From: a virus | IMG/VR virus record: IMGVR_UViG_3300034072_001301 | Span: 1 to 47,029 of that record | Length of the DNA stretch: 47,029 bases | Direction: 5' to 3' (one strand) | Shown here: positions 1 to 47,029 of the stretch, piece by piece | Layout of the letters: each line of letters opens with the position of its first letter | How positions within the stretch are numbered: the first letter of the stretch is position 1 | Made by a program: the position numbers and the translations under genes | Notes under the pieces: generated by a model | The model's input: only the letters and a program-made list of their open reading frames with translations | Told to the model about the DNA's origin: nothing | Databases searched by the model: none

Positions 1-107
1 GGCGGTTGGGTCTCCATGATTTCCTGTAATGCGATTGCTCTTGGATCAACGGGGGGATTGTAAAGTCCGTTTTCCAATGCTTCCCTGTTGAGTAAATTGG
101 ATGTCAT
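1..107 (-). CDS. Partial conserved phage protein, N-terminus only
   Basis: Thirty-five codons are visible before the window ends. The peptide starts MTSNLLNREALENGLYNPPV and continues as DPRAIALQEIMETQP. It begins at an ATG with a GGAGAG ribosome binding site just upstream, and lies out of frame inside the last 62 bases of the preceding gene. Its composition looks like real coding sequence, whereas the overlapped gene has a low-complexity end here. I do not recognise the protein. It is the distal visible gene of the nrd-led operon. Confidence 0.6.
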   Translation of the reverse strand, partial: MTSNLLNREALENGLYNPPVDPRAIALQEIMETQP

Positions 108-360
108 CTTCTCTCTCCAAAGGTGGATTCAAATGAACCTGATGGGTATAATCCATGCCATCATTTCCACTATTGATTACCACGTGCTGGTCAGAACTCA
201 AAATCAAGTTCCCCGTAGAATGGATTTGAAAGTCGCCGTCTATAAAAAGTCTACGAGTTTCTGGATCATAGAAAACTGGCGATCCTTTGGACACCTTTGC
301 CAAATCACTTGGTGCCATCAGAACCTGTAATGCCAATTTGAATCTACTGATCAGTCCCAT
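46..360 (-). CDS. Hypothetical protein, 104 aa
   Basis: The chosen start is the ATG two bases after the stop of the upstream gene, giving MGLISRFKLALQV. An earlier in-frame TTG overlaps that stop and is less likely. The N-terminal 20 residues form an amphipathic helix. The middle (FYDPETRRLFIDGDFQIHSTG) reads like a short beta-rich segment as in phage structural proteins. No catalytic motif is visible. The last 62 bases overlap the start of the next gene in another frame. Function unknown; a small virion protein is possible from the late-type context. Confidence 0.6.
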   Translation of the reverse strand: MGLISRFKLALQVLMAPSDLAKVSKGSPVFYDPETRRLFIDGDFQIHSTGNLILSSDQHVVINSGNDGMDYTHQVHLNPPLEREDDIQFTQQGSIGKRTLQSPR

Positions 361-362
361 AA

Positions 363-659
363 TCAACCCAGTATAGCCTGTTCATATTGTTCAGCGGCAT
401 CTTCCCTTGCGGGCGAAACTGCCACTACATGAGCATTTTTGATGGTGATGACTTCTTTACCAGCAGACACCATCCAAGGTGTGAACATAACCCGAGTCTG
501 CTGAGGATTATCAGGATTCTCTGCCATAACCATTGCTAATGGACGACTGACAATCAGATGATTGTCATCATCGCTCAATTTTCTAGCAATGATCTCTTCA
601 CCCGTGATAAGCTTTACCGCAATTACCTGAGTGTTGTCTGGTGTTTTTTCTTTTAACAT
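363..659 (-). CDS. Sm-like (LSm-fold) phage protein, probable
   Basis: This 98-residue protein has the pattern VKLITGEEIIARKL, a central PLAMVMAE strand, then VMFTPWM and VITIKNAHVVAV. This is a five-stranded Sm1/Sm2-like layout, and I recall a structurally solved Sm-like protein of putative cyanophage origin with a similar pattern. If correct, it would form a small ring and bind RNA or act as an adaptor, as Hfq does. A late-type promoter motif ends only five bases before the ATG and no Shine-Dalgarno sequence is visible, so the message may be leaderless. The fold is inferred from pattern memory, not alignment. Confidence 0.5.
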   Translation of the reverse strand: MLKEKTPDNTQVIAVKLITGEEIIARKLSDDDNHLIVSRPLAMVMAENPDNPQQTRVMFTPWMVSAGKEVITIKNAHVVAVSPAREDAAEQYEQAILG

Positions 660-663
660 TGGT

Positions 664-671
664 TATTTATC
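664..671 (-). promoter_or_regulatory. Late-type promoter element GATAAATA
   Basis: The octamer reads GATAAATA on the minus strand and resembles the T4 late promoter TATAAATA. If it sits at -13 to -6, the transcript would begin at the ATG of the Sm-like gene (657-659), giving a leaderless message. Confidence 0.45.
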
Positions 672-679
672 CACGTATA

Positions 680-1201
680 TTATAATTTGTGACGCTGATT
701 CAAAAGGGCTTTGTTGAAGCCTTTGTAGTTTTCCAAAGTCATATACCCTATGAATCTACTATTAAGCATCAAGGGATGACGATTCCATTCATCAACCCTG
801 ATCACAGAATCACCAAATCTAACTAATTCGTTATCCATGATCATAAAGGTGTCACCGTGATCGACCTGTATCTGCCAACCATGGTGATGTGCCTCCATAT
901 CAGTTCCCACAAAATCAGATGGCCCATCCCATAAACGAACCTCATATGTGGGCTTGGGTGCCGCCTGGGCAATAGCTGCGGCTTCTTCGGCTTGCTGAAC
1001 TAATAGGTTGATCCTATCTTTTTGGCCCAGACCATTGGAGTTCTTGAGTATAGATAGTGCCTCTTTGACCCACAGGGGCTCACTGAGGGCCTGGATATCA
1101 TCTGACGACATATTGGCTACATCGTCTATTAGAGCCTGTAGCCGTGGCTTTTTCTTAGCCACGGCTATCAGCATTTCATCTTTGGAATAAAGAGACCTCA
1201 T
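680..1201 (-). CDS. Hypothetical protein, 173 aa
   Basis: The start codon overlaps the glutaredoxin stop (ATGA), so the two are translationally coupled. The N-terminal half is helical (MRSLYSKDEMLIAVAKKKPR, then an Ala/Glu-rich helix around residues 65-80). The C-terminal half is aromatic and beta-rich, with HHHGWQIQVDHGDTFMI and NRHPLMLNSRFIGYMTLENY. I do not recognise the family and see no catalytic signature. Position in the nrd operon does not by itself show a role in nucleotide metabolism. Confidence 0.6.
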   Translation of the reverse strand: MRSLYSKDEMLIAVAKKKPRLQALIDDVANMSSDDIQALSEPLWVKEALSILKNSNGLGQKDRINLLVQQAEEAAAIAQAAPKPTYEVRLWDGPSDFVGTDMEAHHHGWQIQVDHGDTFMIMDNELVRFGDSVIRVDEWNRHPLMLNSRFIGYMTLENYKGFNKALLNQRHKL

Positions 1202-1437
1202 GAGGCGTTCTTAAAATGCTCCACTAGCTCGTTATACCCACCGATATAGGTATCATTTAGCCAAATCTGAGGGACCGTTCTTGGAGCCGAACCTGTTGCG
1301 GCTTTGACTCGTTCAATTAGTTCATCGCGCTTATCAACTGCGCTTTCCTCAGTATAACCAATACCCTTGTCGTCGAGAAATTTCTTGGCCCGGACGCAAA
1401 ATGGACAATTGGGTTTGCTGTAAATGGTTGCTGACAT
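1198..1437 (-). CDS. Glutaredoxin
   Basis: This 79-residue protein has the thioredoxin-fold glutaredoxin signature. The redox site CPFC lies near residues 11-14 after MSATIYSKPN, the cis-proline motif TVPQIW lies near residues 54-59, and GGYNEL follows, as in glutathione or NrdH-type binding. It would re-reduce ribonucleotide reductase after each turnover in the host cytoplasm. The start is the ATG preceded by AAGGAAA; the frame stays open further upstream but overlaps nrdB. It follows nrdB by ten bases and overlaps the next gene by four, matching the nrdA-nrdB-glutaredoxin arrangement of T4-like phages. Confidence 0.92.
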   Translation of the reverse strand: MSATIYSKPNCPFCVRAKKFLDDKGIGYTEESAVDKRDELIERVKAATGSAPRTVPQIWLNDTYIGGYNELVEHFKNAS

Positions 1438-1447
1438 AGTGTTTTCC

Positions 1448-2578
1448 TTAGAGCTTAAAGGTGCTGAAATCGTCAAATTGAGCATCCTGCTTGACGCCGC
1501 CCACGACGTAGCTGGAAATCTCAGTTTCCTGTGGGGCGACCTGAACCGACTTGGAAGCAATCCAGCTGCTGGTCCACGGTAGTGGGTTACGAGCTGGGAC
1601 TGTGAATGGTGGCTTGAGACCAACACCGCGCATACGGGTGCCTGCGATATAGTCCACATATTCATTCAAGAGAGCTTCGTTGAGGCCAATGATGCTACCA
1701 TCCTTGAACAGGTACTTTGCCCATGCCTTTTCCTGACGGATGGCAGACATATACATTTCAATGGCTTGTTCTTCACACTCAGCCGCGATTTTTAGAAAAT
1801 CAGGATCGTCCTGCTTGAGAATGTTGCGGAGTAGATTCTGCGAACCGGCGAGATGGAGGTTCTCATCGCGAGCAATGAACTTAATCAGTTTGGCATTGCC
1901 CTCCATGCGCTTGGTTTCGGCAAAGGCCCAAGAACAAGCGAACGAAACGTAGAAACGTACACCCTCAAGAATGTTGACGCTCATGAGACAGAGCCAGAGC
2001 TTTTTCTTGAGGTCATAGAGATCAACAGTGATTTCTTTGCCGTTGACCTGGTGAGTTCCTACTCCTAGCAGCTCATACCATTTTGCTGCTTCAATCAACT
2101 CGTCATAATTCTTGCTGATATCCTTGGCACAATCCACGATTTCCTGAATATCTTTCATGGAATCAAAGATTTCGCTGGGATTGGGATACACGTTTCTAAT
2201 GATGTGTGTGTAGGAACGACTGTGAATGGTTTCGATAAACGCCCAAGTCTGTGCCCATGTCTCCATTTCTGGAAGAGATGTGATGTTACCAAAAGCCTGG
2301 GTTGGTGATCGACCCTGCACTGAGTCCAACAGAATCTGACGTTTTAGGTTTGATGTGAAGATGTGCTTTTCGTGATCGGTCAGCTTACCGAAGTCACCTC
2401 GATCTGTATTGAGATCGACCTCTTCAGGGCGCCAGAAAAATCCCAACTGTTGATTGGTTAGATGCTCTAGCTCAGGATATTTGACCTGGTCGAATCGCTG
2501 GATATCCACAGGACCGCTTGGATCGAAGAACATCTTGGCGGTTAGGTGGTCAACTTTGTTTAAATTGAATACGGACAT
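1448..2578 (-). CDS. nrdB: Ribonucleoside-diphosphate reductase beta subunit, class Ia
   Basis: The 376-residue protein is collinear with E. coli NrdB. It carries the di-iron and tyrosyl radical motif ETIHSRSYTHIIRN (Glu, His and radical Tyr conserved), the second half-site ARDENLHL, and the C-terminal tail DDFSTFKL that docks on the alpha subunit. The start is the ATG giving MSVFNLNK, with AGAGAGGCAG upstream; the frame is open for 14 more codons without support. With NrdA it makes deoxyribonucleotides for phage replication. It has its own sigma70-like promoter and lies downstream of a hairpin ending the nrdA unit. Confidence 0.97.
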   Translation of the reverse strand: MSVFNLNKVDHLTAKMFFDPSGPVDIQRFDQVKYPELEHLTNQQLGFFWRPEEVDLNTDRGDFGKLTDHEKHIFTSNLKRQILLDSVQGRSPTQAFGNITSLPEMETWAQTWAFIETIHSRSYTHIIRNVYPNPSEIFDSMKDIQEIVDCAKDISKNYDELIEAAKWYELLGVGTHQVNGKEITVDLYDLKKKLWLCLMSVNILEGVRFYVSFACSWAFAETKRMEGNAKLIKFIARDENLHLAGSQNLLRNILKQDDPDFLKIAAECEEQAIEMYMSAIRQEKAWAKYLFKDGSIIGLNEALLNEYVDYIAGTRMRGVGLKPPFTVPARNPLPWTSSWIASKSVQVAPQETEISSYVVGGVKQDAQFDDFSTFKL

Positions 2579-2603
2579 TTTCTGCCTCTCTTTTATGTGT
2601 GTC

Positions 2604-2632
2604 AGAATACTGTATTTCACCAGTTTTGTCTA
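2604..2632 (-). promoter_or_regulatory. Sigma70-like promoter for nrdB
   Basis: On the minus strand TAGACA (2627-2632) is followed by a 17-base spacer and TATTCT (2604-2609), then 25 bases to the nrdB ATG. The match to the host housekeeping consensus is good, suggesting early expression independent of nrdA. Confidence 0.6.
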
Positions 2633-2642
2633 TTTGTGACAG

Positions 2643-2675
2643 GTGAGCCCATGACTTTTTCAGCCATGGGCTCAC
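2643..2675 (-). terminator. Hairpin at the end of nrdA
   Basis: An 11-bp perfect stem (GTGAGCCCATG with its complement) closes an 11-base loop six bases after the nrdA stop. There is no T-run on the minus-strand 3' side, so it may protect the message end or need a factor rather than act as a classic intrinsic terminator. Confidence 0.6.
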
Positions 2676-2680
2676 GAATC

Positions 2681-4996
2681 TCAAAGTTTACAACTATCGC
2701 AATCTTCGTCTTGTAGGAGCTCGAGATCCTCGTCTTCTACAACTTCTTCGCTCTTAATGGTCTGGATTGCTGCCGCATCTTCCTGGCCATCATAAGTGTT
2801 GAAGTAGTAGAGATTCTTACCACCATACTTGTAGAAGGTCAGAAGATCCATGATCATTTCCTTCATTGAGATTTCACGCTCTGGGTAGTGATCAGGATTA
2901 TAGCTGGTATTGACGCTTGCGCTCTGATCAATGTACTTGAGCAGAACACAAGAAACCTTCAAGTAACCACGTGGACTCTTTTGATCCCACAGAAGTTCAT
3001 ACTTGTTCTTCAGCTTACCAATTTCAGGAACAACCTGCTTCAAAATACCGTGTTTGGAAACCTTTTCCGAAACAAGCGCACGAACTGGCTCAATACCATT
3101 GGTTGAGTTCGATAGCTGAGCTGATGTTTCAGCGGGCATCAAAGCCATAAGAGTGGTATTGCGAATGCTGGTCTCTAGTAGCTGGGCACGGAGATCATCC
3201 CAAGGCATACGGAGTTTGGGTTCCACTAGTTCATCAACATCACTCTTGTAGGTGTCGATGGGCAGAATTCCCTTGCTGTATTTGCTCATATGAGCACCAG
3301 AACATGCTCCCTTTTCTACAGCCAAATCAGCAGAAGCCTTGATCAGATAGTAGGCCATTCCTTCCATATATTCGTCAATTATCGGAAGAGCCGCATCATC
3401 ATACTTCAGGCCATTCTTGGCAAGAAAATACGCCAAGTTGACAATACCTACTCCGAGTGGACGAAGTTCCTTGGTAGCAAGTTCAGCAGCCTTGACTGGA
3501 TAATTCTGATAGCTCAGAATCTCATCCAAGAATCGCACCACCAGCTTGGCTGGCTTCTCAAAGTCATGAGGCGACTTGACTCTTCCCCAATTCAATGCGC
3601 TCAAGGTACAGAGGCTGATTCTACCTTCAGGATCATCATGAAACTGCATGGGACGTGTAGGAAGAGTAATCTCCTGGCACAGATTGCTCTGTGTGATTGG
3701 TGCTAGCTTTGGTAGATAGCTACCGTGTGTGTTGGCATGGTCGATATTCATGAGATAAATTCGACCAGTTTCCTTACGCTCAGTCAGAAAAGCCACAAAT
3801 ACATCAATGGCTTTCATGGTGTGTTTGCGTATCGACGGATCATTCTCATACTTGACATACAGACGATCAAATTCGTCTTGATCCGCATAGAAAGCGTCTA
3901 GAAGTCCAGGTACATCTCTTGGCGAGAAAAAGGTAATATCCCCGCCCTCGACAAGACGTTGATACATCATGCGGTTGAACAAGAAGCTGTAGTCTAGCTG
4001 GCGAATACGGTTGAATTCAGTTCCCTTGTTATTTTTGAGAACGACTAGGCTTGGGAATTCAAAGTGCCATAGTGGAAAGTGAACTGTCGCAGCACCGCCA
4101 CGAACACCGCCCTGCGAACAACTCTTCACCGCTGCCTGCATCCAACGTAGAAACGGGAGAAGACCAGTATGCTCTGCGTCACCATTGCGGATCTTGGAGC
4201 CAAGGGCACGGATGCGGCTCATGTCAATTCCAAGACCGGCCTTTTGGCTGATATACTTGACCACGCTGACATTGGTAGCAGCCAGACTATCCAAGGAGTC
4301 GTCAGTCGAGATAGTAACACAAGAACTGAACTGCTTCTGTGGAGTACGCAGACCGGCCATAATTGGAGTAGGCAAGCTGATGTCAAACTGGCTTATGCTG
4401 TCATAGAAGTCCTTGATGTAATCCATGCGGGTTTCAGCTGGATAAGACATAAAGCCCAAGGCACTGATTAGAACCAGCGCAATCTGTGGAGTTTCAAAGA
4501 ATTGTCCAGTAACGCGGTCCTTGACAAGATACTTGCCACGCCATTGTTCCATACCCGCATATGCGATAAGATCGTCACGTGAATGCTTGACGATCTTTTC
4601 AATCTTCTTCCAATCATCGTCACTGAAATTGTCCAGAAGTTCCTGAGTGTAATGTCCCAGTGCGACATTGTGTTCAACAACTTGCTTGACAGTCCATGGT
4701 TCATATCGACCATAAACTTCTTTTCGCAGCTGATAGCTAGCTAGACGACTGGCTACATACTGATAATTGGGAGTTTCCTCACTAATCAGTTCACTAGCAC
4801 TCTTTACCAAGAGCTCATGAATATCAGTGCTGCAGACGCCATCTTCTAGCTGAAGTTGAGCTCTTAGTTCAACCTCAGACGGGGAAACCCCAGTCAGATC
4901 TTCGCACGCCCAAAACACAACCTTATGAATTTTTTCGAGGTTCAAAGCCTCTCTGCGGCCGTCACGCTTGACGACCATAATTGGTGTGTTGCCCAT
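2681..4996 (-). CDS. nrdA: Ribonucleoside-diphosphate reductase alpha subunit, class Ia
   Basis: The 771-residue protein has an N-terminal ATP-cone (VKRDGRREALNLEKI, residues about 8-95) for allosteric control, then the catalytic barrel. The active-site cysteines are present in GLRTPQKQFSSC, SNLCQEI and ISLCTLSALN, matching E. coli Cys225, Cys439 and Cys462. The C-terminal thioredoxin/glutaredoxin-reducible pair is in DCDSCKL at the very end. It reduces ribonucleoside diphosphates with NrdB. The full-length ATP-cone suggests dATP regulation is kept. The leader holds two late-type motifs and an A-rich segment (AAAAAGAACAA) eight bases before the ATG. Confidence 0.97.
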   Translation of the reverse strand: MGNTPIMVVKRDGRREALNLEKIHKVVFWACEDLTGVSPSEVELRAQLQLEDGVCSTDIHELLVKSASELISEETPNYQYVASRLASYQLRKEVYGRYEPWTVKQVVEHNVALGHYTQELLDNFSDDDWKKIEKIVKHSRDDLIAYAGMEQWRGKYLVKDRVTGQFFETPQIALVLISALGFMSYPAETRMDYIKDFYDSISQFDISLPTPIMAGLRTPQKQFSSCVTISTDDSLDSLAATNVSVVKYISQKAGLGIDMSRIRALGSKIRNGDAEHTGLLPFLRWMQAAVKSCSQGGVRGGAATVHFPLWHFEFPSLVVLKNNKGTEFNRIRQLDYSFLFNRMMYQRLVEGGDITFFSPRDVPGLLDAFYADQDEFDRLYVKYENDPSIRKHTMKAIDVFVAFLTERKETGRIYLMNIDHANTHGSYLPKLAPITQSNLCQEITLPTRPMQFHDDPEGRISLCTLSALNWGRVKSPHDFEKPAKLVVRFLDEILSYQNYPVKAAELATKELRPLGVGIVNLAYFLAKNGLKYDDAALPIIDEYMEGMAYYLIKASADLAVEKGACSGAHMSKYSKGILPIDTYKSDVDELVEPKLRMPWDDLRAQLLETSIRNTTLMALMPAETSAQLSNSTNGIEPVRALVSEKVSKHGILKQVVPEIGKLKNKYELLWDQKSPRGYLKVSCVLLKYIDQSASVNTSYNPDHYPEREISMKEMIMDLLTFYKYGGKNLYYFNTYDGQEDAAAIQTIKSEEVVEDEDLELLQDEDCDSCKL

Positions 4997-5028
4997 GTTT
5001 TTCCTTGTTCTTTTTATCTTTAGGGCAG

Positions 5029-5069
5029 ATATTTAGTGGGTCCAAATCAGCATTTTCCAGGTATTTAGA
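5029..5069 (-). promoter_or_regulatory. Two tandem late-type motifs upstream of nrdA
   Basis: CTAAATATC (5028-5036) and CTAAATACC (5061-5068) lie 32 bases apart on the minus strand in the 92-base gap before nrdA. The distal copy lies inside a small inverted repeat (CAGGT...ACCTG). They match the late motif seen elsewhere in the window. Late transcription of nrdA would be unusual, so one or both may be incidental. Confidence 0.4.
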
Positions 5070-5088
5070 AACCTGATTTCCATGCTAA

Positions 5089-5541
5089 TTAGACTTCCGT
5101 GTGTCCACCCTCGGGGTTCACGCGGTAACTCACCAAGTATGTACAATTTGCCCGCTCTGTGTCAAAATTCAGGACATCTGAATGAACATAATTCAGAGCC
5201 CATTTGTTGTCCACCAAAAGAACCATGGTTTCCATGCTCTCTTTTTGGTTTCTAACATAGTGTAGTCTTAGTCTTTCTGGATTCCAGCCTACCATAATGA
5301 GAGTTTGTTCCATTAGATAAGCTTTTGCGGTGTCATCGAAGTCACCAGAATTAATCAATTCCCAAGGCCCTGGCCAAGATTCAGAATCATATATGTCTAG
5401 AACATAGGTGGATAGCGGAGCCCATGCCACCCATTTTGCTACACGATCAAGTTGCTCGTGTTCTTCTAGGCCCTCAAGACTTTGGCGAAATTGCCTCCAC
5501 TCAAGAAGGCGCTCACTGCTGGGTAGAAGAAACGGATTCAT
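5089..5541 (-). CDS. Conserved hypothetical phage protein, 150 aa
   Basis: The start is MNPFLLPSSERLLEWRQFR, chosen because CAGGAGAATAGC precedes this ATG; the open frame extends 15 codons further into the previous gene. The protein is rich in tryptophan and tyrosine (KWVAWAPLSTYVLDIYDSESW, MVGWNPERLRLHYV). It appears globular, with no membrane segment and no motif I can name. It follows a tail-type protein by 19 bases and may share its late promoter at 6185-6193. Confidence 0.6.
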   Translation of the reverse strand: MNPFLLPSSERLLEWRQFRQSLEGLEEHEQLDRVAKWVAWAPLSTYVLDIYDSESWPGPWELINSGDFDDTAKAYLMEQTLIMVGWNPERLRLHYVRNQKESMETMVLLVDNKWALNYVHSDVLNFDTERANCTYLVSYRVNPEGGHTEV

Positions 5542-5560
5542 GCTATTCTCCTGGGAGAAG

Positions 5561-6163
5561 TTATACCACAGGGGTTGACCATTCACGGCCGTTCATGGTT
5601 AGAGTAAAATTGGCGGATATGCCTGTTTTACAGCTTAGCCATGAAATACCGTTATCAGTCCCCTCACTTGATAAACGAGTTAATCTAAATTCAATCGCGC
5701 TTGTATCTGGTTGACCAAGCGTTGACTTGAAGACTACTCCGATCTGTGATAAGTCAGGATCACTAGGATGAACACAAATTGAGATTTCACCTAGAATCTT
5801 TAGATTGCCATTGTTTGCTGAGAGTCCAAAGTCATAGACTGCGAACTCCCTGGAACCATGAGCAAAGAGAGGAATACATGAAACAAAGACACTAGAAACG
5901 TTAGAAGGAAGGCTAGCTGCTGCCAAAGCACCATGGTGATAGACATCGCCCTTGATTCCACGCTGAACGTCTAGTTCAGTGATGATCTTAATATTCTGAT
6001 ATGGATAAGAGCGGCGACCAGAAACAGCCGGATGATTAGGCGCACCGTAGAATACTTCTCCGGTATCGGTAGTCATTCCGATTTCACCATCAGCCAGCGC
6101 GTCTGGAAGCTCGCTGGCTGTGCCTCTGCGATGCTGTATACGACTGATCTGATAAACCGCCAT
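5561..6163 (-). CDS. Tail fibre or virion structural protein with N-terminal attachment motif
   Basis: The N-terminus (RIQHRRGTASELPDALADGE, then IGMTTDTGEVFYGAP) is the widespread phage tail-fibre and receptor-binding N-terminal motif, in which a beta element binds the tail or baseplate. The rest is a beta-rich domain with no enzymatic residues that I can see. At 200 residues it is short for a fibre, so it may be a decoration or adaptor protein. A late motif and a GGAGG ribosome binding site precede the ATG. Confidence 0.7.
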   Translation of the reverse strand: MAVYQISRIQHRRGTASELPDALADGEIGMTTDTGEVFYGAPNHPAVSGRRSYPYQNIKIITELDVQRGIKGDVYHHGALAAASLPSNVSSVFVSCIPLFAHGSREFAVYDFGLSANNGNLKILGEISICVHPSDPDLSQIGVVFKSTLGQPDTSAIEFRLTRLSSEGTDNGISWLSCKTGISANFTLTMNGREWSTPVV

Positions 6164-6184
6164 TGCCTGACCTCCAATTATAGT

Positions 6185-6193
6185 GTATTTATT
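6185..6193 (-). promoter_or_regulatory. Late-type promoter element AATAAATAC
   Basis: Minus-strand AATAAATAC lies 21 bases before the ATG of the tail-type gene, with TTGGAGG in between. It is back-to-back with the plus-strand sigma70-like promoter at 6203-6230. Confidence 0.6.
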
Positions 6194-6202
6194 GCGTTTG
6201 GC

Positions 6203-6230
6203 TTGACATCCTTGCCACTTTTGTTACACT
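6203..6230 (+). promoter_or_regulatory. Sigma70-like extended -10 promoter
   Basis: A perfect TTGACA (6203-6208), a 16-base spacer and TACACT (6225-6230) preceded by TG at the extended -10 position. The predicted transcription start falls on or next to the ATG at 6236, implying an almost leaderless early message for the SWIM protein. Confidence 0.6.
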
Positions 6231-6235
6231 GGCGA

Positions 6236-6649
6236 ATGATTACAAAAACCATACCTGCGATCGGAACACGAGTCTCTGTTGAGACTCAATATACCATTGA
6301 GTGGATGAATTTCCCAAAGCCCGCGATTGTGGGAGTTATCGCCCCTAGCAACCCTTGGGACCAACCTGGAACCTTTAGAGTTGTTGATCGAGAAGACGTC
6401 TTTGCTCGTCACAAGCATGAAAGTGTTATTTCGATTGACCGAGTCAAAAGCCTAACGATCCTAGATCCAAAAGCTGTTCAAGAGCCAACAACACAAAGTA
6501 ATCTGAACTCTTTTGAAATCAAAGGAAGCAAGGGGGATCTGTATACCGTTGTAATTGATGGTGACAAGGCTTCCTGTAATTGCCAGGCTGGTTCACATGG
6601 TCGACTCTGTAAACACATCAAGACGGCTCGTCAGATGGTGATTGATTAA
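6236..6649 (+). CDS. SWIM zinc-finger protein
   Basis: The 137-residue protein starts MITKTIPAIGTRVSV. Its N-terminal half is a small beta domain (residues about 8-75). The C-terminus carries CNCQAGSHGRLCKH, the CxC-x(n)-CxH SWIM zinc-binding signature, preceded by a Tyr-Thr-Val beta strand as in other SWIM domains, which bind DNA or protein. It is on the plus strand, opposite its neighbours, with its own strong promoter, and converges on the nuclease gene with 32 bases of overlap. An early regulatory or recombination-accessory role is an inference. Confidence 0.75.
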   Translation: MITKTIPAIGTRVSVETQYTIEWMNFPKPAIVGVIAPSNPWDQPGTFRVVDREDVFARHKHESVISIDRVKSLTILDPKAVQEPTTQSNLNSFEIKGSKGDLYTVVIDGDKASCNCQAGSHGRLCKHIKTARQMVID

Positions 6650-7313
6650 AGAACTTATCAAGGCGCTCTAGCCATTCGTCAGTTGCCTTGGTAAATTCCT
6701 CACCTTCAAAGACATATTCCTGGAAGCTCAAATCTCTGGCTACCATAAAAATAACGCCGCGTTTGATATCTGTCCCAAACAGCTCGTTATGTGCTAGAGC
6801 ATAGGCAGATAGCTGACAGGCATAATTGTTGATCTTGTCTTTGCTCTTCATCTTGTTGGTAGTCTTATAATCCATAATGGCCGGTTGGCCATTGTGAATA
6901 CCAATCAAGTCCGCGGTGCCAGCGTATAGTTTGGGAAAGTAGAGCATCTCTTCCATTGCCCATACTTCGCTTACGTTGACTAGGCCTCGTTTGATGATGA
7001 TATCTGCCATGTTGCTTGCCATCTGACGAACTAGATTATTTCCTCGAGGTCTTTCAATCTGCATCATCCAGTTTTCCAGATGAGTATGCATCAAAGATCC
7101 CAATCCAGTTGCTTCATCTCGGATTTGATCTGCTTTTTTATCACCAACCCAAGCACGCCATTCCATGAGTCCGGTTTTGTCCTCAGTTGCTCCTAGGATA
7201 GTGGTGACACTTGATAGCTGATTTCCTTCAGGGCAAACATAGAAACGGTTGCCATCTGGGTGTGTCACACGTTCAAGAGTGTGATAGTTGAAATGTTTTT
7301 TAACGGGGATCAT
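6618..7313 (-). CDS. PD-(D/E)XK superfamily exonuclease (RecB/Cas4-like)
   Basis: The 231-residue protein has GLGSLMHTHLEN near residues 71-82, then YAGTADLIGIHNGQPAIMDYKTTNK near residues 130-154. This is the D-x(n)-DxK core of PD-(D/E)XK nucleases, with Asp in AGTADLI, Asp and Lys in MDYK, and a following QLSAYALA motif IV helix. It would degrade or process DNA ends in recombination or host DNA turnover. The start ATG follows an A/G-rich leader. Its 3' end overlaps the end of the convergent SWIM gene. Confidence 0.8.
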   Translation of the reverse strand: MIPVKKHFNYHTLERVTHPDGNRFYVCPEGNQLSSVTTILGATEDKTGLMEWRAWVGDKKADQIRDEATGLGSLMHTHLENWMMQIERPRGNNLVRQMASNMADIIIKRGLVNVSEVWAMEEMLYFPKLYAGTADLIGIHNGQPAIMDYKTTNKMKSKDKINNYACQLSAYALAHNELFGTDIKRGVIFMVARDLSFQEYVFEGEEFTKATDEWLERLDKFFNQSPSDEPS

Positions 7314-7381
7314 GAGCTCTTTTTCTTTCTAGTATATAGGTTCTGGATAATCTGAGTCTATATCCGATCTACTGCTCATGG

Positions 7382-7409
7382 TTGGAGCGGATGTTTCCAT
7401 CCGCTCCAA
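7382..7409 (-). terminator. Perfect 12-bp hairpin ending the 9.8-7.4 kb late operon
   Basis: TTGGAGCGGATG pairs with its complement across a four-base loop, seven bases after the stop of the polyvalent gene. No T-run follows on the minus strand. Confidence 0.65.
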
Positions 7410-7415
7410 TATTTA

Positions 7416-9065
7416 TTAGCGCTCTGATACCTTCTTGGTGATAACCTTGGGTGTCGTTGGTTTGTTGGAACGAGCATCGTTATCGAACTCTTCAAGAGAT
7501 CCGTATTCAAACTCAGCTTGCTTGATAATCTCACTATCCAATTTGGGGTCACCAAACATTTTAGCGCAAACTGCCTTGATGACCTGATTGATATGTGATT
7601 GTGGGTTTCTCTTGATAGTGGCCCTGACTACCCTCAATGCGTGAGCAATCTGACCAACGGTTAGTTTATAACTCTTCATCATGCGCTCATTGACTTCCTC
7701 ATCCTGAGCCTCTTCTTGAATTGCTTCAAAAAAGCCCTTAGACAGCTCTGCTAGGCGAGCTCGGGTTTCATGTACAGTCGGAGTAGCCGAGACCGGGGCT
7801 GACCCGTGACGGACGCCTGCGAGCTTCTGCGCTTCCATGATTTGCTGCTGGAAAAATACTTCCTCAGTGGTTTCATCGACCACTTCTTCAGCTGGTTCAG
7901 CATTGGCATCTTCGTAAAACTGACGATATTCACCAGTTGGCATAACATCAATGCCTAGAACATATGCTCCCTCGGATAATGTGACCGGAATATTTCCTGC
8001 TGAAACTTGAGCCGCTACTGATCTGGCTGATCCATAATCAGCAAAGCCTTCTTGGACTAGGATTGTCTTAGTACCAGCAGTTGCCCAGCTTGGATTCTCT
8101 GCCGAACCAATGTTCTCCATGATCTGCGTGTGGACGACGACCACAAAATTGTTGGCTTCCATTACTGGTTCCTCCTCAGGTAATTGTTCTTCAGTGCTGG
8201 CCTCACAAACAGAGAGGTCCAAATTATCATCAAGCAGAGCATCATCAAATCCATGATCCTCTGATAAATCTTCTTCATAAAACTGATCCTCCACATCAGT
8301 GAGGAGGGCATCAGTCTCCATTATATAATTCAATGCTCTTGAACGGAACTCTTGTTCATCCAATTTACCAAACGCCTGCATATAGGAAGAATCAAGATAA
8401 TGACGGTATCCTAGGCGCAATACAGTTTCCACATCAGCGCCTTCAGCCAAACCACCCCAATCCAGACATTCCTGTAGGTCACCGCGGTTAAGGCTTTCTG
8501 ATATCTCACTCAGACCTTCTGCCAGACTTTCAGAAACCTTGCGTGCGACCATTATAGGACTCTTGATATTCTTACCCAACAGTCCGCGCTTTTTGAAGTC
8601 AGCATATGTTTCTTGTCGGGCTAACATCGCATGACTCTTTGATGCGCTGAAGGCAATGACTTGAAAATGCTCCATGTCAAACTCAGTACAACCACCACAC
8701 ATCGTGGTGGGCTTAAAGGTCACACTCTTGAAGGCCTTGATAGCTTCATTTTTGCTCTCATAACCCAACATGACTTTGTCTTCGTCAAACTTGGATCCAT
8801 CAACTGTCATCTGATGTATGACGTAAACCTTAGAACCCTTCTTGGGGTTCTTCCTCACATAGCAATCAAGATGTTCACCATCTGGGCTATGTGTTCCTTT
8901 GATATATCCATAATGGGCGGGAACCTTGATAGCCCATTCTTCACCGGTCTTTTTGTTCTTCCCACGACGATAACCATCGGCGGGAACTTCGATACTGATA
9001 TCCAGTCCTTCAAAATTCATATGACGGTGAAGCTTGGCTTCATTCAAACTCTTAATAAAATCCAT
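7416..9065 (-). CDS. Polyvalent-type protein with inorganic-pyrophosphatase-like (InPase) domain
   Basis: The 549-residue protein starts MDFIKSLNEAKLHRH at the ATG that overlaps the upstream stop (TAATG), with GGAGG upstream. Residues about 19-150 match the InPase domain of phage and plasmid polyvalent proteins: GLDISIEVP, HYGYIKGT, DGEHLDCYV, FDEDKVMLGYES. The rest is acidic and helical with no fold I recognise. The N-terminal SLNE resembles a prohead-protease site, which would fit a protein packed in the head and injected. InPase domains in such proteins are thought to counter host defences or process nucleotides; that role is inferred here. Confidence 0.7.
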   Translation of the reverse strand: MDFIKSLNEAKLHRHMNFEGLDISIEVPADGYRRGKNKKTGEEWAIKVPAHYGYIKGTHSPDGEHLDCYVRKNPKKGSKVYVIHQMTVDGSKFDEDKVMLGYESKNEAIKAFKSVTFKPTTMCGGCTEFDMEHFQVIAFSASKSHAMLARQETYADFKKRGLLGKNIKSPIMVARKVSESLAEGLSEISESLNRGDLQECLDWGGLAEGADVETVLRLGYRHYLDSSYMQAFGKLDEQEFRSRALNYIMETDALLTDVEDQFYEEDLSEDHGFDDALLDDNLDLSVCEASTEEQLPEEEPVMEANNFVVVVHTQIMENIGSAENPSWATAGTKTILVQEGFADYGSARSVAAQVSAGNIPVTLSEGAYVLGIDVMPTGEYRQFYEDANAEPAEEVVDETTEEVFFQQQIMEAQKLAGVRHGSAPVSATPTVHETRARLAELSKGFFEAIQEEAQDEEVNERMMKSYKLTVGQIAHALRVVRATIKRNPQSHINQVIKAVCAKMFGDPKLDSEIIKQAEFEYGSLEEFDNDARSNKPTTPKVITKKVSER

Positions 9066-9415
9066 TACCAGAGTATCCTCCATTTAAAGGTGTTACCGGT
9101 GTTGGCCTTTAGAGGTGTCACTTGGTAACCCAGATCTACAAATGTCTTGCGAACTATGTCGATCTGTTCAGTCAAAGTTCTGATATTCACATCAGTAAAA
9201 AGCGTCGCAAAATAGTCGCTTGGATCAATCACATCCTCATTCTGATAGTTCACATCAAGCGGATTGGTCATTGGGCTATTTGCCACTTCGACTTCGTATT
9301 GGCCTTGCTCTATTGCTTGATATATGGCTTGCTCAATCGCTCTGATTTCAGCATGGATAATCAGATTATTACGAGAGCCAGCTCTTGCTTCTGCTGCGGT
9401 AGGAAAGGTGCTCAT
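9065..9415 (-). CDS. Conserved T4-like phage protein, 116 aa
   Basis: The protein begins MSTFPTAAEARAGSRNNLI, continuing into a long helix (HAEIRAIEQAIYQAIEQ), a pattern I associate with a small conserved protein of cyanophage-like myoviruses. A beta-rich stretch and a C-terminal DLGYQVTPLKA...FKWRILW segment follow. No enzymatic motif is visible. It overlaps the upstream gene by four bases and the downstream gene by one, so it is translationally coupled to both. Function unknown; a virion role is likely from the late operon. Confidence 0.65.
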   Translation of the reverse strand: MSTFPTAAEARAGSRNNLIIHAEIRAIEQAIYQAIEQGQYEVEVANSPMTNPLDVNYQNEDVIDPSDYFATLFTDVNIRTLTEQIDIVRKTFVDLGYQVTPLKANTGNTFKWRILW

Positions 9416-9777
9416 TCGCTGTTGTTCCTTTCTACGGAACGAAGTGCCGCCGAGCGAATATTCTTGTCATCCTTCTCAGCTTGCTTCTGATCAACCTGGC
9501 GACCAGCTGTAGGATTATCCCAAAACACCGTCATTTGTCCAGTTTCAGGGTCTGTCTCAATCTTGATACCCTTGGACTTAGCTAGAGCTTGATTCACTAA
9601 ATCAGCTTCTAAACGGAAACCTTCAAAATCTGGGGATTTGTTCAACTGATCTAAGATTTGCTGAACGGTGATACTGTCCATGCCTTGCGCCTTCAAAGGC
9701 GCGATGATATCCATGATATAGCTCTTGGCCATAGTCACGACACTCATCTCTTCTGTAACTATTTCGTTCCAGCGCAT
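9412..9777 (-). CDS. Late protein with MRWNEIV N-terminus, candidate head-packaged protein
   Basis: The 121-residue protein begins MRWNEIVTEEMSVV, sharing MRW(S/N)EIV with the small protein at 17982-18176. Residues about 35-85 resemble a small winged-helix layout (ITVQQILDQLNKSPDFEGF, LVNQALAKSKGIKIETD, MTVFWDN), so DNA binding is possible. The tail is charged. A late motif and AGGAG ribosome binding site precede the ATG. It heads the late operon with 9065-9415 and the polyvalent gene. Confidence 0.6.
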   Translation of the reverse strand: MRWNEIVTEEMSVVTMAKSYIMDIIAPLKAQGMDSITVQQILDQLNKSPDFEGFRLEADLVNQALAKSKGIKIETDPETGQMTVFWDNPTAGRQVDQKQAEKDDKNIRSAALRSVERNNSE

Positions 9778-9797
9778 AGACGTCTCCTAATTTCATA

Positions 9798-9806
9798 CTA
9801 TTTACC
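9798..9806 (-). promoter_or_regulatory. Late-type promoter element GGTAAATAG
   Basis: Minus-strand GGTAAATA lies 21 bases before the ATG at 9777, between the hairpin ending the previous operon and an AGGAG ribosome binding site. Confidence 0.5.
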
Positions 9807-9825
9807 GTATATCGTTCAGAGACGG

Positions 9826-9853
9826 CGAAGCCCTGGTTTTACCCAGGGCTTCG
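9826..9853 (-). terminator. Perfect 11-bp hairpin after the 709-aa gene
   Basis: CGAAGCCCTGG pairs with CCAGGGCTTCG across a six-base loop, five bases past the stop. The T-run is on the plus-strand side, not the minus-strand 3' side. Confidence 0.65.
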
Positions 9854-9858
9854 ACTTT

Positions 9859-11988
9859 TTACTTTTCGGATTCAGCGTCGCTGGCTTCTTCCTTTGGCGC
9901 ATCCTTCTTTACAAAAGGATTTGCTTTTGGCTTCTCGGCCTTTGGTGTTGTTTCCTCAACCTTTGGTTCTTCAACCTTGGGCTCTGATGCTCCACCTTCA
10001 GTTTTGGCTGCGCCCTTTGGATTTGCCTTTAGTTTACCATAATCAGTAGAGAATGGTTCACCCTTGTACTGACCCATTGTATCAACTGGCCAATGAGCGG
10101 CGTTGATATTCTCACCAAGAGGTCTGCTGCTTTCGTCAGTTACGCCTTGGATATCAACATTGCCTTCGTTCTTGTCTGCCCAAGCAATAAAAGCTGCGCC
10201 ATTCTTGAAAGTCTTATCAAAACGCTTGTTGTTTGTGCCCATTAGACCATACGCACGAACTTTGCCTACCCAACCACCGTTGGGATCTTCGGCTTCGTTC
10301 ATACCTGGCTTCTTGTCATCAGAAACTAGGCTCGCGGCTTTCTGAGCAAACTCACCAGCATTCTTTGGGGCATCGCCGTCCTTTTTGAGCTGATTGAGAA
10401 TCTTGGTAGCAGCGGTTCGCTCTTGACCTGAAAGGCCTGCCATTGCGCTAGAAACACTCTTGTTGGCAGCAGTTTTATCGTTGCCCATTGCGCTACCTAG
10501 TTTGGCTAGCGCCGCATTGCCGTTCTTCTTATCCATTGGATTCAAAGTGGAAAATTCACGAAGCTTGACCACACTGTAAGCAGCTGGCTTCATGCCAAAT
10601 TCAGAAACAAAAGCTTCTAGAACCAGTGCTTCGAGGTCTTCGCTGCTCTCAACTAGATTCTTACCGGCAAGGTAAGCTACTGCTTCCTTGACAGCTTTAG
10701 CAGCATTTCCCTTGTTTTCTCTCTTGATCGAAGCCTCGATCAAGTTAGCAATTGCGTGAGCAGCCAAAACGGTTTCGTCTAGCTTGTCATCACCCTTACG
10801 CTTACGCGCACTCTTGCGCGCAACGTCTTTGGACTTCTTTTCCCAAGAATCGTCGTCGTCATTGGCCTTGTAGGTCTTGCCTTCATCGACCTTGTCGTCA
10901 CCTTTGCGCTTACGAGCAGCTTTGCGCTCTACATCCTTGGACTTTACATCGTCCATGTCGTAGTCGTCACCGCGCTTGTAGGTCTTGCCTTCGGTAACAG
11001 TTTCGGTCCAATACCAACCGTCTTCCTTCTTCATAACGGAAAAATTGGTACCTTCAGTACCGCCGCCGATTTCACTCTTGGCGTCGGTCTTTGCTTCTAG
11101 CTTGCTCGAGAAGGGACCATAGCATTTGCTGGACGCATCATAGGATTCAACAAGTCCTAGGTCAGGCGTGCGATCCTGAGTAAAGGTTGGCTCAGCAAGC
11201 TGTACCATAGCAGCCATACCATGCTTCTTCTTACCAATCCAACCAGCTAGTTTGGCCGGGTCACTAGCAGCCTTTTGAGCAATGCTAGTAGCAAATGATC
11301 TAAAGTGTTCTTCTGGCATACCTGCTGCTGCCTCATTCAGCACCCAACTGATAAGGGAGTTCAAACCTTCTTCCTGGATCAATTTTCTACCTGCGGACTC
11401 AAGAATGACTGACTCATTCAGAGCTTTTCCACCTTCAACTGATTCCTTGCGAGCACGACCCAGTGGTTCATCCTCTGGACCGGCCGCCGCATCAGCAGCA
11501 CCAAAGTCATCCATTGCTGCGTCAACTACGTCTTCACCGGCATCATCAGAAGAGGTCATCTCGTCAGAAGCCATATCATCAGAAGCCATGTCGTTTGCCG
11601 GAATCTTACCTTCCAGCTTTAGAACAGCGTTACCCAATTCGTCCTTGGCGTGACGAACGGTATTCATTGCGTTTGAAATAGCTTCCTGTGAAGTAACTTC
11701 AAAAGAGTGGGCTGCTTCTGGTCCAAATGATCCCTTCATCTTATCAACCAGAGGGAATAGATCCTGGGCATTCATCTTGGCCAGGTCCTCAGCCATATTC
11801 TGAAGCTTGTGCATCAGATCCTGTGCGGCTAGGATCAATTCTGCTTGATCTAGATCATTTTCTAGTAGAGTCGACAAGCTAGCTGGATTAGCTGATTCTT
11901 CAAGCTGACGAGCCTTCATTAGAGCAGCCTGCGTTCGAGCAAACTCCTCCTTGATCGCCAACAGCCTTTTCATTTTGGTGTCTGTCAT
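9859..11988 (-). CDS. Large acidic, repeat-containing late protein, 709 aa
   Basis: The protein has a coiled-coil N-terminus (MTDTKMKRLLAIKEEFARTQ onward to about residue 120), an acidic Asp/Ala/Met-rich linker near 135-170, and a two-copy 36-residue repeat. A helical region follows with AAHAIANLIEASIK, then GWVGKVRAYGLMG...FKNGAAFIAWADKNEG, which looks like a small domain. The tail is a Lys/Glu/Pro-rich linker (PKVEEPKVEETTPKAEKP). I do not recognise a family. The acidic coiled-coil composition resembles scaffold or core proteins, but no homology was seen. The start has AAGGAG upstream. Confidence 0.6.
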   Translation of the reverse strand: MTDTKMKRLLAIKEEFARTQAALMKARQLEESANPASLSTLLENDLDQAELILAAQDLMHKLQNMAEDLAKMNAQDLFPLVDKMKGSFGPEAAHSFEVTSQEAISNAMNTVRHAKDELGNAVLKLEGKIPANDMASDDMASDEMTSSDDAGEDVVDAAMDDFGAADAAAGPEDEPLGRARKESVEGGKALNESVILESAGRKLIQEEGLNSLISWVLNEAAAGMPEEHFRSFATSIAQKAASDPAKLAGWIGKKKHGMAAMVQLAEPTFTQDRTPDLGLVESYDASSKCYGPFSSKLEAKTDAKSEIGGGTEGTNFSVMKKEDGWYWTETVTEGKTYKRGDDYDMDDVKSKDVERKAARKRKGDDKVDEGKTYKANDDDDSWEKKSKDVARKSARKRKGDDKLDETVLAAHAIANLIEASIKRENKGNAAKAVKEAVAYLAGKNLVESSEDLEALVLEAFVSEFGMKPAAYSVVKLREFSTLNPMDKKNGNAALAKLGSAMGNDKTAANKSVSSAMAGLSGQERTAATKILNQLKKDGDAPKNAGEFAQKAASLVSDDKKPGMNEAEDPNGGWVGKVRAYGLMGTNNKRFDKTFKNGAAFIAWADKNEGNVDIQGVTDESSRPLGENINAAHWPVDTMGQYKGEPFSTDYGKLKANPKGAAKTEGGASEPKVEEPKVEETTPKAEKPKANPFVKKDAPKEEASDAESEK
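10777..10992 (-). repeat. Two tandem 36-residue coding repeats
   Basis: Copy one (10885-10992) starts EGKTYKRGDD and copy two (10777-10884) starts EGKTYKANDD. Both end in ARKRKGDDK(V/L)D. The two 108-base units are in frame and contiguous, with the basic half (KDV-RK-ARKRKGDDK) more conserved than the acidic half. Confidence 0.85.
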
Positions 11989-12000
11989 ATGGTCTGCTCC

Positions 12001-12357
12001 TTACGCGGAAGTCTTTTTGGATCGCTTAATGCGCTTTGGGGCAACTTCACTGAGAAAGATGCCAATTGCTTCCTGGATTAAAACGGCTTTGGTGTAGGAT
12101 GGATCATTATTGTAGGAGTTAAAAGCAGACTCCTTGATAATCCTGCTACGCTCAAGACCATACATCTCATAGATGCTCTGGAGTTGGGCTAGGCTCTGGG
12201 CAGCATCAAAGTCAATCGTCAATCCATAAAGCGACTCAAGGACATTTAAGACCTTTGATAGACGATAGCTTGCGCTGGTGTTGAGTTCATCAATAACCAT
12301 GGCATCCTTCCAGGTAGGTAAGCTGCGATATTCTGTATATTTAGTCAGGTAAGTCAT
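12001..12357 (-). CDS. Hypothetical late protein, 118 aa
   Basis: The protein is mostly helical, beginning MTYLTKYTEYRSLPTWKDAM and ending in a basic KRIKRSKKTSA tail. It lies 12 bases before the 709-residue gene and 46 bases after the previous gene, with a hairpin in that gap. No motif is recognised. The basic tail could contact nucleic acid. Likely a virion-associated protein from context only. Confidence 0.55.
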   Translation of the reverse strand: MTYLTKYTEYRSLPTWKDAMVIDELNTSASYRLSKVLNVLESLYGLTIDFDAAQSLAQLQSIYEMYGLERSRIIKESAFNSYNNDPSYTKAVLIQEAIGIFLSEVAPKRIKRSKKTSA

Positions 12358-12366
12358 TCAGTCAGC

Positions 12367-12398
12367 AAGATACCACTGGTTAGAACCAGTGGTATCTT
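12367..12398 (-). terminator. Hairpin between late genes
   Basis: A stem of about 14 bp (AGATACCACTGGTT with its complement) lies between the 234-aa and 118-aa genes. The T-run is on the plus-strand side. It ends about ten bases before the next ATG and could affect its translation. Confidence 0.6.
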
Positions 12399-12403
12399 TT
12401 TGC

Positions 12404-13108
12404 TTAACGAAGAGATTCTAGAATACTCTTGATTTGGTCTTGGGCAACCAAAGCATTTGCTTTGGCAACGTTGAATCGTGTTTTGAATACCTCAGCAGCG
12501 GCGGTTTCATTCAGTTCCATAGAACGAGTATAACGAGCCTTGTGCTTTGCGGTTTCCAAACGATTTCGGTTGAATTCTTCCTCTAGTTCTAAGACTTCCT
12601 GGACTCTAGTCGAATTCAAATCCAGGCCTTTGTTCATAAGCTTCATGATAGCTTGTGCCGTTTCCTGGAGTCTAAGGTTGCTCACAACATCACGACGATT
12701 ACCGTCAACAACATTGTAAGATTTGGTTTCTTTACCATTGCTTTCTTTGAGAGAAATGAGAACCTCGAAAGAACCTGGTGAGCTTTTCTGAACTGCGGCA
12801 CCTTCGTTCAGATACGTTTTAGTAGCTGAAGGAGCCGTTTGCTCCATTACAGTTTCCTCACCACTCAGACTATTGAGCTTGGTGAGAATATTCTTCATGG
12901 CATCAATGTCTTCTCGACTGGTTCCCATAGAAGGAGAATAGTGTGTAGTATGATTTTCCCTTAGAGGCTGTGATCCTCCAGTATAAAAGGCTTGCTGGGG
13001 TTGCTGAACAGCAGGAACGTTTGTGCCTTCCATGATTGCCCTTAGTCTCGCCATTTCCTGGATGTCGCGAGCACTAGGCATGTTTGAGGGAATTAGATCG
13101 TTTGACAT
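12404..13108 (-). CDS. Hypothetical late protein, 234 aa
   Basis: It starts MSNDLIPSNMPSARDIQEMA one base after the upstream stop. The N-terminal 100 residues are low complexity (Gln/Pro/Ser/Thr), the centre (SFEVLISLKESNGKETKSY) is a small beta hairpin, and the C-terminal 90 residues are strongly helical and charged. Such layouts occur in phage head or scaffold accessory proteins, but I do not recognise the family. Confidence 0.55.
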   Translation of the reverse strand: MSNDLIPSNMPSARDIQEMARLRAIMEGTNVPAVQQPQQAFYTGGSQPLRENHTTHYSPSMGTSREDIDAMKNILTKLNSLSGEETVMEQTAPSATKTYLNEGAAVQKSSPGSFEVLISLKESNGKETKSYNVVDGNRRDVVSNLRLQETAQAIMKLMNKGLDLNSTRVQEVLELEEEFNRNRLETAKHKARYTRSMELNETAAAEVFKTRFNVAKANALVAQDQIKSILESLR

Positions 13109-13109
13109 T

Positions 13110-13340
13110 TTATCTCCAAAGGTCTTCGAGACCGCTTACAACATAAAAGAGGGATCCTTCACGCTGGGCTCTTTCAAGAATACCCCTACTTACCATCTTT
13201 CTAGCAAGCTCTCGCTGTCGTTCATCAAGATCCTGTCTCTTGATGAACTGACCCTCTTGTGATTCGATCAAATCAATTAGATCCTGTTCCTCTCCAGAAA
13301 CAGGTATTTGAATTCCGCCTCGAATCTCTAGAAAACGCAT
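13110..13340 (-). CDS. Small conserved protein with winged-helix-like pattern, 76 aa
   Basis: The start is MRFLEIRGGIQIPVSGEEQD, one base after the upstream stop; the open frame extends 11 codons into that gene. The centre (DLIDLIESQEGQFIKRQDLD, then ERQRELARKMVSRGILERAQ) reads as helix-turn-helix followed by a wing strand (GSLFYVV). I recall a similar small protein in cyanophage-like T4 relatives. DNA binding is an inference from the pattern. Confidence 0.6.
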   Translation of the reverse strand: MRFLEIRGGIQIPVSGEEQDLIDLIESQEGQFIKRQDLDERQRELARKMVSRGILERAQREGSLFYVVSGLEDLWR

Positions 13341-13341
13341 C

Positions 13342-15147
13342 TTACTTTTTGCGTCGTTCGCCAAGATAATCACGACCCATCATCTGAGCCTGATTTGTTA
13401 GATCCTGTAGCTTCTGAATAAGTGACTTGTATTCAGAAAGACGAATATCAGCCAGCCCTGCTTGGATACTATTCAGAGCATCTTCGATTTGGGACATTGC
13501 TTCACTTTGTGTTGGCAAAGTATTACCAACTGGCATGATAGGATCCGTACCCACAGCCCCTGGAACTCCGGCGTCAGCAGGAAGTTCCAAATCGTCAGAA
13601 GGCATTTCAACGTCTAGAGTCAAAGGTTCTTCCATGTTGTCTTCAATGTCGCTGTCCATATCGGCCATTGAGTCAACTTCCATATCTTCAAGGTCATCAA
13701 CAACCGGACCGGCTGCTAGAATACCCTCTGGATCAATCTCAGGGGCTTCTACAACTTCAATGCCCGAAAAGTCGTCATCGCTTTCCAGTGGCAAGCCTGC
13801 GAGTTCGCGCAGGCGGAATAGTGGATTCACTGGCTTCATCATGCCTATCACTCCCTCGTCTAAACGGCTTACTTCTGACTCTGCAACCATTTCTAGTTGA
13901 CCGTTCATAATAACACCAATTGTTCCATTAGGTCCATGAGGAATTTTGACCTGACCGGCTACTTCACCAACCATGACTTCCTCACCAACTTCATATCCGA
14001 TCTCTTCATCAAATCGAGCCTTATGCTTGGCTCCACGACCGAACTTATCCACCTTGCGAGGATCTTTTCCGTTATCGTGCGCACCCGCACCTCCACGAGT
14101 CTTAACAGCCGCAACTACTGGATTACGGGCTTTCATCGAGTCGATTTTTGCCTTAGCATCCTTGGCACGCTTTTCAGGTTTCTTACTCATTTTTTCCTCA
14201 ATTGATTCAACTCGTGGCTTTTCAAACCAAAAACCAAATCCACCCCAGGCGGACCCGTCTACTGTTCCAAAATGAATCTTAATACCGTCAGAGGTTTTGA
14301 GAACCTCTTTTTCGTTGAACTCACCTTTTTCAGTAAGATTAGAAACTCTGTGAAGAAATTCTTCCTTCATTTCCTTTTCAACCTTTAGTCCAACTGCTGA
14401 ACCAATTTTTAGGAAATGCTGATACACCCTATCAAAACCATACATGCCACCAGGGATATGAATCCCTGAAACGTAGGTTATCATACCTTTTTGCGAAGTA
14501 GAGAACTTGGAAGTATCAGGGCCAGACGGAACAGTCTTGGAATCAGTGGTGTGATTCTGAAACTTCCCGGCGATTTCCTTCATTATTTTTGAAACTTGAT
14601 TTGAAAACTCAGCGGCGTTGGTTTCCACTTCAACAACGTATGATTCATTCACACAATGACGCGAATCTCGAACCGTAGGCTTTCTAATAATTTCAGAAAG
14701 AGCTCTACCAGTGCGATATGCCATATCGCGATCACCGCATTCAATACGGTAAGCAACAGGGCTTGTAGCCTGGTATTCTACCTGGTTTTCATCCAACCAG
14801 TCAAGAACTCTATCTCTATTTTGTTCAGAAACCTCAATGGAATAAGAGAAACCCTCATTGAGTTTTGTCATGAATCCAAAAGTCTCATCGAGAGGCAGGC
14901 CTGAACGTAGACTTTCAAACTTTGCGTTCAGATAATCATCGTTCATCTTTGCTCTCCCTAACTTGATACCATATTTACCAAGTATCTTTTCAGCATCTAC
15001 CTGGCTTTGGTATGGTCGATCTGTTCTATTGAACGCTTGAACTAGGTTCATTAGATCATTGCCATTGACCTCACCCTTGAATCGCTCGGCTGTTTTTTCA
15101 TCAACCCCTCGTCGTATCAGTTCGTCAGCAATGTCTAACTTATCCAT
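13342..15147 (-). CDS. Large late protein, possible head or scaffold-related, 601 aa
   Basis: The start MDKLDIADELIRRGVDEKTA overlaps the upstream stop by eight bases. A second in-frame ATG (MNDDYLNAKFESL) near 14946 has a stronger AGGGAGAG ribosome binding site and is an alternative start. The centre is a mixed fold (VSGIHIPGGMYGFDRVYQHF). Residues about 415-460 form a KOW/Tudor-like barrel (EVGEEVMVGEVAGQVKIPHG). The motif FRLRELAGLPLES follows, then a very acidic segment and a terminal coiled coil. The KOW-like piece resembles one in the 993-aa late protein at 40.8-43.8 kb. Confidence 0.55.
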   Translation of the reverse strand: MDKLDIADELIRRGVDEKTAERFKGEVNGNDLMNLVQAFNRTDRPYQSQVDAEKILGKYGIKLGRAKMNDDYLNAKFESLRSGLPLDETFGFMTKLNEGFSYSIEVSEQNRDRVLDWLDENQVEYQATSPVAYRIECGDRDMAYRTGRALSEIIRKPTVRDSRHCVNESYVVEVETNAAEFSNQVSKIMKEIAGKFQNHTTDSKTVPSGPDTSKFSTSQKGMITYVSGIHIPGGMYGFDRVYQHFLKIGSAVGLKVEKEMKEEFLHRVSNLTEKGEFNEKEVLKTSDGIKIHFGTVDGSAWGGFGFWFEKPRVESIEEKMSKKPEKRAKDAKAKIDSMKARNPVVAAVKTRGGAGAHDNGKDPRKVDKFGRGAKHKARFDEEIGYEVGEEVMVGEVAGQVKIPHGPNGTIGVIMNGQLEMVAESEVSRLDEGVIGMMKPVNPLFRLRELAGLPLESDDDFSGIEVVEAPEIDPEGILAAGPVVDDLEDMEVDSMADMDSDIEDNMEEPLTLDVEMPSDDLELPADAGVPGAVGTDPIMPVGNTLPTQSEAMSQIEDALNSIQAGLADIRLSEYKSLIQKLQDLTNQAQMMGRDYLGERRKK

Positions 15148-15316
15148 TTTTCTTTGCCTTTTTGACAACAATACGGGTTTTGATCTTTGGTCCACGTGAT
15201 TCGCGGATGATACTGTCAAACTGACGAGCCCATAGAGCTGATGCCCGTTCCAAGAACTTACGTTCTTCAACAGTTATAGAAAGAGGGTTGTCCCCAAAGA
15301 GCTCAGAAAGAGTCAT
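15140..15316 (-). CDS. Small basic late protein, 58 aa
   Basis: The start MTLSELFGDNPLSITVEERK is chosen because a late motif lies 29 bases upstream. The frame stays open past that motif into the divergent plus-strand gene, so a longer start is unlikely. The first 12 residues form a short amphipathic helix and the tail is basic (RGPKIKTRIVVKKAKKNG). It heads the 15.3-9.9 kb late operon and overlaps the next gene by eight bases. Function unknown. Confidence 0.6.
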   Translation of the reverse strand: MTLSELFGDNPLSITVEERKFLERASALWARQFDSIIRESRGPKIKTRIVVKKAKKNG

Positions 15317-15344
15317 TGATTTCTCACAAATAGGATATCCTCTG

Positions 15345-15353
15345 GTATTTAGC
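15345..15353 (-). promoter_or_regulatory. Late-type promoter element GCTAAATACC
   Basis: It lies 29 bases before the ATG at 15316. Together with the plus-strand motif at 15420-15428 it forms a divergent late promoter pair. Confidence 0.6.
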
Positions 15354-15419
15354 TTATCACTGTAAAGTTGGACAGAATGTAAGCAGTTAAAGCAAGTGAG
15401 TGTGATTGCTGGACTTTGA

Positions 15420-15428
15420 ATAAATATC
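15420..15428 (+). promoter_or_regulatory. Late-type promoter element ATAAATATC, plus strand
   Basis: Plus-strand ATAAATATC lies 30 bases before the ATG at 15459, with CGGGAGA as ribosome binding site. It is the only late-type signal seen for the PAS operon. Confidence 0.55.
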
Positions 15429-15458
15429 AAGCAAGTCGCGTATCGGGAGACTACCTTC

Positions 15459-15704
15459 ATGGGTGATATAATCAAAAGTGTAGTCGAGATGATCGCCAAA
15501 GGAGATGGAGGAGCATTAACGGCTCTCCTTCTAGGAATCATTGGTGTCTTGGGCTGGTATTGCTTTCGTCTAACTAAGCAATTGGAAAAAAAGGACGAGA
15601 AGATTTACAAGATCATTGACGATTACTCAAAAAATAACATCACTATCACAGAAGCCATGAACGGCTTAAAACTGGTTCTGATTGAGATCAAGGCAAAGCT
15701 CTAA
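15459..15704 (+). CDS. Single-pass membrane peptide with cytoplasmic coiled coil
   Basis: The 81-residue protein has an amphipathic start (MGDIIKSVVEMIAKGD), one hydrophobic segment (GALTALLLGIIGVLGWYCF, residues about 18-36), then a charged coiled coil beginning RLTKQLEKKDEKIYK. The positive residues after the segment predict that the C-terminal coil is cytoplasmic. It overlaps the PAS-protein start by one base, so the two are translationally coupled. It could be a membrane anchor or partner for the PAS protein. A holin-like or lysis-control role is also possible, but there is no diagnostic motif. Confidence 0.7.
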   Translation: MGDIIKSVVEMIAKGDGGALTALLLGIIGVLGWYCFRLTKQLEKKDEKIYKIIDDYSKNNITITEAMNGLKLVLIEIKAKL

Positions 15705-17374
15705 TGATGAAATGGCTGTTTGAAAGCAAAGAAGCTGCTGCCAAACGCGCATCACGTGCGGAGACCTTGAAAGTAGCACTGGAGTCAAGTGAAGCTCTTG
15801 AAAAAGCAGCCAAAGGAACGTTGGATCTGGCTGCTGATGTTACTGAGACTCTTCAAGCCAAAATTGACGACTATACGACCCAGATCGACCAAACCGCCAG
15901 GCTATTGAATGATGCCTTGATGCTGGTGAGCCCTGAAGGTGAAATACAAAGCTATAACCCAGCCGCTGAATCCATGTTTGGATGGAAGAAAAGAGAAGTA
16001 GTTGGCAAAAAGATCAGTATCCTTTTTCAGTTTCCTGAGGACCCTGTAATTGATGTAGACTTCATGGAATCGTTGGTAACGCAGGTAAACACTAATGATG
16101 AGTTTACCAGCGTGAACTATGAAGATTTCAAAGGTATCAGAAAAGACGGAAGCGTTATCTATATAGACGTTTCAGCAAGCAAGGTAGTTCGCAGCGACAA
16201 GAAAATTTACTATATCATGTTGGTCAGAGATGTCACACATCAGGTCAACAATAGTATTATGATACGTGAACTGGCTGAGCACAATCAAGAACTTATAACA
16301 ACAATTGATGCGTCCAGCACTGGGTTCATGATCCTTAACCCAGATGGATCCGATTTCAATATCAGTTTTGTTAATGAAGGTTTCGCCAAACTGGTTGGGT
16401 TCAAGAGATCAGCTATCAAGAAAATGAATCTACGTGATTTGTTTGGAACAGACTCCACCTTTTGGACTATTCGTAGAACCCTCATGGAAGGTGTAGAAGG
16501 CAGACACGAAATCCAATTCGACATTGGAGTTAGTCAAACTGCCGTATTTGAGGTTCACCTGACACCTGTGAAAAAAGCTTCTAAGCCAGTTCAATGGATT
16601 TTGGTATTCTATGACACAACCGAATTGAAGAAGGCATACCAAGCTCTTGGAAAAAGCCAAGCAACGTTCAAGGCATTTAGCGATGCTAGTTCTGAAAGCT
16701 TGATAATTCATGATCACACTAGACTGATGGAATGGAATGATAGAGTTATTCTCCTAACAGGATACTCTGACTCAGAGCTAGAAACCATGAATCCTTCTGA
16801 TTTGCTTCATCCTCTTGAAAGAGAAAGGATGCTATTCAAGCAACATGATATAGAGGATTCATCTTATGAGACTCTATTCCTTACCAAGACCGGTGAGGTA
16901 AAGGATGTTGCCATCAATAGCAAACCAATTGAGTGGGATAACACCGACGCCAGAATAGCCATTGTTCGAGATGTCACAGCGTTCAAGGATGTGGAAACTC
17001 AGTTGAAGACCTCTCGTGAAAGATATAAAACCGTAGTAGACAATACCATTGATCTCATTGTTTGTTTCAACAAAGACTTTGAAATCACCTTTTCGAACCA
17101 AACGTTTCGAGACTATTTTGATGTAGAGGTAGAAGACATAAACGGTTTCAGTCTACTAGAAATCATCCCTGAATCTGATCATAACAAGTTCATCAAATAC
17201 ATGCTGGAAGTTCTTCCGGGCCAGGAAATTCGTCGCGGTGTTCATCGTGTCAAAAGGCATGATGAAATCAGGTGGCAGGATTGGATTGATCGAGGCATCT
17301 TCGATGAAGATGGTAATTTGATTGAAGTCCAAAGTGTTATACGAGATATCACTCATCTCATACCCAGTCAATAA
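15704..17374 (+). CDS. Four-PAS-domain sensory protein without an output domain
   Basis: The 556-residue protein has an N-terminal helical region (residues 10-60) and four tandem PAS/PAC units at about 60-180, 190-310, 316-430 and 436-553. Landmarks are NPAAESMFGW, RKDGSVIYIDV and LVRDVTHQ in the first; NEGFAKLVGF in the second; LTGYSDSEL and IVRDVTAF in the third; and NQTFRDYFDV and VIRDITH in the fourth. It ends right after the last PAC, with no histidine kinase, GGDEF, EAL or HTH domain. PAS units bind ligands, haem or flavin, or partner proteins. A role as a cytoplasmic sensor tethered by the coupled membrane peptide is inferred. Confidence 0.85.
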   Translation: MMKWLFESKEAAAKRASRAETLKVALESSEALEKAAKGTLDLAADVTETLQAKIDDYTTQIDQTARLLNDALMLVSPEGEIQSYNPAAESMFGWKKREVVGKKISILFQFPEDPVIDVDFMESLVTQVNTNDEFTSVNYEDFKGIRKDGSVIYIDVSASKVVRSDKKIYYIMLVRDVTHQVNNSIMIRELAEHNQELITTIDASSTGFMILNPDGSDFNISFVNEGFAKLVGFKRSAIKKMNLRDLFGTDSTFWTIRRTLMEGVEGRHEIQFDIGVSQTAVFEVHLTPVKKASKPVQWILVFYDTTELKKAYQALGKSQATFKAFSDASSESLIIHDHTRLMEWNDRVILLTGYSDSELETMNPSDLLHPLERERMLFKQHDIEDSSYETLFLTKTGEVKDVAINSKPIEWDNTDARIAIVRDVTAFKDVETQLKTSRERYKTVVDNTIDLIVCFNKDFEITFSNQTFRDYFDVEVEDINGFSLLEIIPESDHNKFIKYMLEVLPGQEIRRGVHRVKRHDEIRWQDWIDRGIFDEDGNLIEVQSVIRDITHLIPSQ

Positions 17375-17425
17375 TACTTGACCCCTAAATTCTAGATGCT
17401 ATCTCTTTGATCAAAGGAGATCATC

Positions 17426-17521
17426 ATGGAAATCATCAAGCGCGGTATCTATACCATCATCATCGATCGAGATCATGAACGCCGGGTCATCGAAGCAATT
17501 CGTGCTCGCAAGTCTTCCTGA
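17426..17521 (+). CDS. Short ORF, 31 aa
   Basis: The ATG follows AAAGGAGATCATC, the best Shine-Dalgarno sequence in this region. The peptide runs MEIIKRGIYTIIIDRDHERR, then VIEAIRARKSS: a beta strand followed by a basic helix. A TGA stop is followed after seven bases by a strong GC-rich terminator. It sits 51 bases after the PAS gene, on the same strand. Start, stop and terminator spacing suggest a genuine expressed micro-protein, but homology cannot be judged. Confidence 0.6.
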   Translation: MEIIKRGIYTIIIDRDHERRVIEAIRARKSS

Positions 17522-17528
17522 TACAGAA

Positions 17529-17553
17529 AAGCCCCGGAGAAACTCCGGGGCTT
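17529..17553. terminator. Bidirectional intrinsic terminator
   Basis: GCCCCGGAG pairs with CTCCGGGGC across a three-base loop, with AAAA on one side and a TTCTTTG tract on the other. It separates the plus-strand PAS island from the convergent minus-strand gene. Confidence 0.85.
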
Positions 17554-17579
17554 CTTTGTTTGCTTTTTCTAATCTAGGA

Positions 17580-17927
17580 TTAGAAAGCTGCAGGAGCAAT
17601 AGCAAAAGTTGCGGTCGAGCTACCTAGGGCAGCGCGAAGAGCAACCTGACCAGCAGCGTTGAAATCTGCCAGTGTGTTTGGAGCAACTGTGGTTCCGAAA
17701 ACATCAGCGTGCTCAACAGCAAAGGTGAAACCGGTAGCGGTAACGTTACCCAGGATCACTGGCTGTGCGCGAGTGGAGATGATTTCGATAACCTTGTCCA
17801 GGTTCGAAGTGCCGTTTGCAGGATCAGCGGTCAGGTCACAGTTAGAAACGGTGACAGTGAACATCTTAACTGCGCCGGATAGAAACTGGTCATTGCCAGC
17901 AGCGAAGCCGTTTACTTTCTCAGTCAT
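17580..17927 (-). CDS. Small virion structural protein, probable, 115 aa
   Basis: The protein is rich in Ala, Thr, Val and Gly, with alternating beta pattern (MFTVTVSNCDLTADPANGTS, PVILGNVTATGFTFAV) and no charged clusters. Composition is like phage decoration or tail-associated proteins, and I recall a similar protein in T4-like cyanophages. It is a single-gene unit with a strong late motif, an AGGAG ribosome binding site and an intrinsic terminator, which suggests high late expression. Confidence 0.6.
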   Translation of the reverse strand: MTEKVNGFAAGNDQFLSGAVKMFTVTVSNCDLTADPANGTSNLDKVIEIISTRAQPVILGNVTATGFTFAVEHADVFGTTVAPNTLADFNAAGQVALRAALGSSTATFAIAPAAF

Positions 17928-17960
17928 AGTGAATTCTCCTATAGAGAGTTTCTGTTAGAA

Positions 17961-17969
17961 GTATTTATC
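17961..17969 (-). promoter_or_regulatory. Late-type promoter element GATAAATAC
   Basis: It lies 33 bases before the ATG at 17927, with TAGGAGAATTC as ribosome binding site. Confidence 0.65.
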
Positions 17970-17981
17970 TAAGAGCATCTT

Positions 17982-18176
17982 TTAGCGGCGGATAACTGTA
18001 GGTTTGGATTTGCGACTTTTACGCTTCTTTTCAGCAGCATCATAAATCCCTTTGTGACCATTTGGATCAAAGCCAGCACCAATACCTCCTACGGAGGTAG
18101 CAACTGATCCTGCACCAGTGGCACCACTACTAGCTGTTTCCAGTATAGGTGTTCCTACAATTTCACTCCATCGCAT
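17982..18176 (-). CDS. Small late protein with candidate capsid-targeting N-terminus, 64 aa
   Basis: The protein begins MRWSEIVGTPILETASSG, sharing MRW(S/N)EIV with the protein at 9412-9777. ILE followed by Thr fits the (L/I)xE prohead protease pattern. After Gly/Ala/Ser-rich sequence it ends in a basic tail (KKRKSRKSKPTVIRR) that could bind packaged DNA. Its start overlaps the stop of the nucleotidyltransferase (TAATG). A DNA-binding internal head protein is a reasonable inference. Confidence 0.55.
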   Translation of the reverse strand: MRWSEIVGTPILETASSGATGAGSVATSVGGIGAGFDPNGHKGIYDAAEKKRKSRKSKPTVIRR

Positions 18177-19084
18177 TATATCACCTTTATTCCAAAACGT
18201 CTGAGTGCCTCTTTGGGAATTTCTACTTTCAAGCTATTTAAGCGCTCAACATAAATCTCGTAGATTTTCAAGCGGTCAGATATGGTATAGGTTGAGTTCA
18301 TAGCAATTGATATACCTTCAAAGGTATTCATATCATCAACCTTATAGTGATCGCCCAGAACCATTTCAACGATCTGTTTGGGATCTTTGATGATGTCAGC
18401 TCTGGCCGGAGTGGCACTTGGATAGATGGCCATGAACTCTTCTTTGGATACCTCTTTTAAGCTCTGAACTCTGCCTTTGCCGTCTTTTCTCATCGGCCTA
18501 TAGCGATATCTCCAAATACAGCCTTTGTCATGGAAGAACGTAGGACCAACCCTTGCTATCATCTCTCCATTCTCCTCAAGAACCCAATCACTATTGAAGG
18601 CCACTAGAGCTTTGATGAGCTCAGTTCGGTAAAGGCCTCTGAGAGAACTCAAATTTGGATTATGTTTCCAATAGTAAAACCCATCAAGAAAAGTCGGATC
18701 ATGACGAGTTGAAAAGTAGCTGAACTTTTGCCACTCATAATCACCAAACATGAAATCAACCTGCACGTATCCATTAGCAGGATCCCCACCAATGGGAACC
18801 GCCGTGAATATTTGGTTATTTCCCAGGCGAGGTCGAACGTTATCTGCCCCGAGAAGTTCAACCAGGTCTTTGGCAACCTTTTCCTGATCATATAGTTCAA
18901 TGCTACAGTTCAGATCAATATCACCACTGGTAAAACTTTTCCCAGCACTGCCTAACAGTCTATCACTCCAGTCATGATCTTGCAGATGGCCATCTTTCCA
19001 GTTGTCTAACAACCAGGTGATAGTAGGCTCTATCTCTTCTTTTTCAATTCTACGAGTTATGCCCCGAAACGCTTTACCGCCCAT
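18176..19084 (-). CDS. Polymerase-beta-fold nucleotidyltransferase
   Basis: The 302-residue protein starts MGGKAFRGITRRIEKEEIEP, with AGAGAA upstream and an 11-base overlap with the ligase-like gene. LLGSAGKSFTSGDIDLNCS near residues 44-62 is the nucleotidyltransferase helix-turn motif with GS and paired carboxylates DxD. YVQVDFMFGD near residues 105-114 gives the third carboxylate. The C-terminal half has a helical substrate domain. It probably adds a nucleotide to RNA, protein or small molecule. CCA-like end addition is an attractive guess given the ligase partner. Confidence 0.7.
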   Translation of the reverse strand: MGGKAFRGITRRIEKEEIEPTITWLLDNWKDGHLQDHDWSDRLLGSAGKSFTSGDIDLNCSIELYDQEKVAKDLVELLGADNVRPRLGNNQIFTAVPIGGDPANGYVQVDFMFGDYEWQKFSYFSTRHDPTFLDGFYYWKHNPNLSSLRGLYRTELIKALVAFNSDWVLEENGEMIARVGPTFFHDKGCIWRYRYRPMRKDGKGRVQSLKEVSKEEFMAIYPSATPARADIIKDPKQIVEMVLGDHYKVDDMNTFEGISIAMNSTYTISDRLKIYEIYVERLNSLKVEIPKEALRRFGIKVI

Positions 19085-20243
19085 CTTCAATTCTCTTTCT
19101 TGTGTCACTAAACAGATTCAATGTTCTCTGATGTAGCTGCCCTGCATACAAAATCAGTTCTTGCCTGGCACCTGATCTGATGATATGTTGAAGACCAAGT
19201 CTCTTGGACAGATAACGTCTTAGAAGTGTATCCAATCGTTCTAATCGTTTTTCTTTTGGCCAGTCCTTGGTTCTAGAAAGAAAGCTAGGGCGAGCAGGTC
19301 GTCTGCCCCCAACCAGCCAGTATTTTACAATATGGGTAAAGCGATTGGCTCGATGGAATTCTTCCCGATCAACTATTTTGAATTTGCCCTGATTGCTTTC
19401 AACAACCACACCTTCTTTGAAGGATCCAGCGCCTATTATACTCGGTTGCTCAAGGACCAATACTCTATAGACAATATCCTTGAATATGAGGACCATTGAC
19501 CTAAAAACTTCCTTGAGTTCATTACGCTCCGTAGCGAGATCCTTTTTTAGATCATTCCAGTTTCTATCACCACATTTATGATGTTTCCTTGATAGATTGA
19601 TATCTAGGACGTCAAAGACCGTGAAACCCGGTGTCTTACTTTCTTGTTGAAACCAATGATCCAATACGATTCTGAACTTCTTAGCGTGAGTCGATAGCCT
19701 GGCTTTTACCATTTCTTTGGAAATGTGTGGGTTGATAAACACCTGCCACTTTTGTTTTTCAGCTATGATTTCACTGCTAACACCATCAGAACTTTGACGA
19801 TAATTGACATCAATCATACATTCGAAAGAATCAAATAGGCGTATATGACTCTCTTCAAATGTAAAGCTAGAAGAGGTAATGATAAGGATACCGGGAACCT
19901 CTCTGGGGATCACGTATGGAATAGTATTTGGTGATGATCCCTGAATAATCTCCGCCTCTAGATATTGTTCAGGACTGATTAGTTTTTCCTTGAATAGAGC
20001 ATCAATTACAGTAGATGCTACCATATGGCCAATGCGATATGATGTTGCCCAACATTCATCAGACCAATCATCAACGCTATGGCAGGGATCGCCTCCCTTA
20101 CGCCTACTATAAAAGGACCCTGATTCATCCAACCCAAAGCGCAGGTGGCTACCGTCGAGTTTTTCACTCGGCCACCACATTAAGTCAAGGCTATCATATA
20201 TGGCCTTGGCACTCAAATCTTCATAATGGGGAATACTAACCAT
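19074..20243 (-). CDS. RNA/DNA-ligase-like nucleotidyltransferase
   Basis: The 389-residue protein has ligase motif I as SEKLDGSHLRF, with Lys28 as the candidate AMP acceptor, then a motif-Ia-like SRRKGG. Later it has KEGVVVESNQGKFKIVD (residues about 273-289), which holds motif IV (EGVVV) and motif V (KFKIV). This is the order expected for covalent nucleotidyltransferases that seal nucleic acid nicks. The C-terminal 90 residues are basic and helical. It is directly coupled to a polymerase-beta nucleotidyltransferase. RNA ligase is more likely than DNA ligase from the compact core, but this is not decided. Confidence 0.65.
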   Translation of the reverse strand: MVSIPHYEDLSAKAIYDSLDLMWWPSEKLDGSHLRFGLDESGSFYSRRKGGDPCHSVDDWSDECWATSYRIGHMVASTVIDALFKEKLISPEQYLEAEIIQGSSPNTIPYVIPREVPGILIITSSSFTFEESHIRLFDSFECMIDVNYRQSSDGVSSEIIAEKQKWQVFINPHISKEMVKARLSTHAKKFRIVLDHWFQQESKTPGFTVFDVLDINLSRKHHKCGDRNWNDLKKDLATERNELKEVFRSMVLIFKDIVYRVLVLEQPSIIGAGSFKEGVVVESNQGKFKIVDREEFHRANRFTHIVKYWLVGGRRPARPSFLSRTKDWPKEKRLERLDTLLRRYLSKRLGLQHIIRSGARQELILYAGQLHQRTLNLFSDTRKRIEDGR

Positions 20244-20270
20244 GCCCTACGTTTAACATAGTAGAGCATG
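20241..20270 (-). promoter_or_regulatory. Hairpin covering the start codon of the ligase-like gene
   Basis: Arms 20241-20250 and 20261-20270 pair at nine of ten positions. The 3' arm on the minus-strand message contains the GTAGGG Shine-Dalgarno sequence and the ATG, so the folded leader would hide the start. A late-type motif (20279-20287) lies just upstream. Confidence 0.6.
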
Positions 20271-20278
20271 GGTTCGCA

Positions 20279-20287
20279 TTATTTAGG
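20279..20287 (-). promoter_or_regulatory. Late-type motif overlapping a stop codon
   Basis: CCTAAATAA includes the TAA stop of the 358-aa gene and lies 36 bases before the ligase-like ATG. It could be a real internal late promoter or chance. Confidence 0.35.
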
Positions 20288-21359
20288 TTCTGGAGCGCAA
20301 AAGCGCGTATCCAATTCTCGCCAACACATCAATATCGCTATCCTGCATACGACCATAGCCTTTGTCGGCAGTATCTTTGACATACTGAGTAATCTGTTTG
20401 AGCTTGGCATCGCCAATCTCTAGTTCTCGTTTGAGGATCCCTGACATTTCTTGAATATCGTATGGGCCAACTGAGGTGGGCTTGCTATCTGCACTCTTAC
20501 GAGATGATCCCTGTGCCATTTTCTGACTAGCCAAATCAGCGATAGCGTCGTTGGTGTCGTTCACTGGACCATTCAAGAGATACTCATCATTTATATGACC
20601 GGCACTGGCGTCCATTAGATCATCAACAACTTCGTCACTCAGAACATCAGAATCGGCTTCCATGATCGATTCTGCTTGAGTCTGTGGGTTTTGAGGTTTT
20701 CCGATTGAGCGAGAAAATGTCGCGCTGCCCAGGGTCAGCTTGTCCCCAACCGGCATCTTTGCTAGTTGGGCTGAAATCTTTTCACGATCCCATTCGCCAT
20801 TTGGTAAACGATAATCTTTGGGATTAGCTTTGATTTCGCCTGGCTCTTTTCGGTTGTCGTTCTTTTCAACATCAACGCCGACTTTGCCAAAATCACTCAG
20901 CTTGGTATTGAGATCCTTGGGAATAGGGACACCGTCATCTTCATCACTATCAGCAGCGTTGTTTTTGTTGCCTTTGGTATCATCTATTTCATTACCTCTA
21001 GAAATCTTTCGTTGTGGAGGGGTCTGATCCTCGGTATCACTGGAGGGCGCATTATCAGCTTTGGTCTTTGAATCATCAAAAACCTTATCCTTGACTACGG
21101 CAACATCTTTGTCTGAAAAGCCAATACGAACTCGCATAAAGCGATCCATATCGTCATCAGTGCCTTGTCGTCCTGTCTGTCCCAGCCATTTCAACCATTC
21201 TTGCTTGAGGCGATTTGCCATTTCGGCTCGCTCTTTGCTGCCAAGACGACGAATACGCTTATTTCGGAGATTGGTTAGCCAGCCTTCAAGGAGAACTGGT
21301 TCTTGAATGCTCTCTACGAGACTCATCAAGCGGCGGATATCAGAACTGTTATTTGCCAC
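20283..21359 (-). CDS. Late protein with candidate head-targeting N-terminus, 358 aa
   Basis: The start is a GTG (MANNSSDIRRLMSLVES), with GAGGAG upstream and an 11-base overlap with the previous gene. DIRRLMSLVE matches DIRRYIRLTE at the start of the protein at 21629-21913, and both end in (L)xE as for prohead protease cleavage. A basic helix follows (WLTNLRNKRIRRLGSKER), then a long disordered Asp/Lys/Ser-rich stretch, and a folded C-terminal part (ILKRELEIGDAKLKQITQYV). Function unknown; an internal head protein is proposed. Confidence 0.55.
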   Translation of the reverse strand: MANNSSDIRRLMSLVESIQEPVLLEGWLTNLRNKRIRRLGSKERAEMANRLKQEWLKWLGQTGRQGTDDDMDRFMRVRIGFSDKDVAVVKDKVFDDSKTKADNAPSSDTEDQTPPQRKISRGNEIDDTKGNKNNAADSDEDDGVPIPKDLNTKLSDFGKVGVDVEKNDNRKEPGEIKANPKDYRLPNGEWDREKISAQLAKMPVGDKLTLGSATFSRSIGKPQNPQTQAESIMEADSDVLSDEVVDDLMDASAGHINDEYLLNGPVNDTNDAIADLASQKMAQGSSRKSADSKPTSVGPYDIQEMSGILKRELEIGDAKLKQITQYVKDTADKGYGRMQDSDIDVLARIGYALLRSRT

Positions 21360-21618
21360 GCTTGCTCTCCTCGACCTTGCGATATTCTCGAATCTTGCGA
21401 TTGAACTTATCAGGATCCTTATTCTTTATGGCATTGATGAATCGACGCTGTAACTCGTCTGCTTCTTCATCACTGAAGCTCTCTGAAATAAGATTCAAAA
21501 GATTGACGGCGCCAGCGATCACATTAGATGCGCGAGCTTCTACAATCTGGTGTTTATCTCTTTGAGGAACGAAAAGATCAAGTTCCTCGATTAGACTTTT
21601 GACGCGACCGTCTTTCAT
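21349..21618 (-). CDS. Conserved hypothetical phage protein, 89 aa
   Basis: The start MKDGRVKSLIEELDLFVPQR is chosen because AAGGGAA precedes it and the longer frame overlaps the upstream gene. The protein is all-helical, with RDKHQIVEARASNVIAGAVN and FINAIKNKDPDKFNRKIREY, a pattern I recall in small conserved proteins of T4-like cyanophages. No catalytic motif. It lies between two proteins with matching DIRR N-termini in the same late operon. Confidence 0.6.
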   Translation of the reverse strand: MKDGRVKSLIEELDLFVPQRDKHQIVEARASNVIAGAVNLLNLISESFSDEEADELQRRFINAIKNKDPDKFNRKIREYRKVEESKRGK

Positions 21619-21628
21619 CGTGGTTCCC

Positions 21629-21913
21629 TTACTTGCTGGAGTAACCAGAGTGGCGTTCCAACAGCCTTTCGAGCATGTTGGCGGCAAGTGCCAATCCTTC
21701 TTCGACGCCGCGTGCGTAGTCAAGATTACCGTCAGGTTCTCCATAACTGCGAAGCTTGAAAACTATGTCATTTAGATCTTCAAGCAAAAGGGAAGAGGTA
21801 TCCACGTCTACAACGTGGATACCTTCATAAGTCACATCTTCGGTAACATCCGACACTGAAGAGGATTCAGTAAGTCTGATATACCTCCTAATGTCATCAG
21901 GATGACTGAACAT
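21629..21913 (-). CDS. Late protein with candidate head-targeting N-terminus, 94 aa
   Basis: The protein begins MFSHPDDIRRYIRLTESSSV; DIRRYIRLTE resembles the N-terminus of the 358-aa protein two genes on. After an acidic linker (DVTEDVTYEGIHVVDVDTSS) it ends in a helical region containing NLDYARGVEEGLALAANMLE. The N-terminal LTE fits a prohead protease site. It heads the late operon driven by the motif at 21943-21950, with AGGAGAG ribosome binding site. Function unknown. Confidence 0.55.
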   Translation of the reverse strand: MFSHPDDIRRYIRLTESSSVSDVTEDVTYEGIHVVDVDTSSLLLEDLNDIVFKLRSYGEPDGNLDYARGVEEGLALAANMLERLLERHSGYSSK

Positions 21914-21942
21914 TCATGACTCTCCTATATGGCGCGCTTTGT

Positions 21943-21950
21943 GTATTTAG
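21943..21950 (-). promoter_or_regulatory. Late-type promoter element CTAAATAC
   Basis: It lies 29 bases before the ATG at 21913 and 12 bases beyond the stop of gp41, and would drive the 21.9-18.0 kb late operon. Confidence 0.6.
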
Positions 21951-21962
21951 TAGAATGCCAGT

Positions 21963-23465
21963 TTACTTGTCTAGACTTCTAGCTAGGTTACGTAGATTGG
22001 CTCCACTAGCCTGGTTCTTAGAAACATTACCAGGCTCGGGGCGTGCTAGTATAGGATTCTGCGCTGCGGGCCCTGTAGGCCCCTTATCAGGGCTGTAAGC
22101 AGTGCCTATGCTCTTGGGAACGACTGTGGTGGTCTTATTTGTTAGACCGGCCTGTAGTCCACTAACAGCTGATCCTCTACCTTCTATCATTTCTTGAGGA
22201 GCGTCCTCGATTCTAAGGGTATTGGGATCAATCTTCAAGAATATCTTCTGCCCAACACCAGACGATGAACGAGTCTTGAGAAACTGAATCTGATATTCAC
22301 CTCTGTCCTTCATCGCGGTAGTAGTAAGAATCGCGAGCACGTTGTCTGCCGTGTTGATCTTCGAGATACCACCAGCAATATGACTTGCGTCAAAATCTTG
22401 CTCCTGGATTGAAGCACGGTTGAGCTGTGAAGCTGTGGCACATAGAATATTCCACTCTACAGCAAGAGCACGAAGTTCTTCTGAGGTGAACTTATCCTTG
22501 ATAAACTGGTCACTGACATTGATCTTACCACTGTTTGGATGCATCAAATCAAGATAGTCTACCACAATAGCATCTGGACGAGTTCCGGTTTGGATTTCAA
22601 ACTCTTGTAGATATGCCCTGATGTCATTGGCAGTTGTTCCTGCCATCGGCAGCTTTTTGATTTGTAGCTTGCCCCACTTGTGAGTCTTACCACCAACTTT
22701 GCGCATCATGCCAAGACGCATCGCTACTTCATTGATGTCTTTGAAGATCATCTTTGTTGGAGTCTCGGTAATCATCGCGTCATATCGCAGACCAACGAGT
22801 TCTTCACTGAGCTCCATGGTGATATAGATAACACTCAGACCCATCTGAACCCAGTTGAGCGCTAGATTCTGAAGAAACAAACTCTTTCCGGTTCCTGGAC
22901 CACCGCAGAAGAATGTGATTTCTCCACGGTTCATACCACCATATAATTTGCTGTCGATATCTCTCCAGCCAGTGGAAGTGGTATCAGTCTTGTCCCGCAT
23001 ACGTTCAAGACGTTCCAGCGGATTTTCAAAATAGTCTGTGCCCAGTTCAGTCTGTAGACTGATGAGCATATTCTCTTTTGAGCGACGTTCCAGTTCAGCA
23101 TAATCACCCTGCGCAATCAGTTGTGGCCCGTCATAGACCAAAGCTTCCATGGCTTTGTGACGACAGAATCCACTGATTTCATCCAAGAACCAATCAATGT
23201 GATTTGATTGAATATTGGGGATTATGGGAAGGTCTAGATTGGTTTCTGCTTTTACTTGTTCTGGTGTTGGTAGAGCTCTGTATTCTTCAGTGAACTTCTT
23301 GATAAAGCGAACTGCCGGTCGAAGACGCTCATTCCAATATTCTGGCTTGACAATATTCTGACAGCGAACATAGGCGCTGTTGTCAGTAAGCATGAACTGA
23401 ATGAGGACCTTCTGGACCTCTTCGCTGTATTCCTTGAGCTCTTGTTGTTCTTTTCTTTGGCTCAC
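21963..23465 (-). CDS. 41: Replicative DNA helicase, T4 gp41/DnaB type
   Basis: The 500-residue protein has the RecA-like hexameric helicase core. Walker A is FFCGGPGTGKSLFLQ near residues 180-194, Walker B is ATRPDAIVVDYLDLM-like (PDAIVVDYLDLM) near 295-306, and a DnaB-type QLNRASIQEQDFDASHIAGG segment follows. The start is GTG after AGGAGGTCCT. It unwinds the lagging-strand template 5' to 3' with the gp61 primase, whose gene lies 19 bases upstream. The length is close to the 475 residues of T4 gp41. Confidence 0.93.
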   Translation of the reverse strand: MSQRKEQQELKEYSEEVQKVLIQFMLTDNSAYVRCQNIVKPEYWNERLRPAVRFIKKFTEEYRALPTPEQVKAETNLDLPIIPNIQSNHIDWFLDEISGFCRHKAMEALVYDGPQLIAQGDYAELERRSKENMLISLQTELGTDYFENPLERLERMRDKTDTTSTGWRDIDSKLYGGMNRGEITFFCGGPGTGKSLFLQNLALNWVQMGLSVIYITMELSEELVGLRYDAMITETPTKMIFKDINEVAMRLGMMRKVGGKTHKWGKLQIKKLPMAGTTANDIRAYLQEFEIQTGTRPDAIVVDYLDLMHPNSGKINVSDQFIKDKFTSEELRALAVEWNILCATASQLNRASIQEQDFDASHIAGGISKINTADNVLAILTTTAMKDRGEYQIQFLKTRSSSGVGQKIFLKIDPNTLRIEDAPQEMIEGRGSAVSGLQAGLTNKTTTVVPKSIGTAYSPDKGPTGPAAQNPILARPEPGNVSKNQASGANLRNLARSLDK

Positions 23466-23484
23466 AGGACCTCCTAGTCTCTTA

Positions 23485-24510
23485 TTATCTCAGCCGTTGC
23501 CGTTGTACACCTATTGATAACCTATCTTTGGTTCTGGCGTCAATAATCGACCAGATCGTATATAGCTTACCATAAGCCTTTACGGCATCCGCCGCGTCCT
23601 TGATTCCTTCATCCCAACGAGGAAAGGACACATGCCAGCCTTGAGCTAAAGCAGTATCAACTAGTCGTCCTCCTTGGTTTGTGCGATCAGGCACAACGAT
23701 CTTGGTTTTGCCGGTTTGGTTTAACCACTGAATTTGTTCAGCAGTTACTTTATCACCTAGCATAGCAACACCATTGACCGCGATTCCGTCAAATGGTCCT
23801 TCATTTATGAATAGATATTCCCAATCCTCTTTGATGGCATCAGTATTGAAGATATAATGAGGTTGGACCTCACTGTAATAGCGGCGACTACTGGATCCGT
23901 TGACTATCCTGGCTGTCCAACCAACAATCTCATTTTCCCAATAGAATGGAATAATAACCCTCTGGTTCATTCCATCAGTGGTGTCTGGTGTCCAATAGTA
24001 GTCATATGACAGTAGGATATCCTCACCTCTATTGGCCACATAGTTGAGCACCTCCAGGAAGTGAGGATCCTCGCAATTCTCCTCAAGCCAAAAGGCTATA
24101 GGCTTAGCAGACTTTGGTAGGTTTCTGGATTCAAAAGTGATTGAAGCAGAAGCCTGCCGGGTAAAAGACTGCTCTATGCCACCCCCTTCAAGGAGAGTTT
24201 TGCGTAGAAGAGAAACATCAAAATCAAGACGTCTAATCTTCTCACTTGGCATACCTAGCCACTCAAAATACTTTCTCCACTTTGTAGAGAAACGAGCACC
24301 AGGAGACCAACCTGCTCGGAAACCACAGTTAAAGCAGGAAACCGAAGTCCGACCGTCAGAGTCAAACAAAATACCCGAACGTTTTTTGGTGTCTGCCCTC
24401 ATCTGTCCGTTATGAATACAGCATGGACCATTGAACGTAGTCCAACGGCTGGGGGTTTGTTTACCCCCAGGGATACAGCTCATTAGGGCACTATAGATGA
24501 GGGTAGACAT
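23485..24510 (-). CDS. 61: DNA primase, T4 gp61/DnaG type
   Basis: The 341-residue protein has an N-terminal zinc site (CC-IH near residues 30-33 and CFNCGF near 58-63) and a TOPRIM domain (YLFINEGPFDGIAVNG near 215-230, IVVPDRTN near 251-258). The start ATG overlaps the upstream stop (TGATG), so it is coupled to the TGT-like gene. It makes RNA primers at the fork with gp41. The length matches T4 gp61 (342 residues). Confidence 0.93.
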   Translation of the reverse strand: MSTLIYSALMSCIPGGKQTPSRWTTFNGPCCIHNGQMRADTKKRSGILFDSDGRTSVSCFNCGFRAGWSPGARFSTKWRKYFEWLGMPSEKIRRLDFDVSLLRKTLLEGGGIEQSFTRQASASITFESRNLPKSAKPIAFWLEENCEDPHFLEVLNYVANRGEDILLSYDYYWTPDTTDGMNQRVIIPFYWENEIVGWTARIVNGSSSRRYYSEVQPHYIFNTDAIKEDWEYLFINEGPFDGIAVNGVAMLGDKVTAEQIQWLNQTGKTKIVVPDRTNQGGRLVDTALAQGWHVSFPRWDEGIKDAADAVKAYGKLYTIWSIIDARTKDRLSIGVQRQRLR

Positions 24511-26183
24511 CAAGCAAATAGTCCGTTGTTGACAATTTGTAGCTTGGGCTTGTTCTCAGCCAGATGAGGGGCTTCTGCTTCCTTCTTGGCCTTGAGCGCG
24601 TTGACGTGATCCTTTTGATTGGCAACTTCAAACAATTGAAGATCCAAAACACCACGTTCCGCGTTGTCACTCGCTAGATAATTGAGAACCTTACGGTTTC
24701 TTTCAATTACTGACATTGGAGTTTCACTACTGAAAACTTCTTCGACAACCGACTTGATTTCAAGAAGTTGCTGAGGCACCGCAGAAGGATCGCCCTTGTC
24801 ATATAGGTCTTGGGATTCGTAAACACCCTCAAGATGAACCTGAACATTGTGATTCATCAACATCGCATAGGTAACAACGTCCCATGTTGAAGTAAACTTG
24901 GGATCAACGTTGACGCAAATGTCACCCATTTTCAACTGCTCGCCAATTTGGGTTCTGACAAAACGCGAACCCTCAACACCATCTAGACGTTCATGGAACA
25001 TCTCTTCCAAGACATCCAGGAATGGTCGGTCAGCGTCTTTGCCCTTGGGCGGTAGAGGAATCTTATTGCCGTTGTCATCAAGCAAATACTTGATGCGATC
25101 CTTGCCTGTTGAAATCATCTCATAACCAATCTGCTCAACACCCTCATCGTCTATATAGGTGTTGGTTGGGAGATAGTTTCGACCGTCAAGTTTTTCACCC
25201 TGAATACTCCAACTATCCTTATTCAGGTTATAACCCAAAAACACCTTACCATATGCCGCCAGAGTAAAGGGCGAACTCACATCATACGAAATAGTAAAGT
25301 TGGGATTGATCTGTTCACGAACCTGACGCTGGATCGTTGTATAGACGCAGCCGTGCTGGAACTTACCAACACCTAGGAAGTGCATCCAATCGCGGTCCTG
25401 TAGGACACCGTCATCGCGCATGTTGATGATGCGTCCCAGAGACATCTCAAAGTTTTCTTTGTGGTGCGAAGCTAGCGACCAACCTTCAAAGGGATAGTGC
25501 TTGACGTTTTCATACCAGATTTTGGATTCGCTTGCGTTACGACCCTGAACCACATTCAAGAACTTGGTGGCACCTGGAACTCGATTTTTTACAAAATAAT
25601 CATTGTTGATCAGCGTTTGAAGCATACACGCATAAAACAAGCGATCATTCTTGTTGTTGACGTTGCCGCCATTTTTGATGATCAAAGCATCTAGAGCTTC
25701 TTTGTTTCCTGAATCAACAATATTGGGATCCAACGGGCTCTCGAGTCGCGCGAGGTGCTGGTCGATGTTACCAATCTGGATGCCACCAGTTGGGAAGTCG
25801 AGAATCATCGACCAATCACAGTTAGCTTCCATCCAACGCATCATGCGTTCGCGAGTCTTGTCACCCTCAAACTTGATCGCACCGGTCTGGATCTGGAAAC
25901 CACCTGAGTCACCAAGAACGGTAGTTGAACCACGATCACGGCCAGTAACCATGTCTTTGCGTTCAGCAATACCGCTGCTCTTAGCTGCCTGGCCCGCTGA
26001 ATACAGCGCGCTAGGTAGATAAAAGAGACTACTATTGGGGTTGAAGAAGTTCAGTTCCTCGCGTGGAATAGGTGGCTCACGCTTGGGGTTTTCCGCATTT
26101 ACATAGCGGACATACATTTCTGAAATGGCAGGAGTGAATCGCGCATAGTCGCGATACCTCTTAGAATAATCAATTCCGGGCAT
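24510..26183 (-). CDS. tRNA-guanine-transglycosylase-like protein (DpdA-like)
   Basis: The 557-residue protein starts MPGIDYSKRYRDYARFTPAI with AGAGG upstream; an upstream in-frame GTG is disfavoured. VLGDSGGFQIQTG (residues about 88-100) is the TGT substrate-pocket motif with its catalytic Asp, ILDFPTG follows, FLGVGKFQHGC resembles the TGT glycine loop, and SYDVSSPF is the candidate nucleophile Asp motif. The C-terminal zinc site of tRNA-TGT is not visible. Phage DpdA proteins of this fold insert 7-deazaguanine bases into DNA. Coupling to the primase and helicase genes supports a DNA substrate; this is inference. Confidence 0.75.
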   Translation of the reverse strand: MPGIDYSKRYRDYARFTPAISEMYVRYVNAENPKREPPIPREELNFFNPNSSLFYLPSALYSAGQAAKSSGIAERKDMVTGRDRGSTTVLGDSGGFQIQTGAIKFEGDKTRERMMRWMEANCDWSMILDFPTGGIQIGNIDQHLARLESPLDPNIVDSGNKEALDALIIKNGGNVNNKNDRLFYACMLQTLINNDYFVKNRVPGATKFLNVVQGRNASESKIWYENVKHYPFEGWSLASHHKENFEMSLGRIINMRDDGVLQDRDWMHFLGVGKFQHGCVYTTIQRQVREQINPNFTISYDVSSPFTLAAYGKVFLGYNLNKDSWSIQGEKLDGRNYLPTNTYIDDEGVEQIGYEMISTGKDRIKYLLDDNGNKIPLPPKGKDADRPFLDVLEEMFHERLDGVEGSRFVRTQIGEQLKMGDICVNVDPKFTSTWDVVTYAMLMNHNVQVHLEGVYESQDLYDKGDPSAVPQQLLEIKSVVEEVFSSETPMSVIERNRKVLNYLASDNAERGVLDLQLFEVANQKDHVNALKAKKEAEAPHLAENKPKLQIVNNGLFA

Positions 26184-26203
26184 TGACGGCCTCTTGTTTT
26201 GTT

Positions 26204-26231
26204 CGTGTTTAACCACTTTAGGCTAAACACG
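26204..26231 (-). terminator. Hairpin upstream of the TGT-like gene
   Basis: An 8-bp stem CGTGTTTA/TAAACACG with a 12-base loop lies after the stop of the structural protein and in the leader of the next gene. There is no T-run on the minus-strand 3' side. Confidence 0.45.
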
Positions 26232-26240
26232 GGCCATCAG

Positions 26241-27074
26241 TCAATTTCTAAACACCAGTTTTGTAACTTTGCCTAGATCCTCTTCCAGGGGAGGATCACC
26301 ATATGGATTCTGGTCATTCTGATTGAAGATCCTTACTCTCCACCACATCAAATTGGCTTCAAACGAATACCCTTGAGTGGAAGTTTCATGATCAAATTCA
26401 TGTTTTTGAATTTCAAACCATTCCTCATCAGTTGGGGTTCCGTCCTCAACTGATCCTTCTATAATAATTTCACCAGTAAAGTTGTCCAAATAAGCAGCAA
26501 GAGTATGAACTCCTGTAAAATCGTCTACTTGAAGAGACCCAGGTATAGCTGATGTAACTCTAAAAGCCGTTCTACCATCAACAGGAACCTGTGTGAAGAC
26601 TCTAAGATCTTCATACATCACAGTCTGACTGATTCTGGGCAGAAACTTGGGTCCTTGGAGAAGCTCAAAGAATCCTCTCTGTGTTTCATTAGCATCCACA
26701 TATAGGAGATGAACTGAACCATCGGTATTGGTCACCGCAACCTGATAGCTATAGGTTTGAAGGAACCAATCAGCCATGACATCAGGCTCAATTATCAATT
26801 TACAGATTCCTCTGGCCTCGTTGATAACTCTTAGCTCTCTTCTCCACAATTCACGATCTATCCTATGGTCATAGAATATGATCTCAGCCGTCCTACCCAT
26901 CATGTTTATAGGCTTTCGATCTGTATCTCTTACCACGAACTCGATCGTATTCTGCACGTCTCTAAAAACGCGGAAGTCATTTGTGTTCATGGGGAGATTC
27001 CAATTCACTGTGCCGCCAGTTTCTCTGAGCGTCATTTCAATCTTTCGCTTTTTGTCTATTAGAAAGACTGTCAT
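26241..27074 (-). CDS. Baseplate or virion structural protein, BppU-like N-terminus
   Basis: The 277-residue protein is beta-rich. Residues 30-75 (NTNDFRVFRDVQNTIEFVVR, then DTDRKPINMMGRTAEIIFYD) follow the N-terminal pattern of baseplate upper proteins, in which F-x-V-x-D strands are followed by a G-R-x-A-E-I turn. The C-terminal half contains WFEIQKHEF and NLMWWRVRIFNQN, as in fibronectin-like or carbohydrate-facing beta folds. A late motif and GAGGATT ribosome binding site precede the ATG. A structural role is well supported; the exact position in the virion is not. Confidence 0.65.
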   Translation of the reverse strand: MTVFLIDKKRKIEMTLRETGGTVNWNLPMNTNDFRVFRDVQNTIEFVVRDTDRKPINMMGRTAEIIFYDHRIDRELWRRELRVINEARGICKLIIEPDVMADWFLQTYSYQVAVTNTDGSVHLLYVDANETQRGFFELLQGPKFLPRISQTVMYEDLRVFTQVPVDGRTAFRVTSAIPGSLQVDDFTGVHTLAAYLDNFTGEIIIEGSVEDGTPTDEEWFEIQKHEFDHETSTQGYSFEANLMWWRVRIFNQNDQNPYGDPPLEEDLGKVTKLVFRN

Positions 27075-27107
27075 GTTGAATCCTCAGATTGTCCAAAAAC
27101 GGCTGGA

Positions 27108-27127
27108 CTAAATATCCAGTATTTATT
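27108..27127. promoter_or_regulatory. Divergent late-type motif pair
   Basis: Plus-strand CTAAATATC (27108-27116) and minus-strand AATAAATAC (27119-27127) are nearly adjacent and point at the plus-strand gene (start 27150) and the minus-strand structural gene (start 27074). Confidence 0.55.
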
Positions 27128-27149
27128 AGAGAGTGTAGGTTGTCCTAAA

Positions 27150-27515
27150 GTGTTACCCCAACTAGAAAATTTTCCATTTTTGACCTTGGGTCGCTACTTG
27201 GACCAAGAATATCTTGGTATAGTGGGAAACTCTGACAACCAGATAACCTCTATGTACGTTTACAACTCGCTACCTGACGAGGAGCATAAAAAGCTCTTTC
27301 TACAGCTTGGTGATGAATGGTGGTGGGAAACAAACCGTCAAATCCCAATCAATGTAACATTGAAAGAGAGATGGGCTGTCTTCCGTCCATATCTAAAGAC
27401 TTTTATCAGCAGCGACTTTGAAATAATCCATGGTCCGTGTGTGAGCTTGGATTCGGTCATGGTCAAACGAGTCAAGCGTAGGCAGATACAGCTGGTTCGA
27501 AAGCAGGATGATTAA
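27150..27515 (+). CDS. Conserved hypothetical phage protein, plus strand, 121 aa
   Basis: The start is GTG (MLPQLENFPFLTLGRYLDQE), 34 bases after a plus-strand late motif. The protein has many aromatics (LGDEWWWETNRQIPINVTLK, RWAVFRPYLKTF) and a basic end (VKRVKRRQIQLVRKQ). I recall a similar protein in T4-like cyanophages, of unknown function. Its stop overlaps the stop of the convergent gene by four bases (shared TTAA). Confidence 0.7.
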   Translation: MLPQLENFPFLTLGRYLDQEYLGIVGNSDNQITSMYVYNSLPDEEHKKLFLQLGDEWWWETNRQIPINVTLKERWAVFRPYLKTFISSDFEIIHGPCVSLDSVMVKRVKRRQIQLVRKQDD

Positions 27516-27910
27516 AAGGTAAGCTTAAAGCGCATTGCGTCAGATTTGCTCTTAAAACTGAAGACCAACGAGCATTCTGCATTTATACCAAGATGTGGAA
27601 CATCAATATCAAATCCCCACAAATCAGTAACATTTTCTGAAATCCAATCCAGACGCTCTATGAATAGGTGTTCATAGGAATTCCACTCATTTCGAACATC
27701 AATGCTAACCAAATGTGGTTGGATGTCATCTGAATACCTAGAAAATCTCCCAGAATCTAACTTCTCTTCGCCAGTCCGAAGTGACGTCATTATGACTGAA
27801 AATGAAAATTGTTTGATCGAAGTCAAGGCCAGCCACGCCTCGACCTCAAGATAAGGGGTGCCGTCACAATATCGAACCGTTTTCTGATATGTCCTGCTCT
27901 TAGATAGCAT
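27512..27910 (-). CDS. Small protein of the DAxxFKLT family, 132 aa
   Basis: The start ATG overlaps the last codons of the DnaE-like gene by 11 bases. The protein is a beta-rich single domain ending CSLVFSFKSKSDAMRFKLTF. The same ending pattern (hydrophobic strand, F-K/A-S-x-x-DA-hydrophobic-x-F/V-K/R-L/M-T) occurs in the proteins at 30831-31094 and 35726-36181. Family members end within ten residues or so of the motif. Function unknown; coupling to the DnaE-like gene suggests a shared process. Confidence 0.65.
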   Translation of the reverse strand: MLSKSRTYQKTVRYCDGTPYLEVEAWLALTSIKQFSFSVIMTSLRTGEEKLDSGRFSRYSDDIQPHLVSIDVRNEWNSYEHLFIERLDWISENVTDLWGFDIDVPHLGINAECSLVFSFKSKSDAMRFKLTF

Positions 27911-28502
27911 TAGCTTGTTCCAAGAGTAAGTTGAGCTGGACTACGATAACATGGGCATAGCTAACAGAATGAGCCTTCTTGAACCCATATAGATCTTCAT
28001 CACCTGGAGTCCAGATCTCTCGTTTTATTTCATCCCATTCTAAACCAATCAGGTGCTTCTTTCTCGGTCGTATCAAGGCCAAAAAGATAGCTAGATCCAT
28101 GATGGACCTAGGCTTGTAGGCACTCAACAGATCACTGGTGGGGATATCATCAATCACCCCTCCTAGTTGAAATAGCTGTTCTACAATTTGTGGTTCATCC
28201 AAGAGTTCCCACATTGGCTCTCGGGTCAAGAGATCATTCAAATGATCTTCATCTCGAACTTGTTTGTAGATATGAAGATTTAGAAAATCGACCTTGAAGT
28301 ATCCGCGTTCCTCCGCGTCTTTGTAAGGGATGCTAGCAAAGCCCGTAAGAGGGTCCTGTGGTATAGATTGCAGATAGACACCCACGACATGCTTTCGCAG
28401 ATCATCACGTTCTATACGACTCGCTGGGATATGAACGATACCCTCAAGAGCATGGTCACGGTTGGCAAAGTCTATGTCGACGTCTGGTACGAATTTTCCC
28501 AT
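27900..28502 (-). CDS. Compact DNA polymerase III alpha (DnaE)-like protein, 200 aa
   Basis: The protein contains, in the same order as bacterial DnaE, PDVDIDFANRD (residues 6-16; cf. E. coli Asp401/Asp403), EERGYFKVDFLNL (64-76; cf. Asp555), a QL region near 109-112, LALIRPRK (141-148; cf. ALFRPGP) and YGFKKAHSVSYAHV (172-185; cf. YGFNKSHSAAYALV). All three catalytic aspartates appear kept as Asp9, Asp11 and Asp72. PHP, exonuclease, most fingers and clamp-binding parts are absent against a usual length above 1,100. I recall cyanophage relatives but no known function. Polymerase activity is unproven. Confidence 0.75.
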   Translation of the reverse strand: MGKFVPDVDIDFANRDHALEGIVHIPASRIERDDLRKHVVGVYLQSIPQDPLTGFASIPYKDAEERGYFKVDFLNLHIYKQVRDEDHLNDLLTREPMWELLDEPQIVEQLFQLGGVIDDIPTSDLLSAYKPRSIMDLAIFLALIRPRKKHLIGLEWDEIKREIWTPGDEDLYGFKKAHSVSYAHVIVVQLNLLLEQANAI

Positions 28503-28524
28503 ACCACCAGTTTATGGTAACTGG

Positions 28525-28872
28525 TTATCGCACGTCAATTTTGTTAGCTAGATCTGCTTCAATTTGACGTAGCTTGTCCATGATTCGATTGTTGGCTTTG
28601 ATCAAACGCTGTTGCTTGGTTTCAAGGTCACGAATCTTGTTGCGAGCTTCTCTAAGCTGGGCTTCCATCTGAGCCACATATTCGGCCTTGGGAAAAGTAT
28701 GGAGCTCGCCATCAATTTCAACAGTTTTGGTATGACTATTCTGGGCTTTCATGCCACCAATGACTCGGCTTGCCAGCTTGGTTGCTGAAACCGGAGCCGC
28801 CACCTTTTGAGGCTTGTCATCACGGTAGATACTACCGCCATACATAGAACTGAAATATGAATCGTCTGTCAT
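28525..28872 (-). CDS. Coiled-coil protein, 115 aa
   Basis: The start is MTDDSYFSSMYGGSIYRDDK; the frame extends 11 codons further through a late motif and is not credible there. Residues about 65-115 form a long coiled coil (AQMEAQLREARNKIRDLETK, QQRLIKANNRIMDKL). The late motif ends five bases before the ATG, so the message may be leaderless. The N-terminal Tyr/Ser/Gly-rich part is disordered. Possibly a virion or scaffold-type protein; function unknown. Confidence 0.6.
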   Translation of the reverse strand: MTDDSYFSSMYGGSIYRDDKPQKVAAPVSATKLASRVIGGMKAQNSHTKTVEIDGELHTFPKAEYVAQMEAQLREARNKIRDLETKQQRLIKANNRIMDKLRQIEADLANKIDVR

Positions 28873-28874
28873 CA

Positions 28875-28884
28875 GATATTTAGC
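28875..28884 (-). promoter_or_regulatory. Late-type promoter element GCTAAATATC
   Basis: The motif to ATG spacing is identical to that at 657-671, with the A of ATG at predicted position -1. No Shine-Dalgarno sequence can lie between promoter and start. Confidence 0.45.
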
Positions 28885-28920
28885 GGTCAGAGATACTATC
28901 AACACTCTGCTTTGTGAGTT

Positions 28921-29541
28921 TCATTTGATCAAACTCTTTAGCCAGTTGATGATAGACTTCTTCTTAGTCGTGACTTCCTTGACAGCGTTAGATGAATTTG
29001 ACGTGCTCGTTGAAGGAGGGGTTTGTTGGATTAGAGAAGGCCACTGGTTTATAGAAGGCCACTGGTTCATGGAATGAGTGCTGTGGGTAGGAAATTTGCC
29101 ATAGTTGGCATTCAAACTAACTTTCGAGAAGAGATCATTAATGTCACTATTCTTAGCTCGTTCAGCGATCTCATCACTGTCAGTGATTTTCACAGCACTA
29201 GCGAGTTTGTTAACGGCCCTGTGAAGGGCGCTCTGGGCTTCATCGAAGTCCTTTAGGACCTGCTCATAGAGAGGATTCAGTTGATTCTCTCGAGCGATGT
29301 CAATCATATGATGAAGATTGGGTATAACAGCGTGACCTCGAGGAAAGAACGTTTTCAGTGCCTCCATTCTTTCGTTATGTTCAGCATCTTTGAGATCTTT
29401 TTCACGACGATACTGGTCCATTCTTTCCAACTCTTCAATAGTTGGTTGATATGGTTGGTATGTGTCTTTGAAAACCGTTGTGGTGAGCATATCATCCAAT
29501 GTGATAGAATTGGGCGGAAGCGGAATATGTTTCAAGCTCAT
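28921..29541 (-). CDS. Hypothetical protein, 206 aa
   Basis: The protein has an N-terminal proline-rich segment, a helical middle with LPNLHHMIDIARENQ-like sequence (residues about 74-90), and a disordered tail with a short internal repeat NQWPS. It ends KKKSIINWLKSLIK, a basic amphipathic helix that could contact membrane or nucleic acid. The start overlaps the upstream stop (TAATG). No known family recognised. Confidence 0.55.
   Translation of the reverse strand: MSLKHIPLPPNSITLDDMLTTTVFKDTYQPYQPTIEELERMDQYRREKDLKDAEHNERMEALKTFFPRGHAVIPNLHHMIDIARENQLNPLYEQVLKDFDEAQSALHRAVNKLASAVKITDSDEIAERAKNSDINDLFSKVSLNANYGKFPTHSTHSMNQWPSINQWPSLIQQTPPSTSTSNSSNAVKEVTTKKKSIINWLKSLIK
29036..29070 (-). repeat. 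Tandem 18-base coding repeat
   Basis: GAAGGCCACTGGTT occurs twice with an 18-base period, encoding NQWPS(I/L) twice in the 206-aa protein. Confidence 0.7.
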
Positions 29542-30230
29542 TAGACACCTGCCTCTTGAAGAATAAGTCGGATATTCTCTACTTCTTTTTTGTTATCCCT
29601 GATCTTGGGTAACCAAAACATAGGGTTGATCCACTCTTTGACTAAGCCTAACTGCTCATCAGACATCCTGTCAAATAATGGTTGACCCACACCAGAATAA
29701 AGCAACCAGGGGGAGATCCTGCCTTTTCTAATCCAAATGGTCGCTTGACTAGGGGAAACCTTTCTAAAGAAGTCTACCCAGTTTTCATCATATTCCCTTC
29801 CCCATTGCTCCATGAGAAGGATATTGCGCTCAACCGCTTTCATTGGATCTTCTTTCTTGGCCAACTCTCTTGTCCAAGATTCATACCAAACTTCGTTTGT
29901 CCAGTCATCCAAACGGACGTTTCCCTTGATGAGAAACTCTGTAAAGCCCATGGGTTCAATGGCTACAATATTCTCAATATACCTACCAAATTTGGTGAAG
30001 GCTGTAAAATACTTGCTGTCCATGAATTCTTCATAGGTCTTGGTTTTCTTGGACTTGAGACTGAGTTCATAGAACTTCTGGAAAGCCATAAACCCAATCC
30101 GGATATATTTTTCGTCCTTCCATAACCATCTGCGCTTCTTTTCACACATATGGTTGATGAGGCTTTTTTCTCGAGTGAAATCCTTCTTACAAAATTCACA
30201 ATGAAAAGTTGGTTGAGTTGGCTCAGCCAT
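29541..30230 (-). CDS. Zinc-finger conserved phage protein, 229 aa
   Basis: The start MAEPTQPTFHCEFCKKDF is preferred because AAAAAGAACAA lies eight bases upstream, exactly as before nrdA. A start at 30272 overlapping the previous stop is the alternative. The finger is CEFC-x12-HMC (residues about 11-29). The remainder is a conserved helical domain (KTYEEFMDSKYFTAFTKFGR, GRISPWLLYSGVG) that I recall from T4-like cyanophages. It probably binds DNA or RNA; no function is established to my knowledge. Confidence 0.7.
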   Translation of the reverse strand: MAEPTQPTFHCEFCKKDFTREKSLINHMCEKKRRWLWKDEKYIRIGFMAFQKFYELSLKSKKTKTYEEFMDSKYFTAFTKFGRYIENIVAIEPMGFTEFLIKGNVRLDDWTNEVWYESWTRELAKKEDPMKAVERNILLMEQWGREYDENWVDFFRKVSPSQATIWIRKGRISPWLLYSGVGQPLFDRMSDEQLGLVKEWINPMFWLPKIRDNKKEVENIRLILQEAGV

Positions 30231-30264
30231 AATCTTTTTTGTTCTTTTTGTTTTTGTTGGGATC

Positions 30265-30831
30265 TCAGCCATTGATCTTCTTGAACTCATCCATCAGAGG
30301 TTTGATATCACTGTCTGGCTTGCCCATATCGAGCAACAATTGTTTGAATGATTCTTTGGTGAACTTGCTTCGTAGAATGGCTAGTTCCTCATTGTTGAGC
30401 TGTGGATACAATTCTAACAGGACCGCATCAATTTTGCCAACTTTCTTCTTGGACGTCGCCAGCGGAATCCATCCATGCTTAAAAGGCTTGCCAAGGCCAA
30501 CTGCGCACATCAATCGCCATTGAAGATCTGGATATCTGCTCAAATCCCAGAAACCCTGATTCACTATGTCGTTGACCGTGATAATGAAATCAGCAGTTTC
30601 ATCTGGAGTTGCTCTAACCAAACTGGGATCATCATAACCAGTTGGGGACTGAAGAACACTTTGCCATTTCATAGCAATAAGAGGGCTAAAGGTTTTTGCC
30701 ATTTCTGGCGTCTGGTTATCCAACCAATCAAAGACCTTGTAATCGCTATAAAGCATCTCATCTTTGATATCCAGACTGGGCTTTTTCTCGGCTGGTGCTT
30801 TCTTTGTTGCTGCAGGTTTCTTCGCTGCCAT
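30265..30831 (-). CDS. Clamp-loader small subunit gp62-like protein, tentative
   Basis: The 188-residue protein starts MAAKKPAATKKAPAEKKPSL at an ATG overlapping the upstream stop (TAATG). After the basic tail comes YKVFDWLDNQTPEM, then FIITVNDIVNQGFWDLSRYP, LGKPFKHGWIPLATSKKKVG and LYPQLNNEELAIL, a helical order resembling T4 gp62 and its cyanophage relatives. gp62 joins gp44 to load the gp45 clamp, but gp44 is not adjacent here, which is against the call. No catalytic residues are expected in this family. Confidence 0.45.
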   Translation of the reverse strand: MAAKKPAATKKAPAEKKPSLDIKDEMLYSDYKVFDWLDNQTPEMAKTFSPLIAMKWQSVLQSPTGYDDPSLVRATPDETADFIITVNDIVNQGFWDLSRYPDLQWRLMCAVGLGKPFKHGWIPLATSKKKVGKIDAVLLELYPQLNNEELAILRSKFTKESFKQLLLDMGKPDSDIKPLMDEFKKING

Positions 30832-31094
30832 TATCTTCCACCCCAAGTTAGTTTGAACAAGAGCGCATCCCGCGGACTCTTGAATAGAAATAGACAGTCA
30901 TCAGGTTTGAAATGACTGACAACATTATTGGTCGATCCTATTATGACTTTGTGAGAATGTGGACCCAGGACAATCACTTCATATTCTTCAACAATATTGG
31001 ATCGCAACCAAGACACAATGTCAGGGTCTTCATCCCTATTGGGATGATTCCATAGAACCGGATAGGGTTGAGCAATGGTGGTGTTAGCTTCCAT
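30831..31094 (-). CDS. Small protein of the DAxxFKLT family, 87 aa
   Basis: The start is the ATG giving MEANTTIAQPYPVLWNHPNR; a TTG two codons earlier is less likely. The C-terminus CLFLFKSPRDALLFKLTWGG is the clearest copy of a motif shared with 27512-27910 and 35726-36181. It ends directly in the TAATG that starts the gp62-like gene. Function unknown. It seems to be a minimal single-domain member of this paralogous set. Confidence 0.65.
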   Translation of the reverse strand: MEANTTIAQPYPVLWNHPNRDEDPDIVSWLRSNIVEEYEVIVLGPHSHKVIIGSTNNVVSHFKPDDCLFLFKSPRDALLFKLTWGGR

Positions 31095-31130
31095 ACCCAA
31101 CCCTAGCGCGGTCGAATCAAATTCGTCAAC

Positions 31131-31421
31131 TTATCGCATTCGTTTTCCTCGAATGTACTCTAACGCGGTGTTTCTCCAAACTGCCTTCCATCGTTTTACA
31201 TCTTCCTCTTTAAAACGTCGGTTAGTCAATTTGAACTCCTGTCTCCAAAAGTAATCTCGAACATCTCGATGCCAAACATCTAGATTGTTAGTAGTGAACC
31301 CCTGTTCATCAAAGGTTGTTAAAACCTCTTTCATGACAATTTCAGTTGCTCTCTCTACGAGTTGGTTTCTACTTGGAGGAAACAAATCTACACCAGGGAA
31401 AATCAACAGCTTTCCCATCAT
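31131..31421 (-). CDS. Conserved hypothetical phage protein, 96 aa
   Basis: The start is the ATG overlapping the upstream stop (ATGA), giving MMGKLLIFPGVDLFPPSRNQ. The rest is helical and basic (DVWHRDVRDYFWRQEFKLTN, RWKAVWRNTALEYIRGKRMR). I do not recognise the family. Translational coupling places it in the uvsW operon. Confidence 0.65.
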   Translation of the reverse strand: MMGKLLIFPGVDLFPPSRNQLVERATEIVMKEVLTTFDEQGFTTNNLDVWHRDVRDYFWRQEFKLTNRRFKEEDVKRWKAVWRNTALEYIRGKRMR

Positions 31422-31918
31422 ACCAATTGTGTAATATCCAGGGCTTCTGGAATCTTGTTGGTATCTTTGACGAAGAAGCAACACTGTGGTGATGGTTCAT
31501 CGCTCAAAGGTGCCGCAAGAATATGCCCATACTTGAGTTTGGGAAAATACCATTTTACATCAGGGAAGACATTCATGATTTCAATATCATGAAAGTGTGG
31601 CATATAACCATTGATGGGATTGATAGAAAACGCATCAAAGGAACGGTCGTTCAGTTGCTTGAGTGAAATAATCTCAAGATCACCTGAATTTTTGTCACCA
31701 ATCACGATACTCCAATCCATTGGCATTTGAATACGATATTGTCCAAGTCGCAGATCAACTGCTGGACTGTTGAAGCTTTCTAGAAAAAGCAGCGGGATGA
31801 ATAGGTAGTCAACATTCTGTTGGTCACTATAATCTAGAACACAATAGCGAATGTCTTCTACTTCATCTGGAATGTTATTCATTTCGAATGTGGAATTGTC
31901 AGTTGTAAGAATTCGCAT
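31418..31918 (-). CDS. Conserved phage protein downstream of uvsW, 166 aa
   Basis: The protein is beta-rich with conserved-looking stretches: YLFIPLLFLESFNSPAVDLR, QMPMDWSIVIGD, KWYFPKLKYGHILAAPLSD and CCFFVKDTNKIPEALDI. I recall close counterparts in T4-like cyanophages, always without an assigned function. Start and stop overlap both neighbours by one to four bases. No catalytic motif is evident. Confidence 0.75.
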   Translation of the reverse strand: MRILTTDNSTFEMNNIPDEVEDIRYCVLDYSDQQNVDYLFIPLLFLESFNSPAVDLRLGQYRIQMPMDWSIVIGDKNSGDLEIISLKQLNDRSFDAFSINPINGYMPHFHDIEIMNVFPDVKWYFPKLKYGHILAAPLSDEPSPQCCFFVKDTNKIPEALDITQLV

Positions 31919-33411
31919 CAGGATAGATCCTTGATATAGTCCACTTTATGGACCTTGTATGGATAGTTGGCAGCTTTGTAGGTCTTCTTTCGTTCAGTTA
32001 CGTGCTTGGCGCTGAACTTACAGGTGGAAGCAATATCGTAGACCTGAACAAAATCCTTGTCCTTGGCCTTGCGAATTCCTCGTCCAATTGACTGAATCAC
32101 TCGAACAAAGCTTTTACCTGGTTCCACCAAGATGAGATTGAAGATCCTGGGAATGTTGATTCCCACTGCCGCAACCCCATAAGAAGCAATAACGATTTGA
32201 TTGGTACCTTGACCAATCTCTTCATATGCTTCTTGCCTATCCTTGGCCTTACTATTTCCATAAACAAAGGTAGCTTCCGGCAGACGCTCCGCCAATTGCT
32301 TACCAGTTTCAATGCGATTAATCAGCACCAGAGTGTTACCCGTCAGTGCTGTTTTCTTGGTGAACTCACTAATCCAATCCAAATGATTGGGATCAGTTAC
32401 AAGGAAGTTGTTCTCTTCATGAAAAGATTCAAATTCCAAGCTATCCATAAGCTGCAGGATATCAATCTGCAGGTTGGATAACACACCCATATCCATGAGA
32501 TCACTGGCCGCTAGACGATTGACCACAGGGCCAAGGCTCGCCAGAATGCTAGTGTATTCATGTTCTTCTTTGGGGACGGTTCCTGTCAATCCCCAGCGAA
32601 TTGGCACATTGGCAAAGGGACCACAGAGCAGAGATTTCAACTTATCTGCTTTGGCCATATGAGTCTCATCGACCATGATAGCCACAACATCCTTAGTGAA
32701 AGTATCAATATCCTGCTGTGTTGGTTTCAGATTGTTTTTCTTGGAATTCTTATCCAAGATATCAAGACTCTGCCAAGTACAGATGGTATGTGTTTTTCCA
32801 TAGTCCTTTCGGTCGCCATAGTAGACGCCTACATCTAGACCTAGGTTTTTGTAGTCAGCTTCAGTCTGATCGACCAAGCTCTTATTGGGAACGATAACAA
32901 TGGTTCGCCCATGCGCTTCGCATAGATGACTCAAAGTCGCAGTAAGTAGGGTTTTTCCTGCACCAGTGGCAATCTCTTGGATACTTTGTGGGTTTTCCAA
33001 GAAGGCTCTGATGATTTCTACTTGATATCCTCTCAAACCAATAGCTTCACCAGCTGCTGGATGACCAGCAGGCCAAACTGGGTTGGGCGCGTTGAGTGCG
33101 ATATAGTCTTCGTCAACATATGGGAATTCAAAAACCCTAGGGGTTCTTTGATCCACTAGTTCAATCTCATAACCATTGCTGATAACAATGTCCAAGACCT
33201 TATCTAGAAGGTTGACGTGAGTGTTCCCGTTAAGAGCAAAGAAGCTGACACAACCGTCCCACCTGCCAAGCTTAAAAGCTGGCATGTGGCGCGCGGCGTG
33301 GATGAAAAACTTGAGCGCGGCATTACAGTCGCGACGAGTTTTTGGATCCAAATCTTCAAACGTTGCGTTAACCTCATCTTTGATGATGAGTCTGCACTTC
33401 TTGATTGTCAT
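31918..33411 (-). CDS. uvsW: UvsW-type superfamily 2 helicase
   Basis: The 497-residue protein has an N-terminal UvsW domain, then helicase motifs: IATGAGKTLL (motif I), MVDETHM (motif II), GLTGTVPK (motif III) and QSIGRGIRKAKDKD (motif VI). It remodels recombination intermediates, regresses stalled forks and unwinds R-loops in T4-like phages. The start ATG follows AGAGGG, with the A-rich AAAAAGAACAA 11 bases upstream. A late motif and a hairpin lie in the 140-base gap before it. Confidence 0.93.
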   Translation of the reverse strand: MTIKKCRLIIKDEVNATFEDLDPKTRRDCNAALKFFIHAARHMPAFKLGRWDGCVSFFALNGNTHVNLLDKVLDIVISNGYEIELVDQRTPRVFEFPYVDEDYIALNAPNPVWPAGHPAAGEAIGLRGYQVEIIRAFLENPQSIQEIATGAGKTLLTATLSHLCEAHGRTIVIVPNKSLVDQTEADYKNLGLDVGVYYGDRKDYGKTHTICTWQSLDILDKNSKKNNLKPTQQDIDTFTKDVVAIMVDETHMAKADKLKSLLCGPFANVPIRWGLTGTVPKEEHEYTSILASLGPVVNRLAASDLMDMGVLSNLQIDILQLMDSLEFESFHEENNFLVTDPNHLDWISEFTKKTALTGNTLVLINRIETGKQLAERLPEATFVYGNSKAKDRQEAYEEIGQGTNQIVIASYGVAAVGINIPRIFNLILVEPGKSFVRVIQSIGRGIRKAKDKDFVQVYDIASTCKFSAKHVTERKKTYKAANYPYKVHKVDYIKDLS

Positions 33412-33455
33412 TGCGACCCTCTTTGTTCTTTTTTTGTTTTGTGGGTCATAGGAAA

Positions 33456-33494
33456 GCCCTACTAGTCTCCTGATTATACGGAGTCCAGTAGGGC
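33456..33494 (-). terminator. Hairpin between the SNF2-like gene and uvsW
   Basis: GCCCTACT/AGTAGGGC closes an imperfect longer stem (inner GGAG/CTCC). It lies between the late motif at 33528-33536 and the uvsW start, so late transcripts must pass through it. Confidence 0.55.
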
Positions 33495-33527
33495 CGTGTC
33501 TATAAACTGGAGGTAGTCCCCACTCCA

Positions 33528-33536
33528 GTATTTATC
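33528..33536 (-). promoter_or_regulatory. Late-type promoter element GATAAATAC upstream of uvsW
   Basis: It lies 117 bases before the uvsW ATG, farther than the other late motifs, with a hairpin in between. T4 uvsW is late-expressed, which fits. Confidence 0.5.
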
Positions 33537-33551
33537 GAGAAATCCAGCTTT

Positions 33552-35084
33552 TTAGCGGAGTTGTTTGTAGATATCTTCTTCGAACGTGTTAAGAATAACT
33601 CCATTCACAATTCTAGTGCCAGTGGCCGCAGCAGCTTCCTTGACACTATCCCAGTATACCTGGCTGGTGGGAGGATCGACCATGAACAAAAAGTTACTAA
33701 CCTTTAGAAGGTCTGGTTCTTCTATCAAGTCATCAATCGTTACAACGAGATTCCCAAGAGGAATTCTCATCTTTTCCCAGCTGGCTCCGGCCACACTTCT
33801 ATAAATGATAGGATCGAGATATCGAGAAATAGCAATATCACGGTTATCAGATGAATCCAAAATCTCCAGGCGATTGCCCATGCTCAACAACAATGATCGT
33901 TTGATATCTTGGCTGTTTGTCAGAAACAGACACTTGGTCAAACGATTCGCCAATTGGGTATGAATATTCTTGAGATGCTGAACCTTTAAGCTTGCCCATT
34001 GCGGGGTCATTAGATCCCCTATGAGGGTCATAGAGGGCCCATCGCCATTCAGGGCACGCCGTACAACCTCTGACAGTTTCAATCCTGTCGCTTCTTCTAT
34101 ATCCCTCTCACGGGAAATTAGTCTAGAGAGGCCGCTCTTGCTTTGAGATTGTGCCAGAGACTTAATCGTAGCATCATAAAAGGTGATCAGATTTCTCTTA
34201 TTGTTTTCGATTTCCAAGAGATGGCTAGATACTCCGAATAGACTCAAAATCTTCAATCGGTCCAAACCAGCATAACCAATAGAAGACAGGTAAGCTTCAC
34301 ATTCCTTTAAGTCATAACCATTGGCAAATGTGTTTAGATGGCTTATACCTGGCCACATATAGCTGGTGATATTGTCGCCAATAAATTGAAGTGCTTTGCT
34401 GTAGTTAGTCTGTAGACTGGCTAGGTTATCTCGGCCAGCATCATGTGGCAAATCGTTTATGTCTTGGATGAAAAGAGGAGATGGAATTTCGTAGAAAAGA
34501 CCAGCTACACTACTGGACCATTTATGATTCACCGCACCGGGGTGACTTAGTTCCTCGACGATGGTTTGATCAATATCAACCTGGTTGATTAGATCATGCC
34601 AGATTAGTCCACTATAGCTGGTAACAAAGAAGTCAGCTGACAAGTCTGGGCTTTCCGAAAATTCCACCCCATCAGGGAATACCTGTGACTTTTCTAGATA
34701 TCTAGGATTACCAAAGACACTGATTGTGGCTTCAGGAAAAGCAGTTCGTATCAATTGAGCCCAGATGTGATAAAGCTTTGGTTGTGACATAACAACCGTC
34801 CGACCACCAGAAAGCCAGGCGTTAGCCAGAGCAACGTGTCGGGACTGGTCCGGTCCATCACAAAGAATCATTCCTCTACCGTTCCAGTCTCGAATGAACT
34901 GAAGACAGGAGATCTGAAGACCACTGAGTTGAAAAGCAAAATCTTTGAAATCTTGAGGATCCAAGAGATCCTGAAAAGCTAGATCAACGAGCTTTTCATC
35001 AAAGTTAAGATTCTGCATTTGACTAAAGGACAGTAGGCGACGCGCCAATCCCGGAGTCGCTGCGAACTTTTTGACATCATACAT
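33552..35084 (-). CDS. Degenerate SNF2-type helicase-like protein
   Basis: The 510-residue protein keeps the SNF2 layout but not its catalytic residues. GMILCDGPDQSRHVALANAW (71-90) stands where Walker A GxGKT should be, ADFFVTSYSGL (150-160) matches motif Ib, TIVEELSH (174-181) replaces DEAH, and PLFIQDIND replaces LTGTP. The C-terminal lobe ends GVILNTFEEDIYKQL, like the conserved TxEExI end of SNF2 proteins. It is likely ATPase-dead. It begins one base after the HARP-like gene and precedes uvsW. Confidence 0.65.
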   Translation of the reverse strand: MYDVKKFAATPGLARRLLSFSQMQNLNFDEKLVDLAFQDLLDPQDFKDFAFQLSGLQISCLQFIRDWNGRGMILCDGPDQSRHVALANAWLSGGRTVVMSQPKLYHIWAQLIRTAFPEATISVFGNPRYLEKSQVFPDGVEFSESPDLSADFFVTSYSGLIWHDLINQVDIDQTIVEELSHPGAVNHKWSSSVAGLFYEIPSPLFIQDINDLPHDAGRDNLASLQTNYSKALQFIGDNITSYMWPGISHLNTFANGYDLKECEAYLSSIGYAGLDRLKILSLFGVSSHLLEIENNKRNLITFYDATIKSLAQSQSKSGLSRLISRERDIEEATGLKLSEVVRRALNGDGPSMTLIGDLMTPQWASLKVQHLKNIHTQLANRLTKCLFLTNSQDIKRSLLLSMGNRLEILDSSDNRDIAISRYLDPIIYRSVAGASWEKMRIPLGNLVVTIDDLIEEPDLLKVSNFLFMVDPPTSQVYWDSVKEAAAATGTRIVNGVILNTFEEDIYKQLR

Positions 35085-35085
35085 A

Positions 35086-35751
35086 TCAAGACTCCAGATT
35101 CTTAATGGCGTTCAACCAACCATTCAACAGACTATCATTTTTGACAACCACGGATATTGTGTCGCCATCAACTATGACGTCACTTCGTTGACCTCGACTA
35201 TTTTCAATGTTCATGAAGAATTCAGCAACCGTGTCATCGAATGAGAAGCGATGGCGTTTGATAACATCCATTACCTTTTGGTAATTCTCACTATTGACAT
35301 CAACTAGCCAGAGTTTTTCTTTGCTGAAAGTTGGAAAAAATTGAGGCAAAAAGTGGTTTTCGCCTTTGAGCTTTTTGATGTCTTCAATGATACCGGCGTT
35401 GTACTTACATCTGAAGACCAGCTTGTTATCACCAGCCCAGCGGACTTCTCTGGGCAGAAGTGTCGATTGATAGGGTGGAATAGCATACCTAGGGAAAGCC
35501 AAAAGCTGATCTAGCTCACCTGCTGTAAGCCCGCAACATAGGAGGTGATCTCGATAGCGATCAATTAGCTTCAACACAACCGCACTCTGGGCCGTGCTGA
35601 TAGCTTTGCCATTGCGCGAATGCTCTGCTACGTCGCCTAGAAAGCGTCTATCCCAAACATTCGTAATCTCGAATATCTGACCGGACGGGTCTGCTACCGG
35701 ACGGAGGCAAATTCCCTCGAGCTTCTTAAGACACGTCTCCACTGTTATCAT
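35086..35751 (-). CDS. HARP-domain-like protein, 221 aa
   Basis: Residues about 103-178 follow the HARP pattern of SMARCAL1-type remodellers: VRWAGDNKLVFRCKYNAGII, then EDIKKLKG, a KLWLVDVNSENYQKVMDVIK strand-helix unit, and FSFDD. In such enzymes HARP precedes an SNF2 motor and guides it to fork DNA. Here the order is the same but the two parts are separate genes, with the SNF2 part degenerate. The N-terminal 95 residues include GKAISTAQSAVVLKLIDRYR, a helical region. No paper known to me describes this pair. Confidence 0.5.
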   Translation of the reverse strand: MITVETCLKKLEGICLRPVADPSGQIFEITNVWDRRFLGDVAEHSRNGKAISTAQSAVVLKLIDRYRDHLLCCGLTAGELDQLLAFPRYAIPPYQSTLLPREVRWAGDNKLVFRCKYNAGIIEDIKKLKGENHFLPQFFPTFSKEKLWLVDVNSENYQKVMDVIKRHRFSFDDTVAEFFMNIENSRGQRSDVIVDGDTISVVVKNDSLLNGWLNAIKNLES

Positions 35752-36181
35752 TTCGCACGACCTTCAAATCTTGAATAGTCATACGAACTAGCATGGCATC
35801 GTCTCTAGAAGCAAAATTCAAAAGAATATATTGCCTATGATCAGTGGGCATCTCTACGATTTTTGTGATTTTATCTTCCGGGTCATTCAAGGAGTCATGA
35901 ACTATCTCTGTTGGTGTGGTAATGGTCCTGCCGTAAGAATCCCAATACCATTCCGATCTACAAATCTTACCCACTTGGTACAAGATTGCCTTGGCCTTAT
36001 TTCTCAATTCTGAATAACTTCCCCCTGTCATCAGAGATCCGTTATCCAGCTCAAACGTGACGCTAGTCTGATCGAAATCAATAGAATTCCGCTGACGATC
36101 GAGGTGAGGAAGAGACCATGGTTCAGCACGGTCGTCTTCAAACAGAACTGATGTGAGTGCTGATTCGTTATGTGTGATCAT
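35726..36181 (-). CDS. Small protein of the DAxxFKLT family, 151 aa
   Basis: The protein ends ILLNFASRDDAMLVRMTIQD, a diverged copy of the motif shared with 27512-27910 and 30831-31094. Upstream are a beta-rich part (FDQTSVTFELDNGSLMTGGS) and an aromatic helix (AKAILYQVGKICRSEWYWDS). It overlaps both neighbours (four bases upstream, 26 bases downstream), so it is tightly coupled to the AAA+ ATPase and the HARP-like gene. Function unknown. Confidence 0.65.
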   Translation of the reverse strand: MITHNESALTSVLFEDDRAEPWSLPHLDRQRNSIDFDQTSVTFELDNGSLMTGGSYSELRNKAKAILYQVGKICRSEWYWDSYGRTITTPTEIVHDSLNDPEDKITKIVEMPTDHRQYILLNFASRDDAMLVRMTIQDLKVVRNDNSGDVS

Positions 36182-37332
36182 CGTTGCCTCAAAAGGGTCA
36201 CTTCAGCAACCCTTTCCCAATTGGGATTACCCTTACGCAAGCTCGCTAGCTGACCAACTTTACGCAGGGACAGTTCCCGAAACCGCTTGGCGTGTGTATG
36301 TGTCCATGCGAGAACTTCGTCAATTTCTTTGGGATCCAAACCAAATTGACTCTCCAGCATTCGCAAGTCACGAGCAACATGATCGATGCGAATCAACTTT
36401 TCCCTGGTGGTGTCAATGGTCAAGTCCAGATACAAGCAACGACTCATGATAGCTTCGAGATGAGGGGCAAGTCGCGCCGTTCCCTTTTCAACAATCTTCT
36501 CAAAATTGATGTTGGTGATAAAGATCACGCTACCCTTGAACTCAAACTGATTTGGAGCGTCCGTTCCATTGCGGGAGTTTGAGCGCCAGCTGATCATACG
36601 ACGTCCGCTAGTATCAAGGGCAGCTTTGAGAAGGTTCAGAGAAGTTTCATCCCCGAGGACCGCGTCACAGTCATCGAATACTAGGGTTTCTTTGCTTTCG
36701 CTGTATTCGTAGAGCGTGGTATAGAGAGCAGGAGCAGTGCTATAGCCTTTGATAATATTGTATCGGGCTTTGAAGCTGCCATTCCTACCGACCCGACGGT
36801 GATTTTGATCTTTGGCATCTGCGTTGAAGCTCAGCTTATCCATGAGCGAGTCACGATTCAAAGCAGCCTCTACTTCATGAGACTTACCAACCCCGGAGGC
36901 ACCGCTGACCACCAAGCCCTTGATATTTCCTCTGGCAATGTCAGCCGTTAGATTACCGAGGATAGTGAACCTTTCGATAATACGTTCACGAATTTCCTCA
37001 TCAGTTTCAGCATTGCCACGATTTGATCCAGGAACGATCTGATCGAGAATGTCTCCAGTCCCCAGAAACCGCTGAATCTTGGGATCAGGGGATCCAGTGA
37101 ACTGACGACGTGCCCTGGGGGCGAAGATATCAGCTTTCTGATCTTCCAGAACTATATCAGAAGGTTCAGAGATGCCAATACGGAAATTGCGTTGTGGATA
37201 TCCTGCGACCCCTGTGCCGTTGACTGTGATAAAGGGACCCTTTTGGCCAATCGACAAACCACGGTCCAACTCAAAAGTCTTATTCAGGATTACCTGGTTA
37301 TTCCAGTCACCACGCTTGACTAGTACTTTCAC
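36178..37332 (-). CDS. AAA+ ATPase
   Basis: The start is a GTG (MKVLVKRGDWNNQVI) after GGAGATATGG. The 384-residue protein has Walker A VVSGASGVGKSHEV (140-153), Walker B TLVFDDCDAVL (near 215-225), sensor 1 VIFITNINF (near 270-278), then an arginine-rich lid domain. The N-terminal 70 residues form a separate small domain. Related ATPases occur in large T4-like phages without clear function. A remodelling or loading role in recombination is inferred from neighbours. Confidence 0.8.
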   Translation of the reverse strand: MKVLVKRGDWNNQVILNKTFELDRGLSIGQKGPFITVNGTGVAGYPQRNFRIGISEPSDIVLEDQKADIFAPRARRQFTGSPDPKIQRFLGTGDILDQIVPGSNRGNAETDEEIRERIIERFTILGNLTADIARGNIKGLVVSGASGVGKSHEVEAALNRDSLMDKLSFNADAKDQNHRRVGRNGSFKARYNIIKGYSTAPALYTTLYEYSESKETLVFDDCDAVLGDETSLNLLKAALDTSGRRMISWRSNSRNGTDAPNQFEFKGSVIFITNINFEKIVEKGTARLAPHLEAIMSRCLYLDLTIDTTREKLIRIDHVARDLRMLESQFGLDPKEIDEVLAWTHTHAKRFRELSLRKVGQLASLRKGNPNWERVAEVTLLRQR

Positions 37333-37361
37333 CCATATCTCCGATCGCTAACGGCATCGTT

Positions 37362-37401
37362 ATTCGCCGCAGCATACGGCGACTTATGGCGACGTCAACT
37401 C
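37362..37401 (-). promoter_or_regulatory. Sigma70-like promoter for the AAA+ operon, tentative
   Basis: Minus-strand TTGACG, a 16-base spacer and TATGCT lie in the gap between the terminator at 37423-37448 and the GTG at 37332. Match is moderate. Confidence 0.4.
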
Positions 37402-37422
37402 CTATCTAAAGCCAAGATAGAA

Positions 37423-37448
37423 AAAGACCAGTGTTTTCACTGGTCTTT
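37423..37448 (-). terminator. Intrinsic terminator after the 161-aa gene
   Basis: An 11-bp stem AAAGACCAGTG/CACTGGTCTTT with a four-base loop is followed on the minus strand by TTTTTC. This is a classic intrinsic terminator. Confidence 0.8.
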
Positions 37449-37487
37449 CTCTGCCTATGTCAATCCTGTTGTAATCTGCTGAATGGA

Positions 37488-37973
37488 TCAAACAGCATTT
37501 CCATTGTCAACCGAATAATCCTCAAACCCGGCTGCCTTGAGTCTAGTCAAGTTGCTAATTTGCCAGTTCTTGGAATCCAGACCCTTCATGATTGCTAGAT
37601 ATTGGTTGCGAACCAACGCTACCTGATTAATCAGCAGTGCGATTTCAATTACCTTGTCATCAGCATCTGCATATTTCTCGGCATCACGCGAGCTCAAAGA
37701 CCTAGCATATCCTTCAAGATACTTTTTGAAGGCAGCACCTTTGACCTGATCAAACCGAATATTTAGGTACTTGAGAATTGCCTCAACTTCCTGAAGTTGA
37801 CCAAAACGCAAGGTGGTAATACCGGGCAAACGGCTTGACGCTTTTTCAAGGCTTCCTTTGAGGTGAGTCTCATGTCGGGCGATTTCTAGTTCGCCTTCAA
37901 AGTAGACAATGGCGTCAATCAGTGGACTGAAATCAGATGGATCAGCAGTGACCCTTGAATACCATTTACTCAT
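37488..37973 (-). CDS. Conserved phage protein in the uvsX unit, 161 aa
   Basis: The protein is mainly helical, with FGQLQEVEAILKYLNIRFDQ, FKKYLEGYARSLSSRDAEKY and VALVRNQYLAIMKGLDSKNW, a pattern I recall in T4-like cyanophages near uvsX. A recombination mediator role like UvsY (137 residues in T4) is possible from size, helicity and position, but I see no clear sequence match. It lies 59 bases after a 76-residue acidic protein, with a strong hairpin between. Confidence 0.55.
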   Translation of the reverse strand: MSKWYSRVTADPSDFSPLIDAIVYFEGELEIARHETHLKGSLEKASSRLPGITTLRFGQLQEVEAILKYLNIRFDQVKGAAFKKYLEGYARSLSSRDAEKYADADDKVIEIALLINQVALVRNQYLAIMKGLDSKNWQISNLTRLKAAGFEDYSVDNGNAV

Positions 37974-37986
37974 TTACTTTTCCCTT

Positions 37987-38029
37987 AAAGTGGTTACACC
38001 AACATTATTTTAGTTGGTGTAACCACTTT
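37987..38029 (-). terminator. Perfect 17-bp hairpin after the uvsX unit
   Basis: AAAGTGGTTACACCAAC pairs fully with its complement across a nine-base loop, four bases past a stop codon. No long T-run follows on the minus strand (TTTAAGGG). Confidence 0.7.
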
Positions 38030-38032
38030 CTG

Positions 38033-38263
38033 TTATTCGTCTTCGTTATCGTAGTCGTCTTCTTGGTGATCATCATCAATTACAGCAATGATTGCTTCAT
38101 CTAGATATTCACACTCGCCTTCAATCTCGGCTTGTTCTACTTCGATACCATATTCCTGGAACAATCTCAGGAGATGCGTTGCCGCATCCTGTCGCTTGCT
38201 AGAAGCGATCATATCTCTGAAATAGTCCCAAAGTTCAATTACCAACTTGCTTTCGCTGCTCAT
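38033..38263 (-). CDS. Acidic small protein after uvsX, 76 aa
   Basis: The protein has a helical N-terminal half (MSSESKLVIELWDYFRDMIA) and a very acidic tail (IDDDHQEDDYDNEDE). It begins one base after the uvsX stop, so it is likely co-translated. The acidic tail may mimic DNA or bind a basic recombination partner. No family recognised. Confidence 0.65.
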   Translation of the reverse strand: MSSESKLVIELWDYFRDMIASSKRQDAATHLLRLFQEYGIEVEQAEIEGECEYLDEAIIAVIDDDHQEDDYDNEDE

Positions 38264-38264
38264 T

Positions 38265-39371
38265 TTACTCTTCGTTTTCTGCGGCTTCGGCAGCAGCCAT
38301 TTCAGCCAGTTCAGCTGCCTTTTCAGCCGCCTTTGCTTCTTCTCTACGGTCCATGTGAACCTGGAACTCAGACATTACTAGATCAAGCAGATCATGGTCA
38401 ATTTGTTTGCGGAACTTCTTGATTTCCTCACCGTCCAAAGTGGTATACTTGAGTTTGTTACCATCCTTGACAAAAAGACCCTTTGCTTCAAACATATCCA
38501 GAAGACCCGAATATGGATCCAAACCACTATCCCAAGGAATACGCAGCTCAACCGTTTCAAATGGCTTGTTGTATCGAGTCTTCATGATCTTGATCTGAGA
38601 CCTGATACCGTTAACCGTAGTCGTTTTGTTGCCTTCTTCATCTTCCTTGAGCTTGAGCTTGCGCATCGCAAGCACAATGGAGGAAGCATAAATGAAGCCC
38701 TGACCGCCGGTGATCTTGTCATCAGGATCGAACATATCCTGGCTGGCATAGCTGTGGTTGGTACATACAAGACCTACGTCCCATTCACCAAACATATTCA
38801 CACAGTTGCGAACCAGAGCATTCAGAGCCTTGGGCTTGCGACCCATGTCGCCCTTCATTTCACCAGCTTCAAACTGATTAACATCAGTTGGAGTCAGCAA
38901 CATACCAAGCGAGTCAACAACAAAGAGAACCTTTGGACGGTCCTCGCGAGGAGTGCTAGAATAGGCGTTCTTGAAGTTCTTCATGAAATCACTGATGATT
39001 TTCGCAACATCATCAATCATCGCAGCGTTGATCTTCAGCAGCTTGTCTTCACTGACATCCACATCTAGTGCGGTCAGCCAATCTGAATCAAGAGCATTCT
39101 CACTGTCAATGAGAACTACGAAGTATCCCTGGTCTTGTGCGTTCTTGACCAGATTACCAGAAGCTAGATAAGATTTGCCAGAGCCCGACTGGCCCGCAAA
39201 CATCGTGACCTTACCCAGAGGAATTCCCTTGGTGAAGTCGCCACTAACGGCATAATTGAGGGCAAAGTTGCCCGTGCTGACCCAATACTTTGGGTCATTA
39301 AAGCCGACGGAAATGCCGTCAAGGCCTTTGGTGATATCTTTCCTAAACTTGGATAAATCTACAGGCTTCAT
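38265..39371 (-). CDS. uvsX: UvsX recombinase (RecA/Rad51 family)
   Basis: The 368-residue protein has Walker A FAGQSGSGKS near residues 58-67, the catalytic region LIDSENAL, Walker B VLFVVDSLGMLLTP near 148-161, the L2-adjacent KITGGQGFIYASSIV, and a C-terminal Glu/Ala-rich helix. The length is near that of T4 UvsX (391). It forms filaments on single-stranded DNA and drives recombination-dependent replication with gp32. Upstream is a TGGAGCCAA element shared with the gp32 leader. Confidence 0.95.
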   Translation of the reverse strand: MKPVDLSKFRKDITKGLDGISVGFNDPKYWVSTGNFALNYAVSGDFTKGIPLGKVTMFAGQSGSGKSYLASGNLVKNAQDQGYFVVLIDSENALDSDWLTALDVDVSEDKLLKINAAMIDDVAKIISDFMKNFKNAYSSTPREDRPKVLFVVDSLGMLLTPTDVNQFEAGEMKGDMGRKPKALNALVRNCVNMFGEWDVGLVCTNHSYASQDMFDPDDKITGGQGFIYASSIVLAMRKLKLKEDEEGNKTTTVNGIRSQIKIMKTRYNKPFETVELRIPWDSGLDPYSGLLDMFEAKGLFVKDGNKLKYTTLDGEEIKKFRKQIDHDLLDLVMSEFQVHMDRREEAKAAEKAAELAEMAAAEAAENEE

Positions 39372-39500
39372 GGTTATGTTCTCTTTCTATTGGAGCCAAA
39401 GTGTCAAAGCCTTCTATTTCAAAGGCATCCTCCGAACCACGCGGCATGACACGCCCGCATTCTTGTGGTCACCAGGACGATCTAAATTCAAAGAAAATGA

Positions 39501-39530
39501 GGTGGGGAGACCAGGAGTAGCCTCCCCACC
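39501..39530 (-). terminator. Hairpin after gp32
   Basis: GGTGGGGAG/CTCCCCACC stem with a 12-base loop, six bases past the gp32 stop. No T-run on the minus-strand 3' side. Confidence 0.6.
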
Positions 39531-39536
39531 AGTAGA

Positions 39537-40550
39537 TTAGCCGTTTAGACCAGCCTGCTTTTCCTTGATGCGACGGAGGATTTCCGAAGCGTCAGGAGTT
39601 CCAGCAGGACGTGCTGCCGGAGCAGCGGCTTCCTCAACAGGAGCCGAAGGGGCCGGAGTGGCCGAGGCACGCTGAAGAGCAGCAAAGGGATCAGCAGCAG
39701 GAGCCGCTGAAGTCTGAGGTGCTGCCGCAGGGGCTGCAGGTGCAGAACCCTGGTTGCCCCAGTTACCACCGCCAGCTGGCTTGTAGAACTGGCTCCAACG
39801 AGCAGGATCATAAGCTTCGTCGTTTACCGAAGCCTGGAACATTTCCTTGATAACTTCCAGCTGCTCAGCAGTAGGCTTCGCAGGGAGGAATTCAGAAAGG
39901 TTCTTTAGACCATGGGTTTCAATAGCCTGTGCCTCTTCTTCACTCAGGGCACGTGGCTTCATGCTCCACTTGCTGGTGCTGTAGTTGGCAAAGCCACCCT
40001 TTGTGGTCTTGATCAGACGGAAGTCACGACCAGCGATATAATCGGTTGGTAGATCTTCCATTTCAGGATCCATTAGCGAACCCTTGATGATGTCAAAGAT
40101 GCTGGTGTTGATCATGAAGCGACGAATTGGATTTTCAGGAACTTCCTTTTCCTCAAATCCACTCTGAACCACAAAGCCCTGGAACAGGTATGACTTCTTC
40201 TTCCAGTACTTGCGAGCAAGGTTCTGAAGAGAATCATCCTTCCACCAAGGACGGGTTTCAGCTAGGATTGGGCAAGTTTCGCCATACATTTCCATGCAGG
40301 GAACCTGAACTAGGACTTCACGGTCGTGCTCGCCCTTGATACCCTGGAACGGAAGCTTGATAACAAGACGTTCCTTCCAGAAGAAGGTGTTATTGGTGTC
40401 ACCATCGGGGAGGAAGCGGATCATCGAGGATCCACCTTCGGGCACGTTCCAGAAAGGATACATGGAGTTGTCACCGCTGTTGCGGTTGCCGCCTTCAGAC
40501 TTTGTCTGCTGGGCTAGAAGTTTGGCGCGGATTTCATCAAGTGTTGCCAT
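39537..40550 (-). CDS. 32: Single-stranded DNA-binding protein gp32
   Basis: The 337-residue protein matches T4-like gp32: MYPFWNVPEGGSSMIRFLPD, the zinc-lobe region around His75, Cys85 and Cys93, then FVVQSGFEE...NPIRRFMINTSIF and YDPARWSQFYKP. It coats lagging-strand and recombination ssDNA and recruits UvsX and helicase loader. The C-terminal 80 residues are an Ala/Pro linker ending in a basic helix (ASEILRRIKEKQAGLNG) instead of the acidic tail of T4 gp32. The fourth zinc ligand is not obvious. Confidence 0.93.
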   Translation of the reverse strand: MATLDEIRAKLLAQQTKSEGGNRNSGDNSMYPFWNVPEGGSSMIRFLPDGDTNNTFFWKERLVIKLPFQGIKGEHDREVLVQVPCMEMYGETCPILAETRPWWKDDSLQNLARKYWKKKSYLFQGFVVQSGFEEKEVPENPIRRFMINTSIFDIIKGSLMDPEMEDLPTDYIAGRDFRLIKTTKGGFANYSTSKWSMKPRALSEEEAQAIETHGLKNLSEFLPAKPTAEQLEVIKEMFQASVNDEAYDPARWSQFYKPAGGGNWGNQGSAPAAPAAAPQTSAAPAADPFAALQRASATPAPSAPVEEAAAPAARPAGTPDASEILRRIKEKQAGLNG

Positions 40551-40587
40551 GGTAGGTACCTGCTTTCTTATATTTTTGGGCTATATA

Positions 40588-40650
40588 TGGAGCCAATGTT
40601 TGAGCTATTATACAAAGAGCATTCCCGCTCCCTGCATACTCTTATTTAGC
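40588..40650 (-). promoter_or_regulatory. gp32 control region
   Basis: Reading the minus strand: a late-type GCTAAATAA (40643-40650), a perfect TATAAT (40607-40612) without a good -35 box, and TTGGCTCCA (40588-40596) shared with the uvsX leader. This suggests control by several RNA polymerase forms. Confidence 0.5.
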
Positions 40651-40775
40651 ATTCTGGTGACCAGAAAATCAAAATAGAATTGGTGAAAAGCCTATTTTTC
40701 TATCATCTTTTATGATCTTTTTGCTTATCAGCTATCATACGAAATCAGGATACCTGGTGTCATTAATCAAAAAGG

Positions 40776-40805
40776 TGGCGGGAACCAGTTTCCTGCTCCC
40801 CGCCA
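40776..40805 (-). terminator. Hairpin after the 993-aa late gene
   Basis: TGGCGGG/CCCGCCA outer stem with an inner GGAA/TTCC stem, ten bases past the stop. Confidence 0.55.
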
Positions 40806-40814
40806 TTTTATCCT

Positions 40815-43796
40815 TTATTTACGGAAGTTTGCGTTCTTCAGCAGTTCAGCAAGCTGTTCCTTGAACACATCACTTTCGGTCATTGGGACACCACGACGTT
40901 CCAACTCAGAACGTAGCTGTTCACAATAACCAGAATATTTGGGATCTTCGGATGCTAGCTTGAGCTTGTTCTTCAGCATTTCATCGCTATAACCAGCAAA
41001 CACATCAGCGGCTGATTCATCAACACCAAACTTGTCAGCATACTCTCTAGCAGAACGATTCTTTTCCATCTTTTCTGCCCAATCAGCATCTGAACCGGTC
41101 TGCTCAGTATCATCAATCAGGTCTTGACCCTTGTCACCGCCTAGAACCTCTTCTTGTGATTCAAATGTGACATCACTCGAGATATCACGAATTCTGTCAG
41201 AGATCCAGTCTCCTAGAATGCTAGCAATCTGATTGTTAAAGTTCATTTCCTGCTCAGCTTTGTCATCTGTGCCAACTGGCATTTCAGCACCAAATGATTC
41301 TGGATCGGCGAATACCTTTTCAGCAAAAGCCTTGAAGTCTACGAGAACCTTCTCCAGATGATCTGGACCCATCAAACCTTCAGCAATGGCAGCTCTTGAC
41401 GCTTGTTCAAAAGCTTCATTACGAACCTTATCAAAATTCACTCTCAGAAGCTTGCGCTTTTCTGGCTCAACGCGATAGCCGCCAGCTTTGGAGAGAACAC
41501 CTTTGGTCATTGTCACCGTCTTGGTGTCTGGCAGTCGAGCATGAGGATTGTCAAAAATGACCTTGGCCATCTTTTCGTCAACCGCTAGAATTTCACCAGG
41601 ACCGTAAACCTTGTGAGTTACACGATCACCTACTTTGATCTCAGCATCAAACTCAGGATTGACTGGAGCAGCCTTTTTCTTTGGTGGTAGAGCAAAGCTA
41701 ACTTCTAACACGGCTTGCGGATCAAACTCCTCAAACCATTCAGCTAGTTCTGCTTCTTCACCAAATGATGCTAGTCCTGGAACTTTGTCCATGTCATCAA
41801 CGTGAATCTTACGAGCACCGCCATTCAAGAATTCAATCGACGCGATATCACCTTCAATCGAAATAATGGTTGCCGGACCCATATCAGTAGCTACGTGGTC
41901 ACCAGCTTCAAATCCATGATCTGAATAGTCATCATCGTTCTCAGCAAATTCCTGAATGGACTCACCTAGCGAATAGCCGCGTTCCTCAACGTATGCCTTG
42001 ACCTGAGGGTAAAGTTCTTCAGCCCATGTTTTGAACTGACCCTTTGTGACGTCCCAGCCTAGATGGTCCATGCCTGTTGTGAAATAACCATCAAGGTTAG
42101 ACATGATGTATTCTTTTTCAAGAGGCTCTTCCTTTTCCTCATCATGCTTGACGATAGGATAGAGATCTTCAATGAATTCTTGAACGTTGAACTGGCTTGA
42201 AAGAGTTTCTAGATCACTCTCATATTCAGCATCATGATCACCGTCATATGGATTTGGATTATAGTAGGATTCGTCTACTTCACCACTATTCAGGTCATCT
42301 TCAAGTGTCTGAATCAGCTTGCTAGCAATTGTCTTCTCAGCACCATCAAGTTTCTTGCCTTCAGCCATCTTATCAATAATGGTTCCAACATAGTTGAGAG
42401 TGGCCGAGTTGGCTAGGGCATGTTGACCCACATATAGGTCTAGATAAAAACGAGCCTTGGCGTTCATGTCAGCAAAGCCAGGAACATGCTCTGGGAACTC
42501 AGGCATCTCAAAATTGCCGGCGAGAATAGCACGAAGGCCATCAGCCAGTTCTTCAATACCTTTTTCCTGATCTTTGTCCAGTTGGGCCGGACGACCAGCA
42601 TCATCCAACTGACCAGAGGCAGCGTGACGTGCCTTTGTCCAAGCGGTAGCGTAGTTCAAGACCGCATCTTCTTCGTTTATCTGATAGGCAGTCTCCGTTA
42701 GATCCAGGAAATCAGTAGCATCTTCAAATACGAGACTTTCATTGAAAGCCACACTGGAACCAAAGCGAGTCCAGCTTTCTTCATCGTGTCCGTACTCGTC
42801 AAGGAGAGCTTCGACTAATGCGTCAGCAGCGGCATCCTCGAGAGTGAGAACGCTATGGAACATATTGTTCATATTGGTCATATTTTCACCCATTTGTAGC
42901 AGAGCGACTGGCATCAAAGACTCTGCCAGAGCATGGTTGGAGTCTATCATCAATATATCTTGAAGATGACTGATTTTATCACCTATTGACTCACTGAGGT
43001 TAACAGTGTTCAAAGGTAGTGATTCTTTTATTTTGTGGTAGCCTCGCGGCCTGCTCATTGTTGAGAAAACCCTTTTGAGCTCAACAATGCGATTTCTGAT
43101 AGGCATTCTCAGCGAAATTGCCTCTTCACCTAGAATATTTCTAGAATGGTGAATAAAGCAGTTTACTCGAGAAAGACTCAAGCTTTCCTGAGCCAGGGTA
43201 GTAAGTTTGCTTCCGATATCATCATATGGCCTTCCGCCTTGGTTGATATGCTGAGCAAATGCTCTACCTGCGCTCAAGTGGTTCTCAGGAAACTTGAAAC
43301 GTTCCCCTTCTTTGGTCTCAACAAAAAGACCCAAAATATTACGGCCACGAGCGCCGATTACTCCTTCAATAACAGGACGGCAATGGCGCACAATCAATTT
43401 GGTGTTACCAAACTTTTGATAGCTGGTTTTAGTGGATCCCCACATATTGGCTTCGTTCACGCTAGCTTGGTAAGCAAAGTCTTTGGGCTGTAGTTCGCGC
43501 CCATATTTTCGAACGTTGAACAAAACGTTATAGCGGGTAGTGATCTGACGAAGAGTATTGATCAGCTTGCTAATGGCTTTGACATCAGTGCTTTGACTGA
43601 GGTAAAGCTTTACCTCAGAATCACTACCAGCTTCAATCACGCTGACCATAATATTGTCCGGAGTAGCAAAAACTCTGCGAGCAGTTTTGGGCTCATAGGT
43701 TTTGTTGCCATCTTCGCCATACAGCGTAAGGGTCTTTCCTGATCCTTTCAGGACTTGAAACAACTCTTCGCTAAGGCTGTCAAACAACGAGCTCAT
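40815..43796 (-). CDS. Very large late protein, 993 aa
   Basis: The start MSSLFDSLSEELFQVLKGSG is chosen because GGAGG and a late motif precede it; an in-frame upstream start lies beyond the motif. Residues 1-260 form a mixed domain (FNVRKYGRELQPKDFAY, KLIVRHCRPVIEGVIGARGR). A helical region follows. Two KOW/Tudor-like barrels come later (FEAGDHVATDMGPATIISIE near 655; KVGDRVTHKVYGPGEILAVD near 735). The C-terminus is helical. The barrels resemble that of the 601-aa late protein. It lies next to terminase, where T4 keeps virion genes. SLSEE at the start fits a prohead-protease site. Confidence 0.6.
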   Translation of the reverse strand: MSSLFDSLSEELFQVLKGSGKTLTLYGEDGNKTYEPKTARRVFATPDNIMVSVIEAGSDSEVKLYLSQSTDVKAISKLINTLRQITTRYNVLFNVRKYGRELQPKDFAYQASVNEANMWGSTKTSYQKFGNTKLIVRHCRPVIEGVIGARGRNILGLFVETKEGERFKFPENHLSAGRAFAQHINQGGRPYDDIGSKLTTLAQESLSLSRVNCFIHHSRNILGEEAISLRMPIRNRIVELKRVFSTMSRPRGYHKIKESLPLNTVNLSESIGDKISHLQDILMIDSNHALAESLMPVALLQMGENMTNMNNMFHSVLTLEDAAADALVEALLDEYGHDEESWTRFGSSVAFNESLVFEDATDFLDLTETAYQINEEDAVLNYATAWTKARHAASGQLDDAGRPAQLDKDQEKGIEELADGLRAILAGNFEMPEFPEHVPGFADMNAKARFYLDLYVGQHALANSATLNYVGTIIDKMAEGKKLDGAEKTIASKLIQTLEDDLNSGEVDESYYNPNPYDGDHDAEYESDLETLSSQFNVQEFIEDLYPIVKHDEEKEEPLEKEYIMSNLDGYFTTGMDHLGWDVTKGQFKTWAEELYPQVKAYVEERGYSLGESIQEFAENDDDYSDHGFEAGDHVATDMGPATIISIEGDIASIEFLNGGARKIHVDDMDKVPGLASFGEEAELAEWFEEFDPQAVLEVSFALPPKKKAAPVNPEFDAEIKVGDRVTHKVYGPGEILAVDEKMAKVIFDNPHARLPDTKTVTMTKGVLSKAGGYRVEPEKRKLLRVNFDKVRNEAFEQASRAAIAEGLMGPDHLEKVLVDFKAFAEKVFADPESFGAEMPVGTDDKAEQEMNFNNQIASILGDWISDRIRDISSDVTFESQEEVLGGDKGQDLIDDTEQTGSDADWAEKMEKNRSAREYADKFGVDESAADVFAGYSDEMLKNKLKLASEDPKYSGYCEQLRSELERRGVPMTESDVFKEQLAELLKNANFRK

Positions 43797-43817
43797 GCGC
43801 AATCCTCCACTAAGTGT

Positions 43818-43827
43818 GATATTTAGC
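43818..43827 (-). promoter_or_regulatory. Late-type promoter element GCTAAATATC
   Basis: It lies 22 bases before the ATG at 43796, followed by TGGAGGATT, and decides the start of the 993-aa gene. Confidence 0.65.
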
Positions 43828-43837
43828 AAAAATATCA

Positions 43838-46414
43838 TTAGAAGCTCATAGGCATTGGCGCTGAGCTAGTGTCGTCCATATCACCTGTGCTTTTTAGGTT
43901 TTCTTCAATCTGCTCTTCCCAATCAGCGCAAATCTGTAGGAGACGAACTATCTGTAGGGTTCCCATGACCAAGTCATCATTTACCCCTATTTTGCCCTTG
44001 TAAGACCCGCCACCGCGCACAAAGTTCTTGAGCTCCGTGAGTAGCGCTCTGCTCTTCAGAGTCATTCTACGGGTCTCTACGAGCGTTTTAAAGCGTGCGC
44101 AGGCGGTCATCTTAGTTCTACTATTGGTGTTAAGACCTTTTCGACCTTTGCCGCCGCCGGTCTTGCGAGGTTCATGAGTGAAAATGCCTGGAAAATTCTC
44201 TTCACCGATAGTGTCAATGTAAACCAAAGCGGCTTCACCCAAGCTGTTGTTTTCAACAGTCCAGTAGATCTCAGGGTCACCATCCTGATCCGGGTGATTT
44301 ACTAGACTATGATGGATATACAAAAGAGCTTTTCTGAGGATCTCTACCTGGTCCTGGGTTATTGTCTTATTGTGTCTCCATTCAGCCACTTGAGTCAAAG
44401 TTGTCAGATCAAATACCTGAATCGCTGAGAAGTCAGAACCTGTTCCCATAGAAGGATCCAAAGTTGCCCCATATATATGATTGGGCTTGGGTTCTTCAAA
44501 CCAACGCATAGAGCCTATCTTGAAGATAGGTTCTTGTGGACTCAAATTGGCAAGTGTGATTGGGTTGATAAGGGTTTCGTCTTCAGAAACGAACTTACAT
44601 TCATATTCTCGTTGGAACTTTTCCTCACCAAGCTGTTGTCGCTGAGTTTGAGCCCATGCTTCGTCACGAGTTGGGTTCTTATCCCAGGTGATTTCCAATG
44701 GCTTATAACCATTACGACCTACGCCACCTGGAATGACTTCGCCATTGTCATCAATGTTGTTCTTGGCACCAAACCATATTTCAGCGAACTGATCTTCGTC
44801 ATTGTTTGGCGTACTGGTAATGATACAGCTACCACCGGTTGATAGTGTTGGAGCAATAGCTGACCAGAACTCAACTGCCTTGTTGGGCTGAACGAACGCG
44901 AATTCGTCTAGATAAAGCAGAGAGATCGAGAGACCACGACCAGCATCCTTGGATGTTGCGCGTGAAATGATCCTAGAGCCATTGTCAAAGGAGATTGTGC
45001 CCTTGTTGTATTCCACAACACCACTGCGAAGCCAGTTATACTGCTCGAGGTTCTCATACGCGAAACGAATACGATCCATGATCTCCAGCGCCGAAACAAA
45101 CTTATTAGCAGCAATCAGGATAGTGGTGTCTGGTTCAAACATAGCCTTCCAGAGAAGGAAACCAGCTGCGCAAGTGGTATTATGAGTTGGTACTAGAGTC
45201 TCACCGCATAGAAATAGATGATCATCATTATCGACCTGAAGACACCTGACTGGGACACTATCAGTTGGTTCAATAGATTTGATATAGATCCTAGTATTCT
45301 TTGGATGACTCTTACAAAGCTTCTGCCTCTCCAATTTTCTTTCCAATTTGAATATATCAAATGCGGATGTCGTAAATCTCAAAGACCAAGCAACTTTATG
45401 CCCAGTTTCCCTACTCGAAATCGTAGATTTGATTCCTAAGCTACTCAATAGAAGTCGAACCTGCCGAACCATAGTTTCATCACTTTGATAGAAATTACAG
45501 GTTCCATTCTTTTCCACTGATCCGTCAGTGTCCATTAATCCTCGTAGAAGCTCAAGGCGATTTTCTACTGATGTGAAGATATAGTAATCAGGAATATGCT
45601 TATTGGAAAGAACTCCCATTTGACGCAAAGCTATTTTAAAGCCACCAGCTATATTGAAGCTACCGGTGGTATCACTTCTCTTGTCCAGTCTGAATTTCGA
45701 GGATCTGAAGCCTGCTTTCTCTATCTCTCTTTGATAGGTCGGAAAGTCATCAATATGACAGGTGATTCCAGAAGAATTCCTACCACCGTCCCCTAGCCAT
45801 AGTCCCAAGAGATATGGATTCACAGGAAGTTGACTATCTTTAAACTTTATAGCTTCACAGTGTTTGATATGAATACTATGAGAGGTATCATTCCATTGCC
45901 TGAACTCTTCCAAAAGTTCAAGAGTAGTAATCGTCACAGTTTTTGGTTTTTTGGTTGGTATTACAACAGTCCAAAGATGCTCAGCATCAGCTATGACTGA
46001 ATCCCCGTGACTGAACTCTATAAGATAACAGGGACGATCATACATTGTTTCAGTTATGAACTGAATTCTGGTTGTTTCGCCGTCAGCCCCGTAGATCTCG
46101 TCGCCTATTTTAAGTTCACCCATTGTGGTGAATCCACTAGGCGTTAAGATAGGAGTATCTAAAGATAAGGCCTTGCCCATCTGTCGAGCAGTAAGTGCGA
46201 TGGTGTAACGATTCTTATGAAAGGAATCGATCATTTCTTCCTGATAAGGCCACAGCTTAAAGGGAACTCGACCTTGGGTCGGATGCTGGATCTTGACGTA
46301 GTTTTTACAGAAGTAAATGGGGTCAGACATACACTTTCTAAGTTCTTCAATCTGGTTTAGATTAAAGCGGTCCTTGCTGTACCCTTTTTTAATGATTTCA
46401 ATATCTTTTGCCAT
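43838..46414 (-). CDS. 17: Large terminase subunit gp17, intein-containing precursor
   Basis: The 858-residue precursor yields a 527-residue terminase after splicing. ATPase motifs: Walker A TARQMGK joined to TT after the intein, and Walker B LLYLDEFAFV. Nuclease motifs: ATLDPSMGTGSDFSAI, WTVENNSLGEAAL and GVNDDLVMGTL, giving three acidic residues. It translocates DNA into the prohead and cuts concatemers. Until the intein leaves, Walker A is split after its lysine, so packaging ATPase activity requires splicing. No Shine-Dalgarno sequence is clear before the ATG, and a hairpin sits just upstream. Confidence 0.95.
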   Translation of the reverse strand: MAKDIEIIKKGYSKDRFNLNQIEELRKCMSDPIYFCKNYVKIQHPTQGRVPFKLWPYQEEMIDSFHKNRYTIALTARQMGKALSLDTPILTPSGFTTMGELKIGDEIYGADGETTRIQFITETMYDRPCYLIEFSHGDSVIADAEHLWTVVIPTKKPKTVTITTLELLEEFRQWNDTSHSIHIKHCEAIKFKDSQLPVNPYLLGLWLGDGGRNSSGITCHIDDFPTYQREIEKAGFRSSKFRLDKRSDTTGSFNIAGGFKIALRQMGVLSNKHIPDYYIFTSVENRLELLRGLMDTDGSVEKNGTCNFYQSDETMVRQVRLLLSSLGIKSTISSRETGHKVAWSLRFTTSAFDIFKLERKLERQKLCKSHPKNTRIYIKSIEPTDSVPVRCLQVDNDDHLFLCGETLVPTHNTTCAAGFLLWKAMFEPDTTILIAANKFVSALEIMDRIRFAYENLEQYNWLRSGVVEYNKGTISFDNGSRIISRATSKDAGRGLSISLLYLDEFAFVQPNKAVEFWSAIAPTLSTGGSCIITSTPNNDEDQFAEIWFGAKNNIDDNGEVIPGGVGRNGYKPLEITWDKNPTRDEAWAQTQRQQLGEEKFQREYECKFVSEDETLINPITLANLSPQEPIFKIGSMRWFEEPKPNHIYGATLDPSMGTGSDFSAIQVFDLTTLTQVAEWRHNKTITQDQVEILRKALLYIHHSLVNHPDQDGDPEIYWTVENNSLGEAALVYIDTIGEENFPGIFTHEPRKTGGGKGRKGLNTNSRTKMTACARFKTLVETRRMTLKSRALLTELKNFVRGGGSYKGKIGVNDDLVMGTLQIVRLLQICADWEEQIEENLKSTGDMDDTSSAPMPMSF
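45179..46171 (-). other. Class 3 intein with LAGLIDADG homing endonuclease in gp17
   Basis: The 331-residue intein starts ALSLDTPILTPSGFTTMGEL right after Walker A Lys81 and ends VPTHN before Thr-Thr. Position one is Ala, not Cys/Ser. The class 3 triplet is complete: Trp148 in EHLWT (block B), Cys391 in VRCLQV (block F) and Thr410 in PTHN (block G). Two LAGLIDADG motifs are present: LLGLWLGDG and LLRGLMDTDG. Known class 3 inteins start splicing from the block F cysteine. The endonuclease would home into intein-free gp17 genes. Confidence 0.88.
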
Positions 46415-46423
46415 AGATGAATG

Positions 46424-46451
46424 TGGGCTCTGACCAGAAGATCAGAGCCCA
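46424..46451 (-). terminator. Hairpin between the right-edge gene and gp17
   Basis: TGGGCTCTGA/TCAGAGCCCA, a 10-bp perfect stem with an eight-base loop, eight bases past a stop and ten bases before the gp17 ATG. Confidence 0.6.
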
Positions 46452-46459
46452 TTCCTATT

Positions 46460-47014
46460 TTAATCGAAGGTCTTTACTGACAACTTCTTAGTTGGGGAAA
46501 CACCGTATTCCGAAAGTAGATCGACAACCATTTCATAATTGTTGACGATATCATGGGCGGTGAAGCTTGTGATTACTTTTCCAGGACGATATTTGGTCCC
46601 GGTCGAAGTCTGTGTAATGCAGGTAACCTCAGTTTTCTTGGGTGTTTTGGTCAGACCAGAAACATAGTTGAGGCCCTTCTTACCATTGCGATCAATTTCA
46701 AGAACCGTCACACCTACCTGGCTGCTACCACTGCTCATATCGTCAAAATACTGAGCCTTGCCATTCTTGATATCTTCTAGGCTGGCATAACCACAATCAG
46801 TATTTAGATAGAATGGTTCACCATATTTGGTGTGTGGGCCTTTGTTGTAGTTGATCTGAACTTCTTCTAGATCAGAGCCTTTGAACTCATCTAGTAGGCT
46901 TTCGGCCGTTGGCTCTACACGATCAAGACCCTTTTCACGCTTCCAAGCAATGCGGTCATGGGCGTTACGCCATTTTGCTACGCGATCGCCTGCACCTTTA
47001 CGCATAATTCCCAT
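46460..47014 (-). CDS. Hypothetical protein upstream of terminase, possibly 5'-partial
   Basis: At least 184 residues from MGIMRKGAGDRVAKWRNAHD. The frame stays open to the window edge (five more codons, ending NQAER before the Met), and no strong ribosome binding site is seen, so the true start may lie outside. The N-terminal half is basic and helical, with DRIAWKREKGLDRVEP. The C-terminal half is beta-rich (PGKVITSFTAHDIVNNYEMV). T4 places the small terminase gp16 here, but I see no gp16 likeness. Function unknown. Confidence 0.6.
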   Translation of the reverse strand: MGIMRKGAGDRVAKWRNAHDRIAWKREKGLDRVEPTAESLLDEFKGSDLEEVQINYNKGPHTKYGEPFYLNTDCGYASLEDIKNGKAQYFDDMSSGSSQVGVTVLEIDRNGKKGLNYVSGLTKTPKKTEVTCITQTSTGTKYRPGKVITSFTAHDIVNNYEMVVDLLSEYGVSPTKKLSVKTFD

Positions 47015-47029
47015 GCGCTCAGCCTGATT

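Follow-up and report, generated by a model that had tools for sequence, protein, structure and literature searches.

A conserved gene pair for a one-transmembrane peptide and a PAS-only protein in one jumbo-phage lineage: a possible membrane-tethered adaptor

Introduction

PAS proteins are cellular sensors that usually carry an output domain, and PAS-bearing sensor kinases are abundant in rhizobia. NifL, an FAD-binding regulator with a kinase-like C-terminal region, acts on NifA by contact, and the heme-PAS sensors DosP and FixL combine a heme-ligating histidine with an EAL or kinase output. Among phages, a cytosolic sensor with a membrane partner is known from RexA/RexB of lambda, a system that acts in lysogens and in which RexB is polytopic. 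Small holins of the BhlA/UviB type are short one-TM proteins with a charged helical tail, and late transcription in T4 starts from the promoter motif TATAAATA. Viral PAS domains as such are already known, since other viral PAS proteins are present in BFVD. Our literature search found no paper on the proteins described below or on PAS proteins of jumbo phages, and PAS proteins are mentioned neither in the jumbo-phage papers likeliest to treat them nor in a comparative jumbo-phage survey.

Here, we analysed a two-gene locus within a 47,029-nt stretch of viral DNA (IMG/VR record IMGVR_UViG_3300034072_001301; hereafter, the window), which encodes a small membrane protein followed by a protein made of PAS units. 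With RexA/RexB it shares only a works-like analogy, that of a soluble sensor with a membrane protein, and no homology is claimed; the small protein has one TM segment where RexB is polytopic, and the pair is preceded by a late motif whereas Rex is active in lysogens.

Results

A preliminary description of the window had proposed that a late motif, a one-TM protein with a predicted cytoplasmic coil and a 556-residue protein with four tandem PAS units, devoid of a kinase or other output domain, form a translationally coupled pair on the strand opposite to that of its neighbours. Each element of this layout was borne out by the analyses that follow (Table 1). The two ORFs lie on the plus strand amid minus-strand genes, and the stop codon of the small gene shares a single base with the start codon of the PAS gene, as expected of a coupled pair. 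In most relatives, GGAGAC or a similar sequence serves as the ribosome-binding site of the small gene.

Table 1. Features of the gene pair (positions in the window)
Feature	Position	Strand	Basis or remark
TAAATA late-promoter-type motif	15421..15426	+	38 nt before small gene; two copies in all on the window's plus strand
GGGAGA ribosome-binding site, small gene	15445..15450	+	Read from sequence
Gene for 81-aa one-TM protein	15459..15704	+	ORF; family with 13 further contigs; omega 0.004-0.06
TM segment, residues about 17-37	15507..15569	+	Kyte-Doolittle peak, residues 18-36; AF2 helix 17-57
Predicted cytoplasmic helix-turn-helix, residues 38-81	15570..15701	+	12 of 15 invariant columns; AF2 helices
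TAATG stop/start overlap	15702..15706	+	Genes overlap (1 or 4 nt) or lie 1 nt apart in 13 of 13 loci tabulated
Gene for 556-aa PAS-only protein	15704..17374	+	ORF, Pfam, NCBIfam, AF2
N-terminal part, residues 1-66: hydrophobic/aromatic tip, basic stretch, long helix	15704..15901	+	AF2 helix 2-67, low pLDDT
PAS1	15902..16237	+	Sequence closest to DosP/FixL; without the heme His
PAS2	16298..16618	+	Sequence closest to LOV domains; Leu in place of Cys; Phosso and L043 lack this unit
PAS3	16658..16978	+	PAS profiles, AF2 fold
PAS4, most conserved unit	17021..17353	+	80% mean identity within group; AF2 fold

The hexamer TAAATA is rare on the plus strand, with only two copies in 47 kb, one of them just ahead of the small gene, and it precedes the small gene in every relative that we read. 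At the minus-strand gene starts of the window it is enriched: 7 of 45 have it 20-60 nt upstream, compared with 0.83 expected at random, and none of 5000 random trials reached the observed count. When the 8-base TATAAATA was searched with one mismatch allowed, there was no overall enrichment, the shorter TAAATA being enriched by position only. Upstream of the tail sheath gene of Agrobacterium phage Atu_ph07 stands GATAAATA. By analogy with T4, we regard TAAATA as the putative late-promoter motif in this lineage. Its other plus-strand copy lies 41 nt before a 121-aa plus-strand ORF (27150-27515; region 27109-27515), possibly a second opposite-strand late gene.

The small gene was found in 13 other contigs: ten from IMG/VR retrieved with the small protein, one retrieved with the PAS protein (L043), and the genomes of Sinorhizobium phage Phosso and Atu_ph07. 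In each of these, and likewise in the window, the PAS gene is the next gene downstream, and because the pair is thus conserved in 14 of 14 contigs, the two genes likely form a functional pair. Among the 13 loci whose junction was tabulated (the window included; L012, near-identical to L011, left out), the two genes overlap by 1 or 4 nt in ten and are separated by 1 nt in three. The small gene is present in a single copy in each of five large records, namely three IMG/VR contigs of 436-465 kb, Phosso (469 kb) and Atu_ph07 (490 kb). In the three IMG/VR jumbo contigs and in Atu_ph07, every match to the PAS model lies within this PAS gene; Phosso has no PAS-model match at that cut-off, though its gene carries a PAS annotation. 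Purifying selection is strong on both genes: in comparisons with unsaturated dS, omega ranges from 0.004 to 0.06 in the small gene and from 0.009 to 0.04 in the PAS gene. Mean identity within the group reaches 84% for the small protein and 69% for the PAS protein.

In the two isolates, gp48/gp49 of Atu_ph07 (AUZ94860, AUZ94861) and genes 453/452 of Phosso represent the same pair, with the same order, overlap, orientation against the neighbours and upstream motif, the identity in the PAS protein being 28% (Atu_ph07) and 38% (Phosso). AUZ94861 (L006, 11764-13374) is annotated as 'multi-sensor signal transduction histidine', a misleading name given that the Atu_ph07 genome contains no HisKA.

The small protein has a single hydrophobic stretch (residues 18-36; KD19 peak 1.93), which in the AF2 model runs on into the second of three helices (2-13, 17-57 and 63-80). 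Its most conserved part is the predicted cytoplasmic half and not the TM segment, with 12 of the 15 invariant columns located at residue 37 or later; this focus of constraint suggests that the cytoplasmic part forms a binding surface. A fold search with the small protein gave no match below E 0.5, and comparison with solved structures returned chance-level matches only. We found no relatives outside this jumbo-phage lineage, nor distant ones in T4, RaK2, phiM12 and SCTP-2, a set of four that holds no positive control. A bacterial source of the small protein was considered and set aside, as it matched nothing in genome_contigs and nothing among plasmids.

Membership of the 556-aa protein in the PAS superfamily is evident from profiles and fold alike. 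Pfam PAS_9 (4.8e-43) and TIGR00229 (2.2e-53) each match it over four stretches, and AF2 (mean pLDDT 73, pTM 0.32) models residues 2-67 as a helix, with four PAS folds behind it; the model, built from ten sequences with the Phosso row left out of the alignment, is usable for the domain folds and not for their mutual arrangement. Within the group, PAS4 has a mean identity of 80%, compared with 63-68% for the other parts of the protein. PAS2, present in the window, is absent from Phosso and L043, so that three-PAS forms exist. The protein stops six residues past the RDIT motif of PAS4, and neither Pfam nor NCBIfam identifies a kinase or other output domain in it; with neither HisKA nor HATPase, it is not a sensor histidine kinase. 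No HisKA domain was found in any of the five large genomes (436-490 kb).

The N-terminus of the PAS protein combines, in the twelve sequences compared, a conserved hydrophobic/aromatic tip with a net basic stretch (net charge of residues 1-24, +1 to +5), and, judging from these sequence properties, could hold the protein at the membrane. The best PDB matches in a fold search included DosP, PpsR, Brucella LOV-HK and the NifL-NifA complex. Of T4, RaK2, phiM12 and SCTP-2, all searched with the PAS protein, SCTP-2 gave a weak match only. For this protein, too, a bacterial source was rejected: genome_contigs yielded one distant match (20%), and plasmids yielded generic PAS proteins.

Discussion

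A protein that carries no kinase, in genomes that encode no HisKA, would naturally deliver its output by contact. The preliminary description had signalling proceed through protein contact at the membrane; we consider this probable from the absent output domain, and the binding of a partner is what we infer beyond it. The most likely reading of the locus, which we put forward tentatively, is that of a PAS adaptor tethered to the membrane, produced late in infection by one jumbo-phage lineage and acting by contact. By positive-inside reasoning, the small protein would be anchored in the inner membrane, its C-terminal helical hairpin facing the cytoplasm. Translational coupling would place the PAS protein next to it, and the PAS protein would lie on the membrane via its conserved hydrophobic/basic N-terminus and bind the hairpin, probably through the N-terminal helix. 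With no enzyme following PAS4, the array would act through protein contact, most likely by docking on a signalling protein of the host, or else on a partner from the phage, whose activity it would alter late in infection. We infer the membrane topology, complex formation, target and direction of effect in this model.

The adaptor reading draws on the adjacency of the genes, their single copy, purifying selection, the conserved cytoplasmic half of the small protein, the N-terminal tip, the four PAS folds, the absence of HisKA, the late motif and the fold matches, including that to NifL-NifA. Adjacency and shared fate, however, would suit any two-gene function, and no particular host partner is indicated, as the best-covering bacterial and archaeal plasmid PAS proteins are only about 21-25% identical to the phage protein. 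NifL (PDB 9qq6) resembles the PAS protein in its tandem PAS units and fold match, and itself works through contact with NifA, whereas contact with a partner is only proposed here; moreover, NifL has a kinase-like C-terminal part, and none is seen in the PAS protein. If the adaptor reading is true, a PAS-only array with its own membrane peptide would represent a phage-coded signalling module of a form for which we found no paper. The pair is retained throughout a divergent lineage of jumbo phages that includes isolates from Agrobacterium and Sinorhizobium, and the cultured phages Atu_ph07 and Phosso make it accessible to tests beyond metagenomes. An elaboration in which the TM peptide recruits the PAS-only array late into a kinase-less phage membrane complex, and metabolite sensing or takeover of a host PAS kinase sets when the cell is given up, appears to us unlikely.

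The strongest rival, although still improbable in our view, is that both proteins are carried in the virion, either as structural components or injected to act as the next infection starts. A TM peptide would be unusual in a tailed virion, and the pair, unlike the flanking genes, lies on the opposite strand with its own promoter motif. This motif also precedes genes for virion proteins, for example that for the Atu_ph07 tail sheath, which would fit a virion role. By CDS order, gp48/gp49 of Atu_ph07 fall within the cluster CDS 31-76, 29 products of which were found in virions by ESI-MS/MS (PMC6102473), a position that suits a virion role as well as it suits the adaptor; neither protein is named in the main text of that study.

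A specific form of the adaptor explanation, in which the PAS-only protein would heterodimerise with host kinases, such as cell-cycle or stress sensors, and block them, the TM peptide merely setting the location, strikes us as quite unlikely. It would account for a protein that consists of PAS units without output, and for the matches of the N-terminal coil and PAS1 to PdhS and FixL family models; such matches, however, are generic among PAS proteins, and the phage protein has no close bacterial relative. Two of the five large genomes also encode a single-domain response-regulator receiver, which would be in line with interference in host signalling of this kind, but it was not found in the other three, a distribution too limited for the partner of the pair. 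The receivers in question, of 113-119 aa (G002: L061, 1366-1707, minus strand; G003: L060, 1480-1839, minus strand), lie some 17-18 kb away from the gene pair, next to a conserved gene of 172-174 aa.

That the pair tunes lysis timing, as had been suggested, is a guess, and the corresponding reading, with the small protein as a holin or antiholin gated by the PAS protein according to cell state, is very unlikely. The small protein is like BhlA/UviB-type holins in having one TM segment and a helical tail, and the late motif would fit such a role; unlike them, it has no lysis neighbourhood. No member of the small-protein family matched any Pfam holin at E<=1. The holin family phrog_1350 did match 3 of 10 members weakly (best E 0.0049). 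We did not adopt an assignment as a holin by family, as the weak PHROG matches are shared with unrelated one-TM/coil families: phrog_1350 hits 13 of 14 control genomes and phrog_1009, likewise a weak match, all 14, so that these profiles mark TM/coil composition, and phrog_1350 was silent on the small gene in whole-genome scans. Conservation in the cytoplasmic hairpin and not in the TM segment also speaks against lysis control. No holin has been assigned in Atu_ph07, which leaves room for one, and its lysozymes are gp141 and gp699 (PMC6102473). By CDS count, these lie about 69 kb (gp141) and 44 kb (gp699) from the pair, and no endolysin or other lysis gene was identified among the window proteins scanned, so that the pair does not sit in a lysis-cassette neighbourhood.

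By sequence, the nearest solved relatives of PAS1 are DosP/FixL (7.8e-11) and those of PAS2 are bacterial LOV domains (2.1e-05); for PAS3 and PAS4, no solved structure gave a significant sequence match. Oxygen, light or redox sensing through a bound cofactor, which the preliminary description had raised together with the prediction of cofactors from pocket residues, is nonetheless extremely improbable, because PAS1 lacks a His at the position of the DosP heme ligand (RPAHPEYI of DosP aligns to DPVIDVDF) and PAS2 lacks the adduct-forming LOV Cys (NLRDLF, from residue 242 on, in place of DCRFLQ), leaving oxygen sensing by heme and blue-light sensing by LOV chemistry unsupported, and because two relatives have lost PAS2 altogether. 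These losses bear on heme and LOV chemistry; a redox signal or another small ligand may still be sensed.

Two further regions of the window deserve mention. The product of the minus-strand gene at 7416-9083 matches, over residues about 13-156, a domain common to minor head, DarB-like and very large phage proteins (matches include phrog_4660 and phrog_10089), the rest of the protein being unmatched. Directly after the PAS stop codon, the segment 17378-17553 contains a sigma70-like promoter (TTGACC, 16 nt, TATCTC, with TGC before TATCTC), a 31-aa ORF (17426-17521) with a good ribosome-binding site and then a strong terminator (17529-17553). Most relatives keep the TTGAC box, and the ORF found there differs by group (31-105 aa), which marks this site as a hypervariable gene slot.

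Follow-up and report, generated by a model that had tools for sequence, protein, structure and literature searches.

A conserved phage gene pair encoding an RNA-ligase-type KxDG protein and a family-X-like nucleotidyltransferase, a candidate fill-and-seal unit

Two overlapping genes of a virus encode a ligase-like protein with a KxDG motif (ORF A) and a nucleotidyltransferase with a GS-x(n)-DxD motif (ORF B), and the question raised by this locus is what such a pair does for a phage. The window, namely, the whole stretch of 47,029 nucleotides analyzed here, is a 47-kb virus record and probably represents part of the genome of a large phage; a relative with 71% identity in its A protein is a 436-kb contig. 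The original prediction held that the pair adds nucleotides to a broken RNA end and then seals it, for instance to reverse host cleavage at the anticodon or the CCA end, by a route other than that of T4 Pnkp/Rnl1.

ORF A (19074..20243, minus strand, as are all features of the pair) encodes 389 amino acids. Its KxDG motif is K28-L-D-G, and K28 (20160..20162, in EKLDG), the motif I lysine, is the predicted adenylylation site. E98 (19950..19952, in EIIQG) is motif III-like, while E277 (19413..19415, in EGVVV) and K289 (19377..19379, in FKIVDR) are the motif IV glutamate and the motif V lysine, respectively. Among 25 ligase relatives with identities down to approximately 17%, H6, E27, K28, D30, G31, E277, G278, and K289 were invariant; E98 was invariant in 8 relatives and was found by eye in the clade with reversed gene order. 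This conservation, like that of the B residues given below, is well beyond chance. The original prediction had staked its ligase assignment on the motifs being alignable, and motifs I, IV, and V of A do align. As the motif I lysine, the motif IV Glu-Gly, and the motif V lysine by which the covalent nucleotidyltransferases are recognized occur in this order, A belongs to the KxDG nucleotidyltransferase superfamily. The Pfam RNA_ligase model (PF09414) matched A with an E-value of 0.0011 and 19.6 bits, which is sub-threshold against the 27-bit cut-off, and similarly weak matches were obtained for 14 of the 25 family members. Thus, A was not assigned to the Rnl2/Pfam RNA_ligase family proper, and the superfamily placement stands.

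The AlphaFold2 model of A (pLDDT 94.0, pTM 0.88) was compared with known structures. By VIA-align, the Naegleria nick-sealing RNA ligase ranked first (Z 10.1 over 184 residues), followed by the editing ligase REL1, T4 Rnl1, Trl1, archaeal RNA ligases, and T4 Rnl2, with DNA ligases at Z 7.7 or less; the Foldseek E-values were modest (best, 5.6e-3). The structural comparison that the original prediction had proposed thus placed A with RNA ligases, including T4 Rnl1 and T4 Rnl2. A shares the nucleotidyltransferase fold and motifs I, IV, and V with T4 Rnl2, Naegleria NgrRnl, and the trypanosome editing ligase, but its part beyond motif V, consisting mostly of helices and one beta hairpin, differs from theirs, and HMMER searches of the A and B families against PDB sequences gave no meaningful match. 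The OB-fold domain expected after the nucleotidyltransferase domain of a DNA ligase is missing from the model of A. On the predicted structure, A is a protein of RNA-ligase-type fold, nearest to nick-sealing RNA ligases, with a predicted enzyme activity of that kind.

ORF B (18176..19084) could start at GTG 19108 (310 amino acids) or at ATG 19084 (302 amino acids). The latter was taken as the right start because MGGxAF is the conserved N-terminus. The metal-binding carboxylates D55-I-D57 (18914..18922) follow LGSAGK in the sequence SGDID, which reads SGDMD in Pol beta, and D110 (18755..18757, in VQVDFMF) is the third catalytic carboxylate. Among 37 nucleotidyltransferase relatives, G45, D55, D57, Q108, and D110 were invariant. 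With G45-S46, D55, D57, and D110 in place and the palm aligned as in family X, B belongs to the Pol-beta superfamily.

In the case of the fold of B, the AlphaFold2 model (pLDDT 92.8, pTM 0.90) showed a palm and thumb like those of family X DNA polymerases. The best 50 matches listed by Foldseek against the PDB were all Pol X (E 1.9e-4), and residues 7–259 of this predicted model aligned with the palm and thumb of Pol lambda (residues 380–577; Z 9.4, 180 residues). In BFVD, the first named matches after phage proteins were giant-virus DNA polymerases, some of them named family X. The 8-kDa lyase domain is missing, only approximately 40 residues preceding the GS motif, as is likewise the case in reduced viral Pol X. 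At the sequence level, neither Pfam nor PHROGs matched the window B, NCBIfam had no match for B, and a PF14792 search of the phages Phosso, Atu_ph07, and PA5oct found none; the palm (PF14792, E 0.0024) and thumb (PF14791, E 0.041) models each matched a single other B member. By hhalign, with the core letters of human Pol beta, lambda, and mu verified against the PDB, the window clade of B scored 21.6 against Pol X, not above the shuffled-control maximum of 22.9, and a subset drawn mainly from the clade with N-terminal leaders scored 26.2 against 17.5 for controls over 131 collinear columns. Since this sequence-level support is thin, B is termed family-X-like, on its modeled fold, rather than a Pol X.

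Other identities for B were also considered. RlaP was rejected, as none of the 37 members matched PF10127 at E 1, hhalign against two RlaPs stayed at the control level, and separate true RlaP genes occur in the same genomes as B in Atu_ph07 and Lak phages. Nothing marks B as a CCA enzyme, since there was no Pfam match to one and the listed fold matches were filled by Pol X, with no CCA enzyme among them; on this side, the proposed structural comparison did not support the original prediction. A scan of genome contigs found no relative of B, hence no cellular or prophage copy.

The stop of A and the start of B overlap by 11 nucleotides, ATGGGCGGTAA (19074..19084), which encode the end of A together with the MGG of B. 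The length is exactly 11 because the conserved ATG is taken as the start of B, and with this start the original prediction of Lys28 in KxDG and of an 11-base overlap with the GS-x(n)-DxD gene proved exact. The overlap recurs in at least 11 related loci, being found in L006–L011, L016, L019, L020, L021, L035, and Atu_ph07, with one or two bases differing in some.

Whether the two genes belong together was evaluated in relatives. By tblastn, A and B are adjacent in Sinorhizobium phage Phosso and Agrobacterium phage Atu_ph07 and near one another in Pseudomonas phage PA5oct, and B occurs without A in Prevotella Lak phages. In IMG/VR, 14 loci with A and 66 with B were recovered by profile scans, and linkage was surveyed by running both profiles over all ORFs of the IMG/VR and related loci. 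Five kinds of arrangement of a ligase-like gene and B were observed: A followed by B, mostly overlapping (the window, Atu_ph07, and many others); A, then B after a few genes (PA5oct, L023, L024, and L073); B followed by A, mostly with a 4-nt overlap (L077, L080, L083, L086, L089, and L091); a single 894-aa ORF in which A and B are fused (L067 and L068); and B fused to DUF6267 (most of L039–L066 and L074) or just upstream of it (L072, L082, and L070). In a B tree of 41 rows, the loci with A directly before B fall in one supported clade, and at least 10 changes are required to explain all arrangements. Co-location as a by-catch of one syntenic block was ruled out, since order, spacing, and fusion state vary while the linkage persists. 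Whole-record searches found A as a single copy in each giant genome that has it, beside or near B. B without a detected ligase was found in Lak phages, a Flavobacterium phage, and some contigs, and a second, stand-alone B lies far from the ligase in three giant genomes, namely, PV764938 (Phosso; 118239–119132) and the contigs G016 (155655–156479) and G017 (453159–453953). The co-occurrence in other phages that the original prediction had suggested checking was borne out by linkage or fusion in distant phages despite changes in order and spacing, and the view of A and B as a conserved functional pair is supported.

Some other genes were seen around B. A gene of approximately 230–260 amino acids, beginning with a leader-like sequence, is often found after B, including at loci that lack A, and is absent after the window B (L002:13995-14696, L003:10812-11600, L025:7119-7832, L034:6809-7513, L071:6687-7412, and L087:6740-7429). 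In Atu_ph07, a run of mostly similar-sized genes follows the pair (L003:11597-20345), the first two of which show, by eye, leader-like starts and an LYRG motif like that of ADP-ribosyltransferases, which T4 packages as Alt. Genes that by eye encode HAD-type phosphatases and HIGH-type nucleotidylyltransferases adjoin B or the ligase, or lie close by, in several phages (L057:5420-5989, L038:2615-3586, L094:8633-9232, L083:4525-5169, and L091:7645-8346).

DUF6267 (PF19782, PHROG 455), with which B is fused or adjacent in several phages, is unannotated in many cyanophages; examples are L095:4995-6188, L092:4938-5900, and L041:6700-7785. No paper naming this family was found in the literature searched. 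Compared with A by hhalign, DUF6267 gave 98% probability and an E-value of 2e-13, and the pattern H-x-E-D, KxDG, EGxV, K is common to both. By this homology and these shared invariant residues, DUF6267 is a KxDG ligase-like relative of A. A query containing DUF6267 and B matched 152 phage records, most of them cyanophages that matched its DUF6267 part. Unlike A, DUF6267 of T4-like cyanophages stands without B. Because B without a ligase and DUF6267 without B both occur, an A-type ligase and B may each be able to work alone.

To what extent the pair duplicates known repair enzymes was seen in the gene content of its relatives. Rnl1 was present in 6 of the 10 genomes tested, Rnl2-family ligases in 9, and an NAD+- or ATP-dependent DNA ligase elsewhere in the genome in 9; a separate test of nine phage records found true RlaP in Atu_ph07 and Lak-A2, away from B. 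As Rnl1, Rnl2, and a DNA ligase are encoded at other sites in most of these genomes, A would be an additional ligase with its own partner. The same coexistence argues against the pair as a substitute for T4 Pnkp/Rnl1, and the original prediction of an alternative to the T4 Rnl route did not hold. Its remark that no kinase-phosphatase adjoins the pair is uncontradicted for the genes searched, the window being a 47-kb fragment and the genomes of the relatives approximately 290–520 kb. The pair is thus probably an extra, dedicated fill-and-seal unit of predicted activity rather than a replacement for T4 tRNA repair.

The same evidence bears on tRNA repair in general, in which host anticodon nucleases or CCA-clipping enzymes would break tRNA, B would restore the lost nucleotide(s), and A would re-seal the molecule, as proposed for RlaP with RNA ligases. 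The RNA-ligase fold of A and its family's weak RNA_ligase matches agree with this reading. Moreover, a partnership of RlaP with Rnl-type ligases has been predicted for jumbo phages in the literature (PMC7824862), and it shares with the pair a Pol-beta nucleotidyltransferase, a KxDG ligase, and the logic of adding and then sealing. However, B is not recognized as RlaP and even coexists with it, A stands apart from Rnl1 and Rnl2 as a divergent ligase of its own, and in fold B comes nearest to polymerases that fill gaps. In addition, the role looks filled by Rnl1 and Rnl2 in most relatives and by real RlaP in two, and the 47-kb window contains no tRNA genes. A tRNA substrate therefore appears rather unlikely. 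The add-then-seal unit of the original prediction is partly supported, by the conserved pairing, the two intact active sites, and the RNA-ligase-type fold of A, and is weakened by B, which is not recognized either as an RlaP or as a CCA enzyme and whose nearest folds are gap-filling family X polymerases.

We consider it reasonably likely that A and B form one dedicated fill-and-seal unit acting on nucleic acid, for which we infer the catalysis, the order of steps, the cooperation, and the substrate. Neither family has a known enzymatic activity. What the analysis establishes is the presence of both genes, the integrity of their active-site residues, the folds predicted for the two proteins, their linkage or fusion across relatives, and the coexistence with other ligases. 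B, as a palm and thumb without the 8-kDa lyase domain, would bind metal-NTP through D55, D57, and D110 and extend a 3'-OH by one nucleotide or a few, probably where a duplex or hairpin has a short gap. A would adenylylate itself on K28, pass the AMP to a 5'-phosphate, and join this phosphate to the 3'-OH newly made by B. Translational coupling through the 11-nt overlap, or fusion, would keep the two proteins equimolar and close. The trypanosome editing TUTase-ligase pair works in a comparable way.

In the window, a primase gene (24513-23485, minus strand) lies upstream of the pair, followed by a DnaB helicase gene (23465-21963, minus strand), three more genes, and ORF A, and the pair is also downstream of primase and DnaB helicase in Phosso, Atu_ph07, and PA5oct. 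These neighbors and the polymerase fold of B favor DNA, and in particular a gapped duplex, as the substrate, while the modeled RNA-ligase-type fold of A without an OB domain slightly favors a 3'-ribonucleotide end, either in RNA or in DNA with a ribonucleotide patch. Accordingly, we weighed whether the pair might serve the phage genome as a minimal system for base excision or short-gap repair, in which Pol X fills and the ligase seals, possibly in the virion, as with the Pol X and ligase of large eukaryotic DNA viruses. African swine fever virus pairs its Pol X with a DNA ligase to fill and seal gaps. PgVPolX of Phaeocystis globosa virus, a fusion of Pol X, lyase, and DNA ligase for base excision repair (PMC5537341), offers a precedent that resembles the pair in joining a viral family-X core to a gap-sealing ligase. 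However, the partners in both viruses are DNA ligases, whereas A lacks the OB domain and is more like RNA than DNA ligases; B, unlike PgVPolX, has no lyase domain, and a standard DNA ligase is already encoded by most of the genomes. Dedicated DNA repair is on balance improbable as the specific role.

KxDG and Pol-beta folds are widely used in other chemistry. A role in transferring nucleotides to proteins or small molecules, jointly with the HIGH-type nucleotidylyltransferase that adjoins the pair in some phages, was also weighed: in L083 and L091, a gene of this type is seen by eye after the ligase, and in Syn9, S-WAM1, and the Flavobacterium phage, annotated cytidyltransferase/NMNAT genes adjoin DUF6267 or B. 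However, B has the Pol X thumb besides the palm, polynucleotide ligases are the best matches of A, and the A-B fusion suggests sequential action on one substrate, which makes this reading very unlikely and leaves a fill-and-seal unit on nucleic acid as the preferred one.

The N-termini of B point to a further property of part of the family. Among 29 distinct N-termini, M directly precedes GG in 12 and a leader precedes it in 17, and each of the 17 closes with [L/I]xE immediately ahead of GG, against a background of 2.2% per position, where the N-termini are those called by ORF start and the relatives are not independent. Chance was ruled out by this difference. L/I-X-E is the cleavage motif of the T4 prohead protease gp21 (PMC9026906), and N-terminal capsid-targeting leaders are removed at such a site (PMC9026906, PMC3012670). 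Several B leaders, such as MLTFKEYFLRE and MITFKQFITEA, have by eye a T4-like capsid-targeting look. The B homologue of PA5oct is annotated as "structural protein, ESI-MS/MS", and its A homologue has no such note. The [L/I]xE|GG leaders, as sequence patterns, hint at capsid delivery in one branch of B. The window B begins at MGG and is leaderless, and nothing indicates packaging by the window phage. In cyanophages such as Syn9 and S-WAM1, a cytidylyltransferase gene adjoins DUF6267, and the cytidylyltransferase has been detected in virions of cyanophages (PMC3037559, PMC10665884). It is conceivable, though we hold it only tentatively, that part of the family, cyanophage DUF6267 included, forms a virion-delivered repair kit: a family-X-like polymerase and its ligase-like partner, both with capsid-targeting leaders, would be trimmed by the prohead protease, coinjected with the genome, and used, before any phage gene expression, to repair gapped phage DNA or damaged host RNA by filling and sealing.

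These results give a probable function to two unannotated families, including DUF6267, that range from soil jumbo phages and Lak phages to marine cyanophages, and indicate that the pairing of ligase and polymerase in phages is not confined to RlaP but extends to another nucleotidyltransferase family. With the processing-site pattern, it can be tested directly whether repair enzymes are carried in the capsid into the cell, and a fused or coupled pair for gap filling and RNA-ligase-type sealing could serve as a reagent.

Two other observations concern the surroundings of the pair. Adjoining the primase gene, window 24510-26216 (minus strand) encodes a 568-aa protein without a meaningful HMM match, in which GDSGGFQI resembles, by eye, tRNA-guanine transglycosylase/DpdA-like enzymes; in Phosso, too, the primase is preceded by a gene of comparable length. 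On the strand opposite to the pair, a PAS-repeat protein (window 15459-17374, plus strand) is encoded together with a small upstream gene, and the same is observed in Phosso.

Follow-up and report, generated by a model that had tools for sequence, protein, structure and literature searches.

A 47-kb stretch of viral DNA from a large T4-like phage (47,029 nucleotides, the whole of which is hereafter called the window) carries on its minus strand a recombination cassette in the order gp32, uvsX, uvsY-like, AAA ATPase, 151-aa open reading frame (ORF), HARP-like, SNF2-like, uvsW. The gene for a gp32-like single-stranded DNA-binding protein (39537-40550; PF08804, E=3.4e-10) is followed by uvsX of the RecA family (38265-39371; PF00154, E=1.7e-14) and by a gene for a uvsY-like recombination mediator (37488-37973), for which UvsY (PF11056) was the best match but sub-threshold (E=0.076), and whose counterparts in relatives lie directly after uvsX. 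The cassette AAA ATPase (36178-37332) belongs to PHROG 1250, a family of unknown function. The 151-aa ORF (35726-36181), also without an assigned function, has variable homologues in close relatives and shares 26 nt with the HARP-like gene.

The two genes of principal interest encode proteins of 221 aa (HARP-like, 35086-35751, minus strand) and 510 aa (SNF2-like, 33552-35084, minus strand). They are adjacent ORFs, as stated in the original prediction made from the letters of the window, and a single nucleotide separates the stop codon of the first from the ATG of the second. Together with the 26-nt overlap upstream, this spacing suggests that the two genes are probably co-translated. The gene that follows them (31918-33411, minus strand), likewise predicted to be uvsW, was identified by sequence comparison as a true member of this fork-regression and branch-migration helicase family: T4 UvsW (2OCA) matches it with E=2.3e-22, it falls in PHROG 16, and its GAGKT and DETH motifs are intact. 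A search of 11 phage records for an intact SNF2 protein elsewhere gave nothing above the cut-off, and the only weak SNF2 matches fell at the uvsW locus, so UvsW is the likely motor at this locus and the proposed motor partner of the pair.

Between the SNF2-like gene and uvsW lies an intergenic stretch of 140 nt (33412-33551, minus strand) containing a strong hairpin (z -4.0) with TATAAT in its loop, a possible regulatory element or uvsW promoter. Several other genes of the window were of separate interest. The terminase large subunit gene (43838-46414, minus strand) carries an in-frame, intein-like Hint/LAGLIDADG insert, and the largest plus-strand ORF (15704-17374) encodes a 556-aa protein with about four PAS domains and no recognised output domain. 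A 555-aa protein (7416-9083, minus strand) has an N-terminal inorganic-pyrophosphatase-like domain (PF18823) and a long tail. A 568-aa protein (24510-26216, minus strand) gave no match in a Pfam search; it contains an LGDSGGFQ motif reminiscent of tRNA-guanine/DNA-deazaguanine transglycosylases, and a role in DNA-base modification is possible.

SNF2 ancestry and catalytic motifs of the 510-aa protein

No Pfam or PHROG model matched either the 510-aa or the 221-aa protein, and PDB sequence searches with both returned nothing reliable. The curated Pfam SNF2 model (PF00176) was unmatched, and no SNF2 or helicase model was recovered at E<=10 in 22 SNF2-like members. An alignment of 13 full-length members was therefore compared by hhalign with a reference set of 11 active SNF2 proteins, consisting of annotated-phage SNF2 helicases and Escherichia coli RapA. 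The resulting match (Prob 93.9, score 67.4, 428 columns) spans residues 24-510 of the window protein, so that its two-lobe SF2 core is alignable with SNF2 proteins end to end; the motif VI region is followed by an SNF2-like terminus, TFEE. Scores were 16-27 for the control families UvsW, UvsX and AAA, at most 22.7 for 60 column shuffles, 14.3 for the reversed alignment, and at most 25.9 for 25 further families encoded by the same phages. Dropping single divergent members left the score at 55-68. It fell to 36.9 with close relatives only and to 39-46 with subsets of the active SNF2 proteins, still above the controls, indicating that the full signal needs diverse members. The originally claimed SNF2 relationship is thus borne out well above the controls, and the 510-aa protein is, by these alignments, a genuine, full-length but degenerate relative of SNF2 helicases.

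The same alignment places the catalytic motifs of active SNF2 proteins in register with substituted sequence in the window protein. Motif I, GLGKT in active proteins, reads DQSRH (residues 77-83, GPDQSRH; 34835-34856, minus strand), with the Walker A lysine replaced by Arg82. Motif II, VDEAH in active proteins, reads VEELS (residues 174-181, TIVEELSH; 34542-34565, minus strand). The motif VI region, RAHRIGQ in active proteins, reads KEAAAATG. Lysine was found at the Walker A position in none of 23 distinct SNF2-like homologues (arginine in 16), and the GxGK(T/S) signature is absent from the family, as are conserved P-loop glycines and Ser/Thr. None of the 23 has DEAH: most close members have VEEL, with the DE pair reading EE (Glu177-Glu178 in the window), and one member (L100) has SDEF. 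The motif VI arginine finger (RxHRxGQ) is not kept in full-length members, which have KEAAAATG and similar sequences. Loss of Walker A and DEAH, which had been predicted for the window protein, thus holds for all 23 homologues, and the substituted positions are themselves conserved (Arg82, VEEL). ATPase activity is predicted on this basis to have been lost across the whole SNF2-like family.

Eight distant homologues (249-319 aa) end after lobe 1. These single-lobe relatives align to the full-length SNF2-like members with an HH probability of 99.5%; compared directly with active SNF2 proteins they reach 0.1%, and their link to active SNF2 runs only through the full-length members. The original description of a dead SNF2 remodeller stands, motif loss being common to all relatives, and is refined by the finding that distant members keep lobe 1 only.

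The HARP-like partner and conservation of the pair

The 221-aa protein has an N-terminal helical segment (WDRRF...ISTAQ) followed by a HARP-like segment (REVRWAGDNKLVFRCKYN...KLWLVDV...FSFDD). The protein is conserved in Phosso and in 24 core and 10 wider relatives, and the family pattern is a helical WDxxF...LSTxQ, then REVRYxG-(N)KLxFRxK...KLWxVxV...F.FDD. Pfam HARP (PF07443) gave no match in the window protein, and a whole-record search with it yielded nothing but sub-threshold matches. One of 31 relatives scanned (L022) matched with E=0.02 and 14.9 bits against a cut-off of 25, which with 31 members scanned is not significant alone. Profile comparison of the HARP-like segment with UvsW_N and with the N-terminal parts of the active SNF2 proteins from phages gave no support, and no cellular homologues were found with the HARP-like alignment. 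The resemblance to HARP is accordingly weak and by pattern only, and the term HARP-like is used here in that sense. The original prediction held that the pair reproduces the domain order of SMARCAL1, HARP then SNF2, split over two proteins. The SNF2 half was upheld by hhalign and the HARP half reached only sub-threshold Pfam scores; the correspondence is likely rather than proven. At all loci the two parts are encoded by two ORFs and do not lie on one chain.

A fused form was found in many other T4-like contigs, in which a HARP-like domain is joined to an unrelated C-terminus of about 220 aa by a gene directly upstream of uvsW (for example L070:6775-7995 and L069:3683-4963, with relatives). 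The core HARP-like family is related both to this fused group and to L022 and L036 (HH probability 97%), and L022/L036 are related to the fused group at 99%. Since fused HARP-like genes stand directly before uvsW in these phages, it may be the HARP-like protein of the pair with which UvsW is more constantly associated. The C-terminus of the fused form was considered as an SNF2 remnant and rejected (HH probability <1%). A 181-aa gene on a 490-kb contig (L024) is HARP-like only at the margin (two-sequence HMM search, E=6e-8; HH 34%), and no relationship could be established for its 334-aa neighbour.

The pair is present in Sinorhizobium phage Phosso, an isolate of 469 kb (HARP-like homologue at 34% identity, E=1e-33), and on some 20 different IMG/VR contigs of up to 608 kb. 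The closest relative found, on a 435,856-bp contig (L083/L091), shares 73% identity in the SNF2-like and 87% in the HARP-like protein. When other sequenced phages were searched with the proteins of four loci (L100, L021, L102 and L105), homologues were found only in Phosso. The survey of gene order that the original prediction called for showed the two genes kept together within the uvsX-uvsY-uvsW cassette. At every locus with enough downstream sequence the SNF2-like gene directly follows the core HARP-like gene, and the pair lies between uvsX and uvsW, with uvsW following at once in most loci or beyond one to four other genes. Up to four genes intervene in L021, L102, L103 and L109, most of which have uvsX/uvsY-like genes nearby. 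The paired genes overlap by about 8-11 nt in L004, L021 and L066.

Selection was measured from locus pairs close enough for dS to be measurable. Values of dN/dS were 0.06-0.13 for the SNF2-like gene, 0.03-0.09 for the HARP-like gene and 0.00-0.04 for uvsW, and neither gene of the pair has internal stops. Between the window and L083, dN was 0.186, 0.077 and 0.011, respectively, which puts the two genes of the pair at 7-17 times the uvsW value. Both genes are functional and under purifying selection, and their rate of evolution far exceeds that of uvsW. A jumbo-phage lineage has kept the pair as a conserved module, situated in a replication-repair/restart cluster, and this is not a case of local decay.

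Proposed role and comparison with known systems

Fork regression is performed by UvsW in T4 and by SMARCAL1 and ZRANB3 in animals. An SNF2 fold dead by sequence and a partner that probably binds branched DNA, both encoded in the cassette beside a true motor, together suggest a complex that binds forks or D-loops. The explanation we favour, with about even confidence, is that the pair forms a two-subunit, ATP-independent DNA-binding complex derived from a SMARCAL1-like HARP-SNF2 helicase and most likely helps UvsW at forks. Recognition of branched or fork DNA would fall to the HARP-like subunit, and the SNF2-like subunit, its helicase fold retained, would act as a scaffold or as a clamp on duplex DNA without ATP hydrolysis. 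The complex would hold stalled forks, D-loops or regressed forks during recombination-dependent replication, and UvsW, helped to load and act there, would supply the motor. In such an arrangement the complex would recruit or regulate UvsW as a substrate-recognition cofactor whose motor is supplied in trans. The functional idea of the original prediction, a non-ATPase fork-binding complex that regulates UvsW or protects forks, is thus plausible and agrees with the survey of loci. Within this explanation the HARP fold, complex formation, DNA binding and action through UvsW are inferred. In its favour are SNF2 homology with in-register substituted motifs, conserved pairing and synteny, coupling distances, purifying selection, the lack of an above-cut-off SNF2 domain in the 11 phage records, and the fused HARP-like domain immediately upstream of uvsW in further phages. 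That HARP domains fused to other SNF2 proteins confer annealing-helicase activity (PMC4035279) also favours it. Counting against it are the sub-threshold HARP scores and the lack of profile support from SNF2 N-termini and UvsW_N. Loss of lobe 2 in several lineages speaks against a two-lobe clamp as a universal feature, and the elevated dN of the pair would also fit a host-facing role. More tentatively, we propose a pseudo-SMARCAL1 of jumbo phages: split into HARP-like and SNF2 parts and ATPase-dead, the complex would lend fork specificity to UvsW in trans, and a former remodeller would now serve a different helicase by recognising its substrate.

An appreciable though smaller chance is given to the pair acting not on UvsW but on UvsX/UvsY/gp32 filaments, which it would assemble, protect or take apart, with the SNF2 fold serving as a protein-protein platform only. 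The position of the genes between uvsX/uvsY and uvsW would suit such a role, as would the dispensability of lobe 2 and the four loci at which the pair is apart from uvsW and mostly still near uvsX/uvsY-like genes; however, uvsW is the immediate neighbour in most loci, and in other phages, too, it comes directly after the gene for a fused HARP-like protein. We regard it as improbable that the pair inhibits an SNF2-type enzyme of the host (e.g. RapA or defence SNF2 helicases) or acts as its decoy, a dead copy binding the same DNA or partner. Catalytic death and fast evolution relative to uvsW would suit a decoy, but synteny with replication and recombination genes is strict, the HARP-like partner is obligate, and there is no specific similarity to RapA, the profile signal being weaker with the RapA-containing subset. 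That the SNF2-like protein still binds or hydrolyses nucleotide through its altered motifs also seems quite doubtful: Arg82 and the Glu-Glu pair recur widely enough to invite the idea, but the P-loop glycines and Ser/Thr are not conserved, the motif VI arginines are absent, and distant members lack lobe 2. That the pair is what remains of a formerly active HARP-SNF2 helicase now in decay and largely or wholly without function, as graded loss of lobe 2 and rapid divergence might suggest, is very improbable given dN/dS of 0.03-0.13, the absence of stops, the conserved substituted motif positions and retention of the pair in about 20 contigs.

A conserved phage module with SMARCAL1-like parts but no ATPase, beside UvsW, would show that substrate recognition and motor of fork remodelling are separable. 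The explanation also suggests what two fast-evolving genes, listed as 'hypothetical' in many jumbo phages, may do, and it offers a small, purifiable system for studying how HARP-like domains and SNF2 lobes act when ATP plays no part. A search of the open-access literature for HARP or SMARCAL1 with phage and UvsW or SNF2 (subscription journals and preprints being outside its scope) returned general helicase papers only, and no earlier description was found there of a split, catalytically dead SNF2/HARP-like form of a fork remodeller in a phage recombination cassette.

Like the annealing helicases SMARCAL1 and ZRANB3, the phage pair presents a HARP-like segment followed by an SNF2 domain and would be expected to work at stalled forks. 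Unlike them, it consists of two proteins, lacks Walker A, DEAH and motif VI, reaches only sub-threshold HARP scores and lies in a uvsX-uvsW cassette. The active SNF2 helicases of Sphingobium phage Lacusarx, Erythrobacter phage XM05 and Moorella phage MTATph1 (L137, L136 and L135) are alignable with the SNF2-like protein over both lobes, but differ from it in matching PF00176 and in having GLGK(T/S) and DEXH motifs preserved. In a large comparative study of jumbo phages, the present phage group was credited with UvsX, UvsY and UvsW, and one of its subgroups also with UvsW.1; Snf2/Swi2 helicases were placed in other groups, and HARP occurs nowhere in the paper (PMC7824862). T4 UvsW with UvsW.1 offers a parallel in that an accessory gene stands beside UvsW in recombination-dependent replication; the same study describes UvsW.1 as small and trihelical (PMC7824862), whereas the pair is larger and of SNF2/HARP-like origin. 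A further parallel, in an isolate, is provided by genes 418 and 419 of Phosso, annotated only as hypothetical proteins, which are direct homologues of the pair (34% and 22-27% identity), stand in the same order before a helicase gene and have lost the same motifs.

What the first reader, a model, noticed from the sequence alone, without database searches (positions are those of the whole stretch)
45179..46171. Class 3 intein splits the Walker A of the packaging terminase
The intein begins with Ala, so standard N-terminal Cys/Ser chemistry is impossible, but the Trp (block B), Cys (block F) and Thr (block G) triplet of class 3 inteins is present, together with a two-motif LAGLIDADG endonuclease. 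It sits exactly between GK and TT of the P-loop, so ATPase activity depends on splicing. This could time DNA packaging to conditions that permit splicing. The +1 residue is Thr.
Basis: partly seen in the sequence, partly recalled or inferred. Interest (0 to 1): 0.75.

Follow-up and report, generated by a model that had tools for sequence, protein, structure and literature searches.

The report
Class 3 intein in jumbo-phage packaging terminase
A self-splicing, mobile protein insert sits in the ATP-binding loop of a giant phage's DNA-packaging motor; it is intact and textbook-like, and the same arrangement is already present in many other phages, so it is a well-supported but ordinary new member of a known kind.

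Summary
ORF 46414..43838 (-) encodes an 858-aa T4-type large terminase. Residues 82-412 (DNA 46171..45179) are a 331-aa intein between K81 and T413 of ARQMGK|TT; the exteins total 527 aa. All class 3 hallmarks are present: A82 first, H146 and W148 (block B), C391 (block F), T410-H411-N412 (block G), T413 at +1. Solved class 3 inteins are its closest sequence relatives in the PDB (MsmDnaBi1, E 2e-30), and the AlphaFold model fits MsmDnaBi1 at 1.4 A over 127 residues. The two-motif LAGLIDADG endonuclease is intact and under purifying selection (dN/dS about 0.04, rough). Related phages carry a perfectly empty site (527 aa, 92% identical). One contig shares the intein start at 96% DNA identity while its flank is only 78%, a homing signature. 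The kind is known: the intein of Klebsiella phages RaK2/K64-1 is at this site, mycobacteriophage TerL1-a inteins use the equivalent P-loop position, and most of the 90 inteins aligned sit in a P-loop. Timing of packaging is not supported: siblings do without the intein and selfish mobility explains the data. One testable hint: C129/C391 match the redox pair of MsmDnaBi1.

The parts
43838..46414 (-). terL precursor gene, 858 aa, T4-type large terminase interrupted by an intein
   Evidence: ORF; Terminase_6N 4.7e-14; tblastn to RaK2 and other TerL proteins over 99% of length
46172..46414 (-). N-extein, residues 1-81, ending ...TARQMGK (first half of Walker A)
45179..46171 (-). class 3 intein, residues 82-412 (331 aa)
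46133..46171 (-). block A, ALSLDTPILTPSG; first residue Ala, no N-terminal nucleophile
46028..46030 (-). Cys129 (intein residue 48), same position as the redox partner Cys48 of MsmDnaBi1
   Evidence: gapless alignment; 73 of 90 aligned inteins have Cys here; PMC6195587
45971..46006 (-). block B GDSVIADAEHLW with DxxH, His146 and the class 3 Trp148
45785..45814 (-). LAGLIDADG motif 1, YLLGLWLGDG, catalytic-type Asp209
   Evidence: 87 of 90 keep Asp
45590..45604 (-). endonuclease block D NKHIP, Lys272
   Evidence: 90 of 90 keep Lys
45521..45550 (-). LAGLIDADG motif 2, LLRGLMDTDG, catalytic-type Asp297
   Evidence: 87 of 90 keep Asp
45209..45256 (-). block F VPVRCLQVDNDDHLFL with nucleophile Cys391 (codon 45244..45242)
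   Evidence: 90 of 90 keep Cys
45179..45199 (-). block G TLVPTHN with Thr410, His411, Asn412
43838..45178 (-). C-extein, residues 413-858 plus stop; begins with Thr413 (+1 nucleophile and Walker A Thr)

Best explanation
This is a complete, most likely splicing-competent class 3 intein with an intact LAGLIDADG homing endonuclease, a selfish mobile element fixed in the most conserved codons of terL. Inferred chemistry, from the known class 3 pathway: C391 attacks the K81-A82 peptide bond and forms a branched thioester; the acyl group passes to T413; N412 cyclises and releases the intein; an O-to-N shift leaves the 527-aa terminase with an intact ARQMGKTT P-loop. The endonuclease cuts intein-free terL alleles at the same GK|TT codons, and repair copies the intein in. 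Shown here: anatomy, homology, predicted fold, purifying selection, empty alleles, and a lateral-transfer signature between phage alleles. Inferred: the chemistry, DNA cleavage, and loss of ATPase activity in the precursor.
For: All class 3 signature residues at the right places. Closest PDB sequences are solved class 3 inteins, E 2e-30 and 5e-28, aligned to both intein ends. In 90 aligned inteins Cys 90, Thr 89, Asn 90, block-B His 90, Trp 89, +1 Thr/Ser 90; residue 1 is Ala in 67, Ser in one and never Cys. Model with pLDDT 91.5; HINT part superposes on MsmDnaBi1 (127 residues, 1.4 A, 46% id, Z 20.4) and the whole intein on PI-SceI (318 residues, 3.0 A, Z 27.7). Empty alleles 92% identical in TerL. 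Pairwise dN/dS of the endonuclease region about 0.04 against L010, with synonymous sites near saturation. L021: intein start 104/108 nt identical, adjacent N-extein 189/243, change exactly at the junction, p about 7e-8.
Against: No splicing or cleavage experiment exists for this protein. Synonymous divergence in the dN/dS comparison is near saturation, so the ratio is only rough. The L021 overlap with the intein is 108 nt because that contig ends there. Trp conservation in the relatives is partly selected by the search pattern.
Confidence: 0.93

Rival explanations
1. The intein is a regulatory switch: oxidation forms a C129-C391 disulfide that blocks splicing, so active terminase, and thus packaging, appears only under reducing conditions.
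For: C129 and C391 are at the positions of Cys48 and Cys118 of MsmDnaBi1, which form a reversible disulfide that blocks splicing (PMC6195587). Cys at position 48 is kept in 73 of 90 aligned inteins. The insertion splits Walker A.
Against: RaK2 and fENko-Kae01 have Met and one whole clade has Thr at position 48, so the pair is not required for the element. In MsmDnaBi1 Cys48 is needed for splicing itself (PMC6195587), so its conservation may be structural. Sibling phages have no intein. All five terminase inteins tested in PMC5050341 spliced readily.
Confidence: 0.07
2. The intein is a degenerate remnant that splices poorly or not at all, and terminase is supplied by another copy.
For: No experiment exists; the contig is a fragment, so a second terL elsewhere in the phage genome cannot be ruled out from this window.
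Against: Every catalytic residue of both activities is intact, exteins and intein are under purifying selection, and the 435,856-bp relative G001 shows a single terL match, the intein-bearing one.
Confidence: 0.03
3. It splices by a class 2 route, with the +1 residue attacking the N-junction directly.
For: Class 2 inteins also lack a nucleophile at position 1.
Against: Class 2 uses Cys at +1 (PMC7891396); here it is Thr, and the Trp-Cys-Thr triplet that separates class 3 from class 2 is present.
Confidence: 0.01

Closest known systems
Intein in the large terminase of Klebsiella jumbo phages RaK2 and K64-1 (HINT plus LAGLIDADG reported in PMC5259590), and of phage fENko-Kae01
   Same: Same protein, same GK|TT site, Ala1, WCT triplet, LAGLIDADG endonuclease; 43-45% identity over the precursor; in one supported clade with this intein
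   Different: Met instead of Cys at intein position 48; Klebsiella host. PMC5259590 gives no class or site in the passages read
Class 3 DnaB inteins of mycobacteria, MsmDnaBi1 (6bs8) and MchDnaB1 (6rix)
   Same: Sequence E 2e-30 and 5e-28, fold 1.4-2.0 A over 127-130 residues, same signature residues, Cys48 also present in MsmDnaBi1
   Different: Those are mini-inteins without endonuclease; MsmDnaBi1 lies in the DnaB P-loop with Ser at +1
Mycobacteriophage TerL1-a inteins, inserted between the P-loop Lys and Thr (PMC5050341)
   Same: Equivalent Walker A insertion point in a phage large terminase
   Different: Terminase_1 rather than T4-type terminase; the passages read do not state their mechanistic class
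Class 3 inteins in P-loops of uncultivated phages (many of L031-L109), Synechococcus phage B23, Escherichia phage Ec_Makalu_002, Alishewanella phage Slicko01
   Same: WCT triplet, LAGLIDADG, GK|T/S insertion in terminases
   Different: About 36-61% intein identity; several have Pro, Met, Lys or Gln at position 1

Membership tests
Class 3 intein | No Cys/Ser at intein position 1 | tested here: met
   Ala82
Class 3 intein | Trp in block B position 12 | tested here: met
   Trp148, two residues after His146, aligned to the Trp of 6bs8 and 6rix
Class 3 intein | Cys in block F position 4, the first nucleophile | tested here: met
   Cys391, aligned to VRC of 6bs8 and 6rix, kept in 90 of 90
Class 3 intein | Thr in block G position 5, then His-Asn | tested here: met
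   T410 H411 N412
Class 3 intein | +1 Cys, Ser or Thr | tested here: met
   Thr413
Class 3 intein | HINT fold like solved class 3 inteins | tested here: met
   AlphaFold model, Z 20.4 to 6bs8 over 127 residues; a prediction, not a solved structure
Class 3 intein | Block F branched intermediate and Cys-dependent splicing | not testable with these tools
   needs expression and mutagenesis
LAGLIDADG homing endonuclease (intein-borne, two motifs) | Two LAGLIDADG motifs with their acidic residues | tested here: met
   Asp209 and Asp297; Pfam LAGLIDADG_3 1.3e-12, Hom_end 3.5e-05; fold match to PI-SceI over 318 residues
LAGLIDADG homing endonuclease (intein-borne, two motifs) | Traces of mobility into intein-free alleles | tested here: met
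   Empty alleles; identity jump at the junction in L021. DNA cleavage itself not tested
TerL P-loop insertion (TerL1-a-like site) | Insertion between Walker A Lys and Thr | tested here: met
   ARQMGK|TT, exact against seven intein-free terminases
T4-type large terminase | Terminase_6 ATPase plus RNase H-like nuclease | tested here: met
   Terminase_6N 4.7e-14; nuclease domain Terminase_6C only 0.067, under its cut-off, but full-length alignment to RaK2 and Phosso TerL
Redox-switched class 3 intein (MsmDnaBi1 type) | Cys48 and block F Cys pair | tested here: met
   C129 and C391
Redox-switched class 3 intein (MsmDnaBi1 type) | Reversible disulfide that blocks splicing | not testable with these tools
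   needs biochemistry

The most novel reading that the evidence does not exclude
The intein is a redox gate on DNA packaging: under oxidative conditions C129 and C391 form a disulfide, the terminase stays as an inactive precursor with a broken P-loop, and packaging resumes on reduction.
Probability: 0.06. Interest if true: 0.6.

Novelty: new member of a known kind. Interest (0 to 1): 0.22.

Why it matters
It is a clean, intact class 3 intein in a jumbo-phage group for which nearly identical intein-free relatives exist, so splicing, homing and any fitness or timing effect could be compared in matched alleles. It also shows that the Cys48/block F Cys pair, called non-conserved at Cys48 in the MsmDnaBi1 study, is common among phage class 3 relatives (73 of 90). 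In itself it adds one member to a large known family.

Tried and rejected
Rfam and tRNA scans of the window found nothing, so no known RNA intron is involved. Class 2 chemistry was considered and rejected (+1 Thr, WCT present). A chance reading of the motifs was rejected by homology over the whole intein. I looked for a co-conversion tract beside the intein in L021 and saw none on the N side, where identity stays about 78% up to the junction. The L022 contig matches the intein start perfectly (75/75) but its flank is also close (92%), so it says little about transfer. Composition gives no help: intein GC 0.40 against 0.41 and 0.46 in the exteins. No atomic coordinates of the model were available in the Python box, so the distance from C391 to the K81-A82 bond was not measured. 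Tori and Perler 2011 (PMC3133030), which defines class 3 inteins more fully, is not held.

Full report
What was checked. The ORF on the minus strand from 46414 to 43838 encodes 858 residues. It matches the T4-type terminase ATPase family (Terminase_6N, 4.7e-14), with LAGLIDADG_3 (1.3e-12) and Hom_end (3.5e-05) in the inserted part.

Class. The defining features of class 3 inteins as stated in PMC7891396 are: no nucleophile at position 1, Cys at block F position 4, Trp in block B position 12, Thr in block G position 5, and +1 Cys, Ser or Thr. All are met. The strongest sequence matches in the whole PDB are the solved class 3 inteins MsmDnaBi1 (6bs8, 2e-30) and MchDnaB1 (6rix, 5e-28), aligned from the first to the last intein residue with the endonuclease as an insertion. 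An AlphaFold model from 35 aligned sequences (pLDDT 91.5) superposes on 6bs8 at 1.4 A over 127 residues with 46% identity, and as a whole on PI-SceI at 3.0 A over 318 residues.

Relatives. The same kind of intein at the same site is in the terminases of Klebsiella jumbo phages RaK2, K64-1 and fENko-Kae01, Synechococcus phage B23, Escherichia phage Ec_Makalu_002 and Alishewanella phage Slicko01. Of 90 inteins aligned (the window, the best viral-contig loci and named phages), 80 lie between GK and T/S and 71 of these have the [RK][QK]xGK form seen in phage terminases; Cys is kept in 90, Thr in 89, Asn in 90, Trp in 89. One of the two search patterns contained the Trp, so its conservation is partly selected; the block F Cys and block G Thr were not in the patterns. 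In a quick tree the window intein sits with L010 (support 100), then with RaK2, fENko-Kae01 and L031-L033 (99).

Mobility. Contigs and phages related to the window (L011, L012, L013, L014, L016, L019 and Sinorhizobium phage Phosso, L004) have terminases of 524-532 residues with an uninterrupted ARQMGKTT; L011 and L012 have exactly 527 residues and 92% identity to the spliced window protein. Between the window and L010 the endonuclease region has dN 0.08 and dN/dS about 0.04, though synonymous sites are close to saturation. In contig L021 the first 108 nt of the intein are 96% identical to the window while the adjoining 243 nt of N-extein are 78% identical, and the change falls exactly on the junction (binomial p about 7e-8). 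Together these are what a homing element leaves behind.

Mechanism. Inferred from the class 3 pathway: Cys391 attacks the Lys81-Ala82 bond, the acyl group moves to Thr413, Asn412 cyclises, and an O-N shift restores ARQMGKTT. Thr413 would be both splicing nucleophile and Walker A residue, as Ser+1 is in MsmDnaBi1 (PMC6195587). That the precursor lacks ATPase activity is an inference from the split Walker A, supported by the precedent of the P-loop RadA intein cited in PMC6195587.

Regulation. Against it: intein-free siblings with nearly the same terminase; all five mycobacteriophage terminase inteins tested spliced readily (PMC5050341); and the selfish explanation covers all observations. One point in favour came out here: MsmDnaBi1 is blocked by a reversible disulfide between Cys48 and its block F Cys118 (PMC6195587), and this intein has both cysteines at the same positions, C129 and C391. 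Position 48 is Cys in 73 of 90 aligned inteins, Thr in 11, and Met in RaK2 and fENko-Kae01. Since Cys48 is also needed for splicing in MsmDnaBi1, conservation alone does not show regulation.

Known or new. Inteins in phage terminases, in the P-loop between Lys and Thr, are described (PMC5050341); the HINT plus LAGLIDADG insert in RaK2 and K64-1 terminase is described (PMC5259590); 1701 class 3 inteins were counted in 2020, 82.5% of them with LAGLIDADG motifs (PMC7891396). This is a new member of a known kind.

Context. The window is a 47-kb virus record; a 4.8-kb stretch is colinear at 81.5% with a 435,856-bp contig. The nearest cultured relatives by extein identity are Sinorhizobium phage Phosso (469 kb) and Agrobacterium phage Atu_ph07 (490 kb), so this is probably a fragment of a jumbo phage, perhaps of a rhizobial host (inference).

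Noticed in passing
Salicola phage SCTP-2 MF360958.1: gp534 429356-429748, gp267 256428-257321, gp224 215993-218077 (L119, L122, L124, L130, L131): The large terminase is in three distant genes. Sequence ends suggest two trans-splicing split inteins (P-loop ARQLGK|CVDY... / ...GILSHN|TAVA, and Walker B SLLY|CLDG... / ...GGNVSQ|CDEF) plus a cis intein (PTIS|CLAPG...GILGSN|TGGK) in gp224. All three are annotated only as terminase large subunit.
   Followed up: partly
L005 4977-5348 and 5360-7168 (Agrobacterium phage Atu_ph07): A near relative of the window has terL broken into two genes at the same GK|TT site, with halves that look like a split class 1 intein (GRQLGK|SVHKSTDI... / ...NGILSHN|TTVAAA). 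A sequencing frameshift is not excluded.
   Followed up: partly
L120 1398-3605 (Serratia phage 3M), L121 964-3210 (Vibrio phage Kuja): Ackermannviridae terminases carry a class 1-like mini-intein without visible LAGLIDADG (C1 ... SHN|TT) at the same P-loop site, so at least two different intein types use this site.
   Followed up: partly
L045, L047, L051, L062-L064, L066-L068, L092: One clade of TerL class 3 inteins has Met, Lys or Gln at position 1 and Thr at position 48 instead of Ala1/Cys48, a possible coupled change.
   Followed up: no
window 40815-43838 (-): A 1007-aa protein downstream of terL matches a PHROG of virion structural proteins only over its first 300 residues.
   Followed up: no
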